This document shows, piece by piece, positions 1 through 64,000 of a stretch of 64,000 nt of DNA. The notes under the pieces are model-generated. The model was not told the DNA's origin and did no database searches. It saw only the letters and a program-made list of their open reading frames with translations. Position 1 is the stretch's first letter; every line of letters begins with the position of its first letter. Both the position numbers and the translations under genes were made by a program. This DNA is from Isoetes taiwanensis (Eukaryota > Streptophyta > Lycopodiopsida > Isoetales > Isoetaceae). Location: positions 571,654 through 635,653 of the forward strand of contig JAJEKV010000114.1 of the NCBI GenBank assembly GCA_021234155.1, read 5' to 3'.

Positions 1-187
1 GTACACCGAAGTTTGTATTCTGCAAGTCTAATCTCTGAAAATTTGGTATGGAAAAGTATTGTTTCATTGTGCATTTCTAAAAATTTGGTTTGACAAAATA
101 TTATTTGATTCTGCATTATAAAACAATTCGCTAATTGTCTTCATTTTGATGATTCAATTGTGTGTTTGGAATTTCAAAAAATGTGAA

Positions 188-357
188 GGGTAAATTTGGA
201 ATATTGACTAAGAACACGAGGGTATTTTTGGAATTTGTAGATTTTAGCTCTCTTAACTAGTTCGTGTAGATAGTTAGGAGGGGTATTTTTGGAATTAACA
301 AAACTTGAGGGGTAAATTTGGAAATCTCATAAACTTCAAGGGTATTTTTGGAATTTT
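188..357 (+). repeat. degenerate short repeats, GGGTATTTTTGGAATT type
   Basis: Five spaced copies of a 15-16 base unit, either GGGTATTTTTGGAATT or GGGTAAATTTGGAA, start near 188, 220, 280, 309 and 339. The spacing is irregular (about 30-60 bases), so this is a cluster of related words rather than a strict tandem array. No gene is seen in 1-600. Related wording (GGGTATTTTTGCATTT) recurs near 10050, so it may be a dispersed transposon-derived motif. Confidence 0.6.
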
Positions 358-602
358 CCCAAAAAATAATTAAATGTATACTGACGTGATGTTGGACCTG
401 CAGACCAATAGGAGACAGGGTTCAAAAAATACCCGAATAAACCCTTTGTCTGTCTGGTCCATTTTTTAAATTGCCAGTATCAGCAAATTGGAAAAGGGAC
501 CTACTTCTTGCATACTTGAGAAGGTGCAAGGGAAAATCTTGTTAATATTAAACAGTAGGAGAAAAAATCCGGTCCATCTCTAAGCAGGCAAGGGTTTTTT
601 TA

Positions 603-1237
603 GTAGTATAGAATAGAATAGAATAGAATAGACATTAACATCCCTTGTGCCCTCAGATCCCTGGACTTGTGTAGCATGGGCGAGCCTTCTGCTGGGTGGG
701 GGGCCCTTGACTCATCTTCATCCGACTCGGTGTCTGATGATGTCGACGACGGCCTGTTGGGCTCCCGCTCCCTAATGCTTACCCCTTTTGTTGATGTTGA
801 CTTGTTTTCCGTCGGGGTTTCTTGGGCACTTCGGGGTTCTTTCCTTTGTCCTCCTTCAATTTCAGTCGCTCCTCCCTCAATCTTTTCCGTTCCTCCTTCT
901 CCGCAATTCTCTTCCTCTTCGCTGCTCTCTTCTTCTTTGCCATTTTCTTTAACTTACGTATCAGCTCCTCTGGCAGTGGCTCCTCCTCCTCCTCCTCCTC
1001 CTCGTCCCCTCCTCCATTGCCCTGATTTTCGGGGTTTTCCTGCTCATCATGGTTTTGGGGATGTTCTTCCTCGTCTTGCTGCTCCTAATCCTCCTCAGCA
1101 TCAGGATTTGGGTTAGGGTTCTCTTCTTGCCTGGCTCGCTCCTGAGCCTCTCTGGCCTTCTGTTGGGCTGCAAGAACCTGGGCGCTGACATAATCATCTG
1201 GTACAACCATTCGAGCGGTTTGTTTGGTGTGGGCCAT
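603..1237 (-). pseudogene. Gag-like protein of a Ty3-type LTR element, histone H3-tail-like N-terminus, broken
   Basis: Read on the minus strand from the ATG at 1237, the protein begins MAHTKQTARMVVPDDYVSAQ. The run TKQTAR equals residues 3-8 of the histone H3 tail. A Glu/Gln/Arg-rich coiled region follows, then a poly-Glu stretch encoded by a TCC/GGA triplet run (about 981-1005 on the plus strand), then a Lys/Arg-rich basic segment. An in-frame TAG at codon 51 (1085-1087) and a frame break near 780 interrupt it; past the break the frame stays open to about 603. It lies about 700 bases downstream of a primer-binding site and LTR on the same strand (1942-3452), which is where gag is expected. 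No protease or polymerase follows. The gag assignment is inferred from position and composition, since no zinc knuckle is seen. Confidence 0.55.
607..631 (+). repeat. ATAGA microsatellite
   Basis: Five adjacent copies of the pentamer ATAGA. It lies just past the end of the recognisable gag-like frame. Confidence 0.8.
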
Positions 1238-1458
1238 GTTTTGAAATATGCTGATCGCCTTCCGAGCACCTAAAAATCGCCTTCTTGGACGGAGAGCAGC
1301 TAGCTGGAGAAGGAAGTGAAAATGAAGAACCCTAAAGGTCTATTTATAGGTCTGGGGAGTTTAGGGTTTGGACCTGCAATTTCATGTCATACCATTCTGT
1401 AAAGCATTAGTGTCTGTTGGATTAATACATTGGGTTCCTTTAGGCAAAAAGTACCCAC

Positions 1459-1728
1459 CACTCACACAGTGCGCGAGAAGCATTCTCAAAAGTTTTGGAA
1501 ATGCCAGGCGCACTCTACGAGGGGTCACACATTTTTTACTCAAATTTTCATTTTATAAGCAGTTTCTTAGTGTTAGGACATATATTCCTAGCTCAAATTC
1601 AAGGTTTAAGCTACTCTGAGCTATCAGATTGCTCTAATTATGCATCTAGCTAGGTCAACATGGGTCCACCACTCACACAGTGCGCGAGAAGCATTCTCAA
1701 AAGTTTTGGAAATGCCTAGTGCGCACTT
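1459..1728 (+). repeat. direct repeat pair in the LTR-element leader
   Basis: A block beginning CACTCACACAGTGCGCGAGA and running through AAGTTTTGGAAATGCC occurs at about 1459-1508 and again at about 1670-1718. Each copy is followed by a degenerate GCGCACT...GAGGGGTCAC tail. Both lie between the gag-like start and the primer-binding site, in the presumed untranslated leader of the minus-strand element. Decayed versions are present near 36065-36350. Confidence 0.75.
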
Positions 1729-1941
1729 TGTGAGGGGTCACTTCCTAATGGCCATACTTTTTCAGGGTTTTCCTATAATTCTTCTTAACTTAGCATTATT
1801 CTACTTGCTGCTCTAAGGATTTGAATTTTTTTTTTTCAAATTTTCGAGGTTCATGCTTGGGTTGCTATTCCCAAGACTAGAAGTCTACTGTTAGTTCTAA
1901 CAGGGAATGGTCAGTGCCCGATCTTGGTCCACCAAGATCAT

Positions 1942-1952
1942 GCTCTGATACC
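1942..1952 (-). other. primer-binding site for initiator tRNA-Met
   Basis: On the minus strand the sequence reads GGTATCAGAGC, 11 of the 12 bases of the usual plant primer site TGGTATCAGAGC. Two bases separate it from the LTR end at 1955. This fixes the element as minus-strand, with its LTR at 1955-3452 being the 5' LTR. Confidence 0.8.
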
Positions 1953-1954
1953 GC

Positions 1955-3452
1955 TGTGACGTCCCCTACTTCTTCTATGATGCTCCCATCGTATCAGAAG
2001 GCGGAGTTCATCCCCCTGGCAGTCAAACTGATAGGGGCTGTCCACCTGACACCAATCCTTGACACTGGATCAATGAGGAAGAATGGATGGGTCATTTGCC
2101 CCGTCTTCCCTTGGGACCGTCCTAGCTGTGGAAGCGTGAGGAAACATAAGCACATGACATCAATATCACAACAGGTCACCTCGAAGGGTGAATACACCAC
2201 AACATAACATATGAATAACAACATCAGTAACATCAACATAAGGGGAATCCTACCCAAGGCTCAGACTCACAGGGGATCGACTGATGGCTTGGGTCTCCAG
2301 AAGTCCATGCAAACAAAATTCATGACAAATGGATTGGGCTGGCATAAGAACATGGCTGTTGGGTAGTCCACTCCATCCGCCCCTCCCGTGCACACTTTGC
2401 AGAGTTGGTTGAAGAGTCTTGGGACTGGACCATAGCCTACCGGGTGCATAGCCAAAGGGGCTACTGCTGGGTTGCATTTCCCTAGTCCCGAAGAGGCAGG
2501 AGGAGAGTCTCCTCCCCTTCAGAGGCATGCATGCCCATCACAGGCAACTAGACGGCCACTGCCCGTATTCGACTTGAACCTCATTAAAGGTGACGCATCA
2601 TCCAAGAGGTGTCGAGCTCATGCCTTGCCCACATGCAGTGGCAAACCATTAAGCCTAGCCAGCTCAGATCCCCGGTAGGCTTTATACACCAGAGGGATCA
2701 ATCAGTGATGGGACAAGTCCCCCTTGTTCCACCGGTCTATCCCCGCCACCCACAACCAGGCGGGCTCTTGTACACGGGCCGCATTAATTGGGAATTAATG
2801 AGGTTATCTAGGATCATATGCTACTGAAGGTTTCAGGGTCTCTACCCCCCTTCCCACATACACAGGAGAGCATAGAATGGAACATCATCATCATTAAGAA
2901 CTGAAATACTGAATAAGATCTAACATATCTTACCTAAACATACAAGGTTAGGTTCTTTTGTTACGGCTGGTGATCTTAGGATCTACAAGGCTGATAGGAC
3001 TGATCTAACATACTAACTCATTATCAGGCTAAGATGCGGCTTTGCACAATAGAATCACAGGTTACCTGATCCTTGACTTGCTCCAGCTCCCCGGATCGCG
3101 TCCATGCCTTCGTTCTTGATGAAGACTGCTGCTCCTGATGAATCTAATGTGCAAAGGCGGCTCAGCGGCGTCTGGCAATGCGGAATGGAAGCTTGCCTTG
3201 GCCAGAATGGCTCAGGGACGCCAAAATGCGAAAGGGGAACTTTTAAGGTTAGGTTAGAAGGGGCCAAATAGGGTATTGCCACTTGGCAAGGGGGGTTTTA
3301 ATTGCATATGTTTAATATACATGCGCAACATACGAGGTTGCCCCCTAGGTGCAACCCTTTATGGCTCTCAAGTACTTGTCGTGGTGACATGTACATGTGA
3401 CGTGGCAGTATAATATACGTATTCGGATCGTATGTTATGTTGGAATGTCACA
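1955..3452 (-). mobile_element. 5' LTR of a Ty3/gypsy-like retrotransposon
   Basis: The segment is bounded by inverted ends TGTGAC...GTCACA, is about 1.5 kb long, and abuts a tRNA-Met primer-binding site on its inner side. TG...CA ends and a CGTCACA border are common in plant Ty3/gypsy LTRs. No second LTR is visible, so the element is truncated to the left (its interior is lost near position 600) and a target-site duplication cannot be checked. No coding content is seen in the LTR. Confidence 0.75.
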
Positions 3453-3667
3453 CTTCAGCATTTTAGATCTCTTATATAGTTCATTCTCTGATATTGGAAT
3501 GTAGGAAGGGCATGCTCAAGCCAAATGCATGTGGCAATTACTTACTTTATATCCATGCTTATGTAAAATGATCTTATGGAGTGGCTAATTCCAGACTTCT
3601 TCCAGATTATTTTGGCAAGTCCTACATGCAATACAAAGCAGCTCATTCGTTGGATTTCCGAGCTAGG

Positions 3668-3822
3668 TTGGATAATGATTTAGAAGCTTACGGAATGGGA
3701 AGCGTTGGGGCTTACTGTAAGGTTAAATACTGATTTAGAAGCTTGCAGAACGGGAAGTGCTGGATCTTACTGTAAGGCTGGATAATGATCTAGAAGCTTG
3801 CAGAATAGGAATTGCTGGATCG
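3668..3822 (+). repeat. 3 x 55 bp tandem repeat
   Basis: Three units, each containing GATTTAGAAGCTT (or GATCTAGAAGCTT) followed by GGAATGGGAA-like and GCTGGATCTTACTGTAAGG-like words, have their GAT..AGAAGCTT core at about 3677, 3732 and 3787. The period is 55 bases with some substitutions. The remainder of 3453-4230 shows no gene; a looser direct repeat (GACTAGGTAATATG.. and GAGTAGGTTACAAATG..) lies at about 3856-4020. Confidence 0.7.
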
Positions 3823-4237
3823 AGTTCTCCATATTGCATAAAGAAGGCCCTTTGAAATAAGGTGACTAGGTAATATGCTAACCTTTTTGTTCATGCACAA
3901 CTCATTGCTCACTAGCAAATAAGTGTAAAGACCTTGAAATATGGTGAGTAGGTTACAAATGTAGAAGGTCTGCTATCCTTTTTCTTCATTCAGAACTTAT
4001 TGCTCACTTGCATAAGCATGTGAAGGTTAAGGCTTCACCTTTTTGCAATAAGAAGAATAGAAACTAAACATTATGTACATGATGTGATTTCCATCAAGGT
4101 TTGCAGCTTGAACAAGTCATGGACCAGGTTTTTACATAGGGATAAGCGCATGCGTGAAGTTTAACATTTGAGGATTTGTCTTTGGAGCCAGCATTGGGTT
4201 TCAAATAATATAAGTAATGCCTGATTTAAATCCTCCT

Positions 4238-4776
4238 TTAGAACATCAAAATTATTAGGAAGCTTATTGGGCTATTTTTTACCATTGTTTGTGTCATAGT
4301 CACGTTGTCAAGATTAAACGATGAGCTTTTCTTTGATCTCTCTGCAGAATAGATTATCTGAGTATTCCCTCCTTCGATTTCCATCATTTTCTGCTGCTTC
4401 AAAAATTCGTTCTCATCTGTGGCTAGCAGCACTAAAGCTTCATCGACCAAAGCAGCTTCAGACGCACACCTTATCAAGCAGTGAACAGGTGATTCTTTAA
4501 CATTTTTTTTCGAGATCTCTGATTTTTGTATGTCCACTTGCAGACTGCCTCAATCCCTTGCAACCAACACTTCCGATAACATTAGGGTTAGAAACTTAGT
4601 TGCTTCAGCTTGATTTTCCTGTAGTGAGCATGAATGGGATGGGTTTGAATAATGAAGCGTGAATCGATTGTGCAGCCTTTTACTTTTAAGTATGAATTTC
4701 TTCCGCTAAAGAGCTTCCACGTTTTTGCATCAGTTGAAAAGCAATGGCGACGAAAGGTTTTGATTGGCTTCAACAT
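4238..4776 (-). pseudogene. unrecognised gene fragment
   Basis: On the minus strand a frame opens at 4776 with a basic, Ser/Phe-containing start (MLKPIKTFRRHCFSTDAKTW), reminiscent of an organelle-targeting peptide. A second open segment ends at 4238 and includes VHCLIRCASEAALVDEALV. The two are linked only through a frame change and an in-frame stop near 4550. The corresponding region in copy 2 (about 38900-39348) has extra indels. I do not recognise a family. The residue composition is protein-like rather than random, so this may be a captured or decayed exon; it lies upstream of the Helitron 3' end at 6311. Confidence 0.3.
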
Positions 4777-6280
4777 GACTCAATTTTCCAACGTCTTTTC
4801 TCTTTTATTGTAGTTCCGGTGTCTGAAACCTGATTTTGTTGCTTGCTTGCAGTCGCTAGAGCCCATATAGCAATGTCCTAGAGCTTCAGCCAGCTAGAGC
4901 TTCAGGTAAAATGCTTTTTGCAACCACATTATCTAGTACATGTAACGATGTTCAATGCAATGGCACAAATGATAATGCATTTGGGAAGAAGATTTTGGGT
5001 TGTCTACTTTCAAATCGATCATCTTCAATCTAGGTGCATTTGAAACAACACATTGAATAGTTCTGAAAGCTTCGTTGTTGGGAACGTAGGTGCTGCACAT
5101 TAGGCCATTGGATATGGAACACTTAATTGCTTGAACTTGTTTGTTGCATACATGCAATGATTTGCTATGATTTAAATTAAAAGTTATTTATTGTTGTTAT
5201 TTAAAAGTTCTACTGAGTCCTAATGGTATACTTTTTATTTACCAAATATCATGAACAGTTGTCGGTTAAGAATCTGTGCCCAGCAGTGATTTTAAACTCA
5301 AAATGTATTATATGCACCAAGATTTTAAAATTTATGCTTATTATTTCTGGCACGATTCTAAGATCATCTTTACTTTTTTTGTCAATTACAAACAATAACT
5401 TTGTAGATTTTTAGCCATCTCATAAGCATGCTTATTTTCTTTCGACCATTAGAGGGATGGTGAGCATACAAGTTCATGTGGAAGGTGCATATTTCTTTCA
5501 CTTTTAATATTTATACAGATGGATATGATTTCGATGGTGAATTAAGATATTCCAGTTTACTTCTCACCTTCCTACATACTTAGTGATCAACTTTTATAGC
5601 CCCCTATTTTCAATTTTGAAATATTTTTTTACAACCTACATACCTAGGTGACCTTTGATCAACATTGACAAGCAGCTTCAACTTCACATACTTATATTGT
5701 GAATATAATTTCATGCATGACAATGCGACGTCACATAAATATCATCTCACAGGCCGACCACTTCAGAATTATGAAGAGTCCATCCTTGCATAGTTTTTTA
5801 GGGTTTCTTCGTCTCATACTTTTCTTAACGACGGAACTAAAATGATGATTCATCATTTCGGTCTTCACTGCTAGATCATGTCCTTGCATAATTCGTATCA
5901 TACAAACTTCTTCACAGCCTATGTTATCTTAGACAATCACATTTTAACACCATATAATGTGCCTTGCAACATGGAAATAGTTGTAGCCATATTGAGAACA
6001 AATACATATTTATAAAAATCCATTGACTATACTGATTGTTCCATTCAAGAGTGTTAGTTTATACTTCTATTTCACTTGCTTCGTCTACATCCTGTAGGGC
6101 TCAAGGTCACATTAAGTTGAAGATTTCTATATCAAAATTTTATCCAATCTAGCAAAATTAAATTCATCTCACCACTAATCATCTCACAGCAGTTGTAGAT
6201 CGATCTCCAACCATGAAAATAATTGCAACATTTCCTAGCCAACAACCAAACAACCACCCCTCCCCTTCAAATCGTTACTA

Positions 6281-6312
6281 AACCCCGGCAACGCCGGGCA
6301 CCATAACTAGTT
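6281..6312 (+). mobile_element. Helitron 3' terminus
   Basis: A perfect 6 bp stem with 3-base loop, CCCGGC-AAC-GCCGGG (6285-6299), is followed 12 bases later by CTAG (6308-6311) and a T. A GC-rich hairpin about 10-12 bases before a CTRR end, inserted ahead of T, is the hallmark of plant Helitron 3' ends. The 5' end (A|TC..) cannot be fixed by eye. One candidate is ATCTCTTATATAG near 3467. No Rep/helicase coding is seen, so the element would be non-autonomous. Confidence 0.65.
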
Positions 6313-6518
6313 TATTTTTAAGATGCATGTATTTATCAGAAGTTTTAATAAATGAAGAAATTAGCTTGGAGATAAAGTAGTCATTTTTACTCTACAAACT
6401 GAATCCAACAAAGGACTAGTTTGAAGTTACTTTGTAGCTGTCCACGTGGAGGAGTGTGATGGTATGCCGTGGTAGTTGAATGAGGAGAAAATACATTCCA
6501 ATGACACATTCCAATGAC

Positions 6519-6671
6519 AATCTATTAACCACGATTCCACTTTCTCTTAAGCTTGTTTGTAAAATTGGGTCTAGCAAGAGGTTGTTGACTAAGGAGCAAA
6601 TACATCTCTCTAACAACCTATTAACCACAATTTCCACTTTCTTTTAAGCTGTTTTATAAAATGGTCTAGCC
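6519..6671 (+). repeat. imperfect direct repeat, about 55 bp
   Basis: CTATTAACCACGATTCCACT... through GGGTCTAGC (about 6522-6574) is repeated as CTATTAACCACAATTTCCAC... through TGGTCTAGC (about 6618-6670). The pair lies in the non-coding region just before the PPR gene and is kept in copy 2 (about 41055-41204). Confidence 0.7.
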
Positions 6672-6684
6672 ACTGGACCCTTTA

Positions 6685-6890
6685 CAATGGTTTTGGAGCA
6701 ATATATTTATGTAATTGCGAATTTACAAAATTCCTAAGTAAGGACTTTAAGCCAATGGTTTTGGAGCAATATATTTATATAATTGCGGATTTACAAAATT
6801 CCTAAGTAAGAACTTTAAGCCAATGGTTTTGGAGCAATATATTTATATTTATGTATAAATTGCTAATTTACAAAATTCCTACGCAAGTAA
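6685..6890 (+). repeat. 3 x 68 bp tandem repeat upstream of the PPR gene
   Basis: Three units begin CAATGGTTTTGGAGCAATAT at 6685, 6753 and 6821. Each continues through an ATTTACAAAATTCCTA core; the first two end AAGGACTTTAAG or AAGAACTTTAAG. The third carries a small TATTTATG insertion. The array ends about 160 bases before the PPR start codon and is followed by a short GATA run. It is retained in copy 2 at 41221. Confidence 0.85.
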
Positions 6891-7049
6891 CTGGGGTATA
6901 GATCGATAGATAGATAGTAAATGTTGGTGGCGCCATGAATTTCTTGTCTAAAATTTTGCCGAAATTTTAAAGCAAATTAATTTTCTGAGGAGCGGATGAT
7001 ACTGATTAGGAAGAAAATGTAGGACGCCATAGCCAGAAGGAAACGAACT

Positions 7050-8834
7050 ATGGAGAATTGCTCTCTTCTTATGGGAGCTATACCAGAATTCAATCCTCAC
7101 ATGCGCGCCTCTCATGCTCCTAGCACACCAAACAGGTTACAATATGCAGATTTAATCCGGCACTGCGGCAATCACAAGGCCTTCATGAGGGGTAAAACGC
7201 TACATATGCACCTTCTGGCAAACAAACTGGAGCGAGACAGGTATCTGGCTAACCTTCTCATAGAGATGTATGGAAAATGCAGTGCTTTGGAGAGTGCATG
7301 CACTGTTTTTTGTGCCTTACATCAACCCAACCTTTTCTCGTTTAATCTCATGCTTGCAGCATATGGCCGGTGTGGCGATTTGGAGGGTGCTCGGGGTTTG
7401 TTTGACAATATGGTTTGGCGTGATTTGATCTCTTGGAATGCTATGCTTGCTGCATATGCTCAGAATGGGCAGGGCATGGATGCCATTATCTTCTTTCAGA
7501 AAATGCAGCAGCAAGGGCTTAGCCTAGACAAATTCAGTTTTGGAGCCGTGCTTGATGCTTGCGCTGGAGAAAGGAGCATAATCCAAGGTAGGAAAATTCA
7601 TACCTTCATTCTTTTAACAGGATTTGAAGTAGATGTTTCTTTAGGTACTGCCCTCATCAATTTTTATGGTAAATGTGGTTGCGTACATGAAGCTAAAATT
7701 ATATTTGATACTTTACCAAATCATAATATAGTTTCCTGGACTGCCATGATAGTGGGATTTGTTCAGAATGGGTTTGGTAATGAGGCCCTGAAACTCTTTC
7801 AACATATGCAGATGCTAGGAGAGGCTCCAGATATGTTCACATACTCTGCAGTACTAGATGCTTGTGCTTGTGTAGTGGATCTGGATGCAGGAAGGCGAAC
7901 ACATAATCTCATTTTGCATGAGGGATTGGGATTGAATATTGCTATTGGGAATGCACTTATTCATATGTATGGGAAGTGTGGAAGTATAAAAGACGCAAGG
8001 GCGGTGTTCGATGCAATGCCTCAGCGCGATGTCATATCGTGGACCTCTATCCTCACAGCATGTTCCCAAGGTGAGCATGCTAAAGAAGCTCTCCAACTAT
8101 ACAAGGAAATGCAGTTTGTGGAGACAAAACCAAATAAAGTTACATATGTTGCAGCCCTTGTTGCATGTGCTTCATTAGGAGCCTTAGAACAAGGCAAAAA
8201 AATTCACAACCAAATTGCTTATGATAAGTTTGAGGCAGACGAGATTATTGGCAATGCCTTGATTGATATGTATGGCAAATGTGGCAACCTGCATGATGCA
8301 CAGAAAATGTTTGATAAAATGCTTTACCATGATGTCATTTCTTGGACTGCCATTCTTGCAGCATATGCACAGAATGGGGATGGTAATAATGCTGTCCACC
8401 TATTCCAGCAAATGCACCTGGAAGGCGTGATAGCAAACAAGGTCACATTTCTAATATTTCTTTCAGCATGCAGTCATGGGGGAAAGTTCATTGAGGGCTG
8501 TCATCATTTTCTTTCCTCGAGTACAGAGTATACATTGGCATCTTCCCCAGAGCTTCAACGTTGTGTACTAGACCTGCTTGGGCGTGTTGGTAAATTAGAT
8601 GAAGCAGAAGATATTATCAGAAGTATGCCTTTTGAGCCAGTTGTTATTTCTTGGATTACCTTGCTTGCTGCCAGCAAAGTCCATGGGGATCTGCAACGTG
8701 GGCAACGTATTGCGGAGTATGTACATAGACTTGACCCAGAGAATGCAGCATCTTATCTTCTCCTAGCGAACATATATGCCCTTGTTGAATATAAAGACTG
8801 GTCAGAAGGGTTAGGCAGCATTGTCTTTGATTGA
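7050..8834 (+). CDS. PLS-type pentatricopeptide repeat protein, E-motif end truncated
   Basis: A single uninterrupted frame of 594 codons. Tandem PPR motifs run from about residue 30 to 545, alternating P, L and S types; diagnostic strings include LIEMYGKCSALESA, WNAMLAAYAQNG, LIHMYGKCGSIKDARAVF and VISWTAILAAYAQNG. The last part (about 505-580) matches the E1 motif (WITLLAASKVHGDL...LLLANIYA), then the protein ends GLGSIVFD instead of continuing into E2/E+/DYW. PLS proteins bind organelle RNA and usually specify C-to-U editing sites. Without a DYW domain this one would need a partner deaminase or act otherwise. No clear targeting peptide is visible. The start chosen is the first ATG of the open frame. 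The intronless structure is usual for the family. Copy 2 carries a frameshifted version at 41585. Confidence 0.9.
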   Translation: MENCSLLMGAIPEFNPHMRASHAPSTPNRLQYADLIRHCGNHKAFMRGKTLHMHLLANKLERDRYLANLLIEMYGKCSALESACTVFCALHQPNLFSFNLMLAAYGRCGDLEGARGLFDNMVWRDLISWNAMLAAYAQNGQGMDAIIFFQKMQQQGLSLDKFSFGAVLDACAGERSIIQGRKIHTFILLTGFEVDVSLGTALINFYGKCGCVHEAKIIFDTLPNHNIVSWTAMIVGFVQNGFGNEALKLFQHMQMLGEAPDMFTYSAVLDACACVVDLDAGRRTHNLILHEGLGLNIAIGNALIHMYGKCGSIKDARAVFDAMPQRDVISWTSILTACSQGEHAKEALQLYKEMQFVETKPNKVTYVAALVACASLGALEQGKKIHNQIAYDKFEADEIIGNALIDMYGKCGNLHDAQKMFDKMLYHDVISWTAILAAYAQNGDGNNAVHLFQQMHLEGVIANKVTFLIFLSACSHGGKFIEGCHHFLSSSTEYTLASSPELQRCVLDLLGRVGKLDEAEDIIRSMPFEPVVISWITLLAASKVHGDLQRGQRIAEYVHRLDPENAASYLLLANIYALVEYKDWSEGLGSIVFD

Positions 8835-9538
8835 ACATGTTCTATATTCACTTTAGGATCCTCTTATATATGCTGGCATTTGTGGAATCAACTCTGAATA
8901 AGACCGGGGTAGAGTTGCTGATCTAGAGCTCATTTGTCTATCAGTATCTTGCTTGCAGCTTAATGGGGTGAATATTGCTTTTCGTGCTCATCCGTAGCTT
9001 AAGGATGCCTCTCATCTTAGTTTCTTTTGGTATGCCAGCATTCAATCCGGGCTGATCCTCCTTGATGCAGAAAAGAAGATCGTACCATATGCAATGGCTG
9101 TGTATTCAGCAAAGTTGCCTATCAGAGTTACAACAAGAGTCACACCAATTGAAGGAATTTAGGAGGCGCCATCATGTAAGCGTTAAAGCAAATGAGTTAT
9201 ATAATTGCCAGACTAATTATCAGCGAGGACATGATCCAAGATGTTTCGCCTCAAGGGGGAGCGGCCATTCATTGTTACAATTGAAAACCTGGTCCCTAAT
9301 CATATGCTTCAGGAAAAGTTGGCAGCATATTTCCTTTCTCATTTTCCAACTGTCATGTCAGGTTACCAATTTCATATTTATAAAAATTATCATCCATAAC
9401 GAAGTATAAGTTTTTGTTTGATGGATATGGTAAAACTTCTAATTCAAGGGAGGAGATAAGAAATGTCAAGTGATGAGGAAGTTAACTCGGGTTCGACTTA
9501 AAGGCTTTTGTACGTGGATAATGCGATGGTTCTAAGTA
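8835..9538 (+). other. PPR 3' flank, no recognised gene
   Basis: This 0.7 kb follows the PPR stop codon and is well kept in copy 2. A plus-strand frame at 9062-9409 is open but unlike any family I know. Another frame (about 9064-9165, DAEKKIVPYAMAVYSAKLP) reads more naturally but stops after about 33 codons. It could hold decayed 3' sequence of a longer PPR gene, but no HSEKLA or CDYW-type motif can be found to support that. Confidence 0.4.
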
Positions 9539-9707
9539 CTCCCTATTTGGGTTTATTTTCCATGGAAACCCTTCCGGCTTTCATTAAAACTAGGAAGTTT
9601 CCATGGAAAATAGAAGGGTTTCCAAACCCTTCCTGGTTTTAATGGAAAATTGGAAGGGTTTCCAATTTGAAAATCGGAAGGGTTTCCTCGGAAAATGGGA
9701 AGGGTTT

Positions 9708-9742
<35 letters not shown>

Positions 9743-12700
9743 GACGCCGCCATTAATGGTGCACGCTCATAAATATGCACGACACCCAAGAATTTAAATT
9801 TCAATTCAAATGGAAACCCTTCCTATTTTCCAAAGCCATGGGAAAATAGGAAGGGTTTCCACAAATGGGGGAAAATAGGAATGGTTTCCACGTTTGATCA
9901 AAAAATTTCTAAGGGCGCAAGCTCTTCTTATTCACATTTACATCTAGACTTACACTATATATGTATTTAATGCAAAAATACAGCTCCGTTCAGGATGTAA
10001 ACAAATAGAATAGAATAGTTACCATTAGAGTTCCAGAATTTTCATGATGGGTATTTTTGCATTTCCGACTCCAAAATTTTCATGATAGGTATTTTTGCAA
10101 TTTCGACATGTGTTGGTCCAGTATTGGGTCTAATTGGTCAATTTACAATAAAAACCCATGTTTCCTTCAGAATCAACATAAGTTAGTGCAAAAAAAAAAA
10201 AAAGGGGGGGGGCAAAAGCTATAAACATGAAAATCTACACGGGAATGTCGATAGGAACTGAAATGGCATTCGAAACAAGGTTGCCAAGATCCGCCAGATA
10301 TCGGATCCGTGCTTGCCCCTGCATGCCCGACGCCATAAAAGGCAGTGATGTGGCAAGTAGGTCTGTGATGAAATGTGCAATTCATCGCATTGAATCTGGC
10401 GGAGGAGTCGGATTGGATCAAGAAAACTGGCTATGTTGTGAGTAGATTTATTGGACATCCGATTAGCCTGATCCGACAAATTCGTCGGCAGAGGTTCTAT
10501 GAAGGCTGGGTCATGATGATTATTCTGGACCAAAAGGTTGAGTGTCAAACACATGTCTTGAGCCCTTAAAAAAACATGAAAATAATGACCACAACTAACT
10601 AGGGCTAACTAGTTATTGAGCAGGCTAATTAGAAAATGGGAGAGTTACCTATACGCACAACATCGATTGGTGGCGCTGGATCCATGGAGCGACATGAAGC
10701 TCTTCACTGTACTGCTCAAGAAGCAAGGCGAAGGAAAAAATAAGCCAATTTTGGTAAAAATAGACTCGATCGACAGTCTAAGAGAGCCGTTAGACGATTC
10801 CGACGACGAGGAGGAATGGCAGAACTTTGTGGAAGACAAAGAGGAAGAAATTGTGGAAACGCGCCTGGAAGCCGACATAGAGTTCAGGACAGATCGGGAA
10901 TCCAAAGTGCTGTTGAAAATTGTTGAAATGTTAGGGGGAGGAGCAGGGGCTTCCAAAGGGCTGCACCTCAAAGTAAAAGATGTGAGGAGCGAACGTGTTC
11001 GGGACGAGGCTGTTGCCACTCTTTTCTCTGAACGCAGACCTCTGTGGATTTTTGCTCTACTCAATGTCTTCGGCCGCAACTTTCCTTCTGTACACAAAAA
11101 CTTGCATCGACCGACGCATCACTGGCCGCAAAGTTTGCTTGAAAGCAAAGTTTCCTCTCACAGCGAACAGCGAACACCTGGTTATGGCAAAACACGTGTC
11201 GGCTTCACCTGAGGCAGAACACAGAAAAATTAGCAACGGGAAAAAGAAAAATCCAAAATTGGATGTATCGTTATATATGGTTTGATAATGTAATCTAGGC
11301 ATGTTTCATTTGGTTGATATTTTATTCTTATAATGTAATCTAGACATGTAGAGTTATAAAAAAATCATTCTTATTCTTATTCTTAAACCACATCTTCCTA
11401 AAGTTATTTAAGTTTGTATCCTTCAAGAACTTGTTATTTTTTGTTTTTTTCTTTAAACATCTTTAGCTCATAACCAAATATCTATTCTTTACACCTTATT
11501 AGCTTTCTGAATTATACTAACAGTCATTTGGTAAAGTCTATTAAGTTTGTCTCCATCCAGAACTTATTATCAATTTTTTCATATCCTAAAAGCTTCCCAA
11601 ACTATGATAACAGTCGTTTAAATTTCAAACAGATTCAAAGTTTTTCATAATCAGTGTTTTTCATTTACAACATGACACTTCATATATCCGAATCAATATT
11701 CCATGCTTTCATTTTCTATTATCAAGTGTTGATCTTTTCAAGTAATAGGTTTCTTCTCAACTTCAACTACAAAAAATGTTTACAATATGCTGTTTATGAC
11801 CTGTACATTCTATGCACAGCTTAACTTTAGTTTATCAGCTGTAAGAACCCAAGCTCTTCATGGGTGACATTCATATCATGGAAAGATCTCACCAAGTTAT
11901 TTCTTTTATTTTTTTGTCTCGTCATGACAAAATTGTTTCACAAAGTACATCTGAAAATGTTATTCTAGTGCTTATGGAAAGCTCACATACGTTTCAAATC
12001 CGTTTTCCATACCCCTTTAAGTACCTATCGTAGCATAAGGAGTTCTACGAAAACATAAATCCATAGAAATTATTGAAGAGATGATACTTTCTCATCAGAT
12101 AAAAATCAAATATCCTCAACAAGAACCTAAATCTTTTTGCCTCCAGATATCTGTGAATTGTATCAGATCTACCTGTTCTTGTTTAGCCTCCACCATGTTT
12201 CTATTTTCCATGCCTTACTAACTTGGCTCATCAATACTTTGGCTGCAGATATTCTGCTTAAAGCATATGCATATTGTTAGACTCTGATCAAAAATTTGAG
12301 CATAGAAACCGAGCAACAAGACTATTCGTAGAGAGCAAGGGAAAACTTGGAACTGTCCATTTTTGAAAAACTTGGATTTGTTCTGGACATAGAATCGCAC
12401 AGCATAACTTTGCAGATTCATACCTCTTATTGCTATTGTCTGCGGTATGACAACACTATGCAAAATCGAACCATGTATTGCCACAGATCTTCAAGAGCCA
12501 CAAATCGATTTGACCAAAGGTGATTAGAGTGCAACTAGGATAAACTTTAGTGGCCTGTATAATATATCTCATGCAAAACCATGCCATGTAAAACCATATG
12601 GACTTACCTGGTTTATTTTCTTCCAGGCTTCCGTATTTTGTCATGATCTGGCATAGTCATGATGATCTGACACAAATTCCACATCATATAAGCTTTGGAT

Positions 12701-13524
12701 AACCACAGCATCCAAGAACCCCACCCCAAAGTTCGTAAGAGGGCAAATCTGCGTTGAAAGCTCATATCAACAAAATCTGTAATACGAATCTTTGAAGGCA
12801 GATGTCCCAATCAGAGCCAGGATTGTTAGTATGGTAAAGATATGGCTTTGTGCTATGCCTGGGGGCCCGATTACGCATCTTAAAAACCCTGTCCATGGCA
12901 CAGAACAGTTTCATCATAAATCGATGCACATATTTGTAGCTCTTGAAACCAATCCGGCAGCCTAGCCACATGCAACTAAGAAACAGTGTATCAGGCATGT
13001 AACATCATATTTGATCGCTTCAAAATGTAGAGGGACCACTGTGGCCGCATGGCACAGAGCATTTTCTCCCCTTTGTCCCCAGAAATCCAGAAATCCAGAA
13101 ATCTTTGCCGAAATCCAAAAATCGAACGCTAGTATCGCCATAAATCCTCAAGTTTTTTGTTAGTAATCTTCCACAAATCGCTAGAAATCGAATCCTGAAT
13201 CGCCACAAACACTTTCTTAATCCTTGCCTCAGAAATGCTTCTTCAATCCTTGCCAATGAGGTGAAACCTTGAATGGCCAATTGCAGCCGGAGAAGAGGGA
13301 GAAGAGGTGAGAAGAAAAAAAATTGTTTCTAAAAAGCCTCTTCTAAAATAGCCGTAGGAATTAAATCTGTTCATTAATTAACGGCGTCTTCAACCGAAAA
13401 GACTTTTACTGGAAACCCTTCCGGGGTTCTAATATGGAAACCCTTCCGGATTTCCGAAATCCGGAAGGGTTCCAACCCCGGAAGGGTTTCCACTAATTTA
13501 TTTAATAACCCCAATCGGGGGGAG
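9539..13524. mobile_element. putative TIR-bounded element studded with GGAAACCCTTCC palindromes
   Basis: The left edge reads CTCCCTATTTGGGTTTATT, and the right edge reverse-complemented reads CTCCCCCCGATTGGGGTTATT, so the borders are imperfect inverted repeats. Inside each border lie clusters of GGAAACCCTTCC and its complement GGAAGGGTTTCC: at least eight copies between 9564 and 9890 and four between 13408 and 13492, several arranged as hairpins around oligo-purine spacers. A 28-base T run sits at about 9712-9739. No transposase is visible, and no convincing target-site duplication was found. The interior from 11300 to 13300 is AT-rich with no gene I can support. Copy 2 holds a noisier version at 44061-48050. 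Confidence 0.4.
10616..11212 (+). CDS. hypothetical acidic protein, 198 codons
   Basis: An open frame inside the palindrome-rich element. It has a clearly acidic central stretch (EPLDDSDDEEEWQNFVEDKE, about residues 57-76) and a Gly-rich turn (GGGAGASKG) near residue 107. The last 60 residues look like non-coding read-through. No family is recognised. In copy 2 (about 45150-45700) the frame is broken by many indels. The antisense frame at 10645-11097 is Ser-rich and looks like a shadow. It may be a captured exon or a chance ORF. Confidence 0.3.
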   Translation: MSRLIRKWESYLYAQHRLVALDPWSDMKLFTVLLKKQGEGKNKPILVKIDSIDSLREPLDDSDDEEEWQNFVEDKEEEIVETRLEADIEFRTDRESKVLLKIVEMLGGGAGASKGLHLKVKDVRSERVRDEAVATLFSERRPLWIFALLNVFGRNFPSVHKNLHRPTHHWPQSLLESKVSSHSEQRTPGYGKTRVGFT

Positions 13525-13617
13525 ATAGTGTGAGCGTGGATAATGTGTATTTCATCCTTCGGTCCTTTGACTACGAGACCTCACGTATTGACTCAATCCC
13601 CAAGATTGAGGACTCGG

Positions 13618-13775
13618 CGATATCATGGATATCCTCGATAAATGCTTTATTTCACGTTGAATGCCAATGCATACACATTATTGTTGGCCTCAATCTCATG
13701 GATCTGCTCGACAAATGCTTCATTTTGTGTAATGTGTACCCATTCTTTTTATGCTATTGTTGGCCTCATGCAAGT
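13618..13775 (+). repeat. imperfect tandem pair, about 75 bp
   Basis: TCATGGATATCCTCGATAAA...ATTGTTGGCCTCAATC is followed directly by TCATGGATCTGCTCGACAAA...ATTGTTGGCCTCATG. It lies just outside the right border of the palindrome-rich element. The same pair is present at about 48146-48300. Confidence 0.65.
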
Positions 13776-14391
13776 GACAAGTGACAAGTTCATGAAGCCC
13801 CTTACGACGCCAAACCTTTGATTGATGGGCCAGTATGTGGGTTTATATTTTTGGAAGTCTGAGATCGTTTTGGAGGGATTTTCGGCCGATGGGGATTTTG
13901 CTAACCTACATTAATCAGCGTCATTGGGGCAGGCCTTGATGTCGTTGATTAGCATGAGACATCAATTGGCATGAGGCGTCGTTTAGCAACAGAGTCAAAT
14001 GATTTTTTTTTGTGCTTCGGACCAGAAATGGGCATGCCAAAATGTTTTTCCCTGTTGTTATTGTTTTTCGATGTAGTGCAGGAGTCTGATGAAAGCGAGC
14101 CCCTTTCATGAATGCAGAGCAGACCAGAATGCATCTCATGACAGTTGAGGCCATTTGAGAGATGCAGATCGACCGAAAAGCTGTTGGATAGAAACAATTC
14201 TAAACACTGAGGCTTTGAGAACGAAGGTAGTCCATGGCACTAGAAATGATTTCTTGCCTCCTCCAAGGAGCCCTATGGAAACAAAGAAGCTACCTAGGAG
14301 GCTCTACTTGCAGCAGATAATTGCTCAAGTTAGAACAAGAACAGATATCTATTCTCTTATTTGGCATACCTAGTTTGGTGTCTTTGATTAG

Positions 14392-14623
14392 GTGCAACTG
14401 GGGTTCATGATGGTTGGACATGCCCAGGATGACATAGATGCTTTCTTGGAAACTACTCAACTCTCCTAAGAAGATCGGATGCATTGACTATTCCCGAGCT
14501 TATGCAACTCCAGTGGCTAAAGAAGCTAACGACAAGGCTAAAGAAGCTAACGACAAGGTTGAGAATTCTTGAGGTCACCAACTAATGCACGAAAGCAGAG
14601 TCGCGATTTTACACACGTTCAAG
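14392..14623 (+). pseudogene. exon-like gene fragment with splice-like borders
   Basis: The segment is preceded by a pyrimidine-containing TCTTTGATTAG acceptor and followed by an AAG|GTACGTAA donor, close to the plant 5' splice consensus. The copy 2 version (48910-49145) is open in one frame and reads DDIDAFLETTQLSKEDRDAL and then an alpha-helical KLTTRLKEANDKVEKFLRSP. Copy 1 has small indels that break it. A 21-base internal repetition (AAAGAAGCTAACGACAAGGCT) is in both. Upstream, about 14274-14370, a short open stretch (METKKLPRRLYLQQ) may be a previous exon. I do not recognise the protein. Confidence 0.35.
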
Positions 14624-14873
14624 GTACGTAAAACTAAAATTAGATGATATTCATTATTCATCTTAATACATGAGCTCTTGTACATTACTATATCTTATAT
14701 CGCTTATAACATCTTTAATAGGTGCATAATATACACATGAATTATAGCAGTCATCCATGATTCACTCATCGTGACTATGTAAGATGATTCAATTAAGCTT
14801 ATATGTGTTGCGCTCTGGAACCCAAACAAGATGAATAACAACACGACCATTAGCTATTCCTTGCAGTTTGGGC

Positions 14874-15201
14874 GGTGAACTACCATGAATTGGTTATTGG
14901 GTTGGATCTCTCTCTAGTTTCGACGAACTGGAGTTTGATTACAGAAGCTATTGGTGTAACTTCTGGCACATGATTCTTAAACTGGTTTTGGAGGTTTGGC
15001 CAGCATCTCAGGTTAATTGAGTAAGCTGTGTTCATTTGCTTTTCACATTGCAAAAGAGGTTATTTATCTCTGCTAACAGTTTTATTTGTGGATAATTCTA
15101 GATGGTTTGCAGTTTGTGTCACTTTGTTTTATCTGACAAAGTATCGTAATATGACTTTGGAGATATAAAAGGTATGGATCATTGGATTGATCTATAATAA
15201 T
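14874..15201 (+). mobile_element. 5'-truncated LTR of a non-autonomous LTR retrotransposon
   Basis: The segment begins abruptly at GGTGAACTACCATGAATTGG and matches the inner end of the full LTR at 26811-28142 (minus strand), running to the bases just before the primer-binding site. The LTR end probably lies at GGATCA near 15180, several bases before the primer site. The first two thirds of the LTR are missing. Confidence 0.7.
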
Positions 15202-15213
15202 TGGTATCAGAGC
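15202..15213 (+). other. primer-binding site for initiator tRNA-Met
   Basis: An exact TGGTATCAGAGC, complementary to the 3' end of plant initiator tRNA-Met, immediately downstream of the truncated LTR. It sets the element on the plus strand. Confidence 0.85.
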
Positions 15214-15687
15214 CTGGCTATTCTTAACGCTTGCAAGATTTTCAGTTGGTGCTGGAGATTGCAAACTGGAATAGATATTATTATTCCGACTATTCTTGAT
15301 GTTCGTAAATCATCTAGTTGGTGTGGATGATTGCAAACCAGAATAGAAATCCTTATCCTGAGAAATCAAATGATTTCTCTTCATGAATTTAATTTATTTG
15401 ATTTTTCTTACCAATCTGATCGTCTTAAAAGCAAGAGAGCCCTCTAGAGTAGCTCTTGAATATTTGTATGGCGAATTCTTTTTGTTGCAAGAAACATATA
15501 TGAATCTATTAGGTACAGGTGATTTGGAATAAGCAGTGGGAACTGAGCCTATCCTATCTTATCAATCCATTTTATTTTGCCAAAATAGACCTCCTTCAAA
15601 TAAAGCCTAACCAAAACTGACAATCCATCTCTTTGGCCAGGATGGATCTCTGATTCAACTCTTCTGATATGTACGATGGACGAATGT
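15214..15687 (+). mobile_element. 5' internal region of the non-autonomous LTR element
   Basis: Non-coding internal sequence between the primer site and the LINE insertion point. It contains two related words (TTGGTGCTGGAGATTGCAAAC and TTGGTGTGGATGATTGCAAAC) about 70 bases apart. It continues after the LINE at 23574. The uninterrupted inverted counterpart lies at about 26340-26791. No gag or pol motifs are present. Confidence 0.7.
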
Positions 15688-15696
15688 ATTTCGATC

Positions 15697-15742
<46 letters not shown>

Positions 15743-15990
15743 AGAGAGAGAAAGAAGTTTTTTAGTCATTAATTATAGAAAACAATTACATAATGTCATA
15801 GGTATCTTCATCAAGATAGACCCTTAGATTTAAGCTAAAAATATTCTAAAGTAGCTTAAAATAGCAGAAGTGTAGCAAAATAATATAGTTTGAAAATTTT
15901 GGATCCGAGGAGAATTGTGAAAGAAAATTCCTGAATCCCCAACCAGTTGAATCTTTAAGCCAAACTTGTACCTGGTAAAAGCAAAGTAAA

Positions 15991-18900
15991 TCAGAAGTTA
16001 TAGGTATGAAGGTAATGGAAGTGATCACGGATCAAAGGCTGATAGATGGGAATTTGGTTGCTTCCCCAATCAACCAACTCAAGCAGTCTGACAGAGTTGC
16101 AGGTGCCCATTAGGTGGATCAAGGTTCCAAAACAGTCTGCTCTTCCCCTATGGTAATAGTAACTCTCTCTGTAGAGTTCAAATTGAGCATCTGTCATCTC
16201 TCTGCCATATCTATGTATGAACCAAAATAAAGCTGTCATTAAATGAGTCCCCTTGCAGAATTCATTTGCCCATAATATTTCTCTTGCTGGAACTTCACTC
16301 AGCCTGTCCATTAAGTGCCCTTTTATTGTCCCAGTCCAGAAACTATGATCATGATTGAACTGAAAAGTATCTACCCTGTTGATATCCAGTTTTGTCATTA
16401 TAGCCTCCTCTGCCATATCATACTGCATATCCAGCTTGAATTTACAGTTCCAAAGATAATCTAGCAACAGAGCCATCAGAATTAGTACAATTTTCGTGAC
16501 AAAACAATTTGAAGCTATTAAAAGGACCAACAAAATACCCAAACAAATCCAACTTGATATCATATTTTTCAGCATATCTATTTTTGTGAGCTGTAGCCAT
16601 CATTTCAATGTCATACATAATTTGAAATTTAATCCAAACAATAGTGAGTTGATGACCTCCATGAAGACACCTATTTCTGTGTTTCCAAATATTCCATAAT
16701 ATAATATAACAGACAGAATTCTTTAGAGGCTCATTGTTGGAGATGAAGTCAATTATGCTCATAGGCTTAGAAATACCAAAAGTGCTTGAAATCCAGACCC
16801 AAAGAAAATCTAACTTTGGACATAAAAAGATGTGCTCAGCAGATTCAGAAGAATTACAACCAAGAGGACAGAGTTATGAGATATTATGGTCTTGGCTAGA
16901 ATAGATCCTATAAATAAGTTCCAAGCAAGGAATACTTTTATTAGCCAGAAGCCAAGTGAAAAAAGTTATCTTTGCCTTACAGTAATTCTTCCAGATATTT
17001 TTGAACAGCCTAGATTCAACTTCAGGATTAATATTCCAGTATTTTGCAGCCTTGGATTTAGGGAAGCCTCGAGTTAAGTAGGCATAAATGCTGGAGACTT
17101 TATAAATTTTCTTGCCACCACATGACCAATGAATATTACAAATAGAATTCGGATCAATTTGAATATTTCTCAAAGATCTCATGATTTTATCATAAAGGAT
17201 TCTATCAGTAGAAGTACCTCCAATTTTGGATTTAAGTCCAGTCCATGAGATCCACCTGTTTTCATGACAGATATCCCCTAAGCAAGATATACCTTTTTGC
17301 CACCATTTTTTATAAATTCTGTGATGTTTAAGGGCAAAAGGCCTTTGATCTCGAGAAACTAAGTTTGGATTCCAGAAGATACTAGAATTATGACAGGAAT
17401 CCTAGATTGCATCATGATTGAAAGCTTTGGAGACCTTGTTCCAAGAAACGATTAAATTTCTCATTAAGGGAGAAGTGTTGGGGCCTGGTTTGAGATCAAA
17501 GAAAGCAGAATGAGGCAGTTGATGTTTGACAGAGGGGTGTCCATCAAAAGTACTATTTTGAAGCCAATACTTTATAAAAGAGGTAGCAGGATTGCCCTGC
17601 TTATACAGAGTTTTCCAAACATATTTACCTGCTGAAGCATAACCTTGAAGAAGCAAGTTTTTACATCCAAGCCCTCCTTTATTCTTCTTCTGAGTAACAT
17701 AATTCCAGTTGACCATATGATTCTTGCCCCAAATATAGTTCCTTACTATTCTCTCAGTCTGTTGGTAGATGCATTTAGGAGCCAGAAGAGCCGAGGAGAA
17801 ATATATGTGAGAACTAGAGAGAACAGAGTTAGCAATAATTGTTCTTCCAGCCAAAGAGAGACAACTCCCATAATTATTGAGCTTCCTTCTTATTTTAGAA
17901 ACAATAGGGGACCACAGATTTTTGACTGAAGCATCCAGAGATAAGGGCATACCAAGAAGAGTAGTAGAATGATTAAAGTCAAAGCATTTGATACCAAGGA
18001 TGTCAAGTCTATTAGACTCCCCTAAGATGATACATTTTTGCTGATTTAGATAGATGCCAGAAACAACACTAAATCCTTTAATGGTGTTCAAAAAGAATTC
18101 AATGTTATTAATGTCATTCTTCAGAAAGCTGAATGAGTCATCAGCATATTGCATTAAAGATAATTGGTTCTCATTATCAGGGAGCCATAAACCTTCAATA
18201 TTTCCTGCTTGCTGGTGGTACTGAATTACCCTTGTTAGCATTTCAGCAACAATAATAAAAAGGTAGGGTGCCAGAGGACAACCACCACGACACCTTTGTT
18301 CAAAGAAAAGAATTTGCTTGGAGAACCATTTATTAAAATGGATGACTGAGATCTTATGTTAAGCCCCATAATGAGATCAATCAATTTGGCAGGGAGGTCA
18401 ATTTTCTGGAGGGAGAGGATAAGAAAGTCCCATCTCACAGTATCAAAGGCTTTAGAAAAGTCTAGCTTCAATAAAACACAGCTTTGGTTTGAAAGCTTAG
18501 CCCAATGCATGCCCTCCATAGCTGCTATATAGTTATCAAGAATATACTTGTTGGATAGAAAAGCAGATTGGTGTAGACTAATATTTTTATAGAGGAAACC
18601 TTTGATTCTGTTGGCTATGATTTTTGCACAGAGCTTATAAGTTGTATTGGTCAATGAAATAGGCCTCCAGTCACTAAAAGTCTCGGGATTGTCAATTTTA
18701 GGAATAAGAGAGATAAAACCAGAGGATAATGCAGGGTGCAAATGATTGGATAACCAAAAACCATTAATCATGTGAACCAAATCTTGCTTAATAAGATCCC
18801 AAAATTTAATGTGAAATTCTGGGGGAAGGCCATCAGGGCCAGGACTTTTACCTTTAGCCAGGCTAAACAAGATTTGTTTGATCTCCTCTTCAGAAGGCAA

Positions 18901-20271
18901 TCTTAAAATTTGATCACATAAAGGGTCAACAATATTATTAGGCAAAGAGTTAAGAATATCCAGGAAACCCTTAGCCTCAGCATTATCCCAATTGATATCT
19001 TGCTGATTAGAAAAAATAGAAGAATATTTTGAGAATAAAAAATCAGAGATACCCTTTGGATCATTAAGAGTAATGCCATTGTCATCTTGAATGGAAGAGA
19101 GCTGCTTTTTGAGAAGCCTATTCTTGGCAATTCTAAAAAAGAACTTGGAATTGCAATTATCCATGTGATTGTGAAATTTGATTTTGCTTTTCATGGCAGC
19201 CCCTTTGGCTTCATATTCTTCAATATTCTTAATATCATGCTCCAAATCATCCTCAATATGATGCAAAGAGGGATTTAAAGGGTGAATCTGCAGTTTAGAT
19301 CTGACTTCTTTCATGGCTATCAGAAGCTTGTTTTTTGTATTTCTCTTATGATCTTGCAGAGATTTGCACCATCCTTTGATCCATGATTTAGCAGCCTTTA
19401 TATTAGAATAAAAAGCTTTCATTGAGAGATTTTCATGAACTCTCGGAAGATTGCTATAGAACTCTCTAAATTCAGCATAGAATTTATCATTGCTCAAAAT
19501 GGAGCAGTTTAACTTAAATGGAATGTTCCCTTGTCTTTTAATGCTCAGAGAGTGTTTAGTCTGGAGGAACTGAGGCTGGTGGTCCGAAATAGAGGTGCTC
19601 TCATCACTAAATACAACACAATTGTCCCAAAAAGGTAACTCAGAATTTTTAACATAAAATCTGTCTAAGGCACAATAGACTCTGGAGTGGCCATCTTGTT
19701 TATTTGACCATGTAAATTTGGCAGTGGAAGAAGGGATATAACTGAAAAGGTGAGAGTCTAACAGAGATTCCCAATTTTACCTTTCTTTGACAGTCATGCT
19801 AAAGTTATTGTTAGACTTAAATTCAGCATAGGGCGTGTTATTGAAGTCACCAGCTAGGATCCAAGTAACAGAATTGTGATTTTGAAGCCAGGTATTAATT
19901 TGAGGCCAAATTAACTCTCTATCTCTTGAATTAGTTGAGGCATAGATATTCACAACCCCAAAGAAAGAATTTGAGATATTGAAGATCATTGCCTGCCATC
20001 TATTACAAGGACTATTATATAGGGTGGAATGTTTGAGATTTCTCCAAATTATGCAAAGACCTCCAGAAGTATTAGCGGCCTCAATCCAGATAGAAGGCTG
20101 ACTGGACCAATCCGGTCGGTGATTTGAACACTCAAAGTTGGGGAGTCTCAGCTCTTGAAGCAAAATAATGTCTGCCTTATATTCCCTAATATGTAAAACG
20201 GCCCTCCTTCTCTTAAGGGGACCTTTAATTCCTCTTAAATTCCAAGAAAGAATCTTCATTGGAATAACCAA
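15991..20271 (-). pseudogene. LINE ORF2 (endonuclease-reverse transcriptase), broken, copy 1
   Basis: The minus-strand start is MVIPMKILSWNLRG at 20271. Domains in order are APE-type endonuclease (SWNLRG, LLQELRLP, VNIYAS, GDFN), reverse transcriptase (GKSPGPDGLPPEF, LKLDFSKAFD, QYADD), zf-RVT zinc-binding region, and C-terminal tail. Lesions are a stop at 19776 where copy 2 keeps a Glu codon, a frame change near 18285 in the RT palm (ACCACCACGA where copy 2 has ACCCTGCCTGA), a TAG at about 17404 where copy 2 has CAG, a TAA at about 16876 shared with copy 2, and a further indel near 16490. ORF2 would cleave the target and copy element RNA into DNA at the nick. It cannot be functional as written. 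Confidence 0.85.
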
Positions 20272-20292
20272 GATAATATGGAGAATATCAAT

Positions 20293-22938
20293 CTAGGATT
20301 TGAAAATCTCTTTGGCCTTATTCCTGGTATTACTTGCAGGGGTACCTAGATTATTAAGAATTCTATTAGAATGCTTAATTTTAGCTTTATTTTTAACCTT
20401 CCCCTTTTTAGATTTAGGATTGGCAGATAGAGTAGAGGATGAGAAAATTAATAAATAAGAGTCATCTTCCCAAGAATCATTATTAACAATATTTAAAGCA
20501 CTATTATTGAGCTCATTTTCTTTGTCAGAAATATCAATATCAGAGTTTACCTGGTCAGATACATGAGAGCAACTCCAGAATTTAGATCCACAGCAAGGAC
20601 TTGGGTTTGAACTTGTGTCAACATTAACAACAGTGGCTAAAATTAAACTATTATCAATAGGGTTTAGAACTTGCCTGGATATTGCCACATCATCATTTTT
20701 GTTGTCAACAGATAATTCCTGAGCTTTGTGAATTAATTCCTCATCATGAAAGTCGTTTTCCTTGTTTTCCTACCCTATATTCATCTCAACTGTACCAATC
20801 AAATTCTCTATTCTGTTAAACTGCCTGTTCTTACCACAATTTTCAGAATCATGAATTGAGCTTTTACTGCCATCTGTCTCAGCTTGAAGGTCTGAGTTTC
20901 TGTTAGGAAAACCTTGACCATCAACTCCCACATGCAACTCTGCTAGCTGTTGAGCTACTTGATTGGAGATATAACTAGAGTAACAAGGATTTTCAGGGTG
21001 AGAAGGATTGACAGAGTGAAGTTGAGAGTCAGATAGGTCAATAAAAGGGAGGGGGAGGGAGGGGGGGATCATAAGTGATAGGATGAATGGAAATAGGTAT
21101 GGTAGAGGCCATATTTTTCAAGCTGAGGATGGATCCACAATGTCATGCAATGCTTGATGTCATTTAGGTGAGCTAGGATACCAAAGTTATTTGAACATTG
21201 GATTTTTGCTTGGAGATTCCGATTTTTCAGAATTAACAATATCTGAAATATTGCTTTCTATAATTAATGACTCTTCTTTATCCCTTGAAGTCTGTGGTTT
21301 GCAACCGAGAGTTGAGTGGCAAGTTTGTTTGGGATTATCATGGATCTTAATCCCAACGTGCCTCTCTGTTGCTACCTTTTTGGAGTCCAGCATAATATCT
21401 TTAAGGGTTTGATGCATATCAATGTGTTTTTTCTGAGTTGAGTGCTGAAGTGGAGCTTTACCCTTAAGATCAAATTTATTCTGTGCTCTGCTGGTCACCT
21501 CAGTTTTTTGAGCTGATATGCCAGTATCCAGATGTTTACTGTTGTCATTGCTGAAGTAGACACCCTTATTTAGAACTTTGATTGTTGAGGGTGCAAGCTT
21601 GAAAGAAGAAAACTTTTTGTGCATAAAGTTAGCAGCTGCATCTTCTTTTTCTAACAGTTGTTTATGCTTGAATTCTCTTTTTTTGAGAATTCTTTTTTTG
21701 CTACCATTGACTCTTCTATATAGAATCCAATCTTGAAGCTTGAAATTGTTGTAGTTAACCTCCTTTACTTGGTCCTGCTGAGATCGATGAACCACTTCTC
21801 CTAAATGAGACTGATTTCTCTGAGCCATTGCATTTTGCTTTTGCCATTGCTTTGTAGAATGAACAAAGTTATTAGTGTTTTCCTTGTCTCCATTTAGTTC
21901 CCCCTGTAATTCTCCTTGAACTTGACTTCCAGAATCTTTGAATTCCTTAAGACTGCAATTTGAGTGAATAAAGTGCCTGGTTTTGCAATTCTGACAGAAA
22001 TTTGGCAATCCTACACATCTTAGATTTAAAACCATAGGTTTGCCAAAGAAATCAATGAGGGGGATGGAGGTAGGAATTGGCTTAGTGATATCAAGTTGGA
22101 TATAGCATTTTGGAGGCTTATATGGAGAAAATTCAGAAGAAATGAAGGTTCCAAAGGTGTTAAAGATTTTTGAAAAACAATCTTCATTCCAATAGATGGG
22201 GATAGATCATTCATCTTGACGGATGCAATGAAGAATTTCCCAAATTCAACGATAGGCGAAAGGGATTCTATTTAATAAATGAGATCGGAAGGTGTTAAAG
22301 GTCGAGTGCCCCCGGTTTAAGCATGAAATTTTGCGGTTACTATTGCCACATTCCATAAGCAAGTAGGGATAGTTAAGCCAGTAAATAGAGTTTATAACTA
22401 TTCCCTTATTTAATCTGAGCAGATGGTCCCAAAGTTGTTGAATATTGACTCCAACTTTGTCAACAAAAATGACAACAGCAGTAGAGGACAATGACTCAAT
22501 TTTAGAAGCAATAGAGGAGTTGTTTAGATGAATACCTTTGAAGAGTTGGAGGTCAGGTCGGGACAGGTATTGAAGGTTGTAGAATTCTTGCGTGAGCTCA
22601 TGATTGGAAAGAATTTGTTGTGCTGGTCTTGGATCCCCATAATGAAAGGGCACCCCATTTGCATCAAGGATCGGTGAGAAGCCATCAAATGCTGGGTCTT
22701 TAGAAAGATTGTCCCAGTGAGGAACATCTCTGGAAATGTGATGCATCTCTTTTGACAGAAAATTTAAGTCAGCAAAGTCTCCAAATTTAATCACCTTTGA
22801 GGGATCGGAATGAAAAGAGCTTAACTGTTTTAGCAGGTCACCTCTTTGGTCGGGAACAAGATGCATAAACTTGTGCGAGAAGAATGAGGGAGTTGGCATT
22901 TAGGTTTTGAAATTTGAATTTTTGAATTTTTTGGCCAT
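20293..22938 (-). pseudogene. LINE ORF1 (nucleic-acid-binding, Cys/His knuckle), broken, copy 1
   Basis: On the minus strand several open segments in changing frames make up a protein of roughly 880 residues. They include a conserved N-terminal block (FMHLVPDQRGDLLKQLSSFH, at about 22870), a DUF4283-like segment (AVVIFVDKVGVNIQQLWDHL), and then a knuckle (FCQNCKTRHFIHSNC) with unusual spacing: C-x2-C followed by His at x3 or x6, then Cys. A long Lys/Ser/Asn-rich tail ends FKS* at 20293, 22 bases before the ORF2 start. ORF1 proteins of plant L1 elements bind the element RNA. Frame breaks lie near 22910, 22250 and 21180-20690. Confidence 0.75.
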
Positions 22939-23109
22939 CGAGGAAAGGCGGGGGGAAAACAGGGCTCCAAGAAAAACAGTATAAAGATCGACAATGGGAG
23001 CAATTAAACAAGACAATCAAGGAATAAGGTAGGCAATTGAAGGAAAATGCAAGAAGAAAGAAAGGAAAACCAAATTAAAGCCGAAAAGAACAAAACCCGA
23101 GCCATAACT

Positions 23110-23430
23110 CTTAAGGTCATTACGAGAACATCTTTACCATTATTTTGTTATCGCCCAATCACAAAAAGACATGAAAGATAGCTGTTGGAGAAGAGTTATG
23201 CTTCCTGTGAATTCAAGAACCAAGATTCAATAATTTCACTTTCGAATTCTTTTGATCCAGGAGTGAAGGTGTATTCAACTTGAAAAAAAGGTGATCGGGA
23301 ATACTTGATCGAATATAAGATATTTCCACATTTGGAGAAGGGGCCTTGAAGAAAACCACAAGTAATTCTACGCTCTGTTTGACATTACAAAAATTTTCCA
23401 TCCATATGAAGGGATTATAAGAATTCAAAT
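23110..23430 (-). pseudogene. extra 5' frame of the LINE, frameshifted copy
   Basis: This corresponds to the open 97-codon frame at 57643-57936 in copy 2. Here the frame is split by small indels, including several at sites that read CAG/CTG in the other copy. It sits between the LINE 5' end and ORF1. See the copy 2 entry for the protein description. Confidence 0.5.
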
Positions 23431-23573
23431 ATTGCTTGGCCTCTACAAGACCACGAGATCCGACTCAAATGGTTGATTCGATGAAATTCATCAAGATTGG
23501 TTTGAATCGAGAAAAGACAAACAATTCAAGAAAAATGGCGCTCTTATGCTGACGTGTCTCTATTTATCTTTGG

Positions 23574-24274
23574 ATTTCGATCCAAATTAATCCCAAAGCC
23601 CCGACAATGTAGACTGCATCTTTATGAGTCCCATTGTCTCGAGTTGCTGGTGATTAGAGTTTGCTTGTCAGTAGTTATGGTTAAAAAGTAGAGGATAGAG
23701 AACTTGTTAAACCTTTATGAAGTGGTTGGTGCCACTAGATGAATTATAAATCCATTTTATGATTGTATTGTATCCTTCTAGCAATTGCTCATGCCATTAA
23801 TATTTGCATAATATTATGGTTGATGCCATTAATATTTGATATTAATGGATGACATTGAAAATTTTAGATTGGTGTTTAAGATTTTGAGCAGTAGTTGGTG
23901 TTACTGGTTTGGTGCTTCAACAAAAAATCCACTGTTCTTTCTTAAACCTTACCATTCTTTGAATGCAGAAGTCTACTTTTAGTTAATTAACTTGATAATT
24001 GTCTTTCAATTCAATCCTTTCAATAACTTACTCCAATCCTTAGCCTTAAAATTGTAATTGCAGTAAATAGTTGTTGTTATTTATGAGATCATAACCCTAG
24101 CCCTTGGACCCTGAAGCGGAATGAGTTGGGGCTCGCATTACAATTGAATTGAGTTGGCGTTCATGTACAAATGGATGGAATGAATTGGTGCTCATATGAC
24201 ATAAATTGAGTTGGTGCTCAACTTGTAGTTGAGCCGGATACAAGCGAGGTCGGTTCTTCACAAAAAGGAGGAAT
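23574..24274 (+). mobile_element. 3' internal region and polypurine tract of the non-autonomous LTR element
   Basis: Resumes the LTR element after the LINE. It contains a run of related words built on TTGAGTTGG(T/C)GCTCA / ATTGGTGCTCATATG (about 24120-24225), a loose short repeat. It ends with a purine tract AAAAAGGAGGAA (24262-24273), the expected plus-strand primer just before a 3' LTR. No protein-coding potential is seen. Confidence 0.7.
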
Positions 24275-24964
24275 TGATATGAATATGGTAGCTTCGAAGG
24301 TGTGGTCTTGGGCGTTAGTTTTGGTGGATCAACATGAAGTTTGACAAATAATTGGCAAGGCAAGATAAGCAAAAAGGCAACCTATGGTCTATATTTAACT
24401 ATGATGCTAAAAAGGCTTGTAAAATGAAAAGTGTTTTAAAGTCATAGCAAGAGAGGTCCATAAATAAAAGCTAAACTTCAATTACACATATCTCACTTAA
24501 CCAAAGATGGGATTTAGGCGATTTTTACTTCTATGGAACCGTCGAGTCTACTTTTGAATTGGATCGAGTATTTTGTGGTCTAATTTGTCGAACGAGAAAG
24601 ATATGATAGAAAAGAGTGGCAAGAGGTCAAAAAGGCTGCTAGCTTGAAGAAGCTACTAGTGGAAGGCGATTATGCGGTCTTGCCATAATTACGCCCGGTT
24701 CTTAGAACCGATTGATCCCGATTGGGTGTGAATTACTATGACTTGGTTATTGGTTTGGATCCCTCTCTAGTTTTGGTGAACTGGAGTTTGATTACAGAAG
24801 CTATTGGTGTAACTTATGGCACAAGGTCCTTAAGTTGATTTTGGAGGTTTGGCCAGCATCTCAAGTTAATTGAATAAGCTGTGTTCATTTACTTTTCACA
24901 TTGAAAAAAAAGATTATTTGTCTCTGCTAACAATTTCATTTGTGGATAATATAGCAATTCTAGA
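24275..24964 (+). mobile_element. 3' LTR of the non-autonomous LTR element, truncated
   Basis: Begins TGATATGAATATGGTAGC directly after the polypurine tract and follows the full-length minus-strand LTR (26811-28142) until CTAGA at 24964. There it meets the inverted second element after a 78 bp spacer. The last part of the LTR (about 130 bases before the primer site) is missing in this orientation. Confidence 0.75.
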
Positions 24965-25042
24965 TTATAGTATCTTTTATATCTCCAAAGCTATATTACG
25001 ATACTTTGTCAGATAAAGCAAGGTGACACAAACTCCAAACCA

Positions 25043-26810
25043 TCTAGAATTGCTATATTATCCACAAATGAAACTGTTAGCAGAGACAAATGACCTCTTT
25101 TGCAAATATGAAAAGCAAATGAACATAGCTTACTCAATTAACTTGAGATGCTGGTCAAACCTCCAAAAACAACTTAAAACCCTATCTTGGGAAAGTTACA
25201 CCAATATGCATGTAACCAAACTCCAGTTCACCAAAACTAGAGAAAGATCCAACTAAATAACCAATTCATGTAGTTCACCGCCTAACCGGATCAATCAAGG
25301 CTAAGAACTAGCAGAATTATGGCAAGGCCTGACAATCAGCTTCCACTAGTAGCTCCTTCCTCGAACTAGCAGTCCTCAATGTAGAACACCAAGAGTTAGG
25401 CTGAGGGGTAGTAGTAGGTTATTGAGCAGGAATAGCAGAAGCTCTAGGAGAAAGTAACGGCTTTCTTTGAATCAAATTCAAGAGCGAAGGAGTAGAGCAT
25501 TCTTCTTTGACCCCCTGTCACTCTTTTGGCCCTCTCTCTCATTCAGACGAATTAGACGAAGTGCTACCCCAATTCGAAAGCTAGACTCTGAGATGTTTCA
25601 GAGAAGCAAAAATCGCTCAAATCCGATCTCTAGTTGCGGATATATGTGTAACTGAAGTTCAGCTTTTATTTATAGACTTCTGCTGGGGCTTTATCCCTTT
25701 TTATTTTGCAAGTCTTTTTAGCATCATAGTAATTCATTCCATCATTTGTACATGAGCACTAATTCAATCCATATGTTTATGAGCATTATCTCTCAATCTA
25801 ATTGTACGTGAGCACCAACTTAACCTGTTTCAGGGTCCAAGGGCTAGGGTTATGATCTCAAAAATAGCACCAATTACAATTTTAAGATAGATGGATTGAA
25901 GTAAGTCATTGAAAGGATTGAATTGAAAGACAGTTATCAAGATAATTAACTAAAAGTAGACTTCTAAATTCTGAGAATGGCAAGGTTTAAGAAAGAATAA
26001 TGAATTTTTATTGAAATCAACCTCAACCAGTAGCACAACTATTGCTCAAAATTTTAGATACCAATCTAAAATTTTCAATGTCATCCATTAATATCACATA
26101 TGTATGGCATCAGCCATAATATTATGCAGATATTAATGGCATGAACAACCATCAGAAGGAAGCATTAAAATCATAAAATTTAATTTACAATTTCTCTAGT
26201 GGCTCCAACCACTCCATAAACTTTTAGCAGGTTCTCTATCCTCTACCTTTTAACCACAATTACTGACAAGCAAACTCTAATCACCAGCAGCTAGAAACAA
26301 TGAGACTCATAAAGATGCAGTTTATATTGTTCGGACTTTGGGATTAGTTTGGACAAAATTAGATTCGTCGACCATAGATATAGAAAGAGTTGAATCAAAG
26401 ATCCATCCCGACCAAAGAGATGGACTGTTAGTTTTCGTTAGGCTTGATTTGAAGGAGATCTATTTTGGAAAAATGAAATGTATTTATAAGGTAGGATAGG
26501 CTCAGTTCCCACTGCTTATTCCAAATCACTTGTACCTAATAGATTCATATATGTTTATCGCAACAGAAAGAATTCATCATACAAATATTCAAAGACTATT
26601 CTAGAAGGCTCTCTTGCTTTTAAGACAATCAGATTGGTAAGAATAAATCAAATAAATTAAATTCATGGAGAGGAATCATTTGGTTTTTCAGGATAAGGGT
26701 TTCTACTCTGAATAGCCAGAATAAGAAACTCTATTCCAGTTTGCAATCTCCAGCACCAACAGGATGACCTGTAAATGTCAAGAATAGCCAAGCTCTGATA
26801 CCAATTATTA
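25043..26810 (-). mobile_element. inverted second LTR element: partial 3' LTR and internal region
   Basis: Read on the minus strand from 26810 this has a primer site (26792-26803, exact TGGTATCAGAGC), an internal region matching 15214-15687 plus 23574-24200, then a 3' LTR missing its first part. The junction of the two internal halves at about 26345-26360 is uninterrupted, so it is the empty form of the site where the LINE sits in the plus-strand element. Confidence 0.75.
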
Positions 26811-28142
26811 TGGATCACTCCAACGATCCATACCTTTTGTATCTCTAAAGCCATATTATGATACTTTGTCAGATAAGCAAGGTGACACAAACTACAAACT
26901 ATCTAGAATTGCTATATTATCCATACTGGACATTATCCAGGTACCTATTGATGAGCTATTCTTTGTTGACCCCCCTCTGGTGTTTGAGATCAAGCTGGAT
27001 TGCCCTCCCCCCCCCTCCCCCCCCCCCTACACACAATGCCCCTCTTTGCTACACACTCTTTCCACGATCTCCCTGCCATCCCGGATTCCCTGTTGAACTT
27101 ATCTCCTTGCCCAATTCATGATGCCTCCCTTCCAATTTCCCAAAATTCTGCTCCCTCGACTCCACGGTATTTTTGTGAAGATGGTTCTTGATCAGACTTT
27201 ATATTTTGTGCCAAATGGCTGATTGGTTCTCTTGCTTTCTGAGTTTAATTTTTTTCTTTTATATGGGCTCTGAGCCTTATTTTGTATGTTTTTAATTTAT
27301 GAGTGATACAATCCTTCCTTTTCCTCAAAAAAAAAAAAAAAAAAAAATCCATAAATGGAACTGTTATAAATAACCTCTTTTGTGAAAAGCAAATGAACAC
27401 AACTTACTCAATTAACCTGAGAAGCTAGTCGAACCTCCAAAACCAGCTTAAGAACCCTGTGCCAGAAGTTACGCCAATAGCTTTCGTAATCAAATTCTAG
27501 TTCACCAAAACTAGAGAAAGATCCAACCCAATAACCAATTCATAGTAGTTCACCACCCCTCCGGATCAATCAGTGCTAGGAACTGGCAGAATTATGGCAA
27601 GGCCTGACACCAAGAGTTAGGCTTCCACTAGTAGCTCTTCCCTCGAACTAGCAATCCTCAATATAGAATACCAAGAGTTAGGCTGAGGGATAGTAGTAGG
27701 TTATTGAAAAAGAATAGCAGAAGCTCTAGGAGAAAGTAATGGCTTTCTTTAAATCAGATTCAAGAGCGAAGGAGTATAGCAGTCTTCTTTGACCCGCTGT
27801 CACTCTTTTGGCCCTATCTCTCTCATTTAGACGAATTAGACAAAGTGCTTCTCCAATTCGAAAACTAGACTCCGAGACAGTTCCAAAAAAGTAATAATTG
27901 CCTAAACCCTATATCTGGTTGAGGAGATATATGTAATTGAAATTCAACTTCTATTTATAGACCTCTGCTGCGACTTTAGCCCTTTTTATTTTACAAGCCT
28001 TTTTAGCATCATAATTGAATATAGACTATAGGTTGCCTTTATTGCCTTGCTTGCCAATAATTTGCCAAACCTAGACACTCATGCTAGTCCACCAAGACGT
28101 TAACGTCCAAGATCACACCCCCGAGCTACCATATTCATATCA
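26811..28142 (-). mobile_element. 5' LTR of the inverted element (full length, with LINE-tail insertion)
   Basis: On the minus strand the LTR runs from TGATATGAATATGGTAG (28142) to GTGATCCA (26811), with TG...CA ends, and is followed by TAATAAT and then the primer site. It is interrupted by a 421 bp poly(A)-tailed insert. Without the insert and its target duplication it is about 0.9 kb. Two CCAAGAGTTAGGCT words about 70 bases apart lie near 27610-27690. Confidence 0.75.
26926..27346 (+). mobile_element. 5'-truncated LINE 3' fragment with poly(A) tail
   Basis: An insert flanked by the 7 bp repeat ATCCATA (26919-26925 and 27347-27353) and ending in about 21 A residues, hence plus-strand. The first 250 bases read as a Pro-rich open frame (ILDIIQVPIDELF...), possibly the C-terminus of a LINE ORF2 of another family. 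A T-rich 3' UTR follows, with ATGGGCTCTGAGCCTTATTT. A C-rich tract (27001-27026) is longer here than in copy 2. Confidence 0.65.
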
Positions 28143-28535
28143 AAATATTGGGCCGATATGCTCGGGGAGCGCCATTAGTGATATCTCCCTGGCAGAACGT
28201 GGAGACATGACAAATGAACACCTTGTGCCATCAAATGCAGCTGTATTTATACCCATAAAATTATTGATGTGCATTGTAGCAATATTATTAAGTATATACG
28301 AGTATCGTATCATGTACATCTCTATATATATGATCTGTCGTATTACGTGCAATAATTTAATTTAATGTATATACCTTCAATAATTCTGGTGGCTATCAAT
28401 GCACCAAATAATTTTGTATGTATATACCAAATAATTTTGTTGGCTATTGATAATTTTGGTGGATACTTGAGCTTAAGAAATAGGTGAAAATACTTGAGCT
28501 TAAGCAAGTTAACTTAATTTAAAATTCTCAAAATT
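28143..28535. other. AT-rich interval, no gene seen
   Basis: Sequence between the inverted LTR and the copia pol remnant. It contains alternating AT runs and repeated words (CAAATAATTTTG, GATAATTTTGGTGG, TACTTGAGCTTAAG twice). Nothing codes convincingly. Confidence 0.5.
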
Positions 28536-29620
28536 GTGTTATTCTCTCCAATTAATGAAATCCTGTATTTTATGGCCTCAAACAAGCATCTCATGGTTGG
28601 TTTTTCAAATTTGACACCTTGGTCAAGCATTTCGGATGCAACAGCTCAGAAGTGGATCCAAATGTTTATGTTTGAGCAAGACTCTCGCATTATTCTTATC
28701 GTGTTGTATGTCGATGACATAGTTCTTCCAGGGAATCATCCTCCTACCTTGATCATACCAAGCATTGCCTAGGTCTCAATTTCTGATCAAAGACATTGGG
28801 CCAACATCCTTCTTGGCTCTCCTTGAGCTTATCCTTGACCGCTTTGGCATGCAAAGTTGCAAACCAATTTGCACTCAATGGAATTCGATCTCAGACTCTT
28901 TAAAGACAAGCCTCCCGCAGTCCCCTTTCGGTCTCTCATTGACAGCCTTATATATTTAATGATCTGCACCCGCCATACGATCTCTGTTATTCAGTGATAA
29001 CCTTGAATCAATTCAATGATGCTTATGCCTCTCACCAGTGGGAATTAGCGAAGTGCATCCTCCGCTATCTTCAGGGCACTCTTCGTCATGGCCTTTGCTA
29101 CTCCAACCGAATTTTTCAGAATCTTACAGCATACATTCATGCAAGTTTGAGCAGAAATGCCAAAGGTACCTCTATCGCAGGTTTTATGCAAGTTTGGGCA
29201 CAAATGCCAAAGGTACCTCTGCCACAGGTTGATGCTTTTTCTATTATGGCAGTGTCATTATGCAAGTTTGGGTACAAATGCCAAAGGTACTTCTACCACA
29301 GGTTGATGCTTTTTCTACTATGGCAGTGTCATTGCTTGGTTGTCCCATAAGCAGGTTATTGTCGCTCTTTCTTCTGCTGAATCAGAATATCTTGCTCGAC
29401 TCTTGGTCAAGTTCTCTCGACTCTTAGACAATGTGGTGCATCACTCACAGGTGCATATTCCAGTTTCTTTAGACAATCAAAGTGCTATTTGCATGGCTGA
29501 AGAACCTGCAACTCATAAGCGCACCTACCATATTCCTCTTCACTATCACTATGTGCGCCAACAAGTCGATGAGGGATTTCTTCAACTTTTCTTCGGATAT
29601 AGTGGGATCAATGCCTTGAT
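28536..29620 (+). pseudogene. Ty1/copia pol remnant (reverse transcriptase C-terminus and RNase H)
   Basis: Frames in succession encode the copia RT active-site region (IILIVLYVDDIVLPGNH, about 28690-28735), the RT-to-RNase H connection (SLIDSLIYLM, LAKCILRYLQGTLRHGLCYS), and the RNase H end (SHKQVIVALSSAESEYLARL, about 29340-29400, then LDNQSAICMAEEP and HKRTYHIPLHYHYVR). At least three frame changes and stops make it non-functional. In copia elements this region copies the genome and degrades the RNA strand. No LTR of its own is recognised nearby. Sequence from 29620 to about 29800 stays open but is not recognised. Confidence 0.85.
29139..29333 (+). repeat. internal triplication in the copia RNase H region
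   Basis: Three consecutive units start ATGCAAGTTTG(A/G)G at 29139 (47 bases), 29186 (74 bases) and 29260 (74 bases), each containing AAATGCCAAAGGTAC. They correspond to the RNase H segment that normally occurs once (…NAKGTS(T/A)TG… block). The third unit continues into the normal downstream sequence. It is present unchanged in copy 2. Confidence 0.85.
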
Positions 29621-29799
29621 GCGAGATGGTGATCCCGGATGGTCTTTGAGCACCGGAACTTTCTATATAATTGTACCTTCCCAGGTATTTAGAGCAGATA
29701 TAGTATTTGGGATCAATGCCAGTTTGAGCTGTTTTCTGAGATGGTACGGGCTCAAATCGCTTCCTCTCTTCCCGTTAAAAGGCGGATGGTGCTTTTGAT

Positions 29800-31188
29800 T
29801 CAAGCACCAAAGAAGACCAAAACTCTTGCTTGGTTTTGGCCAGAAATACCACTTTTTATAACCCCTTTTGAAATATTTCCTTCTGTCATCCGGACAATAT
29901 CATACAATATCAAAAAGTTCCTTGTTCTTGTTTGCTCATTTTGTCTCTTATTGATCCTGCATTCACAGTAGAAACAATATATAAAATTGTTGTCTGCCCC
30001 GTCAATCCCAGTCATTGAAGAGGCCCAAAAGCTATGATTCAAGCTTCAAAACGCAATCTTCTGATTTGGGTGGCTCGAATTCGGCTTGAATTTGGCAATT
30101 TATTTGTTTAAGTGGGAATTTTGTATCATAAAACCATGCTGGGTAAAATTTCAGGTTGGAAAAATCAGTTACTGAGGTCTATGGAGGTACCAGACATGGC
30201 CAAAAACAGCTAGGCTGGTTGGAAATATGAGGGCCAGAAGCTGCAGATTTGCGACCAGGTCGAACTGCCGTGAGAGCTTTTTGGCGGCCAATATTTGGCC
30301 TTTTGTGCATGCCAATATTTGGTTCTTTACTTTTGCCAATGGTCCATACTGAAAAAACTTCTTTTTTTATTGAATTTTTTGCAACGACACCATCACTATT
30401 GCTCCCCATTCGAACAACTACACAAAATTCAGAGGATAACAATCAACTGGATGGCAGAGCTAGAATGAATACCATGAAAGATCAACTAAGAAAAAAGTAG
30501 AGATTCAAAGCTTTAAAATTCACATTCCTTGACTTTGTAGATAAGCCATCATATAGCAGCATCCACAAAACAAGATATCTACAACATCATGTGGAAAAAC
30601 TATAAAGACAAGCAAAGAGATGCCAAGCAAAGTTGGCTAACTCAATGGCAGTAATATCAATGGTTAACTATTTAGTTGTTATTTATCCGTGCAAAGGATT
30701 GAGGGGTGGAAGCACATGATCAGTAGAAAATTGTCGTGGGAGATAGTACATGGAAGATGACACTGCCCCAATTGTGAAAGAGGATGATCCGACCCAGATT
30801 TCAGCAAGCATTGGCATGTGCTTTGTCCACATCTCTTAGCTTGCTTGCACATCAATGTTCAGTACAATTATTTGGGTTCTGAGAACAGATTTACTTTGCC
30901 ATTTCCAATGATCAATGGCATTTGTCTTTCAGCATCATTGAAGTACTTGCCATGAGTTGCCTTGAGAGCCAACATTACCTCTGTAACTTAACTTCCGCCT
31001 CAATTCATTGTCAAAGTTCTCCTAAAAGGTGAGGTGGGCGTTCTATGGAATAATATTATGGTAAAAATGTAAAATGTGAAGGTAGGCATCAGATTTCTCA
31101 AAAAAGATTTTGCTGAAGCCACTGGACATCTGTTAGTGCACTGCAAAATATTGTATCAGAAGCTGAAAAAATAGAACCCTTCAATTAT
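29800..31188. other. interval without a supported gene
   Basis: Between the copia remnant and the RtcB-like gene. Short frames exist on both strands (for example 30179-30442 minus) but none resembles a family. The sequence is moderately AT-rich and seen once in this window. The 3' flank of the RtcB-like gene presumably falls here. Confidence 0.5.
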
Positions 31189-32516
31189 CTAAATTTTGCA
31201 TGTTAACAAAGGCTTCATCACTGCAACCACAGTTATCAAACCCACGTTCACAAGATCATCAACCACATCATCAATGTTTTTGTAGGCCTCGGGTGCTTCT
31301 TGAAGTAACAAGCTCTTATCTTTATATACCACATAAATATCTTGAAATTGGCTTTTGAAGTTAGATGATGTTATGCGCTTGCGCAATCGTTCTTCCACTT
31401 CACTTCTAGAGTACAGCCTTCCAGCCCCATGTGCTACAGATCGATTATATCGTTTCTGGATTTCTTCATCGTCTGTAGGACGAACAATGTAGGTATATGT
31501 ACCACGTGAACCTGGTATGGCAATTAAACCTTTATTTGTGGGAGCGACACCTTTTCTGTGCAAGAATAATCCGTCATCAACAATTTCCACATTGTTGTGA
31601 CAAATATCTAACACAGTACCTTCAAGAGAAAGACTGCAATTATCGGCAAATGTCTCTGCAATTTGTTGCCTATTCTTCTTTGCCCATTCTACAGCGCAAT
31701 CGTGATATCTTTTATACATTTCATGGTCGTCTTGATACGTTTTCAAAATGAATTCTCCCAAGGTCCTGGATCCACTGTGAACTAAAATGTAAAGAGAATT
31801 TATATCCAGAAGATCAGGAACCAAGAGTTTCTCTACCGATTGCAACTCTGCAAAAATGATTACCTGCCCCTATGGTTCCAAACACATCGTCATGACTCTT
31901 TACAAATGGATCTATATATCCTGCAGAGTTGCCCCAAAACTTGTGTTTCCAAGAATGCCTACTAACTTTTCCAACTCTCTCTTTGATAAAGGAAGACTTA
32001 TGATGTGTGGAAAAAGAGTCATTCCACAACCGATGTCTTGGCCAACAAGTCCAGGATAAAGTATGCGGCTAAGACATGCTGCACCTATAGGAAATTTATT
32101 TCCAGGATGCAAATCTGGCATCCCAACGCAAAGAATCATTCCAGCAATTTAGAAACATTCTTCAACTGCTCAATCGCATATGCATTTACATCTGTACGAT
32201 TTTTCACGATAACGGTCTCTCCCATACTATCTTCCATGTTTGATTGCTGTGTTTTTGCATTTTCCACAGGAGTCTCCCCTTCTGGGACAAGAAGAACCAA
32301 GGTATCATTTTCCAAATGTTGGACCTCTTCTCCAGTCATATCCTCTAGGTAATTGCCTTTCATATAGAACTTGATACCCCGGCCTCTGTCAAACTTGTTC
32401 TTTGCAAATGTCGCAAGAACTTTCTTCAATTCTAAGATGGAATTGAACTTCGCAACACATAGTTTAGAATTGGCATGGTCGTTGTTACAAGCAACATTGA
32501 ATCTAAGAGTAGGCAT
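31189..32516 (-). CDS. RtcB-family RNA ligase (RtcB2 / release-factor-H-coupled type), small frame breaks
   Basis: On the minus strand: an N-terminal extension of about 100 residues (MPTLRFNVACNN..., possibly a beta-grasp domain), then the RtcB core. Visible motifs are GMPDLHPGNKFPIGAA, LVGQDIGCGM (Cys metal ligand), GTIGAGNHF (metal-binding His), ILVHSGSRTLG, DICHNNVE, HRKGVAPTN, IPGSRGTYTYIVRP, SVAHGAGR (the His that is guanylylated in RtcB) and LLLQEAPEAYKNIDDVV near the end. RtcB joins RNA 3'-phosphate or 2',3'-cyclic phosphate ends to 5'-OH ends using GTP and Mn2+. The total length and the PDLHPG..PIGAA, APEAYK and KPLLT endings fit the short family coupled to release factor H in bacteria. 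Frame changes lie near 32140 and 31940, and an extra T near 31855 breaks the frame between NHF and the AELQ-like continuation. The last 218 codons (31845-31189) are intact. No intron is visible. The breaks could be decay or sequencing indels. Confidence 0.8.
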
Positions 32517-32952
32517 GATTGCAAGATAGTTTACAAATTTATACAGGAATTAAAAAAAAGTACCCGGGTTCAGAGCTCCAAGAGATCGTAGGGCTCGCCT
32601 TCAGCTTGGTCGAGCAGTGTGATCCGTGCTATTTCAGCGCAGGGCGGAAAAAAAAAAAAACCGTGAATTGCCCGTAATCAGTATATTGGGGCGAAATCAC
32701 ACTACTGGACACGCCCAAAGTTTTTAGAAAAAGTCTCCTCAAGAAAAATTTCAACTTTTTCTAGAATTTCCTTCTACTTCTGTGCAATTCGGTTGTGGAA
32801 GATGTGCCGACGTGCATTAGCGTGGAGGCACATCTGACCACACAAATTACAAAGTAAAATTATTGAAATGTGAAGTTCGGTTACTTTCAATTTAGGCGAA
32901 AATCTCTGGAAGAATCTTCAAAAACATCCAGGAAAATGGTGAAACTCATCGT

Positions 32953-33323
32953 AACACAAACCATTACATTACACACCTTAAAATTAAATTCCCCTTAAAC
33001 CCCCTCTTGTTTGGGTGCATATTCACCTGGGGGGGGTGACTCCGGACAGCGAGAGCTTTTAAGCGGGCATATTCACCCATTATTCCTTAATCTACACTGT
33101 ACACAAAATTCCTCGTATGGATGTATAGAAATTATGATACTGTATAATAAGATTTGAGAAATACTATAAGATTTCAGGTAACATACTATATGGTTTTGAT
33201 TTTGTGCGTACAAAACATAATTATCGGGGCTCTTTGCCCCACGTCACCCGTGTGAATATGCACCAAACAAAGGGGGTTTAAGGGGAATTTAATTTTAAGG
33301 TGTGTAATGTAATGGTTTGTGTT
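32953..33323. mobile_element. MITE with about 80 bp terminal inverted repeats
   Basis: The left end ACACAAACCATTACATTACA through CACCTTAAAATTAAATTCCC and CCTTAAACCCCC is matched in reverse complement at the right end (33240-33323), with a few mismatches and a GGGTGCATATTCAC inner part. The element is about 370 bases, AT-rich inside, with no ORF. TA flanks each end, suggesting a TA or TWA target site (Stowaway- or PIF-like); the superfamily is uncertain. A second copy of the end sequence (TGTAATGGTTTGTGTTA) lies at 33385-33402. Confidence 0.75.
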
Positions 33324-33404
33324 ATAACTTTAAAAAATTTTGCCGGGCAAAACAAACATTATATATCACACTTGGAAACATTAGATGTAATGGTTTGTGT
33401 TAGA

Positions 33405-33761
33405 TTAAAAAATTTTGGCCTTCAAGGCCTTGCCTAAAACAATATAGTCGTGAAGAGCACTTAAACCATGTGCTTTGCCATGGCACATTGCCCTTGCATA
33501 GGGTGTTCTAAATTGCAGCATAACAAATGGATGGGCATAAACTCCGAAATGAACATAAATACTTGAGCACTTCAACCCGGAATAAGCACAACTTTTTACA
33601 AGAACTTCGAGGGGTATTCTATGTTTCAATAAGGCCCCATTGCCAAGAAAATCACTTGTATTTCTTGCTTCATAGCCTTGGGCCCATATGTATCTCAGCG
33701 ATTGTAACAATCTAGCGTGGTGCAATTCCGGCCCCCGATATAGGACAATCCACGAGTTCAA
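33405..33761 (-). CDS. hypothetical ORF, 118 codons
   Basis: Open minus-strand frame with ordinary amino-acid composition (YRGPELHHARLLQSL, SGLKCSSIYVHFGVYAHPF). No family is recognised and no second copy is visible for comparison. It may be a chance ORF or a decayed fragment. Confidence 0.2.
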   Translation of the reverse strand: MNSWIVLYRGPELHHARLLQSLRYIWAQGYEARNTSDFLGNGALLKHRIPLEVLVKSCAYSGLKCSSIYVHFGVYAHPFVMLQFRTPYARAMCHGKAHGLSALHDYIVLGKALKAKIF

Positions 33762-35823
33762 GCTTCCTAAGCTTCACATAACCCGGACAAAGCTCCGAAC
33801 CCCTTATTATTCTCTCCAACACAGCCAAAAGAAGCCACCTAATCTTTCCACCATATCTGCCAATGTGGGCTAAACCTTCATTTGTAAGTCCACCATGGTA
33901 TACAAATAGCCAAGCGAACCATATTTGAACATCCCTCTAGCAAATTGTTCCGCCATCATCAAATGAAGGTGTGGTTCTCATGTCACTCTCTAATAAAGCT
34001 ATTCTGAAGTCCACCAAGTTTGGACATGACTCTCCAGAATGCGAGATAATCTTTGAACTGGTGATATCTGATGCATAAATTGCAACGGTGTAAACATCTG
34101 CGGTTTTGAGCCAGATAAAGTAGCCCCGATGTGATACAAAACCATGTTGGTCCTCTAAATTTTCAATCCGAAGACTCTAAGCTTTTTTACGATTGGAAGG
34201 CACTAAATAAGGAAGTGAGAATGCTAGATCTTCAAGCCGAATGTCAAATCTTGAAGCCTATTCTTGAAGCCCAGTCTGAATCTTGAAGCATGTCAAACCT
34301 GTGAGCTTTATTGCTTTCGATTCTTGCCTTCTTTCTTCCTAACCCTAAAATAACCCTAAAAAATATGATGGCACGATGCTTGCATGCAAAACTCTGAATG
34401 GCAACTAAAATAAAAGGGGCTTTTGTTTGTGAGCCCTTGGATGTTGGACCATTGTAAAACTCCAAAAATAAAAAAAAAAGCTAAAAAAATCACTTTCTAT
34501 GTAGAAAATGTGCGACTAAGAAATGGTGCACTCTAGATATGCGCATTAGTACATCCATTCCAAATCGCCATGAAATCTTAGGAAAACCTTTGTGAAAAGC
34601 GTGCAAAAACACAAAAAAACCCCACATTATTATTTTGCATATTCATCCTCCGCTTTTAGTTACAAAAGTTACTAACATTCCTGTAAGGAATTGTTGCCAC
34701 GTGGCGCAGCGTGGTTGGACAAGGGGCCTGAATTGAAGGTAACCGAACTTTACGTTGGGCACATCTCTTATCACACTGGGGGTGCCCAGAACGCATATAC
34801 AAGAAAACTGGGTGCGCCCGGGGAATCCTAATGGGGGGCTACTCCTGCCGAAGATCTTAGCCACCGCCATTTGTAAAAATATTGGTGTGCCACGTTGCTT
34901 ATGAATGTAGAAGCCTAAAGATTAGGGTTCTTATGGCAAAAATATGGTTCTTTTACATGCAATTTAGAATCGTTTGGGGGGCCTTCACATTAGATTTTGC
35001 TGGCGAGGAACAACAAAAAATCATTGCGATGCATCTCAAGCGAAATCAAACAAATTTGTGCGGATTTGCTTTGAAAAATCCGGATATTTTTGCTCGTCGG
35101 GATCTTTTCGTTTTGAAGAGGGTTTTGACTAGTATGTAGGACCAAGAGCAAAAATCAACGTCGATGCAATTTTTTCTTTTTTGAAGGACTTGAGCCTTTA
35201 TTATCGAGGAAAGTTACAAGCACAATGGGGACTAAAAAGCTTCGATGGAGAGAATGTCAGTAAAGCAAATCCACCCCTCCGATACAACATCTAAGCGGTA
35301 TGAAGAGCAAGTAAAATCTCGCTTGAGGAAGTGTGAATGAGATAGTGCTCCCAAATGCGGCTCTTTACCTCATTGGCGGTGGTAGGCTTATATAAATGCT
35401 TTGACAATTACGTTGTTGGGTATAAGGACACATTGCATCTGACGAGCAAGACATTTGAATATAGAAGATTCCTTCTTTTCAAATGGACCATCTTGAAGAC
35501 CAATGAAATGACCTTTTTTGCCAAATTTTCCCAACCATTTGGATAGTACGCTAATAACACCTGTAATTTATTCAAATTGCATGATCGATGTGATTTGCCA
35601 GTTTGAAGCACATAATCATAGTTTTTTCTCCCAAAAGGGCAGCATATATAGCTCAACAAGCGGCCGCGATTTTTGGCGTAAATTACATCTTGGGCGCAAG
35701 TGTGACCTTTGGTTCTTGGGCATCTTTATCCTCTGGCGAGACTTGAAAACTGATTCTTGGTCAGCGGAAGTGTGATTTCAACCCTAAGCCTGATCTAAAA
35801 GTATATTTGGCAGGCTTGCCTCC
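33762..35823. other. end of the duplicated unit, no recognised gene
   Basis: About 2 kb with only short open frames, the longest plus-strand one at 34882-35139 (85 codons, unrecognised). There are no terminal repeats or RNA genes. The 35640-35823 stretch directly precedes the start of copy 2 and does not resemble the sequence before 1217. Confidence 0.5.
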
Positions 35824-35848
35824 GGTTTGTTTGGTGTGGAGCCATGTT
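35824..35848 (-). pseudogene. start of the gag-like gene cut by the duplication junction
   Basis: On the minus strand the leader and start codon of the gag-like gene are present (ATGGCTCCACACCAAACAAA, one base longer than copy 1), but homology stops after the codons for TKQT. The reading beyond the junction is unrelated (or a different family member): with the one-base difference removed it would read GGKPAK and then soon stop. Confidence 0.45.
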
Positions 35849-36553
35849 TTGAAAATATGCTATGATCGCCTTAGGCACCTAAAATACATGCCTTCTTGGA
35901 TAGGGCGGCTAGGCAGGAGAAGGAAGTGAAAATGAAGAACCTAAAGTCTATATAGGTCTAGAGAGTTTAGGGTTGGACACACTGAATTTCATGTATCATA
36001 CCATTACGTAAAGCATTAGTGTCATTGGATTATGCACATTAGGTTCCTTTAGGCTGAGTACTACCACTACGATTCTTGCTTGAGAAGCATTCGCAAAAAG
36101 TTTTTGCAGAGTACCCGAGCACTCTCTCTGGTCACACATTTTTACTCAAATTTTTCATTTTCTCTTTGAGTTTCTTGTGTTGGGACATATATTCACAAGC
36201 TCAAATTCAAGGTTGGCTTCTTTCTGGCGAATATCCCAGTTTAACTAGTATACATCTAGCTAGGTCAGCATGGGTCCACTACTCACACGGTCTTAGCGAA
36301 GCATTCTCAAAAGTTTTGGAAATGCCCGTGCGCTTTGTGAGGTGCCCTCTAATGGCCATACTTTTAGGGGTTTTCCCTACTCATTTCTTAACTTAGCATT
36401 ATTCTACTTAACAAAAGGATTTGAATTTTTCCAAATTTTTAGAGGTTCATGCTTGGGTTGCTATTCCCAAGACCCCAAATTTCTTGGTTTCCCTAACGAG
36501 GGGGAATGGTGAGTGCCCGATCTTGAGATTACCAAAGATCATGCTCTGACTAC

Positions 36554-38006
36554 TGTGGCGTCCCCTAACTGCTTCTATGAGCTAACTCATGTATGAGGCC
36601 GGAGTTCACATCCCACAGCGGTCAAAGCGGTAGAACGTCCTGACACCAACGCGACGCTGGATCAATGGGAAGAATGGATGGGTCATTTGCCCGTCTTCCC
36701 AGGACCGTCCACAAACGTGAGCGTGAGGAAACATAAGCACATGACATCAATATCACAGCGGGTCTCGAAGGGTGAATACACCACTGCTGCAACATATAGA
36801 TAACAACATCCGATAACATGTAACATAAGGGAATCACCACCCAGGCTGGAATCCCACAGGGGGATGCGTGAAGCGGCTCTCGAGGAGATCCATGCAAACA
36901 AGAATTCGCCCAGCCGATAGTTGGGCGGCATAAGAACATGGCTATTAGGTAGTCACTCCATCCGCCCCTCGATGCCACACTTTCTTGATTGGTTGAAGAG
37001 TCTTTGGGGGTGGACCATGTAGCCCTCTAGGGTGCATAGCCAAAGGGGAACTCTTCTTTGGGTTGCATTTCCCTAGTCCCAGCGGGAGAGAGTCTCCTCC
37101 CCTTGAGCATGCATGCCCATCCCCGAGCAGCTAGGCGACGCAAATTGACTTGAACCTCATTAAGGTGGCGCATCATCCAAGGTGTGAGCTCATGCCTTGC
37201 CCACATGCGCGTTGGCAAACCAAGCCCTAGCCAGCTCGGATCCCGACTTTTATACACGGAGGATCAATGTCGGTGATGGGACCAAGTCTACACTTGTTCC
37301 ACGGTCTATCCACATACACCACAACCGAGGCGGGCTCTTGTACCTGCGGGCATTGTTTAGCAGAATTAATGAGGTTATCTAGGATCATATACTCACGAAG
37401 GTTCCCGGGTCTACCCCCTTCCCACATACGAGAGAGCATAAATGGAATATCATCATCGTGACTAAAATCTTGAATAAGATCTATATCTTACCTAAACATA
37501 AAGGTTAGGTTCTTTTTTATTCACCTTTGGTGATCTTAGGATCTAGGAAGTGATAGGTGATCTAACATACTAACTCATTATCGAGGCTAGATCACGGCTG
37601 CACAATAGAATCAGATTTTTGATCCTTGACTTGCTCCGGCTCACGGGATAAAAACCCATACCTTAGTTCTTGATGAAAGGCTATGCTTTACTCTGATAGA
37701 TCTAATGTGCAAAAGGCGGCTCGTGGCGTCGCTTATCGCGGAATGGAAGCTTACTTATGTAGCGAGAATGGCTGAAGGGGCGTAAAATGCGAAAAGGGAA
37801 CTTTTAAGGTTAGGACAGGGCCAACGAGGTAGCCCTTACACTTAGCAGGGGGTTTTAATTGCATATGTTTAATATACATAAGCAACATGTCTGAGGAGTT
37901 TTAGGTGCAACCTTTATGGCTCTCAAGTACTTGTCGTGGTGACATGTACATGTGTCTTGATGTAATATCACGTATTAGGATGGAGTATGTTATGTTGGAA
38001 TGTCAC
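36554..38006 (-). mobile_element. 5' LTR of the Ty3/gypsy-like element, copy 2
   Basis: Counterpart of 1955-3452. The left end reads TGTGGCGTCCCC rather than TGTGACGTCCCC, and the adjoining primer site is damaged (GCTCTGACTACTG). The right end keeps GGAATGTCAC. Numerous short indels. No coding content. Confidence 0.65.
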
Positions 38007-38960
38007 CTGCCGGCGTGATTTTGTGATCCCTTTACTTCAAAGTTCATTCTCTCGAGCATTGGAATGCTTAGGAAGGGCATGCTCGCCAAATGCATGTGGC
38101 AATTACTGCATTTTATATCCATGCTTATGTAAAATGATCTATGGAGTGGCTAATTTCGGACTCTTCCGGATTATTTTGGAAGTCCCACATGCAATACAAA
38201 AGCAGCTCATCTGATTTGGTTTCCGAGCTAGGGTTGGATAATGATTTAGAAGCTTACGGAATGGGGATTAGAGGCGTTGGGGCTTCTTCAGAAGGTTAAA
38301 TACTGAATGAAGCTTGCGTAGCGGGGAAGTCTGGATCTTTTGTAAAATTTTGGATAATGATCAGAAGCTTCGCAGAATAGGAATTCTTTGGATCGAAGTT
38401 CTCCATATTGCATAAAGAAGGCCCCCTTGAAATAAAGGTGACTAGGTAATATACTAACCCTTTTTGTTCATACACAACTCATTTGCTCACTAGCAAATAA
38501 GTAAAGACCTTGAAATATGGTGAAGTGGAGTTTACAAATGTAGAAGGTCTCTTTATCCTTTTCTTCATTGAGAATTTATTCTCACTTGCATAAGCATGTG
38601 AAGGTTAAGGCTTCACCTTTTGCAATAAGAAAGAATAGAACTAAACATTATGTACATGATGTGATTTCCATCAGGTTTAGCTTTGAACAAGTCATGGACC
38701 GTGGGTTTTTTCATAGGATAAGCCGCGACGCGGAAGCTTTATTTAGGGGATTTGTCTTTGGAATGACATTGGGTTTCAAATAATATAAGTAATGCCTGAT
38801 TTAAATCCTCCTTTTTAGAACTATCAAAATTATTAGGAAGTTTATTGGGCTATTTTTTACCATTGTTTTGTGTCGCGTGCGTTGTCAAGATTAAACGATG
38901 AGCTTTTCTTTGATCTCTCTGGGAATAGATTATCCGGTATTCCTCCTTCGATTTATCATT

Positions 38961-39348
38961 TTAACGCTTCAAAAAATTCGTTCTCATCTGTGGGTTAGCA
39001 GCACTAAAAGCTTCATCCACCAAAGTAGGGGACGCACACCTTATCAAAGCAGTGAACAGGTGATTCTTTAACATTTTTTTTCGAGATCTCTTGATTTTTG
39101 TATGTCCACTTGCGTGACCGCACTCAATCCTTGCAACCAACACTTCCGACAACATTAGGGTTAGAAACTTGGATTGCTTCGGCTTGATTTTCCTGTAGTG
39201 AGCATGAATGGGATGGGTTTGAATAATGAAGCGTGAATCGATTGTGCAGCCTTTTACTTTTAAGTATGAATTTCTTCGCTAAAGAGCTTCCGTTTTTGCA
39301 TCGGTTGGAAAAGCAATGGCGGCGAAAGTTTTTGATTGGCTTCAACAT
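38961..39348 (-). pseudogene. unrecognised gene fragment, copy 2
   Basis: Counterpart of 4238-4776. The first part (from 39348) reads MLKPIKNFRRHCFS and runs through a different frame than in copy 1 (LHNRFTLHYSNPSHS, then QENQAEA), suggesting that the true frame joins these pieces. It is still broken and unrecognised. Confidence 0.25.
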
Positions 39349-40816
39349 GACTCAATTTTCCAACGTCTTTTCTCTTTTATTGTAGTTCGGTATGCAAAAC
39401 CTGTTTTTTGTTGCTTTACTTGCGATTCGCTAGAGCCCATATAGCAATGTCCTAGGCCCAGAGACTAGAGCTTGGGTAAATGCTTTTGCAACCACATTCA
39501 GTACATGTAAGCGATGTTCAATGCAAATGGCACAAAATGATAATGCATTTGGGAAGAAGATTTTGATTTGTCTACTTTCAAATCGATCATCTTCAATCTA
39601 GGTGCATTAAAACAACACATTGAATAGTTAAAGCTTCGTTGTTAGAGGAGCGAGGTGCTGCACATTAGGCCATTGGATATGGAACACTTAATTGCTTGAA
39701 CTTGTTTGTTGCATACATGCAATGATTTGCTATGATTTAAATTAAAAGTTATTTATTGTTGTTATTTAAAAAGTTCTCACTGAAGGTCCTAATGGTATAC
39801 TTTTTTTATTTACCAAATATCATGAGCGGTTGTGGGTTAAGAATGCGTACTTGTGGTGATTTTAAACTCCAAAATGTATTATATGCACCAAGATTTTAAA
39901 ATTTATGCTTATTATTACATACGATTCGCTTTACTTTTTTGTCAATTACAAACAATAACTTTGCATTTTTAGCCATCATAAGCATGCTTATTTTCTTTCT
40001 GCGACCATTTGGTGAGCATACAGGATTCATGTGGAAGGTGCATAACTTTTAATATTGCTCTGGTGGATATGATTTAGATGGTGAATTAAGATATTCGGTT
40101 TACTTCTTTTACTTAGTGATCCTTTTATAGCCCCTATTTTCAATTTTTGAAATATTTTTTACAACCTACATACCTAGGTGACCTTTGATCAACATTGACA
40201 AGCGACTTCAACTTCACATACTTATATTGTGAATATAATTTCATACATGACAATGCGGCGTCACATAAATATCTCATCTCACAGGCCGACCACTTGAGAA
40301 TTATGAAGAGTCCATCGCTGCATAGCTTTTTTTAGGGTTTCTTTCGCCTCATACTTTTTAACGACGGAATCAAATGATGATTCATCATTTTGGTCTTCCT
40401 TTAACTAGATCATGTCCTTGCATAATACCGTATCATACAAACTTCTTCCACGGCCTATGTTATCTTAGACAATCACATTTTAACACCATATAATGTGCCT
40501 TGCAACATGGAAATAGTTGTAGCCATATTGAGAACAAATACATATTTATAAAACCATTGACTATACCGATTGTTCCATTCAAAGTGTTAGTTTATACTTC
40601 TATTTCCTTGCTTCGTCTACATCCCTGTAGGGCTCAAGGTCACATTAAGTTGAAGATTTCTATATCAAAATTTTATTCAATCTAGCAAAATTAAATTCAT
40701 CTCACCACTAATCATCTCACGCGCGATTTGTAGGTCGATCTCCAACCATGAAAATAATTGCAACATTTTCCTAGCCAACAAACAAACAACCACCTCCCCT
40801 TCAAATCGTTACATTT

Positions 40817-40844
40817 AAACCCCGTGGCCGGCACCATAACTAGT
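40817..40844 (+). mobile_element. Helitron 3' terminus, hairpin damaged, copy 2
   Basis: Counterpart of 6281-6312. The CTAG-T end (40840-40844) is intact, but the hairpin reads CCCCGTGGCCGGC and can no longer form the perfect 6 bp stem. Confidence 0.6.
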
Positions 40845-41220
40845 TTATTTTAAGATGGCATGTATTTATCTAAGTTTTAATAAATGAAGAAATTAGCTTG
40901 GAGATAAAGTAGTCATTTTTACTCTACAAACTGAATCCAACAAAGGACTAGTTTGAAGTTACTTTGTATTTGTCCACGTGGAGGAGTGTGATGGTATCTT
41001 AGTGGTAGTTGAATGAGGAGAAAATACATTCCAATGACACATTCCAATGACAATCTATTAACCACGATTCCACTTTCTCTTAAAGCTTGTTTTGTAAAAT
41101 TGGGTCTAGCAAGAGGTTGTTGACTAAGGAGCAAATACATCTCTCTAACAACCCTATTAACCAATTTCCACTTTCTTTTAAGCATTTTTATAAAATGGTC
41201 TAGCCACTTTGGACCCTTTA

Positions 41221-41424
41221 CAATGGTTTTGGAGCAATATATTTATGTATTTATAATTTACAAAATTCTAAGTAAAGGACTTTTAAGCCAATGGTTTTGG
41301 AGCAATATATTTATATAATTGCGGATTTACAAAATTCTAAGTAAGAACTTTAAGCCAATGGTTTTGGAGCAATATATTTATATTTATGTATAAATTGCTA
41401 ATTTACAAAATTCCTACGCAAGTA
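41221..41424 (+). repeat. 3 x 68 bp tandem repeat, copy 2
   Basis: Units begin CAATGGTTTTGGAGCAATAT at 41221, 41289 and 41356. Copy number matches copy 1, so the array was present before the duplication. Confidence 0.8.
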
Positions 41425-41584
41425 ACTGGGGTATAGATCGATAGATAGATAGTAAATGTTGGTGGCGCCATGAATTTCTTGTCTAAAATTTTGCTGAAAT
41501 TTTAAAGCAAATTAATTTTCTGAGGAGCGGATGATACTGATTAGGAAGAAAATGTAGGACGCCATAGCCAGAAGGAAACGAACT

Positions 41585-43362
41585 ATGGAGAATTGCTCTC
41601 TTCTTATGGGGGCTATACCAGAATTCAATCCTCACATGCGCGCCCTCTCATGCTCCTAGCACACCAAACAGGTTACAATATGCAGATTTAATCCGGCACT
41701 GCGGCAATCACAAAGGCCTTCATGAGGGGTAAAACGCTACATATGCACCTTCTGGCAAACAAACTGGAGCGAGACAGGTATCTGGCTAACCTTCTCATAG
41801 AGATGTATGGAAAATGCAGTGCTTTGGAGAGTGCATGCACTGTTTTTGTGCCTTACATCAACCCAACCTTTTCTCGTTTAATCTCATGCTTGCAGCATAT
41901 GGCCGGTGTGGCGATTTGGAGGGTGCTCAGGGGTTTGTTTTGACAATATGGTTTGGCGTGATTTGATCTCTTGGAATGCTATGCTTGCTGCATATGCTCA
42001 GAATGGGCAGGGCATGGATGCCATTATCTTCTTTCAGAAAATGCAGCAGCAAGGGCTTAGCCTAGACAAATTCAGTTTTGGAGCCGTGCTTGATGCTTGC
42101 GCTGGAGAAAGGAGCATAATCCAAAGGTAGGAAAATTCATACCTTCATTCTTTTAACAGGATTTTTAGATGATTCTTTAGGTACTGCCCTCATCAATTTT
42201 ATGGTAAATGTGGTTGCGTACATGAAGCTAAAATTATATTTGATACTTTACCAAATCATAATATAGTTTCCTGGACTGCCATGATAGTGGATTTGTTCAG
42301 AATGGGTTTGTAATGAGGCCCTGAAACTCTTTCAACATATGCAGATGCTAGGAGGCTCCAGATATGTTCACATACTCTGCAGTACTAGATGCTTGTGCTT
42401 GTGTAGTGGATCTGGATGCAGGAAGAAGCCCGAACACATAATCTCATTTTGCATGAGGGATTGGGATTGAATATTGCTATTGGGAATGCACTTGGTTCAT
42501 ATGTATGGGAAGTGTGGAAGTATAAAGAAGCAAGGGCGGTGTTCGATGCAATGCCTCAGCGCGATGTCATATCGTGGACCTCTATCCTCACAGCATGTTC
42601 CCAAGGTGAGCATGCTAAAAAACTCTCCAACTATACAAGGAAATGCAGTTTGTGGAGACAAAACCAAATAAAGTTACATATATGTTGCAGCCCTTGTTTG
42701 CATGTGCTTCATTAGGAGCCTTAGAACAAGGCAAAAAATTCACAAACCAAATTGCTTATGATAAGTTTGAGGCAGGCAGATTATTGGCAATGCTTGATTG
42801 ATATGTATGGCAAATGTGGCAACCTGCATGATGCACAGAAAATGTTTGATAAAATGCTTTACCATGATGTCATTTCTTGGACTGCCATTCTTGCAGCATA
42901 TGCACAGAATGGGATGGTAATAATGCTGTCCACCTATTCCAGCAAATGCACCTGGAAGGCGTGATAGCAAACAAGGTCACATTTAATATTTCTTTCAGCA
43001 TGCAGTCATGGGGAAAGTTCATTGAGGGCTGTCATCATTTTCTTTCCTCGAGTACAGAGTATACATTGGCATCTTCCCCAGAGCTTCAACGTTGTGTACT
43101 AGACCTGCTTGGGCGTGTTGGTAAATTAGATGAAGCAGAAGATATTATCAAGTATGCCTTTTGAGCCAGTTGTTATTTCTTGGATTACCTTGCTTGCTGC
43201 CAGCAAAGTCCATGGGGATCTGCAACGTGGGCAACGTATTGCGGAGTATGTACATAGACTTGACCCAGAGAATGCAGCATCTTATCTTCTCTAGCGAACA
43301 TATATGCCCTTGTTGAATATAAAGACTGGTCAGAAGGGTTAGGCAGCATTGTCTTTGATTGA
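41585..43362 (+). pseudogene. PPR protein, frameshifted copy
   Basis: Over 95% the same as the intact gene at 7050 by eye, but with many one-base insertions or deletions, for example CGCGCCCTCTC (extra C, about 41646), CACAAAGGCC (extra A), GTTTTTGTG (one T fewer) and CCAAAGGTAGG (extra A, about 42125). Local sense frames survive as 41722-41943, 41906-42130, 42416-42715, 42752-42964 and 42877-43164. The stop codon is the same (43360-43362). The bias to homopolymer indels and the lack of premature substitutions suggest sequence error as much as genuine decay. Confidence 0.8.
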
Positions 43363-44060
43363 ACATGTTCTATATTCACTTTAGGATCCTCTTATATATG
43401 CTGGCATTTGTGGAATCAACTCTGAATAAGACCGGGTAGAGTTGCTGATCTAGAGCTCATTTGTCTATCAGTATCTGCTTGCAGCTTAATGGGGTGAATA
43501 TTGCTTTTCGTGCTCATCCGTAGCTTAAGGATGCCTCCTCATCTTAGTTTCTTTTGGTATGCCAGCATTCAATCGGGCTGGATCCTCTCCTGATGCAGAA
43601 AAGAAGATCGTACCATATGCAATGGCTGTGTATTCAGCAAAGTTGCTTATCAGAGTTACAACAAGAGTCACACCAATTGAAGGAATTTAGGAGGCGCCAT
43701 CATGTAAGCGTTAAAGCAAATGAGTTATATAATTGCCAGACTAATTATCAGCGAGGACATGATCCAAGATGTTTCGCCTCAAGGGGAGCGGCCATTCATT
43801 TATTTACAATTGAAAACCTGGTCCTAATCATATGCTTCAGGAAAAGTTGGCAGCATATTTCCTTTCTCATTTTCCAACTGTCATGTCAGGTTACCAATTT
43901 CATATTTATAAAAAATTATCATCCATAACGAAGTATAAGTTTTTGTTTGATGGATATGGTAAAACTTCTAATTCAAGGGAGGAGATAAGAAATGTCAAGT
44001 GATGAGGAAGTTAACTCGGGTTCGACTTAAAGGCTTTTTTTGGATAACGATGGATAAGTA

Positions 44061-47000
44061 CTCCCTATTTGGGTTGGGCTCCCATGGAAACCCTTCCTAT
44101 TTTCCATGGAAACCCTTCCGGCTTTCATTAAAACTAGGAAGTTTCCATGGAAAATAGAAGGGTTTCCAAACCCTTCCTGGTTTTAATGGAAAATTGGAAG
44201 GGTTTCCAATTTGAAAATCGGAAGGGTTTCCTCGGAAAATGAGAAGGGTTTCCATTTTTTTTTTTTTTTTTTTTTTAAAAAAACACGCATACAGCCATTA
44301 ATGGTGCACGCTCATAAATACGCGACACCCAAAATTTAAATTTCAATTCAAATGGAAACCCTTCCTATTTTCCAAAGCCATGGGAAAATAGGAAGGGTTT
44401 CCACAAATGGGGGAAAATAGGAATGGTTTCCACGTTTGATCAAAAAAATTTCTATAGCAAGCTCTTCTTATTCACATTTACATCTAGACTTACACTATAT
44501 ATATGTATTTAATGCAAAAATCTGACTCAGATTCGGGGATGTAAACAAATAGAATAGAATAGTTACCATTAGAGTTCGAATTTTCATGATGGGTATTTTT
44601 GCATTTCAGGCTCCAAAATTTTCATGATAGGTATTTTTGCAATTTAGACATGTGTTGGTCCAATTATTGGGTCTAATTGGTCAATTTACAATAAAAACCC
44701 ATGTTTCCTCTCGGAATCAACATAAGTTAGTGCAAAAAGGGGGGGCAAAAGCTATAAACATGAAAATCTACGGGGAATGTCGATAGGAACCTGAAATGGC
44801 ATTGAAGCAAGGGTTGCCAAGATCCGGCCGCATATCAGATCTGCGGTTGCCCTGCGATGCCCGACGCCATAAAAGGCGTTGATGTGGCAAGTAGGTCTGT
44901 GATGAAATGTGCAATTCATCGCATTGAATCGGCGGAGGAGTCGGATTGGATCAAGAAACGGCTATGTTGTTGAGTAGATTTATTGGACATCCAGATTAGC
45001 CCCGATCCGAAATAAATTCGCCTACAGAGGTTCTATGAAGGAAATTTTGGGTCATGATGATTATTACGGACCAAAAGGTTGAGTGTCAAACACATGTCTT
45101 GAGCCCTTAAAAACATGAAAATAATGACCACAACTAACTGGGGCTAACTAGTTATTGAGCAAAGCATTAGAAAATGGAGAGTTACCTATCGCTAAACATC
45201 GATTAGTGTTTTGGATCCATGGAGCGACATGAAGCTACGGTTTTCTTTGCTCAAGAAGCGCCAAGAAGAAAAAAATAAGCCAATTTTGGTAAAATAGACT
45301 CGTCGACAGTCTAAGAGAGCCGTTACGCGGTCCCGACGACGAGGAGGACGGGCGTAACTTTTGTGGGAAGACAAAAGAGGAAGAAATTGTGGAAGCAGCA
45401 CGGAAGGCCAGAGCACTTAGAGTTAAAGGTGGATAGAATCCCAAAGTCTTTGTTGAAATTGTTGAAATGTTAGGGGAGGGAGGAAGCGAGGGGCTTCCAA
45501 AAGGGCTGCACCTCAAAGTAAAAGATGTGAGGCTTGGCGTGTTAGGGGCCGAGAGTACATTTTACCACTCACTACTCACGAGCAGAGACCTCTGTGGATT
45601 TTGCTCCTACTCAATGTGTACGGTACTTAACACCATACGTACACAAAACTTGCATCGGCCATGACGCCACTGGCATAAAGTTTGCTTGAAAGCAAGTTTC
45701 CTCTCATGAGCAATGAAACACCTGGTTATAGCAAAACAAATTAATAGAAGCTACACGGCCGAGAACCTGAGAGAAAAATTATAGCGGAAAAAGAAAAATC
45801 CAAAATTGGATGTATCGTTATATATGGTTTGATAATGTAATCTAGGCATGTTTCATTTTGGTTGATATTTTATTCTTATAATGTAATCCTAGACATGTAG
45901 AGTTATAAAAAATCATTCTTATTCTTATTCTTAAACCACATCTTCCTAAAGTTATTTAAGTTTGTATCCTTCAAGAACTTTGTTATTTTTGTTTTTTCTT
46001 TAAACATCTTTGGCTCCGGAACCAAATATCTATTCTTTACACCTTATTAGCTTTGAATTATACTTAGGTCATTTGGTAAAGTCTATTAAGTTTGTCTCCA
46101 TCGAGAACTTATTATCAATTTTTCATATCTAAAAGCTTCCCAAACTATGATAGCGAGTCGTTTTAAATTTCAAGCAAGATTCAAAGTTTTTCATAATCGG
46201 TGTTTTCATTTTACAACATGACACTTCATATATCGAATCAATATTCCATGCTTTCATTTTCTATTATCAAGTGTTGATCTTTTTCAAGTAATAGGTTTCT
46301 TCTCAACTTCAACTACAAAAATGTTTACAATATCTTTGTTTATGACACGTACATTCTATACTTGACTTAACTTTAGTTTATCGTTTGTTAGAACCCAAAG
46401 CTCTTCATGGGTGACATTCATATCATGGAAAGATCTCACCAAAGTTATTCTTTTTATTTTTGTCTCGTCATGACAAAATTGTTTCACAAAGTACATCGAA
46501 AATGTTATTCTAGTGCTTATGGAAAGCTCACATAACGTTTCAAATCCGTTTTTCCATACCCTTTAAGTACCTATCGTAGCATAAGGAGTTCTCACGAAAA
46601 CATAAATCCATAGAAATTATTGAAGAGATGATACTTTCTCATCAGATAAAAATCAAATATCCTCAACAAGAACCTAAATCTTTTTGCCTCCAGATATCTG
46701 TGAATTGTATCAGATCTACCTGTTCTTGTTTAGCCTCCACCATGTTTCTATTTTCCATGCCTTACTAACTTGGCTCATCAATACTTTGGCTGCAGATATT
46801 CTGCTTTAAGCATATGCATATTGTTAGACTCTGATCAAAAATTTGAGCATAGAAACCGAGCAACAAGACTATTCGTAGAGAGCAAGGAAAACTTGAAGGG
46901 TCCATTTTTGAAAAACTTGGATTTGTTCGGACATAGAATAGACAAACATAACTTTGCGTATTCATACCTCTTATTGCTATTGTCTGCGGTATGACAACAC

Positions 47001-48050
47001 TATGCAAAAATCGAACCATGTATTGCCACGGATCTTCAAGAGCCACAAATCGATTGCAGCCAAAGTGATTAGAGTGCAACTAGGATAAACTTTAGTGGCT
47101 GTATAATATATCTCATGCAAAACCATGCCATGTAAAACCATATGGACTTACCTGGTTTATTTTCTTCCAGGCTTCTGTATTTTGTCATGATCTGGCATAG
47201 TCATGATGATCTGACACAAATTCCACATCATATAAGCTTTGGATAACCATAAAGCATCAAGAACCCCACCCCAAAGTTCGTAAGAGGGCAAACTGCGGTT
47301 GAAAGCTCATATCAACAAAATCATGTCTCTGAATCTTTGAAGGCGGATGTCTGTCCCGGGAGCCGAGATTGTTAGTATGGTAAAGATATGGCTTTGTGCT
47401 ATGCACAGGGGCCCGATTACGCATCTTAAAACCCCCGTCCATGGCGCGCAAGCGGTTTCATCATAAATTGATGCACATATTTGCGGCTCTTGAAACCAAT
47501 CCGTGACTTCTAGCCACATGCAACTAAAGCGATGTATCGGGCATGTAACATCATATTTGATCGCTTCAAAATGTAGAGGGACCACTTTGTGGCCGATGGC
47601 ACGAGCATTTTCCCCTTTGTAAAATCCAAAATCGAGAAATCTTTGCGAAATCCAAAAATCGAGGCGCTAGTATAAGCCATAAATCCTCAAAGTTTTTGTT
47701 AGTAATCTTCCACAAATCGCTAGAAATCGAATCTGAATCGCCACAAACACTTTCTTAATCCTTGCCTCGTGAATGCTTCTTCAATCCTTGCCAATGAGGT
47801 GAAACCTTGAATGGCCAATTGCAGCGGAGAAGAGGGAGAAGGTGAGGAAGAAAAATTGTTTCTAAAAAGCCTCTTCTAAAAAATAGCCAGGTAGGAATTA
47901 AATCATTCATTAGTTGGCGTCTTCAGCGAAAAAGACTTTTCTTTGGAAACCCTTAGGGGTTCTAATATGAAACCCTTCGGATTTCTAAATCGGGAAGGGT
48001 TCCAACCGGAAGGGTTTCCACTAATTTATTTAATAACCCCAATCGGGGAG
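44061..48050. mobile_element. palindrome-rich putative TIR element, copy 2
   Basis: Counterpart of 9539-13524. The left border has an extra palindrome unit (CCCATGGAAACCCTTCCTAT before the CATGGAAACCCTTCCGG shared with copy 1), so the array differs in unit number between copies. The acidic frame of copy 1 (10616) is destroyed here. The right border retains AACCCCAATCGGGG. Confidence 0.4.
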
Positions 48051-48909
48051 ATAGTGTGGCGTGGATAATGTGTATTTCATCCTTGGTCCTTTGACTCTGA
48101 GACCTCACGTATTGACTCAATCCCCAAGATTGAGGACTCGGCGATATCATGGATATCCTCGATAAATGCTTTATTTCACGTTGAATGCCAATGCATACAC
48201 ATTATTGTTGGCCTCAATCTCATGGATCTGCTCGACAAATGCTTCATTTTGTGTAATGTGTACCCATTCTTTTTTATGCTATTGTTGGCCTCATGCAAGT
48301 GACAAGTGACAAGTTCATGAAGCCCCTTACGACGCCAAACCTTTGATTGATGGGCGCGATGTGGGTTTTATATTTTTGGAAATCCGAGATCGTTTTGAGG
48401 GATTTTCAACATGGAGATTTTGCTTAACCTACATTAATCAAGCGTCATTGGGGCAGGCCTTGATGTCGCTTGATTAGCATGAGACATCAATTGGCATGAG
48501 GTCGTTTAGCAACAGAGTCAAATGATTTTTTGTGCCGGACGAGAAATGGGCATGCCAAAATGTTTTTCCTCATTTGTTATTGTTTTTTCGATGTAGTGCA
48601 GAGAGTTCTGATGAAAGCCGCAGCCCTTTCATGAATGCAGGCGGAACCGGGAATGCATCTCATGTGATTGAGGCCATTTGAGAGGGCGGTCGGTAGAAAA
48701 TTTTGGATAGAAACAATTCTAAACCGAGGCTTTGAGAAGCGAAGGTAGTCCATGGCACTAGAAATGATTTCTTGCCTCCTCCAAGGAGCCCTATGGAAAC
48801 AAAGAAGCTACCTAGGAGGCTCTACTTGCGGCCATAATTGCTCTCAAGTTAGAACAAAACAGATATCTATTCTCTTATTTGGCATACCTAGTTTGGTGTC
48901 TTTGATTAG

Positions 48910-49145
48910 GTGCAAGCTGGGGTTCATGATGGTTGGACATGCCGAGGGATGACATAGATGCTTTCTTGGAAACTACTCAACTCTCTAAAGAAGATCGGGA
49001 TGCATTGACTATTCAGGAGCTTATGCAACTCCGATGGCTAAAGAAGCTAACGACAAGGCTAAAAGAAGCTAACGACAAGGTTGAGAAATTCTTGAGGTCA
49101 CCAACTAATGCACGCAGCGTAGTCGCGATTTTACACACGTTCAAG
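48910..49145 (+). pseudogene. exon-like gene fragment, open copy
   Basis: Counterpart of 14392-14623, bounded by TTTGATTAG and AAG|GTACGTAA. One frame is open from about 48933 through the donor, encoding DDIDAFLETTQLSKEDRDAL, QELMQL, LKEANDKVEKFLRSPTNARS and VVAILHTFK. It is helical and charged. No family recognised and no neighbouring exon confirmed. Confidence 0.35.
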
Positions 49146-49394
49146 GTACGTAAAACTAAAATTAGATGATATTCATTATTCATCTTAATACATGAGCTCT
49201 TGTACATTACTATATCTTATATCGCTTATAACATCTTTAATAGGTGCATAATATACACATGAATTATAGCGGTCATCCATGATTCACTCATATCGCGGAC
49301 TATGTAAGATGATTCAATTAAGCTTATATGTGTTTCTCACGGAACCCAAACAAGATGAATAACAACACGACCATTAGCTATTCCTTGCGTTTTT

Positions 49395-50214
49395 GGTGAA
49401 CTACCATGAATTGGTTATTGGGTTGGATCTCTCTCTAGTTTCATCGAATCGAGTTTGATTACAGAAGTTTATTGGTGTAACCGGCACATGATTCTTAAAA
49501 CTGGTTTTGGAGGTTTTGGCCAAGCATCTCGGAGTTAATTGAGTAAAAGTGTGTTCATTTGCTTTTCACATTGCAAAAAGAGGTTATTTATCTCCGCTAC
49601 TTGATTTTATTTGTGGATAATTCTAGATGGTTTTAGGTTTGTGTCACTTTGTTTTATCGACAAAGTATCGTAATATGACTTTGGAGATATAAAAGGTATG
49701 GATCATTGGATTGATCTATAATAATTGGTATCGAGCAGCCCCGCTATTCTTAACGCCTTTTAATTTTTGGGTTGGTGCCGGAGATTGCAAACCGAATAGA
49801 TATTATTATTCGACTATTCTTGATGTTAAGTAAATCATCTAGTTGGTGTGGATGATTGCAAACCGGAATAGAAATCCTTCCCTGAGAAATCAAATGATTT
49901 CTCTTCATGAATTTAATTTATTTGATTTTTCTTACCAATCGATTCGTCTTAAAACAAGAGAGCCCTCTAGAGTAGCTCTTGAATATTTGTATGGCGAATT
50001 CTTTTTGTTGCAAGAAACATATATGAATCTATTAGGTACAGGTGATTTGGAATAAGCAGTGGGAACTGAGCCTATCCTATCTTATCAATCCATTTTATTT
50101 TGCCAAAATAGACCTCCTTCAAATAAAGCCTAACCAAAACTGACAATCCATCTCTTTTGGCCGGGATGGATCTCTCCGATTCAACTCTTCCGATATATAC
50201 GATGGGCCTAATGT
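49395..50214 (+). mobile_element. truncated LTR, primer site and 5' internal region, copy 2
   Basis: Counterpart of 14874-15687. The primer site reads TGGTATCGAGC (about 49725), lacking the A of CAG relative to copy 1. Otherwise collinear up to the LINE target site at 50215. Confidence 0.65.
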
Positions 50215-50496
50215 ATTTCGATCCATTATTTTTTTTTTTTTTTTTTTTTTTTTTTGAGAGAGAAAGAAGTTTTTTAGTCATTAATTATAAAAAGCAATTA
50301 CATAATGTCATAGGTATCTCCATCGAGATAGACCCTTAGATTTAAGCTAAAAATATTCTAAATTAGCTTAAAATAGCAGAAGTAGAGCAAAATAATATAG
50401 TTTGAAAACTTTGGATCCGAGGAGAATTGTGAATTCCTGAATCCCCAACCAGTTGAATCTTTATGCCAAACTTGTACCTGGTAAAAGCAAAGTAAA

Positions 50497-52215
50497 TCAG
50501 AAGTTATAGGTATGAAGGTAATGGAAGTGATCACGGATCAAAGGCTGATAGATGGGAATTTGGTTGCTTCCCCAATCAACCAACTCAAGCGTTCCGGCAG
50601 GAGTTGCGGTGGCCATTAGGTGGATCAAAGGTTCCAAAAAGGTCCCCGCTCTTCCCCTATGGTAATAGTAACTCTCTGTAGAGTTCAAATTGAGCATCTG
50701 TCATCTCTCTGCCATATCTATGTATGAACCAAAATAAAGCTGTCATTAAATGAGTCCCCTTGCAGAATTCATTTGCCCATAATATTTCTCTTCTTTGGAA
50801 CTTCACTATTTTGTCCATTAAGTGCCCTTTTACTGTCCCAGTCCAGAAGCTATGATCATGATTGAACTGAAAAGTATCCACCCTGTTGGTATCCAGTTTT
50901 GTCATTATAGCCTCCTCTGCCATATCATACTGCATATCTAGCTTGAATTTACAGTTCCAAAGATACTCTAGCAACAAAGCCATCAGAATTAGTACGATTT
51001 GACAAAACAATTTAAAGCTATTAAAAGGACCAACAAAATACCCAAACAAATCCAACTTGATATCATATTTTTCAGCATATCTATTTTTGTGAGCTGTAGC
51101 CATCATTTCAATGTCATACATAATTTGAAATTTAATCCAAACAATAGTGAGTTGATGACCTCCATGAAGACACCTATTTCTGTGTTTCCAAATATTCCAT
51201 AATATAATATAACAGACAGAATTCTTTAGAGGCTCATTGTTGGAGATGAAGTCAATTATGCTCATAGGCTTAGAAATACCAAAAGTGCTTGAAATCCAGA
51301 CCCAAAGAAAATCTAACTTTGGACATAAAAGATGTGCTCGTGATTCGGAAGAATTACAACCAAGAGGACAGAGTTATGAGATATTATGGTCTTGGCTAGA
51401 ATAGATCCTATAAATAAGTTCCAAGCAAGGAATACTTTTATTAGCTAGAAGCCAAGTGAAAAAAGTTATCTTTGGCTGACAGTAATTCTTCCAGATATTT
51501 TTGAACAGCCTAGATTCAACTTCAGGATTAATATTCCAGTATTTTGCAGCTTTGGATTTAGGGAAGTCTCGAGTTAAGTAGGCATAAATGCAGGAGACTT
51601 TATAAATTTTCTTGCCACCACATGACCAATGAATATTACATATAGAATTCGGATCAATTTGAATATTTCTCAGAGATCTCATAATTTTATCATAAAGGAT
51701 TCTATCAGTAGAAGTACCTCCAATTTTGGATTTAAGTCCAGTCCATGAGATCCACCTGTTTTCATGCCAAATATCCCCTAAGCAAGATATACCTTTTTGC
51801 AACCATTTTTTATAAATTATGGGATGTTTAAGGGCAAAAGGCCTTTGATCTCGAGAAACCAAGTTTGGATTCCAGAAGATACTAGAATTATGACAGGAAT
51901 CCTGGATTGCATCATGATTGAAAGCTTTGGAGACTTGTTCCAAGAAATGATTAAATTTCTCATTAAGGGAGAAGTGTTGGGGCCTGGTTTGAGATCAAAG
52001 AAAGCAGAATGAGGCAGTTGATGTTTGACAGAGGGGTGTCCATCAAAAGTACTGTTTTGAAGCCAATGCTTTATAAAAGGGGTAGCAGGATTGCCCTGCT
52101 TATACAGAGTTTTCCAAACATATTTACCTGCTAAAGCATAACCTTGAAGAAGCAAGTTTTTACATCCAAGCCCTCCTTTATTCTTCTTCTGAGTAACATA
52201 ATTCCAGTTGACCAT
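50497..52215 (-). pseudogene. LINE ORF2 C-terminal part (zf-RVT and tail), broken, copy 2
   Basis: Follows the 880-codon frame after a shift near 52228, where NHMVNWNYVTQ should continue. Segments at 52215-51817 and 51943-51374 overlap through another shift. The zf-RVT zinc-binding part is recognisable as IWKNYCQPKITFFTWLLANK, then LCPLGCNSSES after the stop. The TAA at 51374-51376 is shared with copy 1. The tail 51265-50657 is one frame here, whereas copy 1 needs a shift. The final stop is at 50497. Confidence 0.75.
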
Positions 52216-54773
52216 ATGATTCTTGCCCGAATATAGTTCCTTACTATCCTCTCAATCTGTTGGTAGATGCATTTAAGAGCCAGAAGAGCCGAGGAGAAAT
52301 ATATGTGAGAACTAGAGAGAACAGAGTTAGCAATAATTGTTCTTCCAGCCAAAGAGAGACAACTCCCATAATTATTGAGCTTCCTTCTTATTTTAGAAAC
52401 AATAGGGGACCACAGATTTTTGACTGAAGCATCCAGAGATAAGGGCATACCAAGAAGAGTAGTAGAATGATTAAAGTCAAAGCATTTGATACCAAGGATG
52501 TCAAGTCTATTAGACTCCCCTAAGATGATACATTTTTGCTGATTTAGATAGATGCCAGAAACAACACTAAATCCTTTAATGGTGTTCAAAAAGAATTCAA
52601 TGTTATTAATGTCATTCTTCAGAAAGCTGAATGAGTCATCAGCATATTGCATTAAAGATAATTGGTTCTCATTATCAGGGAGCCATAAACCTTCAATATT
52701 TCCTGCTTGCTGGTGGTACTGAATTACCCTTGTTAGCATTTCAGCAACAATAATAAAAAGGTAGGGTGCCAGAGGACAACCCTGCCTGACACCTTTGTTC
52801 AAAGAAAAGAATTTGCTTGGAGAACCATTTATTAAAATGGATGACTGAGATCTTATGTTAAGCCCCATAATGAGATCAATCAATTTGGCAGGGAGGCCAA
52901 TTTTCTGGAGGGAGAGGATAAGAAAGTCCCATCTTACAGTATCAAAGGCTTTAGAAAAGTCTAGCTTCAATAAAACACAGTTTTGGTTTGAAAGCTTAGC
53001 CCAATGCATGCCCTCCATTGCTGCTATATAGTTATCAAGAATATACATGTTGGATAGAAAAGCAGATTGGTGTAGACTAATATTTTTATGGAGGAAACCT
53101 TTGATTCTGTTGGCTATGATCTTTGCACAGAGCTTATAAGTTGTATTGGTCAATGAAATAGGCCTCCAGTCACTAAAAGTCTCGGGATTGTCAATTTTAG
53201 GAATAAGAGAGATAAAACCAGAGGATAATGCAGGGTGCAAATGATTGGATAACCAAAAACCATTAATCATGTGAACCAAATCTTGCTTAATAAGATCCCA
53301 AAATTTAATGTAAAATTCTGGGGGAAGGCCATCAGGGCCAGGACTTTTACCTTTAGCCAGGCTAAACAAGATTTGTTTGATCTCCTCTTCAGAAGGCAAT
53401 CTTAAAATTTGATCACTTAAAGGGTCAACAATATTATTAGGCAAAGAGTTAAGAATATCCAGGAAACCTTTAGCCTCAGCATTATCCCAATTGATATCTT
53501 GCTGATTAGAGAAAATAGAAGAATATTTTGAGTATAAAAACTCAGAGATACCCTTTGGATCATTAAGAATAATGCCATTATCATCTTGAATGGAAGAGAA
53601 CTGCTTTTTTAGAAGCCTATTCTTGGCAATTCTAAAAAAGAATTTGGAATTGCAATTATCCATGTGATTGTGAAATTTGATCTTGCTTTTCATGGCAGCC
53701 CCTTTGGCTTCAAATTCTTCAATATTCTTAATATCATGCTCCAGATCATCCTCAATATGATGCAAAGAGGGATTTAAAGGGTCAGTCTGCAGTTTAGATC
53801 TGACTTCTTTCATGGCTATCAGAAGCTTGTTTTTTGTATTTCTCTTATGATCTTGCAGAGATTTGCACCATCCTTTGATCCACGTTTTAGCAGCCTTTAT
53901 ATTAGAATAAAAAGCTTTCATAGAGAGATTTTCATGAACTCTCAGCAGATTGCTATAGAACTCTCTAAATTCAGTACAGAATTTATCATTGCTCAAAATG
54001 GAGCAGTTTAACTTAAATGGAATGTTCCCTTGTCTCATAATGCTCAGAGGATGTTTAGTTTGGAGGAACTGAGGCTGGTGGTCAGAAATAGAGGTGCTCT
54101 CATCACTAAATACGACATTATTGTCCCAAAAAGGTAACTCAGAATTTTTTACATAAAATCTGTCTAAGGCACAATAGACTCTGGAGTGGCCATCTTGTTT
54201 ATTTGACCATGTAAATTTGGCAGTGGAAGAAGGGATATAACTGAAAAGGTGAGAGTCTAACAGAGATTCCCAATTTTCCCTTTCTTTGACAGTCATGCTG
54301 AAGTTATTGTTAGACTTAAATTCAGCACAGGGCGTGTTATTGAAGTCACCAGCTAGGATCCAAGTAACAGAATTGTGATTTTGAAGCCATGTATTAATTT
54401 GAGGCCAAATTAACTCTCTATCTCTTGAATTGGTTGAGGCATAGATATTCACAACCCCAAAGAAAGAATTTGAGATATTGAAGATCACTGCCTGCCATCT
54501 ATTACAAGGACTATTATATAGGGTGGAATGTTTGAGATTTCTCCAAATTATGCAAAGACCCCCAGAAGTATTAGCGGCCTCAATCCAGATAGAAGACTGA
54601 CCTGGACCAATCCAGTCAGCCAGATTTGAACACTCAAAGTTGGGGAGTCTCAGCTCTTGAAGCAAAATAATGTCTGCCTTATATTCCCTAATATGTAAAA
54701 TGGCCCTCCTTCTCTTAAGGGGACCTTTAATTCCTCTTAAATTCCAAGAAAGAATCTTCATTGGAATAACCAA
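52131..54773 (-). CDS. LINE ORF2, endonuclease and reverse transcriptase (880 codons open)
   Basis: The longest open frame of the window. Residues about 1-230 form an APE-like endonuclease: N in SWNLRG (about 10), E in LLQELRLP (about 40), VNIYAS (about 110), GDFN (about 145), FTWSN and SISDHQPQ. Residues about 450-760 form the reverse transcriptase, with KGKSPGPDGLPPEF, FISLIPK, DWRPISLTNTTYK, LKLDFSKAFD, GVRQGCPLAPYLF and MQYADDSFSF (catalytic Asp pair). This is the usual plant L1 order. It starts 22 bases after ORF1 ends. The last 30 or so codons (after RNYI) are out of frame because of an indel near 52228, so the C-terminal zinc region is detached. Confidence 0.9.
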   Translation of the reverse strand: MVIPMKILSWNLRGIKGPLKRRRAILHIREYKADIILLQELRLPNFECSNLADWIGPGQSSIWIEAANTSGGLCIIWRNLKHSTLYNSPCNRWQAVIFNISNSFFGVVNIYASTNSRDRELIWPQINTWLQNHNSVTWILAGDFNNTPCAEFKSNNNFSMTVKERENWESLLDSHLFSYIPSSTAKFTWSNKQDGHSRVYCALDRFYVKNSELPFWDNNVVFSDESTSISDHQPQFLQTKHPLSIMRQGNIPFKLNCSILSNDKFCTEFREFYSNLLRVHENLSMKAFYSNIKAAKTWIKGWCKSLQDHKRNTKNKLLIAMKEVRSKLQTDPLNPSLHHIEDDLEHDIKNIEEFEAKGAAMKSKIKFHNHMDNCNSKFFFRIAKNRLLKKQFSSIQDDNGIILNDPKGISEFLYSKYSSIFSNQQDINWDNAEAKGFLDILNSLPNNIVDPLSDQILRLPSEEEIKQILFSLAKGKSPGPDGLPPEFYIKFWDLIKQDLVHMINGFWLSNHLHPALSSGFISLIPKIDNPETFSDWRPISLTNTTYKLCAKIIANRIKGFLHKNISLHQSAFLSNMYILDNYIAAMEGMHWAKLSNQNCVLLKLDFSKAFDTVRWDFLILSLQKIGLPAKLIDLIMGLNIRSQSSILINGSPSKFFSLNKGVRQGCPLAPYLFIIVAEMLTRVIQYHQQAGNIEGLWLPDNENQLSLMQYADDSFSFLKNDINNIEFFLNTIKGFSVVSGIYLNQQKCIILGESNRLDILGIKCFDFNHSTTLLGMPLSLDASVKNLWSPIVSKIRRKLNNYGSCLSLAGRTIIANSVLSSSHIYFSSALLALKCIYQQIERIVRNYIRARIIWSTGIMLLRRRIKEGLDVKTCFFKVML

Positions 54774-54794
54774 GATAATATGGAGAATATCAAT

Positions 54795-57464
54795 CTAGGA
54801 TTTGAAAATCTCTTTGGCCTTATTCCTGGTATTACTTGCAGGGGTACCTAGATTATTAAGAATTCTATTAGAATGCTTAATTTTAGCTTTATTTTTAACC
54901 TTCCCCTTTTTAGATTTAGGATTGGCAGATAGAGTAGAGGATGAGGAAATTAATAAATAAGAGTCATCTTCCCATGAATCATTATTAACAATATTTAAAG
55001 CACTATTATTGAGCTCATTTTCTTTGTCAGAAATATCAATATCAGCGTTTACCTGGTCAGATACATGAGAGCAACTCCAGAATTTAGATCCACAGCAAGG
55101 ACTTGGGTTTGAACTTGTGTCAACATTAACAACAGTGGCTAGAATTAAACTATTATCAATAGGGTTTAGAACTTGCCTGGATATTGCCACATCATCATTT
55201 TTGTTGTCAACAGATAATTCCTGAGCTTTGTGAATTAATTCCTCATCATGAAAGTCGTTTTCCTTGTTTTCCTGCCCTATATTCATCTCAACTGTATCAA
55301 TCAAATTCTATGTTCTGTTAAACTGCCTGTTCTTACCACAATTTCCAGAATCACGAATTGAGCTTTTACTGCCATATGTCTCAGCTTGAAGGTCTGAGTT
55401 TCTGTTAGGAAAACCTTGACCATCAACTCCCACATGCAACTCTGCTAGCTGTTGAGCTACTTGGTTGGAGATATAACTAGAATAACAAGGATTTTCAGGG
55501 TGAGAAGGATTGACAGAGGGAAGTTGAGAGTCAGATAGGTCAATAAGTGGCTGAGAAGGGGGGGGGATCATAAGTGATGGGATGAATGGAAATAGGCATG
55601 GGAGAGGCCATATTTTCAACTGATGATGGATCCACAATATTGTCTGCAACAGTGTCATTTAGATGAGCTAGGATACCAAAGTTGTTTGAACATTGGATTT
55701 TGCTTGGAGATTCTGCTTTTTCAGAATTAACAATATCTGAAATATTGCTTTCTATAATTAATGACTCTTCTTTATCCCTTGAAATCTGTGGTTTGCAACC
55801 GAGAGTTGAGTGGCAAGTTTGTTTGGGATTATCATGGATCTTAATCCCAATATGCCTCTCTGTTGCTACCTTTTTTGGAGCCCAGCATAATATCTTTAAG
55901 GGTTTGATGCAGATCAATGTGTTTTTTCTGAGTTGAGTGCTGAAGTGGAGCTTTACCCTTAAGATCAAATCTATTATGTGCTCTGCTGGTCACCCCAGTT
56001 TTTTGAGCTGATATGCCAGTATCCAAATGTTTACTGCTGTCATTGCTGAAGTAGACACTCTTATTTAGAACTTTGATTGTTGAGGGTGCAAGCTTGAAAG
56101 AAGAAAATTTCTTGTGCATAAAGTTAGCAGCTGCATCTTCTTTTTCTAATAGTTGTTTCTGCTTGAATTCTCTTTTTTTGAGAATCCTTTTTTTGCTATC
56201 ATTGACTCTTGTATATGGAATCCAATCTTGAAGCTTGAAATTGTTGTAGTTAACCTCCTTTACTTGGTCCTGCTGAGATTGATAAGCCACTTCTCCTAAA
56301 TGAGACTGATTTCTCTGAGCCACTGCATTCTGCTTTTGCCATTGCTTTGAAGAATGAATGAAGTTATTAGTGTTTTCCTTGTCTCCATTTAGTTCCCCCT
56401 GTAATTCTCCTTGAACCTGACTTCCAGAATCTTTGAATTCCTTAAGACTGCAATTTGAGTGAATAAAGTGCCTGGTTTTGCAATTCTGGCAGAAATTTGG
56501 CAATCCTACCCATCTTAGATTTAAAACCATAGGTTTGCCAAAGAAATCAATGAGGGGGATGGAGGTAGGAATTGGCTTAGTGATATCAAGTTGGATATAG
56601 CATTTTGGAGGCTTATATGGAGAAAATTCGGAAGAAATGAAGGTTCCAAAGGTGTTAAAGATTTTTGAAAAACAATCTTCATTCCAATAGATAGGGGATA
56701 GATCATTCATGCTGACAGATGCAATGAAGAATTTCCCAAATTCACTGATAGGCAGAGAGGGATTCTATTTAATAAATGAGATCTGGAAGGTGTTAAAGGT
56801 CGAGTGCCCCAGTTTAAGCATGAAATTTGCAGTTCTGCTATTGCCACATTCCATAAGCAAGTAGGGATAGTTAAGCCAGTAAATAGAGTTTATAACTATT
56901 CCCTTATTTAATCTGAGCAGATGGTCCCAAAGTTGTTGAATATTGACTCCAACTTTGTCAACAAAAATGACAACAGCAGTAGAGGACAATGACTCAATTT
57001 TAGAAGCAATAGAGGAGTTGTTTAGATGAATACCTTTGAAGAGTTGGAGGTCAGGTCGGGACAGGTATTGAAGGTTGTAGAATTCTTGCGTGAGCTCATG
57101 ATTGGAAAGAATTTGCTGTGCTGGTCTTGGATCCCCATAATGAAAGGGCACCCCATTTGCATCAAGGATCGGTGAGAAGCCATCAAATGCTGGGTCTTTA
57201 GAAAGATTGTCCCAGTGAGGAACATCTTAGAAAAGATTGTCAGGAGGAAATGTGATGCATCTCTTTTGACAGAAAATTTAAGTCAGCAAAGTCTCCAAAT
57301 TTAATCACCTTTGAGGGATCGGAATGAAAAGAGCTTAACTGTTTTAGCAGGTCGCCTCTTTGGTCGGGAGCAAGATGCATAAACTTGTGCAGAAGAATGA
57401 GGGAGTTGGCATTTAGGTTTTTTGAAATATTTGAATTTTTTGGATTTTCAGTAAAGTTGGCCAT
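54795..57464 (-). pseudogene. LINE ORF1, broken, copy 2
   Basis: Start MANFTENPKNSN at 57464; end FKS* at 54795. It contains the same blocks as copy 1: FMHLAPDQRGDLLKQ, VVIFVDKVGVNIQQLWDHLL, the knuckle FCQNCKTRHFIHSNCS and a long Lys/Ser/Asn-rich tail. A short insertion at about 57225-57247 that partly repeats AGAAAGATTGTC from just upstream breaks the frame. Further shifts lie near 56770, 55850, 55550 and 55310. Longest open parts are 56710-55841 (289 codons) and 55304-54795 (169 codons). Confidence 0.75.
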
Positions 57465-57642
57465 CGAGGAAAGGCGGGGGGAAAACAGGGCTCCAAGAAA
57501 AACAGTATAAAGATCGACAATGGGAGCAATTAAACAAGACAATCAAGGAATAAGGTAGGCAATTGAAGGAAAATGCAAGAAGAAAGAAAGGAAAACCAAA
57601 TTAAAGCCAGAAAGAACAAAACCAGAGCCATAACTCTTAAGG

Positions 57643-57936
57643 TCATTCTGAGAACATCTTTACCATTATTTTGTTATCTGCCCAATCACAAAAGACATGA
57701 AAGATAGCTGTTGGAGAAGAGTTATGCTTCCCTGTGAATTCAAGAACCCAAGATTCAATAATTTCGCACTCGAATTCTTTTGATCCAGGAGTGAAGGTGT
57801 ATTCAACTTGAAAAAGGTGATCCGGGAATACTTGATCGAATATAAGATATTTCCACAGCTCAGAGAAGGGGCCTTGAAGAAAACCACAAGTAATTCTCTG
57901 CTCCTGTTTCAGCATTACAAAAAATTTTCCATCCAT
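57643..57936 (-). CDS. small extra ORF upstream of LINE ORF1 (97 codons)
   Basis: Open frame MDGKFFVMLKQEQRITCGFL ... through SELWKYLIFDQVFPDHLFQV, EYTFTPGSKEFECEIIESWV, and ending CDWADNKIMVKMFSE. Composition is protein-like with aromatic and acidic residues and no low complexity. It lies about 180 bases before ORF1 on the same strand, between the LINE 5' end and ORF1. Upstream codons (VEAKQYLNS) suggest the true start may be earlier with a small frame break. I do not recognise a family. It may be an ORF0-like frame or a sequence captured by this LINE lineage. Confidence 0.5.
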   Translation of the reverse strand: MDGKFFVMLKQEQRITCGFLQGPFSELWKYLIFDQVFPDHLFQVEYTFTPGSKEFECEIIESWVLEFTGKHNSSPTAIFHVFCDWADNKIMVKMFSE

Positions 57937-58109
57937 ATGAAGCCCGGATTATAAGGAATTCAAATATTGCTTGGCCTCTACAAGACCACAGATCCGACTC
58001 AAATGGTTGATTCCTGATGAAATTCATCAAGATTCAGTTTGAATCAGAAAAGACAAACAATTCAAGAAAAATGGCGCTCTTATGCTGACGTGTCTCTATT
58101 TATCTTTGG

Positions 58110-59494
58110 ATTTCGATCCAAATTAATCCCAAAGCCCCGACAATGTAAACTGCATCTTTATGAGTCCCATTGTCTCGAGTTGCTGGTGATTAGAGTTTGC
58201 TTGTCAGTAGTTATGGTTAAAAAGTAGAGGATAGAGAACTTGTTAAATCTTTATGAAGTGGTTGGTGCCACTAGATGAATTATAAATCCATTTTATGATT
58301 GTATTGTATCCTTCTAGCAATTGCTCATGCCATTAATATTTGCATAATATTATGGTTGATGCCATTAATATTTGATATTAATGGATGACATTGAAAATTT
58401 TAGATTGGTGTTTAAGATTTTGAGCAGTAGTTGGTGTTACTGGTTTGGTGCTTCAACAAAAAATCCACTGTTCTTTCTTAAACCTTACCATTCTTTGAAT
58501 GCAGAAGTCTACTTTTAGTTAATTAACTTGATAATTGTCTTTCAATTCAATCCTTTCAATAACTTACTCCAATCCTTAGCCTTAAAATTGTAATTGCAGT
58601 AAATAGTTGTTGTTATTTATGAGATCATAACCCTAGCCCTTGGACCCTGAAACGGAATGAGTTGGGGCTCACGTACAATTGAATTGAGTTGGCGTTCATG
58701 TACAAATGGATGGAATGAATTGGTGCTCATATGACATAAATTGAGTTGGTGCTCAACTTGTAGTTGACGGATACAACTGAGGTCAGTTGCTTCACAAAAA
58801 AGGAGGAATTGATATGAATATGGTAGCTCGAAGGTGTGGTCTTGGACGTTAGTTTTGGTGGATCAACATGAAGTTTGACAAATAATTGGCAAGGCAAGGT
58901 AATAAAGGCAACCTATGGTCTATATTTAACTATGATGCTAAAAAGGCTTGTAAAATGAAAAGTGTTTTAAAGTCGCAACAGAGGTCCATAAATAAAAGCT
59001 AAACTTCAATTACACATATCTCCGCAACCAAAGATCGGATTTAGACGATTTTTACTTCTATGGAACCGTCAGAGTCTACTTTTTGAATTGGATCAGTATT
59101 TTGTGGTCTAATTTGTCCGAACGAGAAAGATATGATAGAAAGAGTGGCAAGAGGTCAAAGAAGACTGCTAGCTTGAGAGAGAAGCTACTAGTGGAAGCTG
59201 ATTGTCTGGTCTTGCCATAATTCTGCCAGTTCTTAGAACTGATTGATCCGATTGGGTGTGAATTACTATGACTTGGTTATTGGTTTGGATCCCTCTCTAG
59301 TTTTGGTGAACTGGAGTTTGATTACAGAAGCTATTGGTGTAACTTATGGCACAAGGTCCTTAAGTTGATTTTGGAGGTTTGGCCAGCATCTCAAGTTAAT
59401 TGAATAAGCTGTGTTCATTTACTTTTCACATTGAAAAAAAAGATTATTTGTCTCTGCTAACAATTTCATTTGTGGATAATATAGCAATTCTAGA
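58110..59494 (+). mobile_element. 3' internal region, polypurine tract and truncated 3' LTR, copy 2
   Basis: Counterpart of 23574-24964. Polypurine tract AAAAAAGGAGGAA at about 58796-58808, LTR start TGATATGAATATGG at 58810. Compared with copy 1 this copy has CTG/CAG words intact (for example CTGCCAGTTCTTAGAACTGA at 59223-59242). Confidence 0.7.
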
Positions 59495-60900
59495 TTATAG
59501 TATCTTTTATATCTCCAAAGCTATATTACGATACTTTGTCAGATAAAGCAAGGTGACACAAACTCCAAACCATCTAGAATTGCTATATTATCCACAAATG
59601 AAACTGTTAGCAGAGACAAATGACCTCTTTTGCAAATATGAAAAGCAAATGAACATAGCTTACTCAATTAACTTGAGATGCTGGTCAAACCTCCAAAAAC
59701 AACTTAAAAACCCTATGCCGGAAGTTACACCAATATCTGCTGTAACCAAACTCCAGTTCACCAAAACTAGAGAAAGATCCAACTAAATAACCAATTCATG
59801 TAGTTCACCGCCTAACCGGATCAATCAAGGCTAAGAACTAGCAGAATTATGGCAAGGCCTGACAATCAGCTTCCACTAGTAGCTCCTTCCTCGAACTAGC
59901 AGTCCTCAATGTAGAACACCAAGAGTTAGGCTGAGGGATAGTAGTAGGTTATTGAGCAGGAATAGCAGAAGCTCTAGGAGAAAGTAACGGCTTTCTTTGA
60001 ATCAAATTCAAGAGCGAAGGAGTAGAGCAGTCTTCTTTGACCCCCTGTCACTCTTTTGGCCCTCTCTCTCATTCAGACGAATTAGAGGAAGTGCTACCCC
60101 AATTCGAAAGCTAGACTCTGAGATGTTTCAGAGAAGCAAAAATCGCTCAAATCCGATCTCTAGTTGCGGATATATGTGTAACTGAAGTTCAGCTTTTATT
60201 TATAGACTTCTGCTGGGGCTTTATCCCTTTTTATTTTGCAAGTCTTTTTAGCATCATAGTAATTCATTCCATCATTTGTACATGAGCACTAATTCAATCC
60301 ATATGTTTATGAGCATTATCTCTCAATCTAATTGTACGTGAGCACCAACTTAACCTGTTTCAGGGTCCAAGGGCTAGGGTTATGATCTCAAAAATAGCAC
60401 CAATTACAATTTTAAGATAGATGGATTGAAGTAAGTCATTGAAAGGATTGAATTGAAAGACAGTTATCAAGATAATTAACTAAAAGTAGACTTCTAAATT
60501 CTGAGAATGGCAAGGTTTAAGAAAGAATAATGAATTTTTATTGAAATCAACCTCAACCAGTAGCACAACTATTGCTCAAAATTTTAGATACCAATCTAAA
60601 ATTTTCAATGTCATCCATTAATATCACATATGTATGGCATCAGCCATAATATTATGCAGATATTAATGGCATGAACAACCATCAGAAGGAAGCATTAAAA
60701 TCATAAAATTTAATTTACAATTTCTCTAGTGGCTCCAACCACTCCATAAACTTTTAGCAGGTTCTCTATCCTCTACCTTTTAACCACAATTACTGACAAG
60801 CAAACTCTAATCACCAGCAGCTAGAAACAATGAGACTCATAAAGATGCAGTTTATATTGTTCGGACTTTGGGATTAGTTTGGACAAAAATAGATTCGTCG
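58110..60900. repeat. long inverted repeat (palindrome), copy 2
   Basis: Left arm 58110-59494, spacer 59495-59572 (78 bases), right arm 59573 to about 60900. Same architecture, arm deletion and spacer as copy 1, so the palindrome predates the duplication. Confidence 0.75.
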
Positions 60901-61330
60901 ACCATAGATATAGAAAGAGTTGAATCAAAGATCCATCCCGACCAAAGAGATGGACTGTTAGTTTTCGTTAGGCTTGATTTGAAGGAGATCTATTTTGGAA
61001 AAATGAAATGTATTTATAAGGTAGGATAGGCTCAGTTCCCACTGCTTATTCCAAATCACTTGTACCTAATAGATTCATATATGTTTATCGCAACAGAAAG
61101 AATTCATCATACAAATATTCAAAGACTATTCTAGAAGGCTCTCTTGCTTTTAAGACAATCAGATTGGTAAGAATAAATCAAATAAATTAAATTCATGGAG
61201 AGGAATCATTTGGTTTTTCAGGATAAGGGTTTCTACTCTGAATAGCCAGAATAAGAAACTCTATTCCAGTTTGCAATCTCCAGATGACCTGTAAATGTCA
61301 AGAATAGCCAAGCTCTGATACCAATTATTA
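59573..61330 (-). mobile_element. inverted LTR element: partial 3' LTR and internal region, copy 2
   Basis: Counterpart of 25043-26810, with the primer site at 61312-61323. Nearly identical to copy 1, apart from a short deletion at 61283-61284 where copy 1 has CACCAACAGG. Confidence 0.7.
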
Positions 61331-62647
61331 TGGATCACTCCAACGATCCATACCTTTTGTATCTCTAAAGCCATATTATGATACTTTGTCAGATAAGCAA
61401 GGTGACACAAACTACAAACTATCTAGAATTGCTATATTATCCATAGTGGACATTATCCAGGTACCTATTGATGAGCTATTGCTGTTGACCCCCTCCTGGG
61501 CTGAGATCAACTGGATTGCCCTCCCCCCCCTCCCTCCTCCCCGCTACACAATGCCCCTCACTGCTACACACTCTTTCCCTGATCTCCCTGCCATCCCGGA
61601 TTCCCTGTTGAACTTATCTCCTTGCCCAATTCATGATGCCTCCCTTCCAATTTCCCAAAATTCTGCTCCCTCGACTCCTGGTATCTGGCTGTGAAGATGG
61701 TTCTTGATCAGACTTTATATTTTGTGCCAAATGGCTGATTGGTTCTACTGCTATAGTTTAATTTTCTTTTATATGGGCTCTGAGCCTTATTTTGTATGTT
61801 TTTAATTTATGAGTGATACAATCCTTCCTTTTCCTCAAAAAAAAAAAAAAAAATCCATAAATGGAACTGTTATAAATAACCTCTTTTGTGAAAAGCAAAT
61901 GAACACAACTTACTCAATTAACCTGAGAAGCTAGTCGAACCTCCAAAACCAAAGCTTAAGAACCCTGTGCCAGGTTACGCCAATAGCTTTCGTAATCAAA
62001 TTCTAGTTCACCAAAACTAGAGAAAGATCCAACCCAATAACCAATTCATAGTAGTTCACCACCCCTCCGGATCAATCAGTGCTAGGAACTGGCAGAATTA
62101 TGGCAAGGCCTGACACCAAGAGTTAGGCTTCCACTAGTAGCTCTTCCCTCGAACTAGCAATCCTCAATATAGAATACCAAGAGTTAGGGTGAGGGATAGT
62201 AGTAGGTTATTGAAAAGAATAGCGTAAGCTCTAGGAGAAAGTAATGGCTTTCTTTAAATCGATTCAAGAGCTTAAGGAGTATAGCAGTCTTCTTTGACCC
62301 GCTGTCACTCTTTTGGCCCTATCTCTCTCATTTAGACGAATTAGACAAAGTGCTTCTCCAATTCGAAAACTAGACTCCGAGACAGTTCCAAAAAAGTAAT
62401 AATTGCCTAAACCCTATATCTGGTTGAGGAGATATATGTAATTGAAATTCAACTTCTATTTATAGACCTCTGCTGCGACTTTAGCCCTTTTTATTTTACA
62501 AGCCTTTTTAGCATCATAATTGAATATAGACTATAGGTTGCCTTTATTGCCTTGCTTGCCAATAATTTGCCAAACCTAGACACTCATGCTAGTCCACCAA
62601 GACGTTAACGTCCAAGATCACACCCCCGAGCTACCATATTCATATCA
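61331..62647 (-). mobile_element. 5' LTR of the inverted element, copy 2
   Basis: Counterpart of 26811-28142, with the same LINE-tail insertion. Ends TGGATCAC (61331) and CATATCA (62647) on the plus strand. Confidence 0.7.
61446..61852 (+). mobile_element. 5'-truncated LINE 3' fragment with poly(A) tail, copy 2
   Basis: Counterpart of 26926-27346, flanked by ATCCATA on both sides; poly(A) about 17. The reading frame DIIQVPIDELLLLTPSWAEI continues to a stop at 61694 with fewer breaks than in copy 1. Confidence 0.65.
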
Positions 62648-63044
62648 AAATATTGGAGCCGATATGCTCCGGACGAGACGCCATTAGTGATATCTCCCTG
62701 GCAGGACGTGGAGACATGACAAATGAACACCTTGTGCCATCAAATGCAGCTGTATTTATACCCATAAAATTATTGATGTGCATTGTAGCAATATTATTAA
62801 GTATATACGAGTATCGTATCATGTACATCTCTATATATATGATCTGTCGTATTACGTGCAATAATTTAATTTAATGTATATACCTTCAATAATTCTGGTG
62901 GCTATCAATGCACCAAATAATTTTGTATGTATATACCAAATAATTTTGTTGGCTATTGATAATTTTGGTGGATACTTGAGCTTAAGAAATAGGTGAAAAT
63001 ACTTGAGCTTAAGCAAGTTAACTTAATTTAAAATTCTCAAAATT

Positions 63045-64000
63045 GTGTTATTCTCTCCAATTAATGAAATCCTGTATTTTATGGCCTCAAACAAGCATCT
63101 CATGGTTGGTTTTTCAAATTTGACACCTTGGTCAAGCATTTCGGATGCAACAGCTCAGAAGTGGATCCAAATGTTTATGTTTGAGCAAGACTCTCGCATT
63201 ATTCTTATCATGTTGTATGTCGATGACATAGTTCTTCCAGGGAATCATCCTCCTACCTTGATCATACCAAGCATTGCCTAGGTCTCAATTTCTGATCAAA
63301 GACATTGGGCCAACATCCTTCTTGGCTCTCCTTGAGCTTATCCTTGACCGCTTTGGCATGCAAAGTTGCAAACCAATTTGCACTCCAATGGAATTCGATC
63401 TCAGACTCTTTAAAGACAAGCCTCCCGCAGTCCCCTTTCGGTCTCTCATTGACAGCCTTATATATTTAATGATCTGCACCCGCCCTGATCTCTGTTATTC
63501 AGTGATAACCTTGAATCAATTCAATGATGCTTATGCCTCTCACCAGTGGGAATTAGCGAAGTGCATCCTCCGCTATCTTCAGGGCACTCTTCGTCATGGC
63601 CTTTGCTACTCCAACCGAATTTTTCAGAATCTTACAGCATACATTCATGCAAGTTTGAGCAGAAATGCCAAAGGTACCTCTATCGCAGGTTTTATGCAAG
63701 TTTGGGCACAAATGCCAAAGGTACCTCTGCCACAGGTTGATGCTTTTTCTATTATGGCAGTGTCATTATGCAAGTTTGGGTACAAATGCCAAAGGTACTT
63801 CTACCACAGGTTGATGCTTTTTCTACTATGGCAGTGTCATTGCTTGGTTGTCCCATAAGCAGGTTATTGTCGCTCTTTCTTCTGCTGAATCAGAATATCT
63901 TGCTCGACTCTTGGTCAAGTTCTCTCGACTCTTAGACAATGTGGTGCATCACTCACAGGTGCATATTCCAGTTTCTTTAGACAATCAAAGTGCTATTTGC
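63045..64000 (+). pseudogene. Ty1/copia pol remnant, copy 2, cut by the window edge
   Basis: Counterpart of 28536-29491. Here the connection region is open from 63274 to 63858 (LELILDRFGMQSCKPICTP, SLIDSLIYLMICTRPDLCYS, CILRYLQGTLRHG), which copy 1 breaks at CTCAATGG and at CGCCATACGATC. The RT YVDD block is separated by a stop near 63281. The RNase H triplication is at about 63648-63842. Confidence 0.85.

What the first reader, a model, noticed from the sequence alone, without database searches (positions are those of the whole stretch)
31189..32516. RtcB-type RNA ligase of the release-factor-H-coupled kind in a plant genome
The catalytic and metal-binding motifs (DIGCGM, GNHF, HSGSR, HRKG, SVAHGAGR) are all readable. 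The motif wording PDLHPG..PIGAA / GSRGTYTYIVRP / EAPEAYK is closer to the short bacterial RtcB family paired with PrfH (repair of damaged ribosomal RNA) than to tRNA-splicing RtcB of animals and archaea. Well-studied land plants splice tRNA with a different ligase (Trl1/RNL type). An N-terminal extension of about 100 residues is fused in frame before the core. This could be an overlooked RNA repair enzyme in seed-free plants, an old bacterial acquisition, or a contaminant-free nuclear pseudogene.
Basis: partly seen in the sequence, partly recalled or inferred. Interest (0 to 1): 0.78.

Follow-up and report, generated by a model that had tools for sequence, protein, structure and literature searches.

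The report
Bacterial-type RNA repair ligase in quillwort
A seed-free land plant carries, in its own nuclear DNA, an RNA-joining enzyme of a bacterial ribosome-repair type that land plants are said to have lost; the copy in this window has a broken reading frame, but an intact one lies 34,000 bases away.

Summary
In detail: window 31189-32516 (minus strand) encodes an RtcB-family RNA ligase with an N-terminal extension of about 95 residues. In the window the frame is broken by five one-base length differences. A second copy 34.3 kb away on the same 2.65 Mb contig (G000:C924:637150-638478, outside the window) is one open frame of 442 codons. It exceeds the TIGR03073 (release_rtcB) cut-off (284.6 vs 271.8 bits), keeps the active-site positions and nests in the PrfH-coupled 'RtcB2' clade on its longest end branch: an old transfer from bacteria, not a recent contaminant. 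No PrfH over cut-off and no archease was found. The frameshifts look more like nanopore run-length errors in a near-identical tandem duplicate than like pseudogene decay. Most likely a working, PrfH-independent 3'-phosphate RNA ligase; activity and expression are unshown. Recent papers call RTCB 'entirely lost' or RtcB genes 'mostly absent' in land plants, so this is surprising, but it is a new host and form of a known enzyme. Other plants could not be tested here.

The parts
32232..32516 (-). N-terminal extension, residues 1-95 of the predicted protein, absent from the six bacterial relatives aligned
   Evidence: no Pfam match over cut-off and no NCBIfam match; residues 1-100 found in G000 only in the two copies
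31189..32231 (-). RtcB2-type ligase core, frame broken in this copy; C-terminal open part 31189-31869
31814..32068 (-). 84-residue open piece in another frame, carrying the GTIGAGNHF motif
29900..32610 (.). stretch almost identical to the second copy: 3 substitutions and 9 length differences, each a gain or loss of a base next to an identical one; 7 of the 9 in runs of three or more
5458..35820 (.). left unit of a tandem segmental duplication of about 30 kb holding the broken RtcB2 copy
40010..64000 (.). right unit of the duplication; it runs on beyond the window to C924:641792 and holds the intact RtcB2 copy at C924:637150-638478 (minus)
7023..8834 (+). PPR-repeat gene (603 codons open; E-motif match under its cut-off) inside the left unit: plant context

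Best explanation
The locus is one of two tandemly duplicated nuclear copies, in a quillwort genome (Isoetes, most likely I. taiwanensis), of a single-exon gene for a 442-residue RtcB2-type RNA ligase of bacterial descent, with an N-terminal extension of about 95 residues of unknown origin. SHOWN: an intact reading frame in the second copy, family membership, retained active-site positions, plant context; no PrfH over cut-off and no archease found by the searches run. INFERRED: the enzyme binds Mn2+ through the Cys/His/Asn set (C164, H221, H247, H307), is guanylylated on H363, and seals RNA 2',3'-cyclic-phosphate (or 3'-phosphate) ends to 5'-OH ends, restoring RNA cut by ribotoxin-like or stress endonucleases. 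It works without PrfH. The extension serves as a targeting or partner domain. The frame breaks in the window copy are most likely assembly errors in a near-identical duplicate that short reads could not polish.
For: Intact 442-aa ORF at C924:637150-638478. TIGR03073 284.6 bits, cut-off 271.8; Pfam RtcB 3.6e-58. Of 16 positions checked, 15 are identical in 11 of 11 aligned proteins and the other (R338) separates RtcB2 types from other RtcBs. Trees: plant inside the RtcB2 clade, in a 58-row part with 100/100 (101 rows); 47 RtcB2 rows with the plant set apart with 100/99 from 7 other RtcB paralogues of five relatives' genomes plus 4 viral RtcBs (58 rows). Plant end branch 2.08 and 1.87 against medians of 0.25 and 0.42. 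Core GC3 0.33, near the local PPR gene (0.376) and LINE (0.374); median of 80 bacterial relatives 0.69, though 13 of 80 are under 0.45. PPR gene and LINE in the same window. PrfH-less RtcB2 also occurs in bacteria: 17 of 80 loci without prfH nearby; 14 of those 17 genomes searched, 0 of 14 over cut-off. rtcB2 alone, on a high-copy plasmid, restored colicin E3 resistance in E. coli (PMC9223846, abstract seen). Near-identical stretch: 3 substitutions against 9 run-length differences; the I. taiwanensis assembly is nanopore miniasm+racon+pilon (PMC8566536 passages).
Against: No transcript, orthologue or activity could be tested. NF007153 (PRK09588 equivalog) cut-off not met (330 vs 407). The N-terminal fold is unresolved (pLDDT 59.7, no significant fold match). 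No sister group is resolved, and a long branch makes the exact placement unsure. In most of the bacterial relatives (62 of 80) the ligase goes with PrfH, which was not found here. One of the three substitutions in the coding stretch changes a residue, and two of the nine length differences are single versus doubled bases rather than long runs, so true decay of the window copy is not excluded.
Confidence: 0.7

Rival explanations
1. The window copy is a true young pseudogene: after a tandem duplication and gene conversion one copy lost its frame, while the second copy stays functional.
For: Frame really broken in the assembly; tandem duplication of about 30 kb with patchy divergence of 0-15.7% per 500 bases, so a recent conversion tract over the gene is plausible; two of nine length differences are single versus doubled bases.
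Against: In the near-identical 2.7 kb there are 3 substitutions but 9 length differences next to identical bases, in coding and non-coding parts alike, 7 of 9 in runs of three or more. Neutral decay gives mostly substitutions; uncorrected nanopore reads give run-length errors.
Confidence: 0.27
2. Both copies are relics: a bacterial gene that was captured but is not expressed or functional in the plant.
For: No transcript evidence available; the duplicated unit holds retroelements; no partner (PrfH over cut-off, archease) found.
Against: An uninterrupted 442-codon frame with the active-site positions kept after about 2 changes per site on its branch is not expected without selection for most of that time.
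Confidence: 0.12
3. Bacterial contamination of the assembly.
For: [quoted passage not shown]
Against: Both copies lie in a duplicated segment of a 2.65 Mb contig with a PPR gene and a LINE; GC3 near that of these neighbours; the best bacterial relatives found are only 43% (tblastn) or 46% identical, and the branch is long; no Shine-Dalgarno-like context seen before the ATG by eye.
Confidence: 0.02
4. A remnant of the vertically inherited green-algal (animal/archaeal-type) tRNA-splicing RTCB.
For: A 2026 review says green algae retain RTCB while land plants lost it (PMC13247085 section 14 read).
Against: The best solved relatives, archaeal and human RtcB, score 97 and 74 bits (phmmer), against 274 bits for the bacterial RtcB2 L019 (tblastn, another program). 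The tree separates it from other bacterial RtcBs. Archease was not found. No algal, animal or archaeal sequence was in the tree.
Confidence: 0.04

Closest known systems
RtcB2 / release_rtcB (TIGR03073), the ligase of the bacterial RtcB2-PrfH ribosome rescue-and-repair module
   Same: Core matches at 37-43% identity (80 loci, tblastn); TIGR03073 cut-off met; active-site positions kept; nests in this clade
   Different: Nuclear gene of a land plant, tandemly duplicated, extra N-terminal ~95 residues, no PrfH over cut-off found in the genome and no match on this contig
Other RtcB (E. coli RtcB1, archaeal RtcB, animal HSPC117/RTCB)
   Same: Same chemistry expected; Pfam RtcB; same metal and guanylylation residues
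   Different: 28-32% identity to five other bacterial RtcB paralogues aligned here, which form part of a separate side of the tree; archease, the partner of the animal enzyme, not found
Plant tRNA ligase (RNL/Trl1 type)
   Same: Both join RNA ends left by endonucleases (literature)
   Different: Different chemistry (5'-3' ligation after end healing; PMC3400036 passages) and unrelated protein (PMC13247085 passage); not searched for in this genome
Diplonemid RTCB1-3 (said to be three separate bacterial acquisitions in one protist group)
   Same: Precedent for eukaryotic gain of bacterial RtcB genes by transfer (PMC12699882 section 36 read)
   Different: Different organism; the relation of any of the three to the clade found here was not testable

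Membership tests
RtcB superfamily (Pfam PF01139) | Profile match over curated cut-off | tested here: met
   198.2 bits (intact copy) and 126.9 bits (window fragment) against cut-off 27
RtcB superfamily (Pfam PF01139) | Metal-binding and guanylylation residues | tested here: met
   D161, C164, N220, H221, E224, H247, H307, H363, K441 identical in 11 of 11 aligned sequences; roles of these residues recalled from the RtcB literature
release_rtcB / RtcB2 (TIGR03073) | Score over TIGR03073 cut-off | tested here: met
   284.6 vs 271.8 bits for the intact copy; the window fragment alone scores 171.7
PRK09588 equivalog (NF007153) | Score over cut-off 407 | tested here: not met
   330.1 bits
RtcB2-PrfH operon/module | prfH directly downstream | tested here: not met
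   None of the 9 TIGR03072 matches listed for G000 lies on contig C924
RtcB2-PrfH operon/module | PrfH anywhere in the genome | tested here: inconclusive
   0 of 9 matches over the cut-off; 4 of the 9 were read and look like RF1/RF2 GGQ exons, 5 were not examined; only 1 of 14 control genomes is over the cut-off, and the search is exon by exon, so a miss is not proof
RtcB2-PrfH operon/module | Re-ligation of cleaved rRNA | not testable with these tools
   needs an enzyme assay
Animal/archaeal tRNA-splicing RTCB | Archease partner in the genome | tested here: not met
   0 matches in G000 for PF01951 at E<=0.1; a miss is not proof of absence

The most novel reading that the evidence does not exclude
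A land plant lineage domesticated the ligase half of a bacterial ribosome-repair defence, gave it a new N-terminal domain and uses it, without PrfH, to mend rRNA or tRNA cut by microbial or stress ribonucleases: a plant RNA-repair immunity enzyme outside the RNL pathway.
Probability: 0.3. Interest if true: 0.82.

Novelty: new variant of a known kind. Interest (0 to 1): 0.62.

Why it matters
[quoted passage not shown] An intact RtcB2-type ligase in a lycophyte contradicts the first if 'RTCB' is taken for the whole family. It gives a testable case of a bacterial RNA-repair defence enzyme moving into plants, and it offers a plant with a possible direct 3'-phosphate ligation route beside RNL, which bears on how plant cells survive RNA cleavage by toxins and stress nucleases.

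Tried and rejected
Viral contigs as a bridge to eukaryotic relatives: a scan with patterns from the plant protein found nothing; the profile scan kept the best 80 of 255 relatives, of which the top four are 37-41% identical to the plant protein and the other 76 at most 30%. N-terminal homologue hints: the match from residue 43 in Nannocystis (L025) runs through a stop into a separate upstream open frame; the match from residue 7 in the viral locus L128 likewise begins in an open frame without RtcB motifs, and was not studied further. Fold of the extension: single-sequence model, pLDDT 59.7, elements in an order that could suit a ubiquitin-like fold, but no Foldseek match with E of 0.001 or less; not used as evidence. 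PrfH candidate L015: first thought promising (spans model positions 52-170), then read as an RF2-like exon. Cyanobacterial/plastid origin: in 386 genomes of the phylum of the Cyanobacteria-labelled relative L023, 6 match at E<=1e-50, that genome included, and the trees do not join plant and such relatives; no support. Contamination: rejected (see rivals). Dating by copy-to-copy divergence: rejected, because it is patchy (0-15.7% per 500 bases), as expected with conversion or assembly mixing. A first residue check used numbers one too low, because the alignment lacked the first Met; repeated correctly.

Full report
WHAT WAS CHECKED. The finding lies on the minus strand. Window 32136-32516 opens with a frame of 126 residues; the C-terminal frame is 31189-31869; between them the RtcB motifs lie in other frames. 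The C-terminal fragment alone matches Pfam RtcB at 1.7e-36 and NCBIfam TIGR03073 (release_rtcB) at 2.2e-50.

THE GENOME. The window is G000:C924:571654-635653; G000 has 1,658,258,908 bases in 1110 contigs and C924 has 2,652,954. The published Isoetes taiwanensis assembly is 1658.30 Mb in 204 scaffolds plus 909 contigs, 1113 in all (PMC8566536, passages seen). I infer that species from size, with three sequences unaccounted for; no name was given. The window holds a PPR-repeat gene (7023-8834; its E-motif match, 20.9 bits, is under the 27.3 cut-off) and a LINE with reverse transcriptase and endonuclease domains (52131-54794); three other frames scanned, two of them Copia-like by eye, matched no Pfam family at E<=0.001. 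Large PPR families are typical of land plants (recalled), so I take this as plant nuclear DNA.

THE INTACT COPY. A search of G000 with Pfam RtcB gave five matches, all in two places on C924: the window gene and a second copy at 637150-638478, minus strand. The second copy is one open frame of 442 codons from an ATG, just beyond the window end. It scores 284.6 bits on TIGR03073 (cut-off 271.8), 198.2 on Pfam RtcB (cut-off 27) and 330.1 on NF007153, below that model's cut-off of 407.

WHY THE WINDOW COPY IS BROKEN. The two copies belong to a tandem duplication of about 30 kb (window 5458-35820 against window 40010 up to C924:641792, past the window end; the two aligned blocks are 94.8% and 94.5% identical). 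Divergence per 500 bases runs from 0 to 15.7%. From about 29900 to 32610 the copies are nearly identical: 3 substitutions and 9 length differences (eight of one base, one of two), each a gain or loss beside an identical base. Seven of the nine lie in runs of three to six bases, two are single versus doubled bases. Five of the nine lie in the coding stretch, four of them in runs of three or more. Of the three substitutions, all in the coding stretch, two are silent and one changes a residue. Many run-length differences with almost no substitutions, in coding and non-coding parts alike, is what unpolished nanopore sequence looks like. The I. taiwanensis assembly was built from nanopore reads with miniasm and racon and polished with short reads; short reads cannot be placed well in near-identical duplicates. 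I therefore hold assembly error likelier than true decay, without proof.

WHICH RtcB. In plasmids, 95 records match the plant protein by tblastn; in phages, 343. All six plasmid neighbourhoods fetched (L009-L014) carry a PrfH-type gene directly behind rtcB: four by annotation, L009 and L013 by reading frames; five of these six PrfH proteins then served as the profile. Of these 80, 62 have PrfH beside rtcB (150 bits or more with the profile built here), 1 a weak match, 17 none; one of the 17, L032, has only 142 bases of room behind the gene. Of the 17, 14 genomes were searched for PrfH anywhere: 0 of 14 over the TIGR03072 cut-off, with 1 of 14 control genomes over it. So PrfH-less RtcB2 is not unique to the plant.

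TREES. Tree 1 (101 rows: plant; L009-L014; L019-L098; 14 of the 80 viral loci; the other 66 viral loci left out) puts the plant in a 58-row part of the RtcB2 clade with 100/100 support, on the longest end branch, 2.08 changes per column against a median of 0.25. Tree 2 (58 rows: plant; 46 RtcB2 rows picked from tree 1, two of them from viral contigs; 7 other RtcB paralogues from the genomes of five of the relatives, out of the 16 loci cut out; 4 viral) separates the 47 RtcB2 rows including the plant from the rest with 100/99; plant branch 1.87, median 0.42. No sister group is resolved in either, and the tool warns that long rows are placed unsurely. In tree 2 the bootstrap had not settled, and the other RtcB paralogues do not form one group. 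A recent contaminant would sit on a short branch beside a named bacterium; it does not. In 386 genomes of the phylum of G002 (the genome of the Cyanobacteria-labelled relative L023), 6 match at E<=1e-50, G002 included, at up to 46% identity, giving no support for a plastid origin.

ACTIVE SITE. In an alignment with 5 RtcB2 and 5 other RtcB proteins, 15 of 16 positions chosen are identical in 11 of 11 (D161, C164, N220, H221, E224, H247, R251, H307, N308, R321, H363, R367, E407, K413, K441); the sixteenth, R338, is Arg in the plant and all 5 RtcB2 and Met in the 5 others. An earlier try with numbering off by one is superseded. The roles (metal ligands, guanylylated histidine) are recalled from the RtcB literature.

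PARTNERS. Archease: 0 matches in G000 at E<=0.1. PrfH: 9 matches to TIGR03072, none over the cut-off, none on C924. I read four: two look like RF2 exons (L015, L018) and two, on different contigs, share the same RF1-like 60-residue frame (L016, L017); five were not read. Neither miss proves absence, since searches go exon by exon.

THE EXTENSION. Residues 1-95 have no Pfam match over cut-off and no NCBIfam match; residues 1-100 occur in G000 only in the two copies. A single-sequence model of the first 126 residues is poor (pLDDT 59.7) and has no significant fold match. The order of strands and helix would suit a ubiquitin-like fold, but that is a guess. With 12 basic and 13 acidic residues it does not look like an ordinary organelle transit peptide; no predictor was run.

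HOW IT MOST LIKELY WORKS. Shown: intact frame, family, residues, context. Inferred: Mn2+/GTP-dependent joining of 2',3'-cyclic-phosphate or 3'-phosphate ends to 5'-OH ends, used for RNA repair. That RtcB2 can act without PrfH has a precedent: rtcB2 alone on a high-copy plasmid restored colicin E3 resistance in E. coli (PMC9223846, abstract seen). The prfH-rtcB pair is described as a response to ribonuclease attack spread by horizontal transfer (PMC6514570, passages). Substrate and compartment in the plant are unknown.

AGAINST THE LITERATURE. PMC13247085 (section 14 read) says RTCB was entirely lost in land plants. [quoted passage not shown] The main text of the I. sinensis genome paper holds no 'RtcB' (PMC10541799, word search). 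Full-text searches for RtcB with Selaginella (0 papers), with lycophytes (0), with Physcomitrella (3), with land plants or lycophyte (two of three terms; 20 of 1,482 listed), with Trl1, plant, algae and tRNA ligase (four of five; 15 of 23 listed), with Archaeplastida and eukaryotes (4), with RNA repair and biological conflicts (8 of 14 listed) and with PrfH (9) listed no title reporting a land-plant RtcB2; most listed papers were not read. Two papers that would bear on it (Tian 2022; Burroughs and Aravind 2016) are not held. So I claim only that I did not find it in print.

VERDICT. A real, surprising gene: a bacterial RtcB2-type ligase in a lycophyte, intact in one copy, long resident, apparently without PrfH. 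It is a new host and form of a known enzyme family.

Noticed in passing
window 5458-35820 and 40010-64000 (to C924:641792): A tandem segmental duplication of about 30 kb whose divergence varies from 0 to 15.7% per 500 bases, suggesting gene conversion or mixed assembly of the two units.
   Followed up: partly
window 16-22 kb and 51-57 kb: The same LINE in both units of the duplication by reading-frame likeness; the reverse-transcriptase frame is long (887 residues, Pfam-checked) in the right unit and split in the left.
   Followed up: no
window 7023-8834: PPR gene with a single open frame of 603 codons inside the duplicated unit; E-motif match under its cut-off.
   Followed up: no
L014 (NZ_CP086440.1, 114889-121995): rtcB2-prfH on a conjugative IncC plasmid lies between a quinolone (qnrA6) and a sulfonamide (sul1) resistance gene: a ribosome-repair pair travelling with resistance genes.
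   Followed up: no
L023, L024, L031-L033, L041, L043, L049, L050, L054, L060, L061, L063-L065, L092, L097: 17 of the 80 best bacterial RtcB2 relatives show no prfH nearby (L032 has little room), among them Myxococcaceae and Verrucomicrobiota; 14 of those 17 genomes were searched and 0 of 14 has PrfH over the cut-off.
   Followed up: partly
L016 and L017 (G000:C907 and G000:C946): Two places on different contigs share the same 60-residue RF1-like exon frame.
   Followed up: no
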